43,056 bases of DNA from Rhodoferax sp. (GTDB taxonomy: Bacteria > Pseudomonadota > Gammaproteobacteria > Burkholderiales > Burkholderiaceae_C): the NCBI GenBank assembly GCA_013791765.1, contig VMTC01000057.1:1-43056 (forward strand). Direction: 5' to 3'. Below the pieces are notes generated by a model, which searched no databases, had not been told where the DNA came from, and saw nothing but the letters and a program-made list of their open reading frames with translations. Shown piece by piece: positions 1 through 43,056 of this stretch. How positions within the stretch are numbered: position 1 is the first letter of the stretch; each line of letters begins with the position of its first letter. Made by a program: the position numbers and the translations under genes.

Positions 1-417
1 AAAGGGTGAAGCCAAGCCAATGGTTCCGGCGAAAGGCCTTGAAGCAGCCGCCACGCGAGCGGCTGCGAATCAGGGCGTAATGCCAGACCACCTGCCCGAA
101 GGCGAGCGCAAATGCCATATTAAACAGAGCACCTTGCGCATAGGGCATAAGGGCTACGCCCCAAATCAGCAAATAAGCCAGGTAGAAAAACAAAACTGCC
201 GCCAGATCAAAACGCCCCAGGGTGATGGCCGACGTTTTCAGGCCCAGGCGAATGTCGTCATCGCGGTCCACCATGGCGTACTCGGTGTCATAGGCCAGCA
301 CCCAGAATAGGTTGCCCAGCATCAACAGCCAAGCTAGACGCGGCACCTCGCCCAAAACGGCGGCGAAGGCCATGGGGATGCCCATGCCAAAGGCCACGCC
401 CAGCACCGATTGCGGCA
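1..417 (-). pseudogene. ubiA: Truncated second copy of ubiA (3' part only)
   Basis: Positions 1-417 align without gaps to 1761-2177 inside the intact ubiA, in the same orientation. I count 24 mismatches, about 94% identity. The piece corresponds to UbiA residues about 147-285. It keeps the second Asp-rich motif ([12 protein letters not shown]) but lacks the N-terminal half with the first motif (NDxxDRDxD). Homology ends abruptly near 417, and a TGA lies in frame just upstream at about 440, so no start codon serves it. The last codons lie outside the window. The frame is otherwise open and several differences are silent or conservative. This suggests a recent duplication, or recombination with a related strain, rather than long decay. 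It should not make an active prenyltransferase. Confidence 0.85.
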
Positions 418-513
418 AAGGATAGGAAATTCAACCGCATGAGCCCAAGTATCCACCGCAAAAACGGCCTCACAAAACCGCACACCCACCCACCCACAGT
501 GGCCAGTCTCAGA

Positions 514-831
514 CTAGTGCTCAGCGCCAAGCATCGTCAAAATATCCTGCCGCTCTCCCAGCAGGCGAATCACGTCCAAATGATCATCGTGCTCGAAATA
601 GAGCCAGACCAAAGAAAAGCCATTGACGCGCCAGGATCGCAAACCGGGTATGTCTGCCAATTGCCCAAGACGAGGCGACCCCATGCCGGGCTCTTGCTCA
701 ATCTGCTTCAATGCCAATCGCGTTGCGCGAACCGAGTTTTCGGCAATGTTGGTGCCAGCAATTGAACGGTAATAGAGAATTTCGTTTTTACGGTCTTCCC
801 TGGCCTTGGGCCGCAGGCGCACCGGCTTCAC
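514..831 (-). CDS. parE: RelE/ParE-family toxin
   Basis: 105-residue protein with the usual RelE/ParE plan: a basic N-terminal helix (RLRPKAREDRKNEILYY), a central stretch of the form GxxRxGQLADIPGLRSW, then short strands ending in DVIRLLGERQDI. Family members inhibit DNA gyrase (ParE) or cut mRNA on the ribosome (RelE). The RHH antitoxin partner and the GxRSWRV segment favour ParE, but sequence alone does not settle the target. The start is GTG at 831, overlapping the antitoxin stop by 4 bp (GTGA), which implies translational coupling. Antitoxin-first order fits a type II module. Confidence 0.85.
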   Translation of the reverse strand: MKPVRLRPKAREDRKNEILYYRSIAGTNIAENSVRATRLALKQIEQEPGMGSPRLGQLADIPGLRSWRVNGFSLVWLYFEHDDHLDVIRLLGERQDILTMLGAEH

Positions 832-1079
832 TCGGCGCTACTGCGGGCAATAACCAGCAACTCGTCCTCGTCGGCATCCGTCAGCGCTGAAGCGGGGCCA
901 GAGGCAAGCCCTTCTTCGATGTACGCGCGAAGCCGGACTTTTGCTTGTTCGGTCTGGTCTTTGCGCACCAGGTCGCGGATGTATTCGCTGGTATTGCCAT
1001 AGTCTCCGCCATTGACCCGGGCTGCAATGTAGCTGCGCATGGATTGGGGCAGCGCAAAGCTCATGGTGTTTTTGCTCAT
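828..1079 (-). CDS. parD: ParD-like ribbon-helix-helix antitoxin
   Basis: 83 residues from ATG 1079; a TTG two codons upstream at 1085 is an alternative. The N-terminus (MSFALPQSMRSYIAARV, then YGNTSEYIRDLVRKD) is the standard CopG/ParD ribbon-helix-helix DNA-binding fold. The acidic C-terminal part (LTDADEDELLVIARSS) is the usual disordered toxin-binding tail. It would neutralise the toxin encoded immediately downstream (4-bp overlap) and repress its own promoter. A tandem GTTRTCAA repeat just upstream is the candidate operator. The pair lies between a ubiA fragment and dgkA, so it may have arrived with the rearrangement there. Confidence 0.85.
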   Translation of the reverse strand: MSKNTMSFALPQSMRSYIAARVNGGDYGNTSEYIRDLVRKDQTEQAKVRLRAYIEEGLASGPASALTDADEDELLVIARSSAE

Positions 1080-1096
1080 GCGCAAAGGATATGCAA

Positions 1097-1114
1097 GTTA
1101 TCAATAGTTGTCAA
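1097..1114. promoter_or_regulatory. Candidate operator of the parDE pair
   Basis: Two direct copies of GTTRTCAA (1097-1104 and 1107-1114) begin 10 bp apart, one helical turn, about 20 bp upstream of the antitoxin start. Tandem sites on one helix face suit binding by two RHH dimers. This is a pattern-based inference. Confidence 0.4.
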
Positions 1115-1244
1115 ACACCATGGCCGGCCGCGTAACCCATGGCCCACAGCGAAATCAATAGCCAGGCCCCGAGCAGCAGTATGCCGGCGTCGTGCTGGCG
1201 TTCTGTTACAGCCTGAACCCAGGTTCAAAGGACTGAAGCTTGGG

Positions 1245-1625
1245 TCAGGCAAGCAGCAAAACGAACCACACGGCGGCAATGTTCACCAGGCTGACAAACT
1301 GGGCTGCGCTCCCAAGGTCTTTGGCGCGTTTGGCCAAAGGGTGTTCGCTCAGCGAGGTGTGATCCACAGCCGCCTCGATGGCCGAGTTGATGAGCTCGAC
1401 CACGATACTAAACAAATGCGCAAAAAGAATGATCGTCCTTGAGACGCTTGGCAGGGGGAGCCACAGCATCACTGCGACACCAACAAGCGCCAACAGGCAG
1501 ACTTGCCGGAAAGCGGCTTCGTGTGTCCAAGCTGCTTTAAGACCCTCTTTGGAGTAAGCAGCCGCATTTGCGATCCTGCCCAGTCCCGTTTTCCCTTTGA
1601 AAGGGCTTTTCTCATTTTTTTGCAT
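1245..1625 (-). CDS. dgkA: Diacylglycerol kinase
   Basis: 126-residue inner-membrane enzyme that phosphorylates diacylglycerol with ATP, recycling lipid produced during membrane-derived oligosaccharide synthesis. E. coli DgkA has about 121 residues. Three hydrophobic helices are visible (about 41-58, 64-80, 108-125). The family signature VVELINSAIEAAVD is at 75-88, with E77, N80, E84 and D88 at the expected places, followed by KRAKDLGSAAQFVSL. The start is ATG 1625; an upstream in-frame extension to 1775 would overlap ubiA and has no family counterpart. It lies 97 bp downstream of ubiA on the same strand. Confidence 0.93.
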   Translation of the reverse strand: MQKNEKSPFKGKTGLGRIANAAAYSKEGLKAAWTHEAAFRQVCLLALVGVAVMLWLPLPSVSRTIILFAHLFSIVVELINSAIEAAVDHTSLSEHPLAKRAKDLGSAAQFVSLVNIAAVWFVLLLA

Positions 1626-1722
1626 GCTGACAAGTAATTTTTGCGTTGGCCTATCTTGGGACCGCAGACAGTTGAAATAGAAGACGCTCAAGATGTGACA
1701 GGGCGGTTGCGACCAGATTTGA

Positions 1723-2616
1723 CTACCCCTGGACAGCGTAGCTGCCCGCGATGCCGACAAAAAGGGTGAAGCCAAGCCAATGGTTCAGGCGAAAGGCCTT
1801 GAAGCAGCCGCCACGCGAGCGGCTGCGAATCAGGGCGTAATGCCAGGCCACCTGCCCGAAGGCGAGCGCAAATGCTACATTAAACAGAGCACCTCGCGCA
1901 TAGGGCATAAGGGCTAAGCCCCAAATCAGCAGATAAGCCAGGTAGAAAAACAAGACGGCCGCCAGATCAAAATGCCCCAGCGTGATGGCCGAGGTTTTCA
2001 TGCCCAGTCGGATGTCGTCATCACGGTCGACCATGGCGTACTCGGTGTCATAGGCCAGCACCCAGAACAGGTTGCCCAGCATCAACAGCCACGCTAGACG
2101 CGGCACCTCGCCCAGAACGGCGGCGAAGGCCATGGGAATGCCCATGCCAAAAGCCACACCCAGCACCGCTTGCGGCATTGCCACATAGCGTTTGGCATAG
2201 GGGTAAGCCAAGGTCACGGCCAGCGCCGCGCCTGACATGCCGATGGTGATGGCGTTGGTGCTCAAGACCAGCCCAAAGGCCAGCAGCGCCAGCACCGCGC
2301 CCACGGCCAGCGCCTCCTTCACCGACACGGCGCCGGTGGTCACGGGACGCATGGCGGTGCGCTTGACGTGGCGGTCAAAGTCGCGGTCGGCCACGTCGTT
2401 GATGCAGCACCCGGCGCTACGCATCAGGATCGTGCCAAGCGTGAACACACTCAAGAGATGCCAGCCCGGGAAGCCGCTTGAAGCCACCCACAAGGCGCTC
2501 AAGGTGGGCCACAGCAGCAGCAGCCAGCCAGCCGGGCGGTTCCAGCGAATCAGATCGAGGTACAGGGCGAGCCGGGATTTGAGCGACAAACGAAATGGAA
2601 CGGGATTCACAAGCAT
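1723..2616 (-). CDS. ubiA: 4-hydroxybenzoate polyprenyltransferase
   Basis: 297-residue integral membrane prenyltransferase that attaches the polyprenyl chain to 4-hydroxybenzoate in ubiquinone synthesis. Both Asp-rich motifs that bind Mg-diphosphate are present: NDVADRDFD at 73-81 and [12 protein letters not shown] at 190-201. Several hydrophobic helices (about 32-48, 53-66, 102-120, 123-140) fit the family, and the length is typical. It lies downstream of oxyR on the same strand, with a 96-bp gap that holds a dispersed palindromic repeat. A second, incomplete copy of its 3' half lies at the left end of the window. Confidence 0.96.
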
Positions 2617-2653
2617 GACTCGGGTTAGGTCAACGGCGGGCTAGCTAATTATT

Positions 2654-2698
2654 TGATAGCTGCTTGCGCAATGGATACGGGGGCTAGGGGCCAATTTG
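2654..2698 (+). repeat. Dispersed intergenic palindromic repeat, copy 1
   Basis: The segment begins GATAGCTGCTTGCGC and ends GGGGGCTAGGGGCCAATTTG. It is one of four related intergenic elements in this window (see 18305, 19639, 24976) with a conserved ATAGCTGC...GGCTAG-GGCCA frame. I recall similar elements as common between genes in Comamonadaceae genomes. This copy separates oxyR from ubiA. Confidence 0.6.
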
Positions 2699-2712
2699 TT
2701 ACAAATTTTTGA

Positions 2713-3666
2713 TCAAGACAAGCGCTGCACGCCCGGCAGTTCGCAGGCATAGATCGCGTTGCGCAGCGCGGCCATCGCCTCATAGCGCGTGAAGCTGCGC
2801 CGCCACGCCAGCACCACGCGGCGCTTGGGCGGCTCGCCCTCAAACGGCAGGTATTTGACATAGGGGTCTTCATCGCGTTTGCGCCGCGGCTTGGCGGCCA
2901 GTGCCTCTTTGGGCACGCTCAGGCGCGGCACCAGCGTGACGCCCATGCCGGCGGCCACCATGTGCTTGATGGTCTCTAGCGACGAGCCTTCAAAGCTCTT
3001 GCGGATGCCCTCGGCGTTGCTGGAAAAGCGCGCGAATTCCGGGCAAACCTCCAGCACATGGTCACGAAAACAATGGCCGCTGCCCAGCAGCAGCATCGTC
3101 TCCAGTTTGAGCTGCTCGGTCGTCACCTGGGTCTGCGCGGCCAGCGGATGGTTGGTCGGCACGGCAGCCAAGAACGGCTCGTCGTACAGCGGTGCAATCG
3201 CCAGCCCCGCATCGGGGAACGGCTCGGCCAGAATGGCGCAGTCAATCTCACCCGTGCGCAGCATCTCCAAGAGCTTGACGGTGAAGTTTTCCTGCAGCAT
3301 CAACGGCATTTGCGGCGTGCGTGCAATCATCTGGCGCACCAGATCGGGCAGCAGATACGGGCCGATGGTGTAGATGATGCCCAGCGTGAGCGGGCCGCCC
3401 AAAGGGTCTTTGCCGCGCTTGGCAATTTCCTTGATGGCGGCAGCCTGTTCCAGCACGCTTTGCGCCTGGCGCACGATCTCTTCGCCCAGGTGCGTTACCG
3501 TGACCTCATTGGCGCTGCGCTCAAACAGTTTGACGTCGAGCTCTTCTTCGAGTTTCTTGACGGCGACGGAGAGTGTCGGCTGCGACACATAGCAAGCCTC
3601 GGCTGCCTTGCCAAAATGGCGCTCACGCGCCACCGCCACGATGTATTTCAGTTCAGTCAGTGTCAT
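2713..3666 (-). CDS. oxyR: Hydrogen-peroxide-responsive regulator OxyR
   Basis: 317-residue LysR-family regulator with an N-terminal winged HTH (residues 1-60, FGKAAEACYVSQPTLSVAVKKLEEEL) and a periplasmic-binding-like sensor domain. Redox cysteines C199 and C208, in GSGHCFRDHVLEVC, have the spacing and numbering of E. coli OxyR C199/C208, which form the peroxide-induced disulfide. That pair separates OxyR from ordinary LysR proteins. A basic tail region (KPRRKRDED) is present. It would activate catalase, peroxidase and iron-storage genes, none of which are in this window. It starts at ATG 3666, 63 bp downstream of the DUF2007 gene. Confidence 0.94.
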   Translation of the reverse strand: MTLTELKYIVAVARERHFGKAAEACYVSQPTLSVAVKKLEEELDVKLFERSANEVTVTHLGEEIVRQAQSVLEQAAAIKEIAKRGKDPLGGPLTLGIIYTIGPYLLPDLVRQMIARTPQMPLMLQENFTVKLLEMLRTGEIDCAILAEPFPDAGLAIAPLYDEPFLAAVPTNHPLAAQTQVTTEQLKLETMLLLGSGHCFRDHVLEVCPEFARFSSNAEGIRKSFEGSSLETIKHMVAAGMGVTLVPRLSVPKEALAAKPRRKRDEDPYVKYLPFEGEPPKRRVVLAWRRSFTRYEAMAALRNAIYACELPGVQRLS

Positions 3667-3729
3667 GACGCTATTGTCCTACCAGTGAGCGCCAGGCAAG
3701 GCCAGCGGCAACGCCAGGCAATGCAGCAC

Positions 3730-4032
3730 TCAGCGCGGCATCCACGCGCCGCAGGCCCAGCACTGCTCAAAACCACCTTCAACCAGTTCGCCGCAACGGC
3801 ATTGCCAGCGGTGCTGCGGCACATTTTGCAGGTGATGCAGCAGCTCGCGCGCTCGAGGCTCCTGCACCTCATCGGCAATCCAGACCTCGGGCAGGCACTG
3901 GTCGGGCGGCATCCCGCCGGCCACGCCGCTGAGGTACTCGCGCTGCACGCTGGCGTCAATGCCTTCGACCTGGAGCGCATCGGCCCACAGCGTGGCAATG
4001 GCGAGGTTCGGGGCTTGGGTCAGGCGCAGCAT
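3730..4032 (-). CDS. DUF2007-type protein with C-terminal zinc ribbon
   Basis: 100-residue soluble protein. The N-terminal part (residues 1-70; MLRLTQAPNLAIATLWADALQ...GVAGGMPPDQCLPEVWIAD) resembles DUF2007, a small ferredoxin-like fold called a putative signal-transducing domain. The C-terminus (WQCRCGELVEGGFEQCWACG) has paired CxC and CxxC motifs, probably a zinc ribbon. No function is established. It lies directly upstream of oxyR on the same strand. Confidence 0.75.
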   Translation of the reverse strand: MLRLTQAPNLAIATLWADALQVEGIDASVQREYLSGVAGGMPPDQCLPEVWIADEVQEPRARELLHHLQNVPQHRWQCRCGELVEGGFEQCWACGAWMPR

Positions 4033-4087
4033 GGAGCCTAGAGCATAAGGGATTCGCAGCGCGCCATCTCCAGCCTGGCGTTACACG

Positions 4088-4924
4088 TCACGCCAACTCA
4101 ATCACCAACTCGGGCCGATAGCTCAGCTGCTCGTTCTTGCTGGCATAGCCCAGCGGGTTCGCCACCACGCGGCAGGCAAAGTCCCGCCCCTCGGTCTTGC
4201 CCTGAACCACATAGTCGTTGCCGCAGTGCAGGTGCCCGTGCAGCCAGAGTTGCGCGTACGTCAACAGCTCATCAAGCGCATTGCAAAAGCCAGCCGTACC
4301 CGGGCTCAAGCCATAGCGCGCGTCGGCACTGCGCAGACTCGGGGCAAAGTGCGTCACCACGACGGTACTGCCATCAAAGGGCTGGCGCAGAGCTTGACCC
4401 AGCCAGTCCTGGGCGGCAAGCGACAGTTCCCGGATATCCTGGGCCAGCATCGGCACGCCCCCGCGCAAGGTGGTGTTCTTGCGCAAGTAATAGTCGGCCG
4501 CACGGTAGGCCTTCTGGCGCAGTTGCAGTTGGCGCGTCAGGTTCACTTCAGCCCCAGCGAAGGCGTCAAAGTCGCTCCACAGCGTTGAACCGATGAAACG
4601 CACCTTGCCCAGCTCAAGCACTTCATGCTCCAGCCAGGTGATGCCAAGGCGCTCGCAAATGGTGCGTAAGCGGGCGTAGGTCTGCGCATAGTCCAGTGCG
4701 TCATATTCATGGTTGCCAGGGACGTAGAGGACCCGGGGCCACGGTGCGTCTGGCTGCAACGGCGAGAAGCGCGCCAGGCCGAAATCGGTATCAGCGAGAT
4801 GTGAGCCGGCCTGGTAGGAACCGATATCACCCGCGAGCACCAACACGTCAACATTGGGCGCAGGCGTGGCCACGAAGTCGGGGCAACGCTCTAGATGAAG
4901 GTCAGAAATGAGCTGTAGTCGCAT
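4088..4924 (-). CDS. Calcineurin-like metallophosphoesterase
   Basis: 278-residue cytosolic metallophosphatase with every metal-ligand motif in order: SDLHLE (D8, H10), AGDIG (D33), PGNHEY (N71, H72), VVTHFAPS (H192) and LHGHLH (H231, H233). These ligate a di-metal centre that hydrolyses phosphomono- or phosphodiesters. The substrate cannot be read from sequence. The ATG at 4924 leads straight into the first motif, which supports this start. It lies 57 bp downstream of the sensor kinase gene; no functional link is evident. Confidence 0.9.
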   Translation of the reverse strand: MRLQLISDLHLERCPDFVATPAPNVDVLVLAGDIGSYQAGSHLADTDFGLARFSPLQPDAPWPRVLYVPGNHEYDALDYAQTYARLRTICERLGITWLEHEVLELGKVRFIGSTLWSDFDAFAGAEVNLTRQLQLRQKAYRAADYYLRKNTTLRGGVPMLAQDIRELSLAAQDWLGQALRQPFDGSTVVVTHFAPSLRSADARYGLSPGTAGFCNALDELLTYAQLWLHGHLHCGNDYVVQGKTEGRDFACRVVANPLGYASKNEQLSYRPELVIELA

Positions 4925-4981
4925 GGTGTGCAGAGTCTAAGGGCGCAGCGCTTGACCACAGCGCGCGCCAGCGGGCCGGCT

Positions 4982-6352
4982 TCAGACAGCGGGCAACACA
5001 ATGTCCAGCTGGGCGCCGCCTGACTCAGCACGCGACAGTGTCAACTCACCCTGGTGACTGGCCACCAGATCGCTCACCACAGCCAGGCCAATGCCGTGTC
5101 CGGGCACCTGCTCATCCAGGCGCACGCGGCGCTGCAACACCGCTTGTCGGTCGCCAAAACCGGGCCCATCGTCCAGCACGCGGATATGCAAGCGCCCCGC
5201 CTCCAGCCAGAGCCGCGCCGTCACCGTGCGGCGCGCCCACTTGGCTGCGTTGTCCATCACATTGCCCAGCATCTCGAAGGCGTCGCCTTCATCGATACGC
5301 CAGCGCAACTCTGGCGGGCAATCAAGCGCAAAGACCAGCTGTTTATCCACATAGACCTTGGCCAGCGAGTCGCCGATGCGCGTCAGGACTGGTGCCAGCG
5401 CCAGCTGCGGCGCAAAAAGCGCGGCCCCGCTGGCGCCCGCCCGGCCCAACTGGTGCCGCACGATGTCGTCCATGCGGCTCACCTGCTGTGTCACCAGCGT
5501 CGGCAACTGGCCCGGGTCAGCCAAAGCCGAGTGCAATACGGCCAGCGGTGTCTTCAGGCTGTGCGCCAGGTCGTCGAGCGCGTGTTTGTAGCGTGTTTGC
5601 CGCGAACGCTCCTGGTCGATCAAGGTATTGAGGCTGTGGGTCAGGCCAGCCAGCTCGCGCGGGTAACGCCCCTCTACCTTGGTCTGCTCGCCCTGCTCAA
5701 TCTGATGGATTTCCCGCGTCATGCGCACCAAAGGCGCCAGAGCCCAGCGCAGCAGCAGCGTCTGGGTCAGCAACAGCAGCAGCCCGGTGCCCCCGAGCCA
5801 GCGCCAGAGCGTGCGCTCGAAAACGGCCAGTTCGCGATCGAATACCGCTTTGTCTTCCAGCACCGAAAACACCAGCGAGGCGGTGCGCGCCTTATCCGAC
5901 CACTTGACGGCATAGGTGGCAGCCAAAAACGCACCCGCACTGGCGGACCTGTCACTACCCGCTGTGGTCGGCGTCAGCACGGTTTCAAAGCGCCACTCGC
6001 CCGTGACCAACTGGCGCTGAAACGGCAAATTGAGTCCCAGCGTCGAGGCCGACTGCCAATCCTCAGCGCGCTCGACATTGGCAATGTTGGCGTACAGGCC
6101 TGATGCGGGCACCGACAAGCGCGGCTCGGCCAGCGCCACCGGCATCAGCAAGGCCCCTTGGGCGTCGAGCTCTGCCCCGGCCATCAGCAGGTAGATGGAG
6201 GCTTGCAGGCGGGCAAAGCGGGCGGCGCGCACGCTGTCGGTATGCGCTTGCTGCACCGCCCAGCCAGCACCAGCCAAAAAGGCCAGCAACACCAGGGCCG
6301 CACCCCAGATCAGGCGGGAACGGATCGAGAGGGTGGCCAGTGGCGACATCAC
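4982..6352 (-). CDS. PhoQ-like sensor histidine kinase
   Basis: 456-residue inner-membrane kinase with a TM helix at about 13-33, a periplasmic sensor (34-183), a second TM at about 185-205, a HAMP-like linker, the H-box ALDDLAHSLKTPLAVL with H264, the N-box NVMDNAAKW (N368), DDGPGF (394-399) and GHGIGLAVV (419-426). The LAHSLKTPL form of the H-box is typical of PhoQ-type kinases. GTG 6352 overlaps the regulator's stop (GTGA); ATG 6349 is an equally good start. With the response regulator, PepSY and glycine-zipper genes it forms an envelope-sensing locus. The signal (divalent cations, pH or peptides, as for PhoQ) is not determined by sequence. Confidence 0.92.
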   Translation of the reverse strand: MMSPLATLSIRSRLIWGAALVLLAFLAGAGWAVQQAHTDSVRAARFARLQASIYLLMAGAELDAQGALLMPVALAEPRLSVPASGLYANIANVERAEDWQSASTLGLNLPFQRQLVTGEWRFETVLTPTTAGSDRSASAGAFLAATYAVKWSDKARTASLVFSVLEDKAVFDRELAVFERTLWRWLGGTGLLLLLTQTLLLRWALAPLVRMTREIHQIEQGEQTKVEGRYPRELAGLTHSLNTLIDQERSRQTRYKHALDDLAHSLKTPLAVLHSALADPGQLPTLVTQQVSRMDDIVRHQLGRAGASGAALFAPQLALAPVLTRIGDSLAKVYVDKQLVFALDCPPELRWRIDEGDAFEMLGNVMDNAAKWARRTVTARLWLEAGRLHIRVLDDGPGFGDRQAVLQRRVRLDEQVPGHGIGLAVVSDLVASHQGELTLSRAESGGAQLDIVLPAV

Positions 6353-7020
6353 TGGAGGACAAATCGGTAGCCGCGCCCGCGCAGGGTTTCGATAGGCGCA
6401 AGCGTGCCCTGCGGATCAAGCTTGCGTCGCAGTCGCCCGACCAGCACCTCCAGCACATTGCTGTCGCGGTCTTCGTCATGCGGGTACAGGTAGTCCGACA
6501 GCTCCTGCTTGGGCACCACGCGCTCGCGCTCGCGCACCAGGTATTCGAGCACCCGGTATTCATAAGTGGTCAGCTCGAGCAGCACATCGTCTAGATGCGC
6601 ACGCTGGGTTGAAAAGTCGATTTGCAGCGCACCCAGCGTCAGCACGCTTGACGCCGCCTTGAGTGAGCGGCGCAGCAGCGCCTTGACCCGCGCGGCCAGC
6701 TCCGGGTATTCAAAGGGTTTGACCAGATAGTCGTCCGCGCCGGTCTCCAGGCCCTGCACCTTGTCTTGCCAACTGCCGCGCGCGGTAAGAATCAAAATGG
6801 GCAATGTGCGGCCTTCGGCACGCAGCGTTTGCACCACCGTCAGGCCCGTCACTTTGGGCAGGCCCAGATCGACAATGGCCAGGTCCAGCGGATACTCGCG
6901 CGCCTGAAACAGCCCGTCAGCGCCATCCGCTGCGGTATCGACGCGGTAGCCATCAGCCTCCAACTGACGCTTGAGTCCCAAGCGCAAGACCGCATCGTCC
7001 TCGATCAACAACAGGCGCAT
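6349..7020 (-). CDS. OmpR/PhoP-family response regulator
   Basis: 223-residue DNA-binding regulator. The receiver domain has acidic residues E7, D8, D9, phosphoacceptor D51 (AIVDLGLP), T79 and K101 (YLVKPF). The C-terminal winged HTH runs from about 125 to 221 (TYEYRVLEYLVRERERVVPKQEL...RLRRKL...IETLRGRGYRFV). ATG 7020 begins MRLLLIEDDA, so the open upstream extension is not needed. It is translationally coupled to the kinase gene by a 4-bp overlap. A tandem CTGAAC repeat upstream of the neighbouring glycine-zipper gene is a candidate target. Confidence 0.93.
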   Translation of the reverse strand: MRLLLIEDDAVLRLGLKRQLEADGYRVDTAADGADGLFQAREYPLDLAIVDLGLPKVTGLTVVQTLRAEGRTLPILILTARGSWQDKVQGLETGADDYLVKPFEYPELAARVKALLRRSLKAASSVLTLGALQIDFSTQRAHLDDVLLELTTYEYRVLEYLVRERERVVPKQELSDYLYPHDEDRDSNVLEVLVGRLRRKLDPQGTLAPIETLRGRGYRFVLQ

Positions 7021-7043
7021 GACGGTCTTGCGTCCAAACTGAT

Positions 7044-7280
7044 CTACAACACGCGCCCGCTGGCCGCGTCGATCAGGATCACCCGGACTTCCCCCTGCGC
7101 GCTGAGCACTTTCACACGCCACACCGCGCGCCCATCCATCTCAGCTTTTTCGACCGAGAGCACACGGGCACCACTGGCTTGCTGCGCCACTGCCGCCGCC
7201 TGGTCGCGGCTGACGTCGGCCCAGGCCGGGGTACCCAGGGCCAGCAGCAAGACACAAAGCAGGGTGGAAATCGATTTCAT
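7044..7280 (-). CDS. Small periplasmic PepSY-domain protein
   Basis: 78 residues from ATG 7280. A signal peptide (KSISTLLCVLLLALGTPAWA, cleavage near residue 21) precedes one PepSY domain (AAAVAQQASGARVLSVEKAEMDGRAVWRVKVLS...VILIDAASGRVL). PepSY domains in small exported proteins are thought to restrain peptidases or act as periplasmic sensor modules. Such genes often sit beside two-component systems. It lies 23 bp upstream of the response regulator gene on the same strand and probably shares its transcript. Confidence 0.85.
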   Translation of the reverse strand: MKSISTLLCVLLLALGTPAWADVSRDQAAAVAQQASGARVLSVEKAEMDGRAVWRVKVLSAQGEVRVILIDAASGRVL

Positions 7281-7374
7281 GAGGTTGAGCGTGAAAAGAC
7301 GGGGCCATTGGCATGCACGCGTCATGGTACTACCGCCGACCACGACCGCGCATGGCGAAGAACTGCCACGCCGA

Positions 7375-7944
7375 TCAATACCGTTCCATCGGCTGCACCG
7401 ACACGCGCACCGGCAGGCTGTTGCCCGGGTTGCCGCGCATCATGGTGGTGTAGTGCTGGCCACGGTACTCATAAGTCACGCGGTAGCCGGTAATGCGCGA
7501 TTGCCGATCATTCACGGTGCGGCAGCGTTGGACTTCACGTTGTCCGTCCTGGTACTGCCCGTACTGGGGGTATTGCGAATTTTGCGAATACTGCGGGGCC
7601 TGGTTGCGGTTTTCGAGCCGGTCGCCGGTGATGGCGCCCAGCACCACACCCAGTGCCGTGGCCGCGTCTTTACCGCTGCCGCCACCGATCTGGTGCCCGA
7701 GGACACCACCAGCAAGGCCACCGACAATCGCGCCGCCGTATTGACGGTCTTGCTGACGATTTTGCGGTTGATAGGCACCGCGCCGGTCTTCGTTGATCCA
7801 CTGGCTGGTGCACTCATTGCGCGGCACGTCGACGGTTTCATACTGCGGCTCGGCGCTGCGAACCCGCGCGGTGTCGGTGAAGCTCTGCGCCTGGGCGCCG
7901 AGCAAGGTGGTGGCAAATAAACTGGCAATGACGAGGCGTTTCAT
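7375..7944 (-). CDS. Glycine-zipper 2TM-domain envelope protein
   Basis: 189 residues. A signal peptide (MKRLVIASLFATTLLGAQAQ) precedes a Gly-rich zipper at about 69-107 (GGAIVGGLAGGVLGHQIGGG, then ALGVVLGAITGDRL), as in the 17-kDa surface antigen family. A Gln/Tyr/Asn-rich linker (QAPQYSQNSQYPQYGQY) follows, then a C-terminal domain (VQRCRTVNDRQSRITGYRVTYEYRG). Predicted to associate with the outer membrane. There is no lipobox Cys after the signal peptide. It is upstream of and co-oriented with the PepSY and two-component genes. Strong SD AAGGAG upstream of ATG 7944. Confidence 0.85.
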   Translation of the reverse strand: MKRLVIASLFATTLLGAQAQSFTDTARVRSAEPQYETVDVPRNECTSQWINEDRRGAYQPQNRQQDRQYGGAIVGGLAGGVLGHQIGGGSGKDAATALGVVLGAITGDRLENRNQAPQYSQNSQYPQYGQYQDGQREVQRCRTVNDRQSRITGYRVTYEYRGQHYTTMMRGNPGNSLPVRVSVQPMERY

Positions 7945-7990
7945 GGAAAGCTCCTTGGGTTGGTATGGAGCGTAGTTTGCGGGCGCCTGC

Positions 7991-8007
7991 CTGAACCCAA
8001 GCTGAAC
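7991..8007 (-). promoter_or_regulatory. Tandem CTGAAC repeat upstream of the glycine-zipper gene
   Basis: CTGAAC occurs at 7991-7996 and 8002-8007, an 11-bp period. On the gene strand this reads GTTCAG-N5-GTTCAG, 47-63 bp before the start. Tandem hexamers one helical turn apart are the usual binding pattern of PhoP/OmpR-family regulators, and one is encoded 1 kb downstream. The assignment is inference. Confidence 0.35.
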
Positions 8008-8084
8008 AAGATGAAGAAAGTTGCAGCAAGGGCGGCCTGCGAGTGGCGGGACACTCTAGGGCTCGGATTCCATAAAGTTGCCAT

Positions 8085-8309
8085 TTCTCCAAGCACCGGC
8101 CTTCGTCAAGGGTGGTGATCGATGGCGTCTTCGACGCAATCACCCTGGCGCCTGAGCAAATGCGCCCGGTGCCAGAGCTCTCTCCAACCGTCAGCAGTGA
8201 CCACCTGCCGGGCATCGGCTCAGTGGGAGATCGCATGGTGATCCTGCTTGGTATCGAAAAACTCATGACCAGCAACAACATGGGGCTGATGGCCCAGACG
8301 TTACAGTAA
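8085..8309 (+). pseudogene. cheW: cheW remnant (C-terminal part)
   Basis: In the frame ending at TAA 8307-8309, about 65 codons match the C-terminus of the chemotaxis coupling protein CheW: VIDGVFDAITLAPEQMRPVPEL, then GIGSVGDRMVILLGIEKLM. The invariant RMVILLxIEKL strand is clear. Similarity begins at about 8110. Upstream the frame meets a TAA at 8073, and the N-terminal two thirds of CheW (about 100 residues) are missing. A GTG at 8112 could start a short peptide, but it would not be a working coupling protein. It precedes the chemoreceptor gene by 71 bp, as a cheW gene might in an ancestral cheW-mcp operon. Confidence 0.75.
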
Positions 8310-8380
8310 GCCAATCATCATTGAACTGGAACCTGGTTCGGCCCGGGCCAGGTCGAACAAATATTTTTTAAGGAAGATTT

Positions 8381-10012
8381 ATGAAATTCCGCTCCAAAAT
8401 CGTCACTTTTGCGGCCATTCCGGCAATCCTATTCGTGATTGCACTGGTCAGCAGCATTGGCTCCCTGATCACGACCCGCAGCGACTTTGACGCCTACATC
8501 AAATCCGAACAGGCGGTCGAACGGGGGTTGTCGGAGATGTACGCCCAAGGACTGCAGATGGGCCAGGCCTTGCGCAACGTGATCCTCAATCCCGGCAATC
8601 CCAAGGCGTTCGACAACCTCAAGGCGGCCCAAGGCGACTTTGAGACAGCATTCGTGCAAACACAGGAGAGCGTCAAAGGCAGCCAATTTGAAGCCGCGTT
8701 CGCCCAGTTACCAGCGCTGCGCGCTGTCCAAGCCAAAGCTCAGGAAAAAGTACTCGCACTGGTTGCGGCCAACGGTGACGCGATCGCTCTGCTCAATAGC
8801 GATGAAACGCCAGCGTGGCGCGAACTGAAGGGCGAACTTCTTCAACAGAAGCAAGCGGCAGTCGACGGAGCGAAGGAGGCCTACCAACGGGTCAACGAGA
8901 AAACCGAGAGGGCCATAACGCTTTCCATCGGCCTTGCCCTGATCGCAGCGTTGACGGCAATCGGCCTAAATCTCTTAATGCTCAGGACGATGCGCAAGGA
9001 GCTTGGCGGGGACCCCGCCGATGCGCGCGAGGCTTTGTCGTACATTGCCCAGGGCGACCTTGCATCAAACATCGGGAACGTGGGTAACCCAGACAGTCTG
9101 ATGGGTGTCATGCTTCAGATGCAAGCATCATTGACCCACGTTGTCGGCACCGTGCGTCAGGGCTCCGAGAGCGTAGCCACCGCCTCTTCCGAGATCGCTC
9201 AAGGCAACCACGACCTCTCGGCCCGCACCGAACAGCAGGCCAGCGCCCTGGAAGAGACCGCCGCCTCTATGGAGGAACTCAGCTCCACCGTCAAGCAAAA
9301 CGCCGACAACGCCAAACAGGCCAACCAGCTCGCGCAGAGCGCCTCCTGCGTGGCAATCAGGGGCGGCGAAGTCGTGGGCCAGGTGGTAGAGACCATGAAA
9401 GGCATCAACGACGCCTCCAGAAAGCTCTCGGACATCATCAGCGTCATCGACGGCATCGCCTTCCAGACCAACATCCTGGCCTTGAACGCCGCAGTGGAAG
9501 CGGCAAGAGCGGGCGAGCAGGGACGCGGCTTTGCCGTGGTGGCGAGTGAAGTGCGTTCCCTGGCCGGCCGAAGTGCCGACGCTGCCAAGGAAATCAAAAC
9601 CCTGATCAACACCAGTGTGGAACGGGTCGAGCAAGGCACCGCCCTGGTCGATCAGGCCGGCGTGACCATGACCGAGGTGGTCAGCTCCATCAAACGCGTG
9701 ACCGACCTGATGGGAGAGATCAGCGCGGCGAGCAACGAGCAAAGCCAGGGGGTGAGTCAGGTGGGCGAGGCGGTCACGCAAATGGACCAGGTCACACAGC
9801 AAAACGCCGCGCTGGTGGAAGAAATGGCAGCCGCGGCTTCGAGCCTCAAATCGCAGGCGCAAGACCTGGTGCAGACCGTGGCGGTGTTCAAGCTTGGCGC
9901 CAATGAGGCGCATCAAGGCAGCGCGCTGGCAAGCAGGGCGGTCCGATCCCATCAGACTTCGCCGGTCGGCTACAAGAGCGAAGAGCGGCGCAGTCTGGCG
10001 GCGCCAGACTGA
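8381..10012 (+). CDS. Methyl-accepting chemotaxis protein
   Basis: 543-residue chemoreceptor with TM1 at about 8-30, a periplasmic four-helix-type sensor (31-178), TM2 at 180-202, a HAMP segment (about 203-255, [20 protein letters not shown]) and a long cytoplasmic coiled coil. The highly conserved hairpin tip lies at about 352-395 ([40 protein letters not shown], in two runs), where CheA and CheW bind. No C-terminal NWETF-type tether is present; the protein ends in RRSLAAPD. Good SD (AAGGAAG) before ATG 8381. The ligand is unknown. It is flanked by a cheW remnant upstream and a CZB-domain remnant downstream. Confidence 0.95.
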
Positions 10013-10023
10013 GGGCAGCAGCC

Positions 10024-10302
10024 ACCCGGGATGAACCGCTTTATGCCAAAACCATCAGCTGGACAACTGTTGCGAAATGGGCAAGTGGCTGCATAGCGCG
10101 GGCGCCGCGAAATTTGGCGGCAGACCTGCATTCGTGGGTCTCATCGACTTGCATCAGGCATTTCATCTTGAATGCGGGAAAGTTGCCACAACGGTCAACC
10201 AGGGGGATGGCGCGCAAGCAAAACAGATGCTTGAAAGCGACACCGGCTTTTCCCAAGCCTCCAACGAATCCAGCCGCTTGATTATTCAGCTCAAGGGTTG
10301 GC
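10024..10302 (+). pseudogene. Remnant of a CZB (chemoreceptor zinc-binding) domain
   Basis: From about 10062 the frame through 10077 reads LDNCCEMGKWLHSAG, then LIDLHQAFHLECGKVATTV, then GFSQASNESSRLIIQLKGW. This is the C-terminal half of a CZB domain, with its Cys-x-x-GKW and HxxFH metal-binding motifs. Just upstream, a different frame reads AKTIS, the segment that normally precedes DNCC in this family. The two join only if one base is restored near 10057-10062, so a frameshift is present. There is no start codon and no proper stop; the frame runs on into sequence antisense to recG. It follows the MCP stop closely, so it may come from a CZB-containing receptor or cyclase. Confidence 0.65.
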
Positions 10303-12438
10303 TCAGGCCTTCAAGAACTCCGCCTTACCCCCGAGCCAACGCAACACGTGTTTTTCGGCCAGCGCCGGATGTTGATCGAGCATCAGGGGCGCCAGCCGAC
10401 GCGCCCAGGCCAACAGCGCGCCGTCCAGCGCCAGATCGGCGAAACGCAACATGGCGGCACCGGACTGGCGCGCGCCCAAAAATTCACCGGGGCCGCGAAT
10501 CTCCAGGTCGCGCCGGGCAATTTCAAAGCCATCGTTGCTCTCGGCCATGGCCTTGAGGCGTGCGCGCGCGGTCTCGCTCAGGCGCGGCGCGTCGCCGGTG
10601 GAATACAGCAGCACGCAGGCCGAGGCCGCCGCGCCACGCCCGACGCGCCCGCGCAGCTGGTGCAGCTGCGACAGGCCAAAGCGCTCGGCGTGCTCGATCA
10701 CCATCAAGCTGGCATTGGGCACGTCCACACCCACCTCGATCACCGTGGTGCTGACCAGCAGCCCCATCTGGCCAGCGGTAAAAAGGCTCATCACCGCCTT
10801 TTTCTCGGCCACAGCCATGCGCGAATGCAGCAGGCCGACCATGACGCCGGGCAAGGCGGCGCTCAACTGGGCATGGGTCTCGGTGGCGTTGCTCAAATCG
10901 AGCGCCTCGCTCTCTTCAATCAAGGGGCAGACCCAGTAGATTTGCCGCCCCGCCTCAAGCTGAGCGCAGATGCGCGCAATCACCTCGTCGCGCCGCGCCT
11001 CGTTCACCACTTTGGTGATGATGGGCGTGCGCCCGGGTGGCAATTCATCAATCGTGGAGACATCCAGATCGGCGTAGTAGCTCATTGCCAGCGTGCGCGG
11101 AATCGGGGTGGCGGTCATCATGAGCAGATGCGGCTCAACCTCGACCGTTCGGGCTGAGCTTGTCGAAGCCGCTGCCCCTTCGACCGGCTCATCATGAACG
11201 GTTGGCGCCGTCAACTTGCTGCGCAAAGCCAGTCGCTGCGCCACGCCAAAGCGGTGCTGCTCATCGATGATGGCCAGCGCCAGGTTTTTGAACACCACCT
11301 TATCCTGAATCACGGCGTGCGTGCCAATCACCAGGCCCGCTTCGCCGCTGGCGATCAGCGCCAGCATCTCGCGCCGTTCCCGGGCCTTTTGGCTGCCGGT
11401 GAGCCAGGCGGTCTTGATGCCCAGAGGCTCCAGCCAGCTCACCAGCTTCGCAAAATGCTGCGTCGCCAGAATCTCGGTCGGCGCCATCAGCGCGCACTGC
11501 CAACCGGCATCGATGCAAATCGCCGCCGCGAGTGCCGCCACCACCGTTTTGCCCGAACCGACATCGCCCTGCAAGAGCCGGTGCATCGGCACCGGGCGCG
11601 CCAGGTCGTGGGCTATTTCTGAGCTGACGCGGCGCTGGGCGGGCGTGAGTTGAAACGGCAGTGCCGCCAGCAGACCTTCATGCAGGGCGCCCAGGGCCAG
11701 CACGGGCGCGCGTAAGCGCGCGCGGGCGCGCTTGGCCTGCAGTTGCGACAACTGCTGCGCCAGCAGTTCCTCTGCTTTGAGCCGCTGCCAGGCCGGGTGG
11801 CTGTGATCCTGCAAGGTCACAAGCGCCACATCGGGCGTCGGATTATGCAAAAATAAGAGCGCCTCACGTAGATTCCACGTGGGCTGCAGCCAGATTTCAT
11901 ATAAATTGTTAAGCGGTACGGTGTCTGACAGTTCAGCCCGCGACAGGCCGCCCTGCACGGCCCGGCGCAGGTAGGCCTGCGGCAAGCCCGCCACCGTGGG
12001 GTAGACCGGCGTCAGCGCCACCGCCAATTCACCACCGGCAGGGTGAAACGCCGGGTGCATCATCGTCAAACCATTAAAGCCATCCTTGATCTCGCCGCGC
12101 GCCCTGATCCGCTGGCCCACCGCCAGGGCCTTTTGGCTGCTGGGGTAAAAGGTGAAAAATCGCAGCAAGCAGGTGTCCGTGCCGTCGTCCAGTGTCACCA
12201 GCAGTTGGCGGTGGCCGCTGATCTTGACCTCGCAATGCGTCACCACACCCTCGATCTGCGCGACCTCGCCCGCACGCACCTCGCTCAGACGCTGGAGGCG
12301 GGTTTCGTCCTCGTAGCGCAGCGGCAGGTGCAACGCCAGGTCGATGGCGCGCTCCAGGCCGAGCTTGCGCAGCGCTTTTTGCGGGCCACTCAAGGGCTTG
12401 GGCAGTGATTTAGATGGTTCGCGCGGTGCGTCAGTCAT
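10303..12438 (-). CDS. recG: ATP-dependent DNA helicase RecG
   Basis: 711 residues (E. coli RecG has 693). This superfamily 2 helicase remodels stalled replication forks and branch-migrates Holliday junctions. An N-terminal OB/wedge domain (about 1-250) is followed by Walker A GDVGSGKT (291-298), APTEILATQHF, DEQH (392-395), TATPIP (442-447), and C-terminal motifs ending STTVIEVGVDVPNA and QLRGRVGRG. Between DEQH and TATPIP it carries about 20-25 extra residues (about 409-434, TVHDEPVEGAAASTSSARTV) encoded by a REP-like palindrome at 11144-11202. The frame stays open, so the protein is probably full length. The insertion lies in a loop region before motif III. Confidence 0.95.
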   Translation of the reverse strand: MTDAPREPSKSLPKPLSGPQKALRKLGLERAIDLALHLPLRYEDETRLQRLSEVRAGEVAQIEGVVTHCEVKISGHRQLLVTLDDGTDTCLLRFFTFYPSSQKALAVGQRIRARGEIKDGFNGLTMMHPAFHPAGGELAVALTPVYPTVAGLPQAYLRRAVQGGLSRAELSDTVPLNNLYEIWLQPTWNLREALLFLHNPTPDVALVTLQDHSHPAWQRLKAEELLAQQLSQLQAKRARARLRAPVLALGALHEGLLAALPFQLTPAQRRVSSEIAHDLARPVPMHRLLQGDVGSGKTVVAALAAAICIDAGWQCALMAPTEILATQHFAKLVSWLEPLGIKTAWLTGSQKARERREMLALIASGEAGLVIGTHAVIQDKVVFKNLALAIIDEQHRFGVAQRLALRSKLTAPTVHDEPVEGAAASTSSARTVEVEPHLLMMTATPIPRTLAMSYYADLDVSTIDELPPGRTPIITKVVNEARRDEVIARICAQLEAGRQIYWVCPLIEESEALDLSNATETHAQLSAALPGVMVGLLHSRMAVAEKKAVMSLFTAGQMGLLVSTTVIEVGVDVPNASLMVIEHAERFGLSQLHQLRGRVGRGAAASACVLLYSTGDAPRLSETARARLKAMAESNDGFEIARRDLEIRGPGEFLGARQSGAAMLRFADLALDGALLAWARRLAPLMLDQHPALAEKHVLRWLGGKAEFLKA
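11144..11202. repeat. REP-like palindromic repeat inside the recG frame
   Basis: Two arms face each other: CCGTTCGGGCTGAGCTTGTC at 11145-11164, continuing GAAG, and CTTCGACCGGCTCATCATGA followed by ACGG at 11178-11201. The outer CCGTTC, the TGAGC/GCTCA core and GTCGAAG/CTTCGAC all pair. I recognise the TTCG-GCTGAGCTTGTCGAAG core as a widely dispersed intergenic repeat of Comamonadaceae and other proteobacteria. Here it sits in frame within a coding sequence. It matches the extra peptide in RecG. Confidence 0.75.
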
Positions 12439-12474
12439 GGCTGGATTCTGCCCGCACGAATGGACGGCTGCCTG

Positions 12475-14079
12475 CTATCTCGGCTGTACGTCGCTCGGCG
12501 TGGCCATGGTGGCGTCGAAGAAGCGCCATGTATTCTTCCCGGCGGCCTTGGCGCTGTACATGGCGGCATCTGCCTGCTTGATCAGATCAGCGGGCGTCAG
12601 TGCGTCTGCGGGGAACAGGGCAATGCCGATCGAGCAGCCGATCTGGATCCCGTTGCCCTGCAACTGCATCGGCCCAGCCAGGGACTCAACCACATGCAGG
12701 GCAATCGAGGCGACTTCGTCCTGGTTGGCCGGATTATTGAGTGCGATTACGAACTCGTCGCCACCGAGGCGCGCCACTGTGTCGGACTGTCGCACCAGCG
12801 CCTGCAGCCGCTGGGCCACCACGCGCAGCAACTCGTCCCCGACCTCGTGACCGAACTGGTCGTTGACGACCTTGAATCCGTCCAGATCAAGGAACAGCAC
12901 CGCCAGGCTGAAGCGTTCCCGCTGCGCGATGGCGATCTGCTGGCCCAGCCGCTCCAGCAGCAAGAAGCGATTGGGCAGTTCGGTCAGGGCGTCATGAAAA
13001 GCCAGGTGGCGCAGGTATTCATCCTTGCGCCACAGGTCGGTGATGTCGCTGAACACCGCGACATAGCGCAGCGGCCCGCCGTCGGCGCTCAAGATCATGG
13101 AAATGGTGATCCGCTCCAGAAAGATATCGCCGCTCTTGCGCCGGTTCCAGATATCGCCCTTCCAGCGTCCGTTGGTCTTGATGCTGTCCCACATGGCCAC
13201 ATAAAACGCGCGGTCATGCCGGTTCGATCTGAGTAGGCGCGGTGTCTGCCCAACGGCTTCGGCGGCCGAGTAGCCGGTGATTTCGACAAAGGCCGGGTTC
13301 ACCGCCAGGATGACCCCGTCGGCGTCGGTGACGGTGATGCCTTCGACCGTATTGGCGTAGACGCTGGCGGCCAGTTCGAGTTGCGCCTGCGCCTCCTTGA
13401 GTTCCGTCACCTCGCCGGCCAGCGTGACGAATCCATTGACGACGCCATGGGCGTCGATGTCCGGGATGTAGTTGCCCAGGATGTAACCCACGCCGCCGCC
13501 GGCTTTGGCGAGCGTGCGCTGAAAACGTTGCGTCTCGCCCGCCAGAACGCCCCGGATATGGGGCTCGTTAAGTGCATACAGTTGCTCCCCCACCAAATCC
13601 CGCATGTGGGTGCCGATGAGCTCCCCGGGATGTTTGCCAAACCACGCCAGATAAGCCTGGTTGGCGAAGCGGCAGCGCAAGTCCCGGTCCCAGTAGCCAA
13701 TCATGTTGGGCGCCGCGTTGGCAATGGACCTGATGAACTGCTCGTTCCTGGCGCTGGAAAGGGCAGCTGACTGGGCCTGCTTGAGCGCCTGGTCCGCGCG
13801 GGCCTTGGCGCGATACAAGGATTCGACCATGGCGCAGACCAGCAAGCCGCCAAAGGCAAACACCGCCACCCCCAGGAAGTCCGCGGGACTCTCGATGAAC
13901 GGCTGGCCAACGAGCAGCGGCCCCAGGAGGGTGACGGCGAGGCAGGAAAGGAGCGTGGCCAGCAAACCGGCGAAAAAGCCAGCGTAGAGCGCGACCACCA
14001 GCACCGCCGGGTAAAAGGTCAACCACGCCAGATCCGTACCCAAAGACTGCAGCGGCCACACCCTCAAGGCCGCTGCCAA
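12475..14079 (-). CDS. PAS-PAS-GGDEF diguanylate cyclase with membrane N-terminus
   Basis: 534 residues from TTG 14079. Hydrophobic helices (about 16-34, 36-56, 66-84) resemble the DUF4118 sensor-kinase membrane module. PAS domains follow at about 115-225 and 236-350, then GGDEF at about 355-520 with the intact active-site motif GGDEF at 439-443. The inhibitory RxxD site (R430-D433) lies five residues before it, so it should make cyclic di-GMP under product control. No EAL domain follows. The frame continues upstream as NSLRRSWLHYLFAVVLVG, clearly the first membrane helix, yet contains no ATG, GTG or TTG there. The true start is probably a rare codon such as ATT at 14136, or the 5' end is damaged. 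It ends 37 bp before recG. Confidence 0.85.
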   Translation of the reverse strand: MAAALRVWPLQSLGTDLAWLTFYPAVLVVALYAGFFAGLLATLLSCLAVTLLGPLLVGQPFIESPADFLGVAVFAFGGLLVCAMVESLYRAKARADQALKQAQSAALSSARNEQFIRSIANAAPNMIGYWDRDLRCRFANQAYLAWFGKHPGELIGTHMRDLVGEQLYALNEPHIRGVLAGETQRFQRTLAKAGGGVGYILGNYIPDIDAHGVVNGFVTLAGEVTELKEAQAQLELAASVYANTVEGITVTDADGVILAVNPAFVEITGYSAAEAVGQTPRLLRSNRHDRAFYVAMWDSIKTNGRWKGDIWNRRKSGDIFLERITISMILSADGGPLRYVAVFSDITDLWRKDEYLRHLAFHDALTELPNRFLLLERLGQQIAIAQRERFSLAVLFLDLDGFKVVNDQFGHEVGDELLRVVAQRLQALVRQSDTVARLGGDEFVIALNNPANQDEVASIALHVVESLAGPMQLQGNGIQIGCSIGIALFPADALTPADLIKQADAAMYSAKAAGKNTWRFFDATMATPSDVQPR

Positions 14080-14138
14080 ACCGACCAGGACGACCGCGAA
14101 GAGGTAGTGCAGCCAGCTGCGGCGCAGCGAATTAATAG

Positions 14139-14534
14139 TTAGCCCGCCGACTTGACCGCCAGGACGGGGCAGGACACGGAAAGCAGCAGTTCCTGGGCCA
14201 CGCTGCCCATGATGAGTTTGCCCACCGGCGAGCGTCTTCTCAGACCGATGATGAGCAGGGATGCCGGCAAAGACTCGACCAGGGCTTCAATTTCTGCGAC
14301 CGCATTCTTGCCGCGCACATACTGTTTGACCTCTGCATTGAGGCCAGTGTCTTCCAGCAATTTCTGAATTCGCTCAAAGTCTTGCACGTCTGCAAACGAG
14401 GCATCCTCTTTGGTGCCCCCTGAAGTGGCGTTGACCACCACCAGCTTTTCATTGCGACTCTGGGCAACCTCGATTCCTTTGTCCAGGGCAGCTTGACCTT
14501 CGGGACGCGGCACATAAGCGACAAGTATTGTCAT
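14139..14534 (-). CDS. Universal stress protein (UspA family)
   Basis: 131-residue single-domain USP. It begins with the family strand MTILVAYVPRPEGQAALDKG. The C-terminal part has the ATP-binding G-x2-G-x9-G(S) pattern: LLIIGLRRRSPVGKLIMGSVAQELLLSVSCPVLAVK. It is cytosolic and likely binds ATP. SD GGAGAA precedes ATG 14534. It is co-oriented with and upstream of the diguanylate cyclase gene, with only the short start region of that gene between them, so the two may be cotranscribed. Confidence 0.9.
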   Translation of the reverse strand: MTILVAYVPRPEGQAALDKGIEVAQSRNEKLVVVNATSGGTKEDASFADVQDFERIQKLLEDTGLNAEVKQYVRGKNAVAEIEALVESLPASLLIIGLRRRSPVGKLIMGSVAQELLLSVSCPVLAVKSAG

Positions 14535-14552
14535 TAAATTTCTCCGTTTGTT

Positions 14553-14574
14553 ATTAGAGACGCTATTAGACGCG
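14553..14574. promoter_or_regulatory. Tandem ATTAGA(GA)CGC repeat between usp and queA
   Basis: ATTAGAGACGCT (14553-14564) is followed at once by ATTAGACGCG (14565-14574), 19 bp upstream of the usp start codon. A tandem repeat in this divergent 180-bp region could be a regulator site. Nothing else supports this. Confidence 0.2.
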
Positions 14575-14714
14575 ATCAGGCGCCCAATCGGAACCCTACC
14601 AGGGCAGCAATACTGTCATCTCAGCGTCAAAGAGGGCAAGGACGGTGCCTTGGCCTGCGACAATCGGGCTCCTGTCGCGCCCGGGTACCGGGCCAGTCCA
14701 CCCGTTCACGCACT

Positions 14715-15797
14715 ATGCCGCACTCTTTAGCCCAGTCCACCCGCGCCTTCACCCTCAGCGACTTTGACTTCGAACTTCCCGCCGAGCTGATCGCCCAGCA
14801 CCCGGCGCCCGAGCGCAGCGCCTCAAGGCTGCTCGACAGCTCCGGCGCGAGCCCGCAGGACCTGATTTTCCGCGACCTGCCCTCGCTGCTGAAGGCGGGC
14901 GACTTGCTGGTTTTCAACGACACGCGCGTCATGAACGCCCGCCTGTTCGGCGAGAAGTCCACCGGCGGCAAGCTCGAACTTCTGGTTGAACGCGTACTGG
15001 GCGGCAACCAGGTGGCCGCACACCTGCGCGTAAGCAAAAAGCCTGAAGTGGGCGCCTCGGTGGCGCTCATCGGCGCCCCCGGCACCCACGAGAATCTGCG
15101 CGCCACGCTCTTGGGGCGCTGGCCCGATGCCAACGGTGCGATGTTTCGTTTCGTCCTCAGCAACGACGCGGGCGACGATCCGTTCACGCTGATGGCGCGC
15201 CACGGCCATGTGCCGCTGCCGCCTTACATCACGCACACCGATTCGGCTGAAGACGCTGCGCGCTACCAGACCGTATTCGCCAAAAACCCCGGCGCCGTGG
15301 CCGCGCCGACTGCCGCGTTGCATTTTGACGACAGCCTGCTCGCCGCCATCGACGCCCTGGGCGTGCAGCGCGCCTTCGTCACGCTGCATGTGGGCGCAGG
15401 CACCTTCCAGCCGGTGAAGACAGAAAACATTGCCGAGCACCAGATGCACAGCGAGTGGTACGACGTGCCAGCGGCCACGCAGCAGGCGATTAGCGACTGC
15501 CGCGCGCGAGGCGGCCGCGTCATTGCCGTGGGCACCACGTCGGTACGTACACTGGAGAGTTGGGCGAAGACCGGCCAGACCACGGGCGACACCAACATTT
15601 TCATCACGCCGGGCTTTGACTTCAAAGTGGTGGACGCGCTGGTGACCAATTTTCATCTGCCCAAGTCGAGCCTGATGATGCTGGTGAGCGCGTTTGCGGG
15701 TTATGAGCCCGTGATGGCCTTGTACCGCCACGCGATGGAACAACGCTACCGCTTCTTCAGCTATGGCGACGCCATGCTGCTGGCGCGCCAGCTTTGA
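14715..15797 (+). CDS. queA: tRNA preQ1(34) S-adenosylmethionine ribosyltransferase-isomerase
   Basis: 360 residues (E. coli QueA has 356). It transfers and isomerises the ribosyl group of S-adenosylmethionine onto preQ1 in tRNA, giving epoxyqueuosine. Family blocks are present: [16 protein letters not shown] at 15-30, [18 protein letters not shown] at 62-79, [50 protein letters not shown] and the C-terminal [19 protein letters not shown]. tgt, the preceding step of the same pathway, lies 742 bp downstream on the same strand, with a VapBC pair inserted on the opposite strand between them. Confidence 0.96.
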
Positions 15798-15843
15798 CGC
15801 GCTCGAAAGCGCTGCAGCCAGCAGCAAAGCCTTGGCAATTGCA

Positions 15844-16218
15844 TCAGGCTTTGGCAAACCATTGCACGCCAGGCAAGCCCTGGTAGTCAATATCCTGCGT
15901 CCAGAAGGTAGCGCCTAGCTCCTGTGCCAGGCTGTACATCATGGCGTCGGCCATGGCCAAACCGTGACGCAAAGCGATGTTGGCCGCCGTGATGGCGCGC
16001 CGGTCGGTGATCTCCAGCACGCGACCGAGTCGCATCACATCCAGACACTGCGCCACCACGTCTGGCGGTACTTTGCGGCTGAGCACCTTGTGCACTTCAA
16101 ACAACGCAATCACGGGCACCACCAGCTTGTCGCGCTGTTCGATCACCGGCTTGAATTTGGGGCCATTGGCACCCGCCAGAAAAAACTCGATCCAACCCGA
16201 TGAATCAACGACGTTCAT
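15844..16218 (-). CDS. vapC: VapC-like PIN-domain toxin ribonuclease
   Basis: 124-residue PIN domain. The acidic Mg-binding residues are in place: D5 (NVVDSSGWIEFF), E41 (ALFEVHKVL), D91 (GLAMADAMMYSLA) and D109/D111 (TQDIDYQGL). VapC toxins cut tRNA or rRNA and are blocked by the cognate VapB. ATG 16218 overlaps the antitoxin stop by 4 bp (ATGA). The pair is antisense between queA and tgt, two genes often adjacent, so it looks like an insertion. Confidence 0.9.
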   Translation of the reverse strand: MNVVDSSGWIEFFLAGANGPKFKPVIEQRDKLVVPVIALFEVHKVLSRKVPPDVVAQCLDVMRLGRVLEITDRRAITAANIALRHGLAMADAMMYSLAQELGATFWTQDIDYQGLPGVQWFAKA

Positions 16219-16445
16219 TCAAACTCCCGGTCCGGCTCTTTCTCAATCTCCAGGTCAGCCGGATTCAGCTTGTATTTTTTGAGCATGCCGTAATACGCGC
16301 TCATCGGCAGCTCGGGTTTGATCACCAACTCTTGACCGCGCAATTCAAACTGGATGTGCGACCCTGCGCAGAGGCCCAGCTTGGCGCGCATGGCAGCCGG
16401 GAGCGTGACCTGCCCCTTGCTTGAAACAATGGCTTGTGCTTGCAT
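16215..16445 (-). CDS. vapB: VapB-like AbrB-fold antitoxin
   Basis: 76 residues. The N-terminal swapped-hairpin AbrB/MazE DNA-binding domain (QAIVSSKGQVTLPAAMRAKLGL, in two parts, residues 5-26) is followed by a toxin-binding tail (MSAYYGMLKKYKLN, then PADLEIEKEPDREFE). It should neutralise the PIN toxin encoded directly downstream and repress the pair. An inverted repeat just upstream is the candidate operator. Confidence 0.9.
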   Translation of the reverse strand: MQAQAIVSSKGQVTLPAAMRAKLGLCAGSHIQFELRGQELVIKPELPMSAYYGMLKKYKLNPADLEIEKEPDREFE

Positions 16446-16452
16446 ACAAATA

Positions 16453-16477
16453 TCCTTTACAAAATCCTGGTAAAGGA
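16453..16477. promoter_or_regulatory. Candidate vapBC operator (inverted repeat)
   Basis: TCCTTTAC (16453-16460) and GTAAAGGA (16470-16477) form a perfect 8-bp inverted repeat with a 9-bp spacer. It lies 8 bp upstream of the antitoxin start in locally AT-rich DNA. AbrB-fold antitoxins bind such palindromes at their own promoters. Confidence 0.5.
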
Positions 16478-16491
16478 AATCTTAATAGTAA

Positions 16492-17757
<1,266 letters not shown>

Positions 17758-17761
17758 GTTT

Positions 17762-18256
17762 ATGCAGTTGGCCATTCGCCTTCTGAAAAGCCTGTTCAGT
17801 GGCCTGCTGGCGCTGCTGATCCTGTTCGAGGAATGGGGTTGGGAGCCGCTGCAGCGCGCGCTGGCCTGGGTGGGTCGCTTGCCGGGGTTGCGCTGGCTGG
17901 AGCGACGCATTCAGGCGCTCCCCCCCTACGCCGCGCTGACCTTATTTTTGCTGCCTACCGTGCTGCTGCTGCCGGTCAAGTTGCTGGCGGTGTGGTTCAT
18001 CGGACAAGGCCAAGTGCTGTCAGGCACGCTGGTCATCCTGCTTGCCAAGCTGGTGGGCACGGCCCTCGTTGCGCGCCTGTTCAGGCTGACGCAACCGGCG
18101 CTGATGCAATTGGCCTGGTTTGCGCGGCTCTACACCCCTTGGATTGACTGGAAAGAAGGCTTGCTGATGCAGGTGCGCGCCTCCTGGCCGTGGCGGCTGG
18201 GGCGGGTGCTCAAGCGACGTTTGAGGCAACGTTGGAGACGTTTCAAGATTCGCTGA
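17762..18256 (+). CDS. Small membrane protein of unknown function
   Basis: 164 residues from ATG 17762, 4 bp after the tgt stop, so probably cotranscribed. Hydrophobic segments lie at about 8-22, 55-80 and 86-112. A strongly basic C-terminus (RLGRVLKRRLRQRWRRFKIR) should face the cytosol. Internal elements such as ALPPYAALTLFLLPTVLLLP and LAKLVGTALVARLFRLTQPAL resemble conserved hypothetical proteins of proteobacteria, but I know no function. Confidence 0.8.
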   Translation: MQLAIRLLKSLFSGLLALLILFEEWGWEPLQRALAWVGRLPGLRWLERRIQALPPYAALTLFLLPTVLLLPVKLLAVWFIGQGQVLSGTLVILLAKLVGTALVARLFRLTQPALMQLAWFARLYTPWIDWKEGLLMQVRASWPWRLGRVLKRRLRQRWRRFKIR

Positions 18257-18304
18257 AAACACCTTCTTTGTCCAACCGGATTGACTCGTCATTAATACTT
18301 TTTT

Positions 18305-18347
18305 GGTAGCTGCCAATCCATGCTGCTCAAAAGTTAAGGGCCAAATC
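18305..18347 (+). repeat. Dispersed intergenic palindromic repeat, copy 2
   Basis: A degenerate member of the family seen at 2654. It begins GGTAGCTGCCAATCC and ends AGTTAAGGGCCAAATC. It occupies most of the gap between the membrane-protein gene and the J-domain-like gene. Confidence 0.45.
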
Positions 18348-18393
18348 AACTCAGAATATTTCATACAAGAAGACGCCGCTGGCGCAGACCGTC

Positions 18394-19593
18394 ATGCCAC
18401 CTCAATCCCACCCCCACCCAAGCGATCCAACAAAAAAGTCACGGGCACAGCCTGCCAGTGCCGAGTTGGTCCTGAGCGCGCTCAAGTTTGGCGTCGGGGC
18501 GATCTCGCCCGCGCAAAAACGCTTTAACCAGTTGCTGAGTCAATCCGAAACCCTGGCGAAGAAAATTGAGGACAGCCGCGCGCTGGCCGACGCGCACCGT
18601 CAAGTGGCCGGGCGCACGCTGGCGCCGCTGGAGCAGGAGCGCAACGGCCTGATGCGTCAAATGGCGCTGTGGCTGGACGCGCGCCTGCAGCGCAAAGGTC
18701 TGAGCGCCAAGCAAAAAAACATTGCCACTGAGATTTTGTGCGATTTGGCATGTGTATTGGCCAGCACAGGCGACCAAGCCATGCGCGCGCTGTACGACAC
18801 CTACAGCGAGATGACGCTGGACGAAGCACAAAGAGCAGACGCCGCTGACATAAAAATGTTCATGGAAGACATGTTGGGCGAACCCATGGGGGGCGACGAT
18901 GCCGCGTTTGAAAGTCTGGACGATCTGATGCGCGCCAGCATGGCCCGAATGCAGAAAGCAGCTGCCGCCGAAGAAGCGGCCCATGCAGACCGCCAGAACA
19001 AAGGCAAAAAAAGCGCGGCCCAACTCAAGTCTGAGGCCAAGGCCGGCGCCCTTTTTAAGGATGCCACCGGCGCCCTGCGCACCATTTACCGCCAGCTCGT
19101 CAGCGCACTGCACCCCGACCGCGAGACCGACCACGCGGAGCAGTTGCGCAAAACAGCATTAATGAAAGAGGCCAACGCGGCTTACGAAAAGCGCGACTTG
19201 CTGGCCCTGCTGCAGTTGCAATGGCGTGCCGAACTGATCCACGCAGGTCAACTGGCCAGCCTGCCCAAAGAAAAACTGGCGGCCTTGACCGCCTTGCTCA
19301 AAGACCGGGTCAAAGTGCTCACCGAGGAGCTTGACACGCTTGAGCAGCAGATGGTGTGTGAATTTAATTTACCGATGTTCGGCCCCTTCAGTGCCGCCGC
19401 GCTGCGACGCCATCTGAAGGACAGCGAGCTCAATTTGCGCAGTGAGATCACCTTGATGAAACAAGACCTGCTGGTGGTGCAGGACGATGCGCGCTTCAAG
19501 CGCTGGCTGCGTGAACAGCAAAAAATCAGTCAGGATGACTTTGATCCGTTTGGCGATTCTGACCCCTCTGATCCCTTTCATCTCTTCAGGTGA
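18394..19593 (+). CDS. J-domain-like (DnaJ-type) protein of unknown role
   Basis: 399 residues, largely helical and soluble. A Pro/Ser/Lys-rich start is followed by a coiled-coil-prone region (about 45-130), an acidic segment (about 150-180), and an Ala/Lys-rich linker (185-225). Then comes a J-like block (about 225-275): LRTIYRQLVSALHPDRE with HPD at 240-242, then LMKEANAAYEKRDLLALLQLQW. HPD is the motif that stimulates Hsp70 ATPase, so this may recruit DnaK to an unknown client. The J domain is internal rather than N-terminal, and there is no zinc-finger or standard C-terminal substrate domain. A helical region and a DFDPFGDSDPSDPF tail follow. Confidence 0.75.
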   Translation: MPPQSHPHPSDPTKKSRAQPASAELVLSALKFGVGAISPAQKRFNQLLSQSETLAKKIEDSRALADAHRQVAGRTLAPLEQERNGLMRQMALWLDARLQRKGLSAKQKNIATEILCDLACVLASTGDQAMRALYDTYSEMTLDEAQRADAADIKMFMEDMLGEPMGGDDAAFESLDDLMRASMARMQKAAAAEEAAHADRQNKGKKSAAQLKSEAKAGALFKDATGALRTIYRQLVSALHPDRETDHAEQLRKTALMKEANAAYEKRDLLALLQLQWRAELIHAGQLASLPKEKLAALTALLKDRVKVLTEELDTLEQQMVCEFNLPMFGPFSAAALRRHLKDSELNLRSEITLMKQDLLVVQDDARFKRWLREQQKISQDDFDPFGDSDPSDPFHLFR

Positions 19594-19638
19594 AGGTCGC
19601 TAGACCAGGGTCGTACTCGCCTTAAGTTACTACTTAAT

Positions 19639-19684
19639 AAATAGCATCATTGGCTTTACCAACAGGGGCTACAGCCCATTTTCA
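19639..19684 (+). repeat. Dispersed intergenic palindromic repeat, copy 3
   Basis: Begins AATAGCATCATTGGCTTTAC and ends GGGGCTACAGCCCATTTTC, matching the frame of the 2654 copy. It fills the gap between two convergent genes and just overlaps the stop of the FIST gene. Confidence 0.5.
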
Positions 19685-20944
19685 TGTAAATACGGTGAGC
19701 ACCCCAGTGTAACCATACAGGTGGTTGCGGGCAATCTCGCCACCGGCAAAAAAACCTACCAGCGGCACATCGCCCAGCGCGCGGCGAATGATTTGCAGCT
19801 CGGCGCTGGGCCCGCCAAAGTGCGGCCCGCCGCGCCCGGCGCAGCTGACGTAAATGGCGCCAGCGATGCCGCGCGCCGGGTGCGGCGCCGCTTCGGCCTC
19901 GGACACATGCAACGCGGTGACCGCGGCCAGCGCCAGCTCTTGCGGCTCCAACTCCTCGCGAATCTCGGCGCAGATGCGCATCAGGTCGGCCTTGGCGGCC
20001 TGGGCGTTGCGCTCGCAAAACACCAGTTGCATGCCCGGTGCCACCGGCTCGGCCACGGCCAGGCCGCGCTGCCCCGGGTCCAACCCGATGATGTGACGCA
20101 CCAGCACATCGTTACCAAAATGCCCAGTCTGGCGCACGACGGGCGCGTCTGAGCCTGTCAAACCCGGGCGTGCCAAGCCCACCAGCGTGGCGCGCACCAC
20201 CGCCAAAGCCTCTTGCGGGCGCTCCAGTGAGATATGCAGGTCACGCAGCATCACGTCCAGCGCGGGCTCGTCGTCCAGCGTCAGCACCACATGGTTGTGG
20301 GCCTTTGTGACCTGGTGAGCCGGCGCCACGGGCAAGCACCCTTGCGTCACGCGCGACACCATTTTGATGCCCGCGCCAAAGGCGACGCCGCTCAAACCAC
20401 CGCTGAAGACGCCACCAGCCGCGCCGTGGCCGCTGATGTTGCCGTCGCCACCCACCGCAAACTGCACCGTCCTGGAGCGGCTTGAGGCCAGGCCGCCAAA
20501 CAGGTAGCCCGAGTCGGTGCGCAGCGCCATCTCTTCAATCAGCTCGCCCAGATCGGGCGTGCCGGGGTCGGCATGGATCAGCGCGGTGTGCGCCTCAAAG
20601 CCCAGGCCCAGCGGCGCCACGCCGGAAAACACCCGGTACTGGTCGGTGGGCAGCTCGCACAGCATCAAGGCCAGCGCCGGCTCGTCAAAATACTCGGCGT
20701 TGTTGGCGGCAATGCCCACGCCCACGGTGCCCGACCAGTCGGTGATTTCGGGCATCTCGGCGCTCAGGTGGTCCAGAATCTGTTGCGCCTGGCCGACGTA
20801 ATGGTCGGTGATGTAGAGCAGGGCCAGCGTCGGGTTGCGGGCGTAACCGTGCAGCGCCATCTGCGCGCGCACCTGCGCCAGTGTCAGCTCGGCCGCCATC
20901 TGCCACTGCGGGTGCGTGGCATGGCCATAGGGAAACAGCTTCAT
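19682..20944 (-). CDS. FIST-domain sensory protein
   Basis: 420 residues with FIST-N (about 20-225) and FIST-C (about 240-400) domains. These are predicted small-ligand sensor domains often found with chemotaxis or two-component proteins. Recognisable pieces are LALLYITDHY, GTVGVGIAANNAEYFDEPALALMLCELP, GYLFGGLASSRSRTVQFAVGG, GAAGGVFSGGLSGVAFG and the C-terminal GGPSAELQIIRRALGDVPLVGFFAGGEI (each in parts). No signalling output domain is attached, so it may work through a partner or have another role. SD GGGG precedes ATG 20944. It is 29 bp downstream of phaM. Confidence 0.85.
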   Translation of the reverse strand: MKLFPYGHATHPQWQMAAELTLAQVRAQMALHGYARNPTLALLYITDHYVGQAQQILDHLSAEMPEITDWSGTVGVGIAANNAEYFDEPALALMLCELPTDQYRVFSGVAPLGLGFEAHTALIHADPGTPDLGELIEEMALRTDSGYLFGGLASSRSRTVQFAVGGDGNISGHGAAGGVFSGGLSGVAFGAGIKMVSRVTQGCLPVAPAHQVTKAHNHVVLTLDDEPALDVMLRDLHISLERPQEALAVVRATLVGLARPGLTGSDAPVVRQTGHFGNDVLVRHIIGLDPGQRGLAVAEPVAPGMQLVFCERNAQAAKADLMRICAEIREELEPQELALAAVTALHVSEAEAAPHPARGIAGAIYVSCAGRGGPHFGGPSAELQIIRRALGDVPLVGFFAGGEIARNHLYGYTGVLTVFT

Positions 20945-20973
20945 AAGCCCCTTTTGTCGCAGACGATGCCGCT

Positions 20974-21687
20974 TCAGGTGCTGCGTCGCACGGTCTTCTT
21001 TGCCGCCTTTGCCGCCTTTGCAGGTGCCTTTTTGGCTGTAGCTCGCGTCATGACTGCGTTTGATGCTACTTTTTTAGTTGCCTTCACGGCTTCTTTGGCA
21101 AAGCCGGCTGCCATGTTCTTGGTGGCATCCATGGCCGTATTCTTGCCTGCGTCTTTCATCGCGCTGGCGGCAATTTGCCCAAACTGCTGGGTCAGGGAGG
21201 TCCAAAGCTGCATCGGGTCGATCAGGCCCGCAGCCATGTCCGTCACTGGCTTGGCTGCTTTGCGAACTTTTTTGGCCATATCTTCGGCGTCCGATGCCAC
21301 TTCAGAGATGGTATGCGCGGTCGAAGCCGCTTTTTCCTGCACCCGCTGCACCCCGGAGTAAACCGAATCGGCGGCTTTGAGCTTGAGCGCATTGGCGACG
21401 TCGCCAATGTTGAAGTTCATGCCCTTGAGGGTGGCCAGCGTCATCTTCTGCACTTCCAGCGCCTGCACGGTCGCTCCCAGCGCCTTGGAGTTCTGATCGA
21501 GCCAGAAGTGCACCGCCTTGAGTTCGGTAATGCGCTTGTCCAGCTCTTCAACATTGAGGGTGGGCGCAATCCAGTTGGCCAGGTTGGGCATTTGCGGCAC
21601 CGTCTCGGTCGCGCCCTTGGCCAGGTTTTGCAGAAAATCAAAACCGGGGATGAATTTACCGAAACCGGCGTTTTGTGCGTCGCTCAT
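20974..21687 (-). CDS. phaM: Polyhydroxybutyrate granule protein PhaM
   Basis: 237 residues from ATG 21687. The N-terminal block (FGKFIPGFDFLQNLAKG, then NWIAPTLNVEELDKRITELK, then ALEVQKMTLATLKGMNF) matches the PhaM family. PhaM activates PHB synthase and tethers granules to the nucleoid. A helical, phasin-like middle leads to a Lys/Ala/Pro-rich tail (ATAKKAPAKAAKAAKKTVRR), the DNA-binding part. No phaC or other PHB genes lie in the window, but the thiolase at 30.7 kb could feed the pathway. It was distinguished from ordinary phasins by the conserved N-terminus and histone-like tail. Confidence 0.88.
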   Translation of the reverse strand: MSDAQNAGFGKFIPGFDFLQNLAKGATETVPQMPNLANWIAPTLNVEELDKRITELKAVHFWLDQNSKALGATVQALEVQKMTLATLKGMNFNIGDVANALKLKAADSVYSGVQRVQEKAASTAHTISEVASDAEDMAKKVRKAAKPVTDMAAGLIDPMQLWTSLTQQFGQIAASAMKDAGKNTAMDATKNMAAGFAKEAVKATKKVASNAVMTRATAKKAPAKAAKAAKKTVRRST

Positions 21688-21795
21688 GTTGACTCCAAAG
21701 GGTTGGCTGTAAGGGTTCACAGCTTAACCCAATGGCGACCCCATGGCGATGCGCCGCATCAAGGCCTTTTTGAAGCCATCGCCCCTACACTCGGC

Positions 21796-24132
21796 TCAGA
21801 ACTTCACATTCACGCCGACATAAATCGAGCGGCCCATGCCGGGCACGGCGGTACCCCACTGCGGATAATTGGGCACTGCGGGGTTGGTCATGGTCGTGCC
21901 CTGGCCGGTGTAAGCCCCGCCCGTGGGAAGGCTGTAGAACTTGTCAAACAGGTTCTCTACGCCAAAGTCCAGGCGCACGGTTTTCCAGCCAAAACTGCCA
22001 CGCAGGTTGACCAGGCCGTAACCGGGCGTCTTGATCTCGTTGCGCACGCTGGAAACATCGTTTTTGGCTGACACCATCACCAGCTCGACGCTGTTGGCCC
22101 AGCCACCGGTGGTTTGTGTCACGGCCAGTTTGGCGTTGAGCGGCATGATGTTGTACAGGTTGTCCCCGGTGTCCTCATTGGTGCCACGGGTGTAGTTCAG
22201 CAGCGCTTTGACGCCGAAATCGCCCACGGCCGTCTTGGCCAGCGGCATGTGGCCAGACAGATTCACGCCGTAGAGCCGCGCCGACTGGTTCATGTATTTC
22301 AGCACGCTGAACTTGTCCGTGGCCAGGGTGGTGGCGGGGGCGTTGGTGGCGGCATTCCATTGCACAGCGTCGATGTAGTCGTCCACCTGCGTGTAAAACG
22401 GCGTGGCCTTGAAGCCCCAGCTGCTGTCTGCGGCGTGCCAGTCAAAGGTGGCGCTCAGTGTGTTGGCCGCCTCAGGCTTGAGATTGAGGTTGCCGATGTA
22501 ACCGTTGCCATCGCCGACAAAGTTGTTCATCAGCGCGGCCATCTGCCAGGTCGACCATGTGAAACGCTCGTACACGTTGGGCGAGCGCACCTTGTGGGCA
22601 AAGCCGAACTCGATGTCGTAGTTGGCATTGGCGGTGTACTTGGCCAGGGCGCTCAGGTCGACGTTGGTGTCGGTGCTGCTGTGGCTTTGGTCATTGAAGG
22701 CGTCGGCATCGCGGGCCTGATTACCCCCGGCGGTGGACGCCGTGTTGTAGCCAGCGGCTTTGCCCGCATCCATCTTGACCTGCTCGACGCGTGCGCCAAT
22801 CAACGTCATCCACTGCGCGCTTTTGCGGGTTTCCAGCTCAGCAAACAGCGCGGTGCGGTCGCGCTCGCCGTCTTTGATGTTCCAGAAGGTGCCCGGCGCC
22901 ATGCCGCCGCCAGACGCTGGCCACCAGTCATTGACTCGGTATTGCTGCAACTCAGCGCCCACGCGCAACAGGTCTTGCGGGTTCAGGGCCACGTCGGCTT
23001 TGACGCTGACACCGGTGGTTTTGCCCTCGGTGTACATCGGCATGCCGGCGGCGCAAGTGGCGGTACCTGACGGGCTGCAGGGCGCGCCGTTGAGCGCCAT
23101 AGCGCCACCCGAGCCCACCACCACACCAGCCACAGTGGAGCCGCCGTACCAGTAGCGCTTGTCCGGGCCAAAATCCATGAAATGGTCCACGTTCTCCTGG
23201 TAGGCGCGGGCTTCCAGCGAACCCCAGTCAAACTGACCCAGGTAGCGCAGGTTCAGACTGTCCTGCTTGTTGTAGAGCATGTCCATGCGCTGGTTCGGGT
23301 AGAGCTGAAACGGCATGTCCTGAATGCCCAGCTTGGCTTCAAACAGATGGTTGTCGTTCATGAAGGCCAGCCCCAAGCTGTGGTTGCGCGTGTCGTAGGC
23401 GGTGGAGCCAACCTCGTCACGCGCCAGCGTATGGCCAATACGTCCGGAGAAATCGTAGCTTTTGAAGTCGCCACCGGCTGTGTAGTTATCAGCCTTGGCG
23501 GTGGAGCCGCTATAACTGACGTTGAACGCTTGTGTGGCGTAGCTGGCCGACAGGTTCAGGCCACGGGCGTCGTTGTTGCTGCGGTAAAAGGTGCCCAGCT
23601 CGCCTTTGACGATCGGTTTGTCACCGGGGGCGACAAATTCAGGCGGGCGCGACTCGGCATTGATACTGCCGCCAATGCTGTCACCGCCCGCGCTCACCGG
23701 GGCGATGCCGGCATAAACCTTCAACGTGCCCACGTTGGTCGGGTCGATGTAAGACAGCGCCGGGTTCATGTGGTTGGGGCACGAGGCGATCAAATCCATG
23801 CCGTCCACCTTGATGCGCAGGCGGTCATCGGCCAGTCCGTTGATGGCGGGCAGGCTCGACACGCCGCCTGCACCATACAAGCTCAGGCCGGGAATGTCGC
23901 TCAGCAGGCTGGCGGTGTCGCTGGTAGCGGACCGTTTGGCCGCCAGGCTGGCCGGGTCAATGACGGCGGCACCCAAGGGCTGGCTGACTCGGCTTTGGGC
24001 GCCAATAACCGTGATCGGCGTCAGTGTGAGCACGGTGTCGTCGGCCGCCAGCGCCGGGCCGCTCAGGAGAATCATTGGGGGTAGCGCCAGGGCCATGGCG
24101 CAGGCGAGTGGGCAAAGTTTGAATTGAGACAT
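21796..24132 (-). CDS. OprC/NosA-like TonB-dependent copper receptor
   Basis: 778 residues from ATG 24132. A signal peptide (about 1-30, ending GPALAADD) is followed by a plug domain (about 40-160) and a long beta-barrel closing with VGVNVKF, with the aromatic last residue typical of outer-membrane proteins. The plug carries SCPNHMNPALSYIDP (C118, M122), the CxxxM copper site of Pseudomonas OprC/NosA. This marks it as a copper rather than a siderophore receptor. The PCu(A)C chaperone and DUF2946 genes immediately upstream on the same strand support that. An earlier in-frame start at 24189 would add residues before the signal peptide and is rejected. Confidence 0.9.
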   Translation of the reverse strand: MSQFKLCPLACAMALALPPMILLSGPALAADDTVLTLTPITVIGAQSRVSQPLGAAVIDPASLAAKRSATSDTASLLSDIPGLSLYGAGGVSSLPAINGLADDRLRIKVDGMDLIASCPNHMNPALSYIDPTNVGTLKVYAGIAPVSAGGDSIGGSINAESRPPEFVAPGDKPIVKGELGTFYRSNNDARGLNLSASYATQAFNVSYSGSTAKADNYTAGGDFKSYDFSGRIGHTLARDEVGSTAYDTRNHSLGLAFMNDNHLFEAKLGIQDMPFQLYPNQRMDMLYNKQDSLNLRYLGQFDWGSLEARAYQENVDHFMDFGPDKRYWYGGSTVAGVVVGSGGAMALNGAPCSPSGTATCAAGMPMYTEGKTTGVSVKADVALNPQDLLRVGAELQQYRVNDWWPASGGGMAPGTFWNIKDGERDRTALFAELETRKSAQWMTLIGARVEQVKMDAGKAAGYNTASTAGGNQARDADAFNDQSHSSTDTNVDLSALAKYTANANYDIEFGFAHKVRSPNVYERFTWSTWQMAALMNNFVGDGNGYIGNLNLKPEAANTLSATFDWHAADSSWGFKATPFYTQVDDYIDAVQWNAATNAPATTLATDKFSVLKYMNQSARLYGVNLSGHMPLAKTAVGDFGVKALLNYTRGTNEDTGDNLYNIMPLNAKLAVTQTTGGWANSVELVMVSAKNDVSSVRNEIKTPGYGLVNLRGSFGWKTVRLDFGVENLFDKFYSLPTGGAYTGQGTTMTNPAVPNYPQWGTAVPGMGRSIYVGVNVKF

Positions 24133-24349
24133 GATGAAGGTGTTTGTTGGTAAGCAAAAGGTTTGAGGCCGCGCACGAGTCGAGCACAAACACGCCTCCA
24201 GCCCTTACTGGGACTGCGTGAGGCGCTATGAATTAAAAAATTTAAGGGTAGACGCTCAAGCCACGCGGGCGACACAGCCTGTCAGCGTCGGGGTTGCGAC
24301 GACGCGTGACATCAAATGCGCAAACAGGCTCAAGCCGATTCGCAGGCGC

Positions 24350-24871
24350 TCAGGGCGCCTTCTTGGCTGGCATGTTGCCGTGCATGGAATGATCCATCGG
24401 CGCCGCTTGGCCATGCGCCATGCCAGCGGGAGCCACTGCCGCCACGGGCACCGTCAACTCGACTTTGCTTTCAACCCCCTTGGCGTCCTTGAACACCAGG
24501 CTCAAGGGCACGTTCGTACCAGTCAGCAAGGTAGATTTCAGGTCCATCAGCATCAGGTGGTAGCCGCCGGATTTGAGCGCCACGGGTTTGCCTGCGGGCA
24601 AGTCCAGCCCGCCCTTGACCTCGCCCATCTTCATGACGCCAGCATCCATCGTCATCTCATGCACTTGGCTGACGCCCGCCACCGGGGACGAGACGCCGAC
24701 CAGCCGGGCGCCCTCTTTGGCGGTGATCGTCATGAAGGCGCCGGTGGCGAGCTGGCCCTTGACGGTGGCGCGCACCCAGGCGTTGTCGATCTGAACGGCA
24801 CCCGCGTGGGCGGCGCAGGCAAAGGCGGTTGCGGCGAAGGCGGCCGAGCTCATCAGGGTTTTGAATTTCAT
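24350..24871 (-). CDS. Periplasmic copper chaperone, PCu(A)C family
   Basis: 173 residues. A signal peptide (MKFKTLMSSAAFAATAFACAAHA) precedes a cupredoxin-like domain with the copper ligands H71 and M82 (HEMTMDAGVMKM) and H105, M107 (GGYHLMLM), close to the H-x10-M-x21-H-x-M signature. An extra Met/His-rich tail (GMAHGQAAPMDHSMHGNMP) should bind more copper. PCu(A)C proteins deliver Cu(I) to cytochrome oxidase or carry it across the periplasm. It lies 217 bp upstream of the copper receptor gene on the same strand. Confidence 0.92.
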   Translation of the reverse strand: MKFKTLMSSAAFAATAFACAAHAGAVQIDNAWVRATVKGQLATGAFMTITAKEGARLVGVSSPVAGVSQVHEMTMDAGVMKMGEVKGGLDLPAGKPVALKSGGYHLMLMDLKSTLLTGTNVPLSLVFKDAKGVESKVELTVPVAAVAPAGMAHGQAAPMDHSMHGNMPAKKAP

Positions 24872-24975
24872 GGTGTTTTCTCTCTCAGAGATTTAAAAAG
24901 GCAAGGGCAGCACGGCTTGAATCGACTGTCGTCCGCGAACTCGCGGAGAAGTCAAGCCAGCTTGCTAAAAAATTT

Positions 24976-25026
24976 AAGTCAAATATGCGTCTAGCCCGCA
25001 CGGGGCAAGCGCAAGCAGCTATCTTT
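24976..25026 (-). repeat. Dispersed intergenic palindromic repeat, copy 4
   Basis: Read on the minus strand it begins GATAGCTGCTTGCGCTTGCC and ends GCGGGCTAGACGCATATTTG. The first 15 bases match copy 1 (2654) exactly. It lies between the DUF2946 and PCu(A)C genes. Confidence 0.6.
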
Positions 25027-25035
25027 TTTGGTTAA

Positions 25036-25401
25036 TCAAAAAGACGCCGGAGGCCCGCGCGCAGGCAATGATGCTGCAGTGCGGGCGGCCACCACAACCT
25101 TTGGCACGCTCACCAGCAGCGCGTTAAAGGCTTGAGGCGCCGCGATGGCGCCACAGCTCTCAGGCGGCGGTGCGCCAACGCCCACGCACAAAGGGCAGTC
25201 CAGCGTGTGCCTGGACGTCGGCTGACCCCCCTCATCGGTGCCAGGCAACAGCCTCATTCCACCGGTGCCCGAGCAGATCAGCTCCAGCGCCTGCGGCTTG
25301 ACCAGCGGCGAGGCAATCGCCGCTGCGACTGACAGCGCAAACCACACCAGCACAAAGCGGGCAAGAAGTTTGGCGTGGCGCAGGCGAGTCATGGCGCGCA
25401 T
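25036..25401 (-). CDS. DUF2946 protein
   Basis: 121 residues. A hydrophobic N-terminal helix (about 12-31, LLARFVLVWFALSVAAAIAS) is followed by ELICSGTGGMRLL and HTLDCPLC, the conserved Cys-containing segments of DUF2946. That family is typically found beside copper-receptor and PCu(A)C genes, as here. It is probably anchored in the inner membrane facing the periplasm, with CPLC a plausible metal site. No biochemical function is established. ATG 25401 is used; an ATG three codons in (25392) is also possible. Confidence 0.8.
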   Translation of the reverse strand: MRAMTRLRHAKLLARFVLVWFALSVAAAIASPLVKPQALELICSGTGGMRLLPGTDEGGQPTSRHTLDCPLCVGVGAPPPESCGAIAAPQAFNALLVSVPKVVVAARTAASLPARGPPASF

Positions 25402-25744
25402 TGTAGGGGGCTGTCTATTTGGGTCAACGCCGTATTATTATTGTCATGTGATTTCTCCTCGACAGGCAGGAGCGCCAGTCTGAAGAAAGCATGCAAATCA
25501 TGTCCACTCAACTCCGTCGAACGCGAGTTGACATCGGGGCTTTTAACCCACGAGTCGGCATGCGCCGGGCGTCGGCATTAGCGCTGTGACAACGCGATCC
25601 GGCCCTTCGGAATAGGCGCAAGGCCTGGGTGTTCAGTGATACACCTGCAGAGGCTGCTTTTAGAGGACAAATCCGATCGTTGATTCTCTGGGGTTGGTGG
25701 GGCACTTGCGTCTTTCATGACCCGATCCATTGCCCAAGCAGCCA
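25402..25744. other. 343-bp intergenic region upstream of the copper genes
   Basis: Lies between the start of the DUF2946 gene and the end of the Wzz-like gene, both on the minus strand. It should contain the promoter of the copper group. An AT-rich patch (GCCGTATTATTATTGTCATG near 25428-25447) is the best candidate. I find no supported gene. A short plus-strand stretch near 25630-25680 weakly recalls an acyl-CoA dehydrogenase N-terminus but is too short to call. Confidence 0.4.
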
Positions 25745-26971
25745 TCAGGATGTGGATTTACCGCGTTTGCCGATAGCGGCTGCCCAAGCACGGTGCAGTT
25801 GTGCCAATTTTTCGGCGGATTCGGGGGTTCGGCCGGCGTTGTTCAAGGCTTGCCTGATGAACACAAACAACAACAACGCAAATCCGGTGGCCAGGGTGGT
25901 CAACATGGCGATCAGCGCTTTTTTGGGTTTGGTTTTCAGCTCCGGGGGAACGGCCACGTCCAACACCTGAATGACGGCGCCTTCACGGCTTTCGTCTATG
26001 CGGGCCATTTCGTACTGTTTGGCAAACAATTCAAACAGCGTTTCGTAGTATTTGAAGTCGCGGAACTTCGACACATAGTCACCGTCTTTGCTGTTGTTAT
26101 TGGGTTCTGCCGCTTCGGCGCGGCTGAGTTGCTGCCGCATGGCGGAAAGCTCCGTCTGGGCTTGCTTAAAGTCAGGCGCAGATTCGGTCAGGTAGCCGCG
26201 CATGCTGGCAAGCTTGATTTCTTGTGCGGCAATGGTGGCTTTCAGGCGGGCCAGGCCTTCAATGGCGGCGGCGGGGTCGGTTTTAAGCACATTGCTGTTC
26301 ACGCCGCTGGCTTTCAAGGCCAGTTCGGCTTTAACCAGTTTGTCTTTTGCGTCATTGAGCTGCTTTTCAAAGAACACACGGCGTTGTTGGGCTTCGGTGA
26401 TGGCCAGGCGGCCCAACAGAGTGCGGAGCTCTTCGACATAGGCGTTGGCCAACTGCGCAGCAAAGACCTTGTCTGTGTCACTGGAGTCAATGGTGATCAG
26501 TCCGTCTTTGCCGCTGGATATCTTGACATTGCCGCCAAGCGTTTTCCTGGCTGAGTCGCGAAACTCGACCTCGTACCGGTCCATGAGCTTGAAACGGTCA
26601 ATCAGCGCGTCTTGCACGGTGCGGCTCTGCAAAAAGGCCACAAACTGGTCGTTCGGGTTTTTGATGCCGGTGGCCGCACCCGCCAAACCGCCCAATGCGC
26701 CCAGCGATGCCAGCATGGAGGCGGCCGCGCTTTGCTGTTGCTGCGGTGGCAGGAACTTGGTGGTGGCGGTAAAGGTGGGGGCAATGCTGAAGCTAATGCC
26801 AAGCGCCAGCAGCCCTGCAGCCAGCGGCCCCAAGACCAGCAGGCGCAGGTTGTCTACCACTACTTGCAACAGGTCAAGCAGGCTGATTTCGTCGTCTTCT
26901 TCAAGGGGCATGGGTTGGCGCGCCTCGCTTGCAATGACTTCGGGTGAGGACATGTTTGCGTTTTGGCTCAT
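25745..26971 (-). CDS. Wzz-type polysaccharide chain-length / export co-polymerase
   Basis: 408 residues with Wzz topology: TM1 at about 43-64 (LLVLGPLAAGLLALGISFSI), a long periplasmic helical region with coiled-coil character (about 160-330), and TM2 at about 353-373 (LIAMLTTLATGFALLLFVFI) preceded by the Pro-rich VPPELKTKPKKAL segment. There is no C-terminal tyrosine-kinase domain. It would set polymer length together with the Wza-like protein encoded 8 bp upstream. No polymerase or glycosyltransferase genes remain downstream. Confidence 0.88.
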   Translation of the reverse strand: MSQNANMSSPEVIASEARQPMPLEEDDEISLLDLLQVVVDNLRLLVLGPLAAGLLALGISFSIAPTFTATTKFLPPQQQQSAAASMLASLGALGGLAGAATGIKNPNDQFVAFLQSRTVQDALIDRFKLMDRYEVEFRDSARKTLGGNVKISSGKDGLITIDSSDTDKVFAAQLANAYVEELRTLLGRLAITEAQQRRVFFEKQLNDAKDKLVKAELALKASGVNSNVLKTDPAAAIEGLARLKATIAAQEIKLASMRGYLTESAPDFKQAQTELSAMRQQLSRAEAAEPNNNSKDGDYVSKFRDFKYYETLFELFAKQYEMARIDESREGAVIQVLDVAVPPELKTKPKKALIAMLTTLATGFALLLFVFIRQALNNAGRTPESAEKLAQLHRAWAAAIGKRGKSTS

Positions 26972-26979
26972 GGGGCGGC

Positions 26980-29325
26980 TCAGTTTCCAATGGACTTGAT
27001 GGCGGCTACGCCCAGGCCCAGGTTGGCCAGAATTTGGGTCCAGTCCTTGGCGCCGCGAATGAAGGCGTTGTAGCGGGATTCGCGGTCCATCATGGCGGGT
27101 ACCACCAGGGTGTCGCCGGGCATCATGGGCACGGATTCAAAACTGGCGTTGAATAAGCCGCTGCCAAACCAGCCAGCGCGGTCGTTGCGGGAAATGATGC
27201 TGCCGTCTGCGCGCAGCACAAAAGCCTGGGCTGGCTCGGCGTCTTCGGTCAGGCCTGCCGATTTGATGACATCACCCACGGTCTTGCCAGTTTTGTAAAT
27301 GAATACGTTTTCGTTGTTCACCGAGCCAAAGGCAGACACAAAGCCAGGGGCGCTGGGCACCAGGATGTAATCGCCGTCTTCAAGCGGAAGGTCGGGCAGG
27401 GCGGCCAGGCTTTGGCCGCGTGGGTCAAGCTCAAGAGACATGCGGCCGCTGCTTTTGAAAGACTTGAGCCGCTCAATCTGACTCTTGAGCTGGGCTTGTT
27501 GCACTTGCAAAATGGCGGCGGTTTGGTCGGCGTTGCCAGCATTGCTGCGGTTGGCCAAGAAGGTGCCTTGCTGGGATTGTGTTTGTGACTCTAGCCGGCG
27601 AATGAGTTTGTCAAGGTTTTCCTGCTGGCGTGCCTTGACAGATTCGCGGTTAAGTTCGGTGCCAAATACATAGGCCTGGGGCGTCAGGCCGCCTACGCGT
27701 TTGATCAGCATGGGCAGGGTTTCGCCGGGCAGGGTCTGGTAAATACCGGGGGTGGAGACTTCGCCCTCAACCCGTACCAGGCGGCTTTGGCGCTCTTGGG
27801 GTACGCGCAGGTCGCTTTGGCTCAGAATAGTGACCACGTCACCAGCTTGCAGGCTCAGGTTGTAGGCGGGGTCTTTTTGCAGCACTGCTTTGCCCAGGTT
27901 AAAGGGAATGAGTTCGGTGGTGAGCGTGCTGCGGTTCAGGCGTTCGATGACAGCGTAGTCCCAGTTGATCTGGTCAACCATGCCACGAATCTGGCCCGCC
28001 ACGTTGCCGCCAGCGGCTTTGGCCGCGTCGGCGTTTTGCACCAACAGGTTTTTGCGCTTGTAATAGTCGCCCGTGATGAGGGCATCGCGCTCGGGGATCA
28101 GGTCAAGGATTTTCATGCCTTCAAACCAGCGATAGCGCAGCGGCGCGGCTACCGTACCTTGCAGGGTGACCGCATTGGCAAAGGCGGGGCTGATGCCTAG
28201 CAGCGTGATGACGTCGCCGTCTTGCAGCGTTTGCTGCAGGCCTTGGGCATCCAACACCAGCTCTTGCACCTGGCGCGGTGGGTTGCTGGTGCGGCTAATG
28301 CGTTCAAGCAGGGCTTTTTGGCTGGTGGCCAGGGCAGGCACGCCGCCGCCCAGTGCCAGAATGTCTTGCAGGCTGGTGGCGCTGGATTTCAGCTCAAAAA
28401 TGGCGGCCTGGTCAAAGGCGCCGGTGACGGCCACGCGCGGGCCAACCGGGGGAATGACGATGACATCGCCTGACATCAGGGGCAAGTCGCGAGACTTGTC
28501 GCCGCGTGCAATAAAGTCATACAAATCAAGCGTGGTGATGGTTTTGCCGCCGCGTTTGAGTTCAATGGCGCGCATGGAGCCGTTGGCGCTGGGGCCGCCA
28601 CTGGCAAACAAGGCGTTCACGAGGGTGCTCAGGCTGGAGAGTTGAAAGGTGCCGGGCTGCTGGGCCTGGCCCACCACATACACCTGAATGCCGCGCAACC
28701 GACCCAGGCTGGCGCTGGCTTTGAAGTTGGCAAAGACTTTGCCGAGCTGGGCGCTGAGCGTTTTTTCAAGGTCGCGCACGGCAACACCGGCCAGAGTGAC
28801 GACACCCACCTTGGGCAGGTTGACTTGGCCATTGCGGTCCAGCACCAGATTGCTGCTGAAATCCATGGGGCCAGAGACTTGCAATTGCACCTGATCCCCG
28901 GGGCCAAGCAGATAGTCGTCAGGGGCGGGCAAGGCGTTGTTGACGCCATAGGCCTGAGGTGCGTCAAACAAATCACGGCCATACATGGGCAACAAGCGCC
29001 CGGTGGATTCCTGCACAAAGCGCTGAAACTGGCTTGGGCCTGCAACGCGGGCGGGTGCGGCTTTTTGCACGGCATCGGCGCTTGGGGCATCTTGGGCGGA
29101 CTTGGCGGCGCTTTGCGCTTCGGACTGCAATTGTGTGGCCATTTGTGCACTGCCAGCTGCACTGGCGCTGGGCGCCAATGCAGTTGCCGCAGGCGCTGCG
29201 GTCAATGCCGAGGTAGCGCCTGCTCCGCCAGCGACGGCCGTCACCGCTGTTTGCGCTTGCAGGCTGGTGTTGAAAGAGATGACAAGCAGCGCCAAGGCGC
29301 TGGCCTTAAAAATGGATTTCAGCAT
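26980..29325 (-). CDS. Wza-like polysaccharide export outer-membrane protein (SLBB)
   Basis: 781 residues from ATG 29325, which gives a good signal peptide (MLKSIFKASALALLVISF...LQAQ). Upstream starts at 29391 or 29412 would add a second hydrophobic stretch. After a low-complexity Ala/Gln region the Poly_export domain begins (DDYLLGPGDQVQLQVSGPMD), followed by several SLBB repeats (for example GIQVYVVGQAQQPGTFQLSS, RVAVTGAFDQAAIFELKSS, RLVRVEGEVSTPGIYQTLPG). It forms a multimeric export channel spanning periplasm and outer membrane. There is no lipobox Cys, unlike E. coli Wza. The gene is paired with wzz and lies next to a broken rfbC. Confidence 0.9.
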   Translation of the reverse strand: MLKSIFKASALALLVISFNTSLQAQTAVTAVAGGAGATSALTAAPAATALAPSASAAGSAQMATQLQSEAQSAAKSAQDAPSADAVQKAAPARVAGPSQFQRFVQESTGRLLPMYGRDLFDAPQAYGVNNALPAPDDYLLGPGDQVQLQVSGPMDFSSNLVLDRNGQVNLPKVGVVTLAGVAVRDLEKTLSAQLGKVFANFKASASLGRLRGIQVYVVGQAQQPGTFQLSSLSTLVNALFASGGPSANGSMRAIELKRGGKTITTLDLYDFIARGDKSRDLPLMSGDVIVIPPVGPRVAVTGAFDQAAIFELKSSATSLQDILALGGGVPALATSQKALLERISRTSNPPRQVQELVLDAQGLQQTLQDGDVITLLGISPAFANAVTLQGTVAAPLRYRWFEGMKILDLIPERDALITGDYYKRKNLLVQNADAAKAAGGNVAGQIRGMVDQINWDYAVIERLNRSTLTTELIPFNLGKAVLQKDPAYNLSLQAGDVVTILSQSDLRVPQERQSRLVRVEGEVSTPGIYQTLPGETLPMLIKRVGGLTPQAYVFGTELNRESVKARQQENLDKLIRRLESQTQSQQGTFLANRSNAGNADQTAAILQVQQAQLKSQIERLKSFKSSGRMSLELDPRGQSLAALPDLPLEDGDYILVPSAPGFVSAFGSVNNENVFIYKTGKTVGDVIKSAGLTEDAEPAQAFVLRADGSIISRNDRAGWFGSGLFNASFESVPMMPGDTLVVPAMMDRESRYNAFIRGAKDWTQILANLGLGVAAIKSIGN

Positions 29326-29429
29326 GGATAGGGGTAACGCAAGTGGCAGCAAAGTGAAATAAAAGAGCGGGAGTGACAGAATCTGGGACATCGCAGGCGT
29401 ATTCTTGTGCAATTGTATAGACCAGCGCC

Positions 29430-29755
29430 TCAGTCAAAATCCGCCGCATCGGCAAGGCGCTGAGCGTTCCGGTCTTTGCTTGCCAGCAGCGGCGCACCGT
29501 CTACCGACCACTGCCCCCCCCACTGCGGGGTCGCTCCACAACAGACTGCGCTCGAATTCCGGTTGGTAATTCAGACTGCGCAACACACCTTTGGCGGACT
29601 TTCTGTGGTTGGGCTGTACCAACTGCACATCCAACCTGGACACTTCAGCAAATTCGCCGGCGTTGAAGCTCTTCAAGAGAAAAACCGCGGTCATCGCCCA
29701 GAACTTTGGGCCCGAGGATGAGCACATCGGGCAGGCGGGTTTGGGAATGGCAACC
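29430..29755 (-). pseudogene. rfbC: Decayed dTDP-4-dehydrorhamnose 3,5-epimerase
   Basis: RfbC pieces survive in order on the minus strand but in different frames: LPDVLILGPKVLGDDRGF (about 29690-29735), then FNAGEFAEVSRLDVQLVQ and PNHRKSAKGVLRSLNYQ, then EFERSLLWSDPAVGG. After another frame change come QWSVDGAPLLASKDRNAQRL and ADAADFD, with stop at 29430-29432. At least two frameshifts are needed, and about 80 central residues, including much of the active site, are absent between LNYQ and EFERSLLW. It is nonfunctional. Its presence beside wza/wzz-like genes suggests that a dTDP-rhamnose-containing polysaccharide locus once lay here. Confidence 0.8.
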
Positions 29756-29770
29756 CGACGAAATGACTGT

Positions 29771-29811
29771 GCAAACATTCGATACATTTGGCCCGAATTT
29801 TTGAAACAGTC
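29771..29811 (+). promoter_or_regulatory. 41-bp element, copy A, upstream of the transporter operon
   Basis: Begins GCAAACATTCGATACATTTG and ends CCCGAATTTTTGAAACAGTC. It is identical at 39 of 41 positions to 35712-35752. Internal ACATT repeats (29775, 29784; 9 bp apart) and an ATTCG/CGAAT inverted pair are present. It lies 204 bp before the transporter start. Being unique to the two operon heads, it is a candidate shared regulator site. Confidence 0.6.
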
Positions 29812-30015
29812 GGGTGGCAGTATTCCCCTGGGAACGGCGCCATTTTTTGTTCGGTCCGTGGCCAGACGAGTCTCGTTGTTCAGTTTGCCATCTGGGTACA
29901 GCACGACGCTGCTGGACAGTGAGACAACTGCATCAACTTCACGACTGAGGACCAAAGCGTCGAAAAATATGCTCGTTTTCACTTGGTTTTCCTCACCCAA
30001 ATAGAAAGAATTTGC

Positions 30016-30624
30016 ATGTCAGCATCCAATGGCGTCCTCGCCAACCCTGCACCTCTTGGTCTTCTTGGCTTTGGCATGACAACCGTCCTGTTGAATATTC
30101 ACAATGCGGGCTTTTTCCCGATGACCAGCATGGTCTTGGCGATGGGCATTTTCTACGGCGGGATGGCGCAGTTGATCGCGGGCATAGAGGAGTGGAAGGT
30201 AGGCAACACCTTCGGTGCCACGGCTTTTACCTCCTATGGCTGTTTCTGGCTGACCTTAGTGGCGATAACGGCCCTTCCAAAACTCGGCTTTGAGGCCGAC
30301 AGCGGCGCCTCGATGACCGCTTATTTGGTGGTTTGGGGCATCTTCACCCTATTCATGTTCATCGGAACATTGAAGTTGAACCGCACCCTGCAGGTCATTT
30401 TCGGCTCAGCTACCGTTTTGTTTTTTATGCTGGCCTTTGGCAAGGCCACGGGCAACGAAGAAGTGATTCGTCTGGCCGGCTATGAGGGCATCTTCTGCGG
30501 TGCATCGGCCATGTACGGCGGACTGGCGCAGATCCTGAACGAACTCTATGGTCGCTGCGTCATGCCACTGGGCGTGCGCAAAGCCGCGTCATCTTTGAAT
30601 GCCAGTGGTGCTCTTGCGATCTGA
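30016..30624 (+). CDS. Acetate uptake transporter (GPR1/FUN34/SatP family)
   Basis: 202 residues from ATG 30016, with SD GAAAG at about -8. Six hydrophobic helices. The signature [21 protein letters not shown] (in parts, 10-30) is followed by [26 protein letters not shown] (in parts), as in E. coli SatP, an acetate/succinate-proton symporter. It may import acetate or other short-chain acids. It is the first gene of the presumed operon with thiolase, 3-hydroxyacyl-CoA dehydrogenase and a two-component system, which points to uptake of the acids they metabolise. Confidence 0.92.
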
Positions 30625-30712
30625 GCCTGCGTCAGGCAAGGGGTTTACGATCATCAATTGCCGAGCTCAAGCAACCTGATTGCCGAATTGTTTTTATCCT
30701 AGGAGTTTTTCG

Positions 30713-31894
30713 ATGATTAAAGAAGTCGTAGTTTTAAGCGCAGCCCGTTCCGCCATTGGCGCATTTGGCGGATCCCTGGCCAACATGGAGCCGCCTGAAC
30801 TGGCCGGCATCGTGATGAAAGAAGCCATTGCCCGCTCTGGGGTCGACCCCCGGCAAATTGGCAATGCGGTGGTTGGCCACTGCATTCCGACCGATTCGCG
30901 CTACGCCTACGTTTCCCGCGTCGCCTCCATCCAGGCCGGTTTGCCGATGGATTCGATCGCCATGCAAGTGAGCCGTTTGTGCTCCTCCGGGCTGCAAGGC
31001 ATCGTGACCGCAGCACAAAACATCATGCTGGGTGATTTTGATTACGGCATCGGTGGCGGCGTCGAGGTCATGTCGCGCGGCAGCTACATGATGCCCGCCT
31101 TGCGCTCCGGTGCCCGCATGGGCGACACCAAGGCGATCGACATGATGGTCGCCGTGCTGACCGATCCCTTTGGCGTGGGCCACATGGGCATTACTGCTGA
31201 AAACCTCGCCGCCAAGTGGAACATCAGCCGCGAAGACCAGGACGCCTTTGCCTGCGAATCTCAGCGCCGTGCCGCCGTGGCGATTGCAGAAGGTCGCTTC
31301 AAATCCCAGATTGTTCCCATCGTCCAGCAAACGCGCAAAGGTGAAGTCGTGTTTGACACCGACGAGCACGGCAAGGCCAACACCACCCTGGAGTCGCTGG
31401 CCAAAATGAAGCCTGCCTTCAAAAAGGACGGCACCGTCACCGCAGGCAACGCCTCGGGCATCAACGATGGTGCAGCCTTCTTCGTGCTGGCCGCTGCCGA
31501 CGTGGCCGCCAAAGCGGGGCAAAAGCCCATTGCCCGAATCGTTTCTTATGCTGTTTGCGGCGTACCCAATGAACTCATGGGTGAAGGACCCATCCCAGCG
31601 ACCCAGCTGGCGCTCAAAAAGGCCGGGTTGACACTCGATCAGATGGATGTCATCGAAGCCAATGAAGCTTTTGCCGCGCAGGCGATTGCCGTCAACAAGG
31701 GGCTCGGGCTCGACCCGGCCAAGACCAATCCGAACGGCGGCGCCATCGCGCTGGGTCACCCCGTGGGCTGCTCCGGCGCCTTCATTGCAACCAAGGCGGT
31801 CTACGAACTGCAACGCACCGGCGGCAAGTATGCATTGGCCACCATGTGCATCGGCGGTGGCCAGGGTATTGCCGTGATTTTCGAACGCATCTGA
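30713..31894 (+). CDS. Acetyl-CoA C-acetyltransferase (thiolase)
   Basis: 393 residues from ATG 30713, with SD AGGAG. The catalytic residues are C90 (VSRLCSSGLQG), H349 (ALGHPVGCSGA) and C379 (MCIGGGQGIAV), in the numbering of the Zoogloea biosynthetic thiolase (C89, H348, C378). NEAFAAQA is also present. It interconverts acetoacetyl-CoA plus CoA with two acetyl-CoA. Sequence does not decide between breakdown and PHB synthesis. The neighbours (3-hydroxyacyl-CoA dehydrogenase, acyl-CoA dehydrogenase, CoA-transferase) favour short-chain acid degradation. Confidence 0.94.
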   Translation: MIKEVVVLSAARSAIGAFGGSLANMEPPELAGIVMKEAIARSGVDPRQIGNAVVGHCIPTDSRYAYVSRVASIQAGLPMDSIAMQVSRLCSSGLQGIVTAAQNIMLGDFDYGIGGGVEVMSRGSYMMPALRSGARMGDTKAIDMMVAVLTDPFGVGHMGITAENLAAKWNISREDQDAFACESQRRAAVAIAEGRFKSQIVPIVQQTRKGEVVFDTDEHGKANTTLESLAKMKPAFKKDGTVTAGNASGINDGAAFFVLAAADVAAKAGQKPIARIVSYAVCGVPNELMGEGPIPATQLALKKAGLTLDQMDVIEANEAFAAQAIAVNKGLGLDPAKTNPNGGAIALGHPVGCSGAFIATKAVYELQRTGGKYALATMCIGGGQGIAVIFERI

Positions 31895-31972
31895 TTGCGC
31901 CCGTTACGCAGACGCGCCAGCATGAAGCCGACCGTCGCGTGTTGAGCTTTTTTCTCACTGGAGTTTTTCAAG

Positions 31973-32821
31973 ATGGAAATAAATACTGTTGGAATCATCG
32001 GCGCTGGCACCATGGGTAACGGCATTGCGCAGGCCTGTGCGGTGTCTGGCATCAGGGTCATCATGGTCGATGTCTCAGAGGCCGCCGTCGCCAAGGGGGT
32101 GGCCACCGTGGCGGGCAGTCTGGATCGCCTTCTCAAGAAGGAAAAGATCACGGCGGCCGAGCGTGACGCAGCACTGGCGCGCATCATGGGCAGCACAAGC
32201 TACGACGAACTGAACTCAGCCCAACTGGTGATCGAAGCGGCTACTGAGAATTACGATCTCAAACTCAGAATTCTCAAGCAGGTGGACGCCCTGCTGGCGC
32301 CCGAGGTGATTGTCGCCACCAACACCTCGTCCATTTCGATCACCAAGCTGGCCGCGGCGACCAGCCGCGCCGATCGCTTCATTGGCATGCATTTCTTCAA
32401 CCCGGTGCCGATGATGGCGCTGGTGGAAATCATTCGCGGTCTGCGGACCAGCGATGCGACGCACGACGCCGTGCATGCCATGGCAATATCCCTGGGCAAG
32501 ACGCCAATCACCGTGAAAAATGCGCCGGGCTTTGTCGTCAACCGCATTCTGGTGCCGATGATCAACGAAGCTTTTTTTGTGCTGGCCGAAGGCCTTGCCA
32601 CGCCCGAGGACATCGACGCGGGCATGAAGCTCGGCTGCAACCAGCCAATCGGCCCGCTGGCACTGGCCGACATGGTCGGACTCGATGTCTGCCTGGCCGT
32701 GATGGAGGTCTACCTGAGCGAATTCGGCGACAGCAAATACCGCGCCTGCCCGTTGCTCAAAGAAATGGTGGCCGCCGGTCGTCTGGGTCGAAAGACCGGC
32801 CAGGGCGTTTATCGGTATTGA
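31973..32821 (+). CDS. 3-hydroxybutyryl-CoA dehydrogenase
   Basis: 282 residues, the usual length of the short monofunctional enzyme (Hbd/PaaH). The N-terminal Rossmann fold has GIIGAGTMGNGIAQA (8-22) for NAD(P). The substrate-domain motifs are VIEAATENYDLKLRI, ATNTSSISITKLA, GMHFFNPVPMMALVEII, including the catalytic His, and APGFVVNRILVPMINEAF. A C-terminal helical domain ends GRKTGQGVYRY. It oxidises 3-hydroxybutyryl-CoA to acetoacetyl-CoA, the substrate of the thiolase encoded 78 bp upstream. Confidence 0.94.
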   Translation: MEINTVGIIGAGTMGNGIAQACAVSGIRVIMVDVSEAAVAKGVATVAGSLDRLLKKEKITAAERDAALARIMGSTSYDELNSAQLVIEAATENYDLKLRILKQVDALLAPEVIVATNTSSISITKLAAATSRADRFIGMHFFNPVPMMALVEIIRGLRTSDATHDAVHAMAISLGKTPITVKNAPGFVVNRILVPMINEAFFVLAEGLATPEDIDAGMKLGCNQPIGPLALADMVGLDVCLAVMEVYLSEFGDSKYRACPLLKEMVAAGRLGRKTGQGVYRY

Positions 32822-32887
32822 TTCGTTGCCGCGTGTCGATGCTCGATCAACGCCCTAGAAACGAAACGCCACCTGCGCTTGCACCCC

Positions 32888-34918
32888 ATGCCATCTCAAC
32901 TTTCCATCAAGACATCATCTGTCGACCGCCAAAAGGAGTTTCTTCAGGCCGGGTTGGATCGGATCGACCAGGGCTTGACGGTTATTGATGGCAACCTGCA
33001 ACTGGTGGCGTGGAACCAGGCCTTTTTACGGCTGTTGGATTTTCCAGAAGGCATGGCGTATGTCGGCGCGACCTTTGAGTCGTTCATACGCTACAACGCC
33101 GAACGCGGCGAATACGGGCCGGGTGATGTGCAGGAACTGATTGCCGAGCGTGTGCGCTTGGCAAGTCGATTTGTCTCGCACTACACCGAACGCGCCCGGC
33201 CGGACGGCCGGATTCTGGCGGTGCGCGGCGACCCCTTGCCCGACAACGGCTTTGTCACGGTTTACACCGACATGACCGCCAGCCGACGTCTTGAGCAGCA
33301 GATCCAGCAGGACAACGCCGAGTTGGAGGATCGAGTCGCCCAGCGCACCAAGCAACTGACGGCAGCCCAGCAACGCCTGACGGAGGCGGATGCGGCCGCG
33401 CAGCGCATCACCACGGCCTTGCGCTGCAGTGAAGAAAATTTGCGCTTGATCACAGATACGGTGCCCGCGCTGATTGGCTACTTTGACCAACAGGAAATCT
33501 ACAGCTACACCAACAAGGGCTATTCCGACTGGTTTGGGTTCACCAAGGAGGAAATGCTGGGCCGCTCGATTCATGACGTGGTCGGAGACGAGGTTTACGC
33601 CAGTGTCTCAACCTATGTGCGCCAGGCACTGCAAGGGCAGCAGGTCAGCTATGAGTACGCCATGCGTCGCCCGGGTGGACAGGTGTTTTATGCGCGCAGC
33701 GAATTGGTCCCTGAACTGGACGCCGAGGGGCGCGTGATCGGCTGTTTTGTTCTCTCAGTCAACATCACCGACCTCAAGAATGCGCAGTCGGCTCTGGTTC
33801 ATGCACAAAAGATGGAGGCGGTGGGACAGTTGACAGGCGGGCTGGCGCACGACTTCAACAATTTGCTGACGGTCGTGATCGGCAATCTGGTTACCCTGCA
33901 TGAGCGCTACCCGAACGATCCGGATATTTGCGAATTTGTGGTCCCGGCGCTGAAGGCGTCGCGCCGCGGCGCGGCGTTAATCAAGCGCCTGCTGGCGTTT
34001 GCCTCCAAGCAGCCACTTGCGCCGAGGTCCGTGAATATTGCCGACCTGGTGGCCGACACCATGATCCTGCTCAAGCGCACACTGCCGGCGCACATCAGCG
34101 TGACCAGCATTCCCATGGAGGAGCCCTTGTTCGCGATGACCGATGCGCAGCAACTTGAAAATGCACTGCTCAACCTCGCGCTCAATTCGCGTGACGCCAT
34201 GCCCGATGGCGGGCAGTTGGTGATTCAGGCGCAGCGCATGCAGCTGGACCTGGCGCGGGTGGCTGATTTCGACGTTGCACCGGGCAGCTACGTGGCTTTG
34301 AGTGTTTCCGACACCGGCGCCGGCATGGATGCAGCCACTCAGGCGCGCGCCTCCGATCCGTTCTTCACCACCAAGCGCTTTGGCTTGGGAAGTGGTTTGG
34401 GCTTGTCCATGGTCTACGGATTTGCCAAACAATCTGGTGGCGGCATTCGCATTCAAAGCGCATTAGGCGAAGGCTGCACCGTCACGCTGATGCTGCCTTA
34501 TGTCTGTGACAAGCTCGAGCTTGACGCGCTGACGGGCACACCGCATGGATCGGGTCAACACGGCGCGCAGCACCCCCTGGTCTTGCTGGTGGAGGACGAC
34601 CCCGACGTGCGCCGTGTCATCCGGCTGCAGCTGGTCGAGCTGGGCTACCCGGTGATCGAAGCGGACCATGCGGCGGACGCCCTGGATCTGTTGGCGACCG
34701 TGCCGTCCGTGGGCATCCTGATCTCCGACATGGTGATGCCCGGCTGCATGGATGGACGCACACTATGCCGTGAGGCGAGCCTGAGCGCACCGGATGTGAA
34801 GACTTTGTTGATCAGCGGCTACGCCATGTCGAGCGAGAATGCGATCGGTCCGCCGCTGCTGAAGAAGCCATTCACCGCCGTCGAACTGCAACGGGCCCTT
34901 GATGGTTTGATGTCATGA
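32888..34918 (+). CDS. Soluble PAS hybrid histidine kinase
   Basis: 676 residues from ATG 32888. An N-terminal PAS-like domain (about 17-130, LDRIDQGLTVIDGNLQLVAWN) is followed by a coiled coil (133-180), a second PAS (about 181-296), HisKA with H321 (GGLAHDFNNLLTVVIGNL), HATPase with N433 (LNLALNSRDAMPDGG), DTGAGMD and GLGLSMVYG, and a receiver domain (564-676) with D614 (ISDMVMPG) and K at LLKKPF. There are no membrane helices, so it reads an intracellular cue. It overlaps the OmpR-family regulator gene by 4 bp and lies 66 bp after the dehydrogenase gene, so it probably senses a metabolite of this pathway. Confidence 0.9.
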   Translation: MPSQLSIKTSSVDRQKEFLQAGLDRIDQGLTVIDGNLQLVAWNQAFLRLLDFPEGMAYVGATFESFIRYNAERGEYGPGDVQELIAERVRLASRFVSHYTERARPDGRILAVRGDPLPDNGFVTVYTDMTASRRLEQQIQQDNAELEDRVAQRTKQLTAAQQRLTEADAAAQRITTALRCSEENLRLITDTVPALIGYFDQQEIYSYTNKGYSDWFGFTKEEMLGRSIHDVVGDEVYASVSTYVRQALQGQQVSYEYAMRRPGGQVFYARSELVPELDAEGRVIGCFVLSVNITDLKNAQSALVHAQKMEAVGQLTGGLAHDFNNLLTVVIGNLVTLHERYPNDPDICEFVVPALKASRRGAALIKRLLAFASKQPLAPRSVNIADLVADTMILLKRTLPAHISVTSIPMEEPLFAMTDAQQLENALLNLALNSRDAMPDGGQLVIQAQRMQLDLARVADFDVAPGSYVALSVSDTGAGMDAATQARASDPFFTTKRFGLGSGLGLSMVYGFAKQSGGGIRIQSALGEGCTVTLMLPYVCDKLELDALTGTPHGSGQHGAQHPLVLLVEDDPDVRRVIRLQLVELGYPVIEADHAADALDLLATVPSVGILISDMVMPGCMDGRTLCREASLSAPDVKTLLISGYAMSSENAIGPPLLKKPFTAVELQRALDGLMS

Positions 34919-35649
34919 ACGCCACCGTGTCCCCTGCGCCCATCGGGCAGCGCTGCATCTATATCCTGGACGACGACCCCGACCTGTGCCGACTCGTGAG
35001 TGGCACCTTGCGGGAGTTTGGTTTCGAGACCTATGAATGCGCCAGCGCGGCCGCCCTGCGCAGCCTCCTTTTGTGGCGCGTCCCTGATCTGTGCATCGTG
35101 GACCTGGGCCTGCCCGATGCGGATGGCCTCGATGTGGTGCGCGAATTGCAAGCGCGCTACGCCTGCGGCGTGATGGTGTTGACCGGGCGGGGCTATCTGA
35201 GCGACCGGGTCATGGGCTTGGAACTGGGGGCTGATGACTATATCGTCAAGCCGTTTGAGCCGCGCGAATTGGTGGCGCGCGTGCGCAGCATCTTGCGTCG
35301 TCAGGACAAGGCCAGCAGTGCGCAAGCACCCGAACATTCACAGGTTGCGGAGTTTTCAGGCTGGCGATTCCTGGTCGACTCCAACACGCTGACTGCGCCC
35401 AGTGGCCAGCAGTGGACGCTGAGCTCCGGCGAGTCGCACATGCTGCTGCTGTTCCTGAAGCGTCCAAACCGGATCCTTGACCGCGAGCAGTTGTGTGGCG
35501 ACCGCGATCTCTCGGCCCTGGATCGGAGCGTCGATGTTCGTGTGTCGCGACTGCGGCGCAAGCTTGAATCGGACCCCGAACACCCCAAAACCATCCGCAC
35601 CGTCTACGGCGCAGGCTACCTGCTGGCCGTTGAGGTCAAGTGGTTGTAG
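34915..35649 (+). CDS. OmpR/PhoB-family response regulator
   Basis: 244 residues; ATG overlaps the kinase stop (ATGA). The receiver domain (about 13-130) has D19, D20, D21, phosphoacceptor D63 (CIVDLGLPDADG), T90 and K112 (YIVKPFEPREL). The winged HTH (about 145-240) includes LSSGESHMLLLFLKRPNRIL, LDRSVDVRVSRLRRKL and IRTVYGAGYLL. It should be phosphorylated by the hybrid kinase, possibly via intramolecular receiver transfer or directly. The acyl-CoA dehydrogenase promoter region begins right after it. The paired 41-bp elements are candidate targets. Confidence 0.93.
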   Translation: MNATVSPAPIGQRCIYILDDDPDLCRLVSGTLREFGFETYECASAAALRSLLLWRVPDLCIVDLGLPDADGLDVVRELQARYACGVMVLTGRGYLSDRVMGLELGADDYIVKPFEPRELVARVRSILRRQDKASSAQAPEHSQVAEFSGWRFLVDSNTLTAPSGQQWTLSSGESHMLLLFLKRPNRILDREQLCGDRDLSALDRSVDVRVSRLRRKLESDPEHPKTIRTVYGAGYLLAVEVKWL

Positions 35650-35988
35650 GCGGCCCAACGCCACCCGACTGCTGAACTTGTCCACGCGCTGCAACTCGGC
35701 GCAAACGCACTGCAAACATTCGATACATTTGCCCCGAATTTTTGCAACAGTCCGATGCCATGATTCCGGCGTGAAGGCTTGAGCACCGGCACCTTGCGTC
35801 AAGAGCAAATTCGGAACCGATGGTCTACAGATCAACGATGCCAATGGCGCGAATTGACCAGGCCGCGAAATCAAGGAGCCGGCGCAAACCATCGTCTGGG
35901 TCACACCCGACGGCGGTGCTGGGCCGGATGACGCCGGGGGGCAAGCTCCTGCAACCCAAAATTTGAAACCACCTCCAGAAAGCACTTT
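35650..35988 (+). other. 339-bp gap heading the second acyl-CoA operon
   Basis: Holds the second 41-bp element (35712-35752) and presumably the promoter of the acyl-CoA dehydrogenase gene. A 48-codon frame from ATG at about 35821 to TGA at about 35967 has no family resemblance I can recognise, and I do not call it. A weak purine-rich site (CCAGAAAG) precedes the ATG at 35989. Confidence 0.5.
35712..35752 (+). promoter_or_regulatory. 41-bp element, copy B, upstream of the acyl-CoA dehydrogenase
   Basis: Begins GCAAACATTCGATACATTTG and ends CCCGAATTTTTGCAACAGTC. It differs from copy A (29771-29811) at two positions only. It lies 236 bp before the acyl-CoA dehydrogenase start, in the same orientation relative to the gene as copy A. 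Flanking DNA shows no extended similarity, so it is not part of a long duplication. Confidence 0.6.
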
Positions 35989-37770
35989 ATGAACTATCAA
36001 GCCCCCCTCCAAGACATGTTGTTTGCGATGCAGGAACTCGCGGGCTTGTCCAGCGTCACTGCCCTGCCTGGTTTTGAGGATTACGACCTCGATACCACGC
36101 AGGCCGTCATGCAAGAGTCGGCCAAGTTTTGCGCGGGCGTGGTTGCGCCTTTGAACGCAGGTGGCGACAAAGAGCCGAGTTTCTTCAAAGACGGTGATGT
36201 CACGACTGCGCCTGGCTTCAAGGAAGCCTACACGCAGTTTACGCAGGGCGGTTGGCAAGGCGTGATCCACCCGACCGAGTTTGGCGGTCAGGGCTTTCCC
36301 AAACTGATCGCCACGCCCTGCATCGAGATGCTGCACGCGGCCAGCCTGTCGTTTGCCCTGTGTCCGATGCTCACCGACGGTGCCATTGAGGCACTGCTGG
36401 TGGCCGGCTGCGATGAACTCAAACGCAAGTTTGTCGGCAAACTCATCAGCGGCCAGTGGACCGGCACCATGAATTTGACCGAACCGCAGGCCGGCTCTGA
36501 CTTGGCAGCGGTGCGTTCGACTGCCCAGCCACAGGCTGACGGCACTTACAAAGTGTTCGGCACCAAGATTTTTATCACCTATGGTGAACACGATATGGCT
36601 GAGAACATCATCCATCTGGTGCTGGCCCGTGTGCCAGGGGCGCCCGAGGGTGTCAAGGGCATATCGCTGTTTCTGGTTCCCAAACTGATGGTCGGCGACG
36701 ATGGCGCACTGGGCGCGCGCAACGACGTTGCGTGTGTGTCAATTGAGCACAAGCTCGGCATCAAGGCCAGCCCGACTGCAGTGCTTCAATTTGGCGATCA
36801 AGGTGGCGCGGTGGGCTATCTGATAGGCCAGGAGAACCGTGGCCTTGAGTACATGTTCATCATGATGAATGCGGCCCGCTTCGCCGTGGGCATGCAGGGC
36901 ATCGCGGTGGCCGACCGTGCCTATCAAAAAGCGGTTCGCTTCGCCCATGACCGCGCCCAAAGCCGCGACCTCGCTGGCTCTGCAGGCCCGGTGTCCATCA
37001 TCAATCACCCCGATGTCAAGCGCATGCTGCTGAGCATGCGGGCCCACGTCGAAGGCACGCGCGCCCTGGCTTACGTGGCGGCGGCGGCCAGCGATGCCGC
37101 TCACCACGCCAGCGACGAGGCGACGCGCAAAAGCAACCAGGCCGTCTACGAATACCTGGTGCCGGTGGTCAAAGGCTTTTCGACCGAAATGTCGGTCGAG
37201 ATGACAAGCCTGGGCGTGCAGGTGCACGGCGGCATGGGCTACATCGAAGAAACCGGTGCCGCCCAGCATTACCGCGACGCCCGAATCCTGACCATCTACG
37301 AAGGCACCACCGCCATTCAGGCCAATGACATCGTGGGCCGCAAGACCTTGCGCGACAAGGGTGCGGTGGCCAAGGCCTTGTGCGCCCAGATTGCACTTAC
37401 CGAGCAAGACCTGGCTGCGCGCGACAACGCCGACTGCACAGCGATGTGCAACGCGCTTGAGCAGGGCCGCGTGGCAATGGAACAGGCGGTTGACTTCATC
37501 CTTGCCAATGGTAAGAGCCAGCCCAAAGCGGTGTATGCCGGTGCCGTCAGCTACCTCAAACTGGTTGGCATCGTGCTGTGCGGCTGGCAGATGGGCCGGG
37601 CCATGCTGGTGGCACAGAACAAGCTGGAGAGTGATCCTGCATTCTTCAGCGCCAAGCTGATCACAGCACGCTTTTATGCCGAGTCGGTGCTGACCCAGGC
37701 AAGCGGCCTGGCGCAAAACGTCTGCCTGGGCGGCGACACGATCAACCGCATGCCGATTGAACTGTTTTGA
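35989..37770 (+). CDS. Acyl-CoA dehydrogenase, DmdC-like
   Basis: 593 residues, the long form of the family (ordinary members have about 380-400), with the extra C-terminal domain of DmdC-type enzymes. FAD/substrate motifs are MNLTEPQAGSDLAAVRSTA (161-179) and KIFITYGEHD (193-202). The catalytic base is E438 in RILTIYEGTTAIQANDIVGRK. DmdC acts on 3-methylmercaptopropionyl-CoA, but many relatives take short or branched acyl-CoAs. With the CoA-transferase, 3-hydroxyacyl-CoA dehydrogenase and thiolase, a butyryl-CoA-like substrate is plausible. No enoyl-CoA hydratase or electron-transfer flavoprotein gene is in the window. Confidence 0.92.
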   Translation: MNYQAPLQDMLFAMQELAGLSSVTALPGFEDYDLDTTQAVMQESAKFCAGVVAPLNAGGDKEPSFFKDGDVTTAPGFKEAYTQFTQGGWQGVIHPTEFGGQGFPKLIATPCIEMLHAASLSFALCPMLTDGAIEALLVAGCDELKRKFVGKLISGQWTGTMNLTEPQAGSDLAAVRSTAQPQADGTYKVFGTKIFITYGEHDMAENIIHLVLARVPGAPEGVKGISLFLVPKLMVGDDGALGARNDVACVSIEHKLGIKASPTAVLQFGDQGGAVGYLIGQENRGLEYMFIMMNAARFAVGMQGIAVADRAYQKAVRFAHDRAQSRDLAGSAGPVSIINHPDVKRMLLSMRAHVEGTRALAYVAAAASDAAHHASDEATRKSNQAVYEYLVPVVKGFSTEMSVEMTSLGVQVHGGMGYIEETGAAQHYRDARILTIYEGTTAIQANDIVGRKTLRDKGAVAKALCAQIALTEQDLAARDNADCTAMCNALEQGRVAMEQAVDFILANGKSQPKAVYAGAVSYLKLVGIVLCGWQMGRAMLVAQNKLESDPAFFSAKLITARFYAESVLTQASGLAQNVCLGGDTINRMPIELF

Positions 37771-37837
37771 AGTCCAGGCCCAGGTCCATGGCGGCGCATT
37801 CAACCTTCAACGCATCTTCAAATTGAGAGACATCAGC

Positions 37838-39184
37838 ATGACAAAACGTGACCAGGACCAGTATCGACAAAAACTCGGCTCAGCCGACCAGGCTGCCGCA
37901 CGGGTCAAGTCGGGTGACATTGTGTTCATGGGCGAATTCGCCCAGAACGTGGAAGCCGTGGACGCTGCCCTGGCGCTGCGCAAGAGCGATCTGCAAGACG
38001 TGATCCTGATCACCACGACGCGCGCCAAGGCATTGAAGTGCGTCGAGGCCGATCCGAAGCGGGAATCGTTCATCTGGAACGACTGGCATTTTTCGGGCCT
38101 GGGTCGCAAGTTCGGCGAGCAGGGCCTGGCCAGCTACATCCCGTTCAGCTACCACCAGGGGCCGCAGAACGTCATGCTGTACGAGGAGCCCGACGTCGCC
38201 GTCGTGCAGGTAACGCCCATGGATGCGCAGGGCTTCTTCAACTTTTCGACCAGTTGCTCGATGACCCCGGCCTACTGCCGCAAGGCCAAGATGGTGGTCG
38301 TCGAGGTCAACACGAAGGCGCCCCGTTGCCTGGGCGGTCTTGATGAAGGAATCCACATCTCGCAGGTGGACATGGTGGTCGAAGGTCCCAACAGCCAGCT
38401 GCTGCAACTGCCCGAAGGTCTGGCAAGTGACGCCGACCGGATGATCGCCGGCCACGTAATGGAACTGCTCGAAGATGGCTCGACGATCCAACTCGGCATC
38501 GGCGCACTTCCCAATATCGTCGGCTCGATGATCGCGCACAGCGGCTTGAAGGACCTTGGCGTGCACACTGAGATGCTGGCCGACTCCTATGTCGATATGT
38601 ACGAGGCCGGGCGCATCACCGGCATGCGCAAATCCATCGACCGCGGCAAGATGGTCTACACCTTCGCCATGGGATCGCAGAAGCTCTATGACTTCCTGGA
38701 CAACAACCCGGTGGCATCGATCTTCCCGGCGTCCTACACCAATGACCCCGGCGTCATCGGCCAGAATCCTAAAGTGGTCGCGATCAACAACGCCATCGAG
38801 GTCGACCTTTTCACACAGGTCGCCAGCGAGGCCGCCGGGACGCGCCAGATTTCCGGCACCGGGGGCCAGCTCGACTTTATCCTGGGGGCGTACAAGTCCG
38901 AGGGTGGCAAGGGCCTGATCTGCATCAACTCGACATTCAAGAAGAAGGACGGCACGATCGGCTCACGCATCGTGCCGACGCTCTCGGCCGGAACGATCGT
39001 CACCTGCCCGCGTTCGATCGTGCACTATGTCGTGACCGAATTCGGCTACGCGCAGATGAAGGCCAAATCAACCTGGCAGCGGGCCGAGGCCTTGATCAAT
39101 ATTTCGCATCCCGATTTCCGGGAACAATTGATCAAGGAAGCCGAGTCCATGGGCATCTGGCGTCGGTCCAACAAAATACTGTGA
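37838..39184 (+). CDS. Acetyl-CoA hydrolase / 4-hydroxybutyrate-type CoA-transferase
   Basis: 448 residues from ATG 37838 (SD GAGAG), 67 bp after the acyl-CoA dehydrogenase. Family I CoA-transferase with GDIVFMGEFAQNVEAV near the N-terminus, the CoA loop QLGIGALPNIVGSMI (218-232), and the catalytic Glu predicted at E245 in GVHTEMLADSYVDMYEAG. GTGGQLDFILGAYKSEGGKG and FGYAQMKAKS follow. It resembles AbfT/Cat-type butyrate or 4-hydroxybutyrate:acetyl-CoA transferases. It would activate an imported acid with CoA from acetyl-CoA, producing acetate. That fits the acetate-type transporter of this module. Confidence 0.92.
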   Translation: MTKRDQDQYRQKLGSADQAAARVKSGDIVFMGEFAQNVEAVDAALALRKSDLQDVILITTTRAKALKCVEADPKRESFIWNDWHFSGLGRKFGEQGLASYIPFSYHQGPQNVMLYEEPDVAVVQVTPMDAQGFFNFSTSCSMTPAYCRKAKMVVVEVNTKAPRCLGGLDEGIHISQVDMVVEGPNSQLLQLPEGLASDADRMIAGHVMELLEDGSTIQLGIGALPNIVGSMIAHSGLKDLGVHTEMLADSYVDMYEAGRITGMRKSIDRGKMVYTFAMGSQKLYDFLDNNPVASIFPASYTNDPGVIGQNPKVVAINNAIEVDLFTQVASEAAGTRQISGTGGQLDFILGAYKSEGGKGLICINSTFKKKDGTIGSRIVPTLSAGTIVTCPRSIVHYVVTEFGYAQMKAKSTWQRAEALINISHPDFREQLIKEAESMGIWRRSNKIL

Positions 39185-39237
39185 ATGGGTGTCTGTCTTG
39201 AACATTTCGAACAGCGACTCCTTGCTGGCGATCACCA

Positions 39238-39272
39238 CTTGACAAGCATCAAGCTCGATGGGGTCTGTCAAG
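39238..39272. promoter_or_regulatory. CTTGACA/TGTCAAG inverted repeat upstream of the zinc-finger gene
   Basis: A perfect 7-bp inverted repeat (39238-39244 and 39266-39272) with a 21-bp spacer lies 36 bp before the next start codon. TTGACA at 39239 could also be a -35 box, but no good -10 sits at the right distance. This may be a regulator site or part of the 5' leader. Confidence 0.25.
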
Positions 39273-39308
39273 GCATGATGAAGCCTTTTTCGCCACGGAG
39301 CTTTCCTC

Positions 39309-39686
39309 ATGACTCAAGAACAAATCGCGGTATTTAAAGAGCAGTTGCTGGCGCAGCGCACCAGTCTGCTGGCGCAGCTCAGCGACCTGCGCGGTGGCAC
39401 GATTGGGCGGGCGCAGGCCTCAGCCGAGCATTTTGCCGAAAAGGAGGATTCCACTGCGCAGCTCAATACCGCGCGCGAGCTTGAATTCGCGCTCGATGCA
39501 CGTGACGGCGAAGAGCTTGACCATGTGGATGCGGCGCTTCGCCGAATCGAGGACGGGAGCTATGGTTTTTGCGTCGACTGCGCCATGGCGATTCCTCCTG
39601 CGCGGCTGCACGCGGCGCCTGATGCGCTGCGTTGTATCGCGTGCCAGGAGAAGCTTGAAAAGCGCCAGGCGCAACGGGCCCAATAA
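39309..39686 (+). CDS. DksA/TraR-type zinc-finger protein
   Basis: 125 residues. An N-terminal coiled coil (about 4-80) is followed by a four-Cys zinc finger: C88 and C91 (GFCVDCAM), C109 and C112 (RCIACQ). It lacks the classical DksA coiled-coil tip DxxDxA in the same form (here EELDHVDAALRRI). It is shorter than E. coli DksA (151), so TraR/YbiI-like is the better label. Such proteins can enter the RNA polymerase secondary channel and modulate initiation, possibly with ppGpp. Function here is inferred from fold only. Confidence 0.88.
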   Translation: MTQEQIAVFKEQLLAQRTSLLAQLSDLRGGTIGRAQASAEHFAEKEDSTAQLNTARELEFALDARDGEELDHVDAALRRIEDGSYGFCVDCAMAIPPARLHAAPDALRCIACQEKLEKRQAQRAQ

Positions 39687-39725
39687 GCCCGTCAAGCCCG
39701 ATCGGCCTGCTATCCTGCGGGGGCC

Positions 39726-40328
39726 ATGAACTACACCTTTGCCTCGGCCACCATCCTGCTGATTCTGATCACCGACCCGATCGGCAACATTCCAATTTTT
39801 GCCAATGCGCTCAAGCATGTGGCGCCCGAGCGGCGGCCCTGGGTCATCTTGCGCGAGGTCTTGATTGCCTTTGCGCTGCTGCTGAGCTTCATGTTCGTCG
39901 GCAGTGGCTTTTTGCGGGTGATGAACTTGAGCGAGCTGTCGCTGCAAATTGGCGGCGGCGTGATTTTGTTCCTGATCGCGCTGCGCATGATTTTCCCGCC
40001 GCCCAGATCCGATGCGCCCGAGGAGTTGCACGAGCCGCTGATCGTGCCACTGGCAATTCCGGCGATTGCCGGCCCCTCGGCGCTAGCCACCGTGCTGCTG
40101 CTGGTATCGCAAGCCCCCGAACGGCGCATGGAATGGATTGCCGCCCTGTGCGTCACCATGGCCGTGAGCGCCGTGGTGCTGGTGCTGGCCGAGCGCATTC
40201 AGCGCGTGGCGGGTGACCGCTTTGTGATGGCACTGGAGCGCCTCATGGGCCTGGTGCTGGTGGCGGTGTCAATTGAAATGATGCTGCGCGGCGTCAAGAC
40301 TTTTGCCGGGCAGCTCGCCAGCGCTTGA
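39726..40328 (+). CDS. MarC-family integral membrane protein
   Basis: 200 residues with six hydrophobic helices. Family motifs are ITDPIGNIPIFANAL (15-29), the mid-protein GGGVILFLIALRMIF, and PLAIPAIAGPSALATVLLL (108-126). Related to E. coli MarC and YhgN. The substrate and function are unknown, and the old link with multiple antibiotic resistance in MarC was not upheld. It starts 40 bp after the zinc-finger gene, so the two may be cotranscribed. Confidence 0.9.
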   Translation: MNYTFASATILLILITDPIGNIPIFANALKHVAPERRPWVILREVLIAFALLLSFMFVGSGFLRVMNLSELSLQIGGGVILFLIALRMIFPPPRSDAPEELHEPLIVPLAIPAIAGPSALATVLLLVSQAPERRMEWIAALCVTMAVSAVVLVLAERIQRVAGDRFVMALERLMGLVLVAVSIEMMLRGVKTFAGQLASA

Positions 40329-40352
40329 TGCAGAACTTCGCCTTGCGCCCTT

Positions 40353-41357
40353 TTATGGCGCGGAAGTGGCTGGCTCCATCGGCACGATTTCCTGCTCAAT
40401 CGCCCCAAACACGCTTTGCCCATCGCGGCCCTTCATCTCGATGCGGATGGTGTCGCCAAATTTCATGAACTCGGTCAAGGGCTGGCCATCTTGCAGCGTC
40501 TCGAGCGCGCGCTTGTCGGCGATGCAACTGTAGCCGTGACTGGCGTCCTGGTTGCTGACCGCGCCCGCGCCGATGATCGCGCCGGCGCGCAAGCGGCGCG
40601 TCTTGCACAGGTGTGCGACCAGCTGGCCGAAATGAAAACGCATCTCCGGCCCGGCCTCACACAGCCCCACTTTGCGGCCATTCCAGCTGCTTTGCAGCGT
40701 CAGGCTCAAGCGGCCCTTGGCCCAATCCGCGCCCACCTCGTCGGGCGTCACTGCCACCGGGCTGAAAGCGGTGGCCGGGCGGCTGTGCAGCGGCCCGAAA
40801 CCCTGCGCCAGTTCATCCGGCAGATACTGGCGCAGACACAGCGCATTGGCCAACAACAGCAGCCGGATGCCATCAAGCGCCTGCGCCGGGGTGGCGCCCG
40901 GACGCACGTCGCCGATGATGACCGCCACCTCGGCTTCAAAATCGATGCCCTCAGCCTCGCTGGCACACCGCACCTCGTCGCATGGGCCCAAAAAATCGTC
41001 GCTGGCGCCCTGGTACAGGCGCGGGCTACTGCCTTTGCCAGCAACGGCAGGCCCGGTTTCGGGGTTGCGGTAAGCCGCGCCATTGACCCATTGGTAAGCC
41101 CGCGGCAGCGGCGCCATGCACTGGCGCGGGTCAAAGGGGAAGGCGTGCCGAGCCGGACTGGCACCACCACTGCTGTCACGCGAACGGTTAAGCGCGTCGT
41201 ACAAGTCCTGCAACTGGGGCGAGAGGAAGTTCCAGTCGTCGAGCACCTGCTGCAACCGGTGCGCGATACCGGTCGCATAATGGGCCACGCTCAGATCGCG
41301 TGCCACGACCACCAGCTGACCGTCGCGTGAGCCGTCTTTGTAAGTTGCAAGTTTCAT
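40353..41357 (-). CDS. Fumarylacetoacetase-family hydrolase
   Basis: 334 residues. The C-terminal FAH domain has the metal-binding series in EGIDFEAEVAVIIGD and later GRKVGLCEAGPEMRFHFGQLV, RRLRAGAIIGAGAVSN and FGDTIRIEMKGRDGQSVFGAIEQ (each in parts). The N-terminal domain (MKLATYKDGSRDGQLVVV, then APLPRAYQWVNGAAY) marks the two-domain bacterial subfamily close to fumarylacetoacetate hydrolases. It splits C-C bonds in aromatic or keto-acid breakdown products. The exact substrate is unresolved, since no other tyrosine-pathway genes are nearby. It is divergent from the DUF3108 gene, with only 15 bp between start codons. Confidence 0.9.
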   Translation of the reverse strand: MKLATYKDGSRDGQLVVVARDLSVAHYATGIAHRLQQVLDDWNFLSPQLQDLYDALNRSRDSSGGASPARHAFPFDPRQCMAPLPRAYQWVNGAAYRNPETGPAVAGKGSSPRLYQGASDDFLGPCDEVRCASEAEGIDFEAEVAVIIGDVRPGATPAQALDGIRLLLLANALCLRQYLPDELAQGFGPLHSRPATAFSPVAVTPDEVGADWAKGRLSLTLQSSWNGRKVGLCEAGPEMRFHFGQLVAHLCKTRRLRAGAIIGAGAVSNQDASHGYSCIADKRALETLQDGQPLTEFMKFGDTIRIEMKGRDGQSVFGAIEQEIVPMEPATSAP

Positions 41358-41372
41358 GGGGAATTGGGGTCA

Positions 41373-42461
41373 ATGGCAAGTGTAAATTCTGTATTTTCGT
41401 TCAAGGTCCTGGCCGCCATCACCTTGGCGGTGCTGGGCGTGCACATGGCGGCTTTGCAGGCCAGCCCGACGTCCCTGCGCCCGAGCCGGGCCGAGCCACC
41501 CCCGCGTGCGTTCATCACCCGTTCGATTGAACCCGACATGGCCCCAATGGCAGCGCCGCCAAGCACGCACACCGCAGCGACCGAAGCGCCGCCGCCACGC
41601 CCGCGCGTGCGGCCCAGCACGGCCCGGTCAGCGCCGTCGCCCGCTTCAGCGGCGCCGGCCAACCAGGCCCACGCTGGCGCGCCACTGGAGGCTCCCAGCG
41701 AGCACCTGGATGCGGTCTCAAGCCGCCTGGAAGACGCCACGACGCCAGACCGGCCTGAGGCCGACCAGCTGGCCTTGGCCGCAGGCGCGCCGCGCCTGCC
41801 ATCCGATGCGCCGCTGCGGGTCGCGGCCGACAAAGTCCCGGCCTCCGTACGTCTGAAATACCAGGTGCTGAGCAATAAATTCCCCTATCGGCTTGGCGCC
41901 GAACTGCTGTGGCAACCGTTTGGCGCGCAGTACGAGGCCCGGCTCGAAATTGGCGCCTTCGGCCAGGCGCGCGTGCAAACCAGTCGCGGCCAGATCACGC
42001 CACAAGGCCTGGCGCCGCTGCGCTTTTCTGACAAGTTCCGCAGCGAGGTCGCCGCCCACTTCAACCGAGCCCAGGGCAAGGTCACGTTCAGCGCCAACAC
42101 ACCCGATGCGCCGCTGCTGACTGGCGCCCAGGACCGCCTGAGCGTGCTGGTGCAACTCGCTGCCATGCTGGCCAGCACCCCGGAACGTTACCCGCAAACC
42201 AGCACGATCACGATTCAGACCATTGGCGCCCGTAGCGCCGATACCTGGCTGTTTACCGTGGGCGAGGCTGAAACGCTCACCCTGCCCGGGGGCCAGCAAG
42301 CCACCCTCAAATTGCTGCGCAACCCTCGCGAGGCCTTTGATCAGAAAGTTGAGGTCTGGCTGGCGCCGGCCTTGGGTTATTTGCCGGCGCGCATTCGCAT
42401 CACCGAAGCCAACGGCGACTATGTTGACCAGCAGTGGCTGGCGAGCGAGCCATTGATCTGA
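41373..42461 (+). CDS. DUF3108 exported protein
   Basis: 362 residues from ATG 41373; a TTG three codons upstream is possible. An N-terminal hydrophobic helix (about 9-28, VFSFKVLAAITLAVLGVHMA) anchors or exports it. A Pro/Ala-rich linker (about 30-115) resembles a TonB-like periplasm-spanning segment. The DUF3108 domain (about 155-360) includes SVRLKYQVLSNKFPYRLGAELLW, KFRSEVAAHFNR and the late QKVEVWLAPALGYLPARIRI. Function is unknown; the domain is predicted beta-rich and periplasmic. Confidence 0.85.
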   Translation: MASVNSVFSFKVLAAITLAVLGVHMAALQASPTSLRPSRAEPPPRAFITRSIEPDMAPMAAPPSTHTAATEAPPPRPRVRPSTARSAPSPASAAPANQAHAGAPLEAPSEHLDAVSSRLEDATTPDRPEADQLALAAGAPRLPSDAPLRVAADKVPASVRLKYQVLSNKFPYRLGAELLWQPFGAQYEARLEIGAFGQARVQTSRGQITPQGLAPLRFSDKFRSEVAAHFNRAQGKVTFSANTPDAPLLTGAQDRLSVLVQLAAMLASTPERYPQTSTITIQTIGARSADTWLFTVGEAETLTLPGGQQATLKLLRNPREAFDQKVEVWLAPALGYLPARIRITEANGDYVDQQWLASEPLI

Positions 42462-42531
42462 GCTGAGCCCTTGAAATCGCCGGCTTCCCTGCCATCTGCA
42501 GGGCATACATGTTTAAGGGATAATTCTGATC

Positions 42532-42843
42532 ATGCACACGCTCTACGACTCTGACACCTACTCTGTGACACACATGCTGGCCAATGCCGTGGTCACCGAT
42601 GCGACGCCAGAGGCGAGCCGTGATCGCACCGAACCCGTGCGCATTGCGCCCACGCTGGCGCGCCACGGCTTCGAGATTGTGGACAAGCGCGCCAACAAAG
42701 AGGTCTACCTGGACGGATCCTGGGCAGAACTGTTCCAGCAGCACATTTCGGCCTGGCAGCAAAACACCCCGACCCAGGAAGAAGTGGAAGACACGCTGGA
42801 GCAATATGCCGAGCTGGCACAAAACCCGGTTTTGGTGCACTAA
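42532..42843 (+). CDS. DUF3567 (BTH_I0359-type) protein
   Basis: 103-residue soluble protein. MHTLYDSDTYSV, the central HGFEIVDKRANKEVYLDGSWAELFQ, and the C-terminal PTQEEVEDTLEQYAELAQNPVLVH match DUF3567, a family I know from betaproteobacteria. No function is known. It starts 70 bp after the DUF3108 gene. A plausible -10 region (GGGATAATTCTG) lies just before the ATG, although that close spacing could also be leader sequence. Confidence 0.85.
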   Translation: MHTLYDSDTYSVTHMLANAVVTDATPEASRDRTEPVRIAPTLARHGFEIVDKRANKEVYLDGSWAELFQQHISAWQQNTPTQEEVEDTLEQYAELAQNPVLVH

Positions 42844-43024
42844 GGCCCCAAAAGCCAACCCGCACGCGCTGCCACGCGACCTTTGCACCGAGCTGGGCTC
42901 CGTGGCCACCAAAGGCTAGCCATTAGCTTAAAGTGTTGATTTTGGCGGCGAAACCGTCTGAAACCCTCATGGCGCTTAGCGTCTGTACCATTCCCTGTGC
43001 CTAAGATTTCTCCGGACGCAAAAG

Positions 43025-43053
43025 AGGCCGCGAACCCAAGCTGGGCGCGGCCT
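43025..43053 (-). terminator. Rho-independent terminator of a gene beyond the right edge
   Basis: AGGCCGCG (43025-43032) pairs with CGCGGCCT (43046-43053). Inner CCCA/TGGG pairs close an AGC loop. Read on the minus strand, the stem is followed by CTTTTG. This suits a minus-strand transcript entering from the right. The rest of 42844-43024 shows no gene. Confidence 0.6.
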
Positions 43054-43056
43054 TCA

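Follow-up and report, generated by a model that had tools for sequence, protein, structure and literature searches.

The window analysed here is the whole 43 056-nucleotide stretch of a Rhodoferax sp. contig, and positions refer to it unless stated otherwise. It contains a module of seven forward-strand genes in two consecutive presumed operons, the first running from an acetate transporter to a response regulator and the second comprising an acyl-CoA dehydrogenase and a CoA-transferase. The assignments, made with Pfam and NCBIfam, agree with the gene identities of the original prediction:

30016..30624, + strand: SatP/YaaH-type acetate uptake transporter (PF01184, 6.5e-38; NF038013 AceTr_1 above cut-off)
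30680..31894, + strand: BktB-like beta-ketothiolase (Pfam/NCBIfam; start codon uncertain, may be 30713)
31973..32821, + strand: 3-hydroxybutyryl-CoA dehydrogenase, Hbd-like (NF004474 above cut-off)
32888..34918, + strand: hybrid histidine kinase with PAS_7, PAS_4, HisKA, HATPase and receiver domains (Pfam; first possible start 32879)
34915..35649, + strand: OmpR/PhoB-type response regulator, presumed operator-binding protein (PF00072, 5.2e-22; PF00486, Trans_reg_C, 4.8e-16)
35989..37770, + strand: acyl-CoA dehydrogenase, long form, with acetyl-CoA dehydrogenase-type C-terminus (PF12806, PF00441)
37757..39184, + strand: acetyl-CoA hydrolase/transferase family protein, butyryl-CoA:acetate CoA-transferase-like (PF13336; TIGR03948, 8.6e-161, below cut-off)

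No enoyl-CoA hydratase is found among these seven genes, so the pathway is incomplete locally. In Pfam the kinase shows PAS, HisKA, HATPase and receiver domains and no others, thus no SLC5 symporter domain, and its match to the AtoS model falls far below the cut-off. Hydropathy averaged over 19 residues peaks at 1.64 (residue 602), within the receiver domain, and the protein is probably soluble, with no membrane span evident from hydropathy. The predicted structure of the PAS region (mean pLDDT 88.2, pTM 0.49) consists of two PAS domains joined by a long helix and resembles many PAS sensors, including those of heme, flavin, redox and other ligands. The response regulator gives full-length matches to solved members of the OmpR/PhoB family and lacks a sigma-54 AAA domain in Pfam. 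Its residue Asp63, the presumed phospho-acceptor of this family, is invariant in 21 aligned sequences.

Elsewhere in the window, the reverse strand carries a second two-component pair (4982–7122; a kinase with HAMP and HATPase domains and a further regulator of the OmpR type), a FIST-domain sensor protein close to a TonB-dependent receptor (19682–24189) and polysaccharide-export genes like those for EpsE/EpsF and the XrtA/PEP-CTERM export protein (25745–29412; matches below curated cut-offs).

The repeated element and its anatomy

Both operons are preceded by a copy of a 41 bp element. A recount bears out the repeat as originally described, with 29771–29811 and 35712–35752 sharing 39 of 41 bases, oriented alike, 5.9 kb apart and 204 and 236 bases, respectively, before the ATGs of the first genes (30016 and 35989). 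The accompanying claim of unrelated flanks stands insofar as identity drops on both sides, but residual similarity extends up to about 15 bases downstream and takes in a −10-like hexamer. The recognizable parts of the two putative operators are

29770..29790, + strand: copy 1, core TGCAAACATTCGATACATTTG, preceding the acetate-transporter operon (footprint in 5 genomes)
29802..29806, + strand: copy 1, third element TGAAA, family consensus TGCAA (column counts, 24 sites)
29818..29823, + strand: copy 1, −10-like hexamer CAGTAT at fixed distance (site alignment: position 48 A in 22/24, position 52 T in 23/24)
35711..35731, + strand: copy 2, core, preceding the acyl-CoA dehydrogenase operon (footprint in 4 genomes)
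35743..35747, + strand: copy 2, third element TGCAA (column counts, 24 sites)
35759..35764, + strand: copy 2, −10-like hexamer CATGAT (24-site alignment)

An open reading frame on the reverse strand (29434–30000) overlaps copy 1; a short rmlC-like stretch (residues 105–150, E 1.1e-5, below the model cut-off) suggests that it is perhaps a decayed dTDP-4-dehydrorhamnose 3,5-epimerase gene.

A 34-base core, allowing up to three mismatches, occurs exactly twice in the Rhodoferax genome (4 172 370 bases in 136 contigs), and the same core written backwards has no match there. A looser pattern that combines the core with the third element recovers the same two copies and none further. A generic repeat with many copies elsewhere is thereby ruled out, both copies lying at these operons. 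In a 2 Mb first-order Markov sequence, scanned on one strand with a 41-column matrix, a single position reached a score of at least 14 (maximum 14.2); the 24 sites from which the matrix was built score 27–60, a range favoured by construction. This difference excludes a chance origin of the element.

The site alignment and matrix comprise 24 of the 29 core-like matches from the window and its relatives' loci; four weaker matches between the regulator and DUF485-ActP (L032, L033, L034 and L036) and one inside a gene (L040) were left out. The conserved parts read tGCAAACATTCG(T/A)(C/T)ACATTTG, followed by about 11 mostly variable bases, the third element TGCAA at +31 to +35 (some three helical turns after the first element), a T at +39 and, at +47 to +52, the −10-like hexamer, in which 22 of the 24 sites have A as the second base and 23 have T as the sixth. 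The outer flanks carry at most 0.5 bit per column. OmpR/PhoB-type regulators are expected to bind direct repeats about one helical turn apart. In the 24 sites the elements begin at 0, +9/10 and +31/32, and the self-similarity of the site profile peaks at lags of 9–10, 20–22 and 31–32, as expected for a protein bound along one face of the helix, with inverted symmetry nearly equal to direct (12.3 versus 12.8). The inverted ATTCG/CGAAT pair in which the original prediction saw a binding feature did not survive the alignment: CGAAT is not conserved outside the clade of the window, columns 23–27 carry less than 0.5 bit each in the 24 sites, and the pair is rejected as a functional feature.

Conservation within the promoters is similarly concentrated. 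In footprints of promoter 1 (five genomes) and promoter 2 (four genomes), the number of invariant columns per 20-column window rises to 19 inside the element and is no higher than six away from it and its borders; little besides the element and the −10-like hexamer is conserved in the promoters of relatives with the layout of the window. This confinement of the invariant columns indicates selection on the element itself. Two near-identical copies only 5.9 kb apart could in principle be a functionless remnant of local duplication, or else a small mobile repeat. We give this reading almost no credence, since the genome holds just the two copies, other genera usually have one, and same-genus relatives keep both positions while the flanks have diverged, so that it is already contradicted by conservation.

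The promoter context bears on the direction of control. A site at a fixed distance just upstream of a −10 hexamer, with no −35 hexamer, is the usual mark of an activator-dependent promoter. The 24 sites contain no conserved −35 hexamer, the third element occupying its place, and a consensus scan found no promoter with both hexamers in 29300–30015 or upstream of the second operon. Activator dependence therefore fits better than repression, in which the same regulator, bound over the −35 region of the same operator, would block RNA polymerase until a signal released it. We regard repression as unlikely, though a site covering the −35 region would suit a repressor too, and ArcA, a member of the same regulator family with similar multi-element sites, acts as a repressor at many of them (PMC3798270).

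Occurrence of the element with the kinase and regulator

The regulator, called at E ≤ 1e-60, is present in 22 of 200 genomes of the family. Wider regions were compared for 20 relatives together with the window (21 loci, with genes called by a codon-usage caller); G051 and a second locus in G175 were judged from match positions only. When the window consensus was searched in the 20 relatives' loci, 19 of them had their best match immediately upstream of the kinase, at −6 to 115 bases from its start and on the opposite strand. The exception is G121, in which the two best matches face an ETF-QO gene and a third site stands before the kinase. In that locus (L037, 5552–5678) the two operators that face ETF-QO are separated by 87 bp and lie between this gene and DUF485-ActP, and a double-dose promoter is possible.

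Of the 22 family genomes with the regulator, 18 match a 20 bp core pattern with at most one mismatch at the kinase–regulator locus, compared with a single degenerate match in each of 4 of the 178 regulator-negative genomes (G018, G029, G080 and G144; Fisher p = 2.6e-18, uncorrected for kinship); as the pattern was widened after the relatives' sites had been seen, 18/22 holds partly by construction, which applies neither to 4/178 nor to the placement of the window consensus. The four regulator-positive genomes with no pattern match (G012, G069, G079 and G175) carry diverged copies at the same place, and a further degenerate match lies elsewhere in each of G058 and G016. In the genus, the kinase (E ≤ 1e-120) occurs in 12 of 89 genomes and the site is at the locus in all 12, in ten by the core pattern and in two (G205 and G241) as diverged sites upstream of the kinase. 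Nine of the 77 kinase-negative genus genomes give a pattern match: G274 has an exact match, with a 93%-identical regulator near a contig start, and the other eight have one-mismatch matches only, at about the level of the backwards control (9/89 genomes).

These counts also bear on a reading in which some other transcription factor for fatty-acid genes binds the element and the kinase–regulator pair is merely one of its targets. Such a factor would account for sites beside metabolic genes as well as beside the kinase and regulator genes. The core, however, follows the regulator gene across the 200 family genomes, and the kinase and regulator are the only gene clusters in 21/21 loci, the next most frequent cluster occurring in 12. 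In addition, 11 of the named loci described below have other OmpR-type regulators (42–45% identical) and no such kinase, and none of them has a match above 9.6. Taken together, this makes another factor quite improbable.

The distant comparison covered the best 80 named loci, in 67 of which the kinase family is visible; its members turn up at least in Comamonadaceae, Azonexaceae/Zoogloeaceae, Paracoccaceae/Roseobacteraceae and Oceanospirillaceae. Of these 67 loci, 30 have a match of at least 14 to the original matrix within 700 bases upstream of the kinase, always on the opposite strand, and 37 have none. Most misses (again among the best 80) fall in alphaproteobacterial and marine gammaproteobacterial loci and in Thauera, Azoarcus and Zoogloea, a group of which almost every locus is a miss. 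The link is thus not universal, or the motif changes there. The remaining sequence of these loci contains eight matches of at least 14 in 1.76 million positions, and no fewer than two of the eight lie next to ActP genes. The 13 loci of the 80 with no visible kinase give no matches; two end at a contig edge and the others are the 11 with a different regulator. A relaxed matrix, descriptive only because it was partly built from scored loci, matches 61 of 97 pieces against 6 of 381 control pieces and, read in the same descriptive way, picks up related variants in several alphaproteobacterial loci and not in most Thauera/Zoogloea loci. Some named loci belong to a family genome or to a very near one, the regulators of L100/L035 and L122/L042 being identical and those of L119/L046 and L107/L036 near-identical; such loci therefore add no independent evidence. 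In the Thauera/Azoarcus group, L088, L091 and L099 show operator-like matches several kilobases from the kinase (positions 401, 2193 and 121), L099 with a weak match beside the kinase as well.

Co-occurrence of the element with the kinase–regulator pair is tight in the family of the window and weaker or altered elsewhere. The co-occurrence that the original prediction proposed as a check is seen in the family, and the 37 distant loci with no visible link set its limit; conservation upstream of orthologous operons, whose absence would have refuted the prediction, is seen both in the 19 of 20 relatives' loci and in same-genus relatives, which keep both operon heads.

Gene layouts in relatives

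Most relatives have one site, facing a divergent operon that starts with an acyl-CoA ligase or acetyl-CoA synthetase. Over the 20 loci, the best-scoring sites face an AMP-dependent acyl-CoA ligase in 14, Acs in three, an acyl-CoA dehydrogenase in one, ETF-QO in one (G121) and a contig end in one. Liv-type ABC transporter genes, MaoC, ETF, ETF-QO and ActP/DUF485 are also present in these neighbourhoods, and in some Variovorax-like genomes an additional match of lower score falls between the regulator and DUF485-ActP, on the other strand from ActP. An Oxalobacteraceae MAG (L132, 3589) has a weakly SatP-like gene (26%) and a CoA-transferase-like gene (37%) divergent from the kinase, with the operator between, that is, the same functions as in the window in the divergent layout.

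The layout of the window, originally thought to be without known parallel, is shared by a small clade. G202 and G265 have the transporter–thiolase–dehydrogenase–kinase–regulator order, then ETF-QO, acyl-CoA dehydrogenase and CoA-transferase, and a site heads each operon; G262 has both sites and the common layout up to the end of its contig. G259 and G274 are consistent with the same layout across split contigs: in G259 the thiolase operon, where SatP gave no match, and the acyl-CoA dehydrogenase and CoA-transferase genes lie on different contigs, each preceded by a site, and G274 has the second operon with its site. Comparison of L175, L177, L209 and L210 with window positions 35753–35988 places ETF-QO between operator 2 and the acyl-CoA dehydrogenase in G202 and G265; neither G259 nor G274 showed it in the second operon, and the window has no room for it, since only 340 bases separate regulator and acyl-CoA dehydrogenase. 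No site stands directly before the kinase in G202, G259, G265 or G262, where the kinase follows the dehydrogenase gene as it does in the window. In the regulator tree the window groups with these four genomes (100/100), nested among loci of divergent layout, from which we infer that the layout of the window probably derives from the divergent one.

Proposed mechanism and comparison with known systems

Sequence comparison supports the original reading of the 41 bp element as an operator: it is very probably where the OmpR-family regulator encoded between its copies docks. The full model, in which the 34915–35649 regulator acts with a soluble PAS kinase to activate both promoters, including that of its own genes, seems to us well favoured by the comparative evidence. 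The scheme that we infer for signal, phosphotransfer, binding, activation rather than repression and co-transcription is as follows. The soluble PAS–PAS hybrid kinase (32888–34918) would sense an intracellular cue, probably the energy or redox state or a short-chain acid metabolite, and would control phosphorylation of the regulator. The phosphorylated regulator would bind several elements of about 10 bp across the upstream and −35 regions of the two promoters and, positioned about one turn upstream of a weak −10 hexamer, would recruit RNA polymerase. Uptake (SatP) and activation (CoA-transferase) of acetate and other short-chain acids would thereby be switched on, as would beta-oxidation (acyl-CoA dehydrogenase, hydroxyacyl-CoA dehydrogenase and thiolase) and the kinase and regulator genes themselves, a positive autoregulation.

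This appears to be an undescribed, autoregulated two-component system with a small regulon of its own, which would activate carboxylic-acid uptake and oxidation. A search of open-licence papers by title and start of abstract found no description of the kinase–regulator pair or of the motif, and a subscription paper could exist; the motif text GCAAACATTCG is present in 12 open-licence papers, all titled on other subjects. The analysis provides an apparently uncharacterized kinase–regulator family with a specific DNA site and a metabolic role, and offers a testable prediction of how environmental bacteria living on fermentation acids turn on acetate and fatty-acid use. A broader view, to which we give even chances, is that beta-, alpha- and gammaproteobacteria have in this pair an undescribed switch for carboxylic acids, in which a soluble PAS hybrid kinase sensing redox state or acyl-CoA would fill, with its OmpR-type regulator, the role that CrbS/CrbR has in other bacteria, and the operator stays while the controlled genes are swapped. 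If true, the exchanged sets would be acyl-CoA ligase with the Liv transporter, Acs with ActP, and SatP with the CoA-transferase, and retention of an operator through exchange of its target genes would make a clear case for regulon evolution.

AtoS/AtoC is a two-component system controlling short-chain fatty-acid use, in which AtoC is a sigma-54 activator. The likeness lies in two-component control of short-chain acid use; the regulator of the window differs in having a Trans_reg_C winged helix and no sigma-54 domain. ArcA, which belongs to the same OmpR/PhoB family, is a global anaerobic regulator with a membrane kinase. E. coli ArcA sites consist of two adjacent elements of about 10 bp with 11 bp spacing, some with a distal one about two turns (approximately 22 bp) away, and acs is among the targets (PMC3798270). 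Such multi-element sites with a distal element are a published parallel to the putative operator, although ArcA is global, whereas the system of the window has a self-encoded regulon with two sites in its own genome.

AccS/AccR of Azoarcus sp. CIB (PMC6456745) is a PAS kinase and regulator involved in carbon-source choice that senses the redox state of quinones; AccS, of 903 residues, spans the membrane twice, has a periplasmic region and contains three PAS motifs, and its authors describe simple His–Asp transfer with no phosphorelay. Both systems pair a beta-proteobacterial PAS kinase with a regulator tied to carbon-source choice, but the kinase of the window combines two PAS domains with a receiver domain and shows no evident membrane span, and identity with AccSR is ruled out on this architecture.

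CrbS/CrbR (MxtR/ErdR) of Vibrio and Pseudomonas (PMC5715377) is an acetate-utilization two-component system with a small regulon including acs and actP; CrbS combines an SLC5 symporter with a STAC domain, and CrbR is a LuxR-family protein that needs an inverted repeat, the ACTU motif. Identity with CrbSR is ruled out by the absence of an SLC5 domain and of a LuxR-type regulator in the system described here. The kinase of the window differs in having PAS domains and no symporter, the regulator in being of the OmpR type (Trans_reg_C) rather than the LuxR type, and the motif is a different one, whereas the two systems are alike in the two-component control of a small regulon through a motif just upstream of the promoter.
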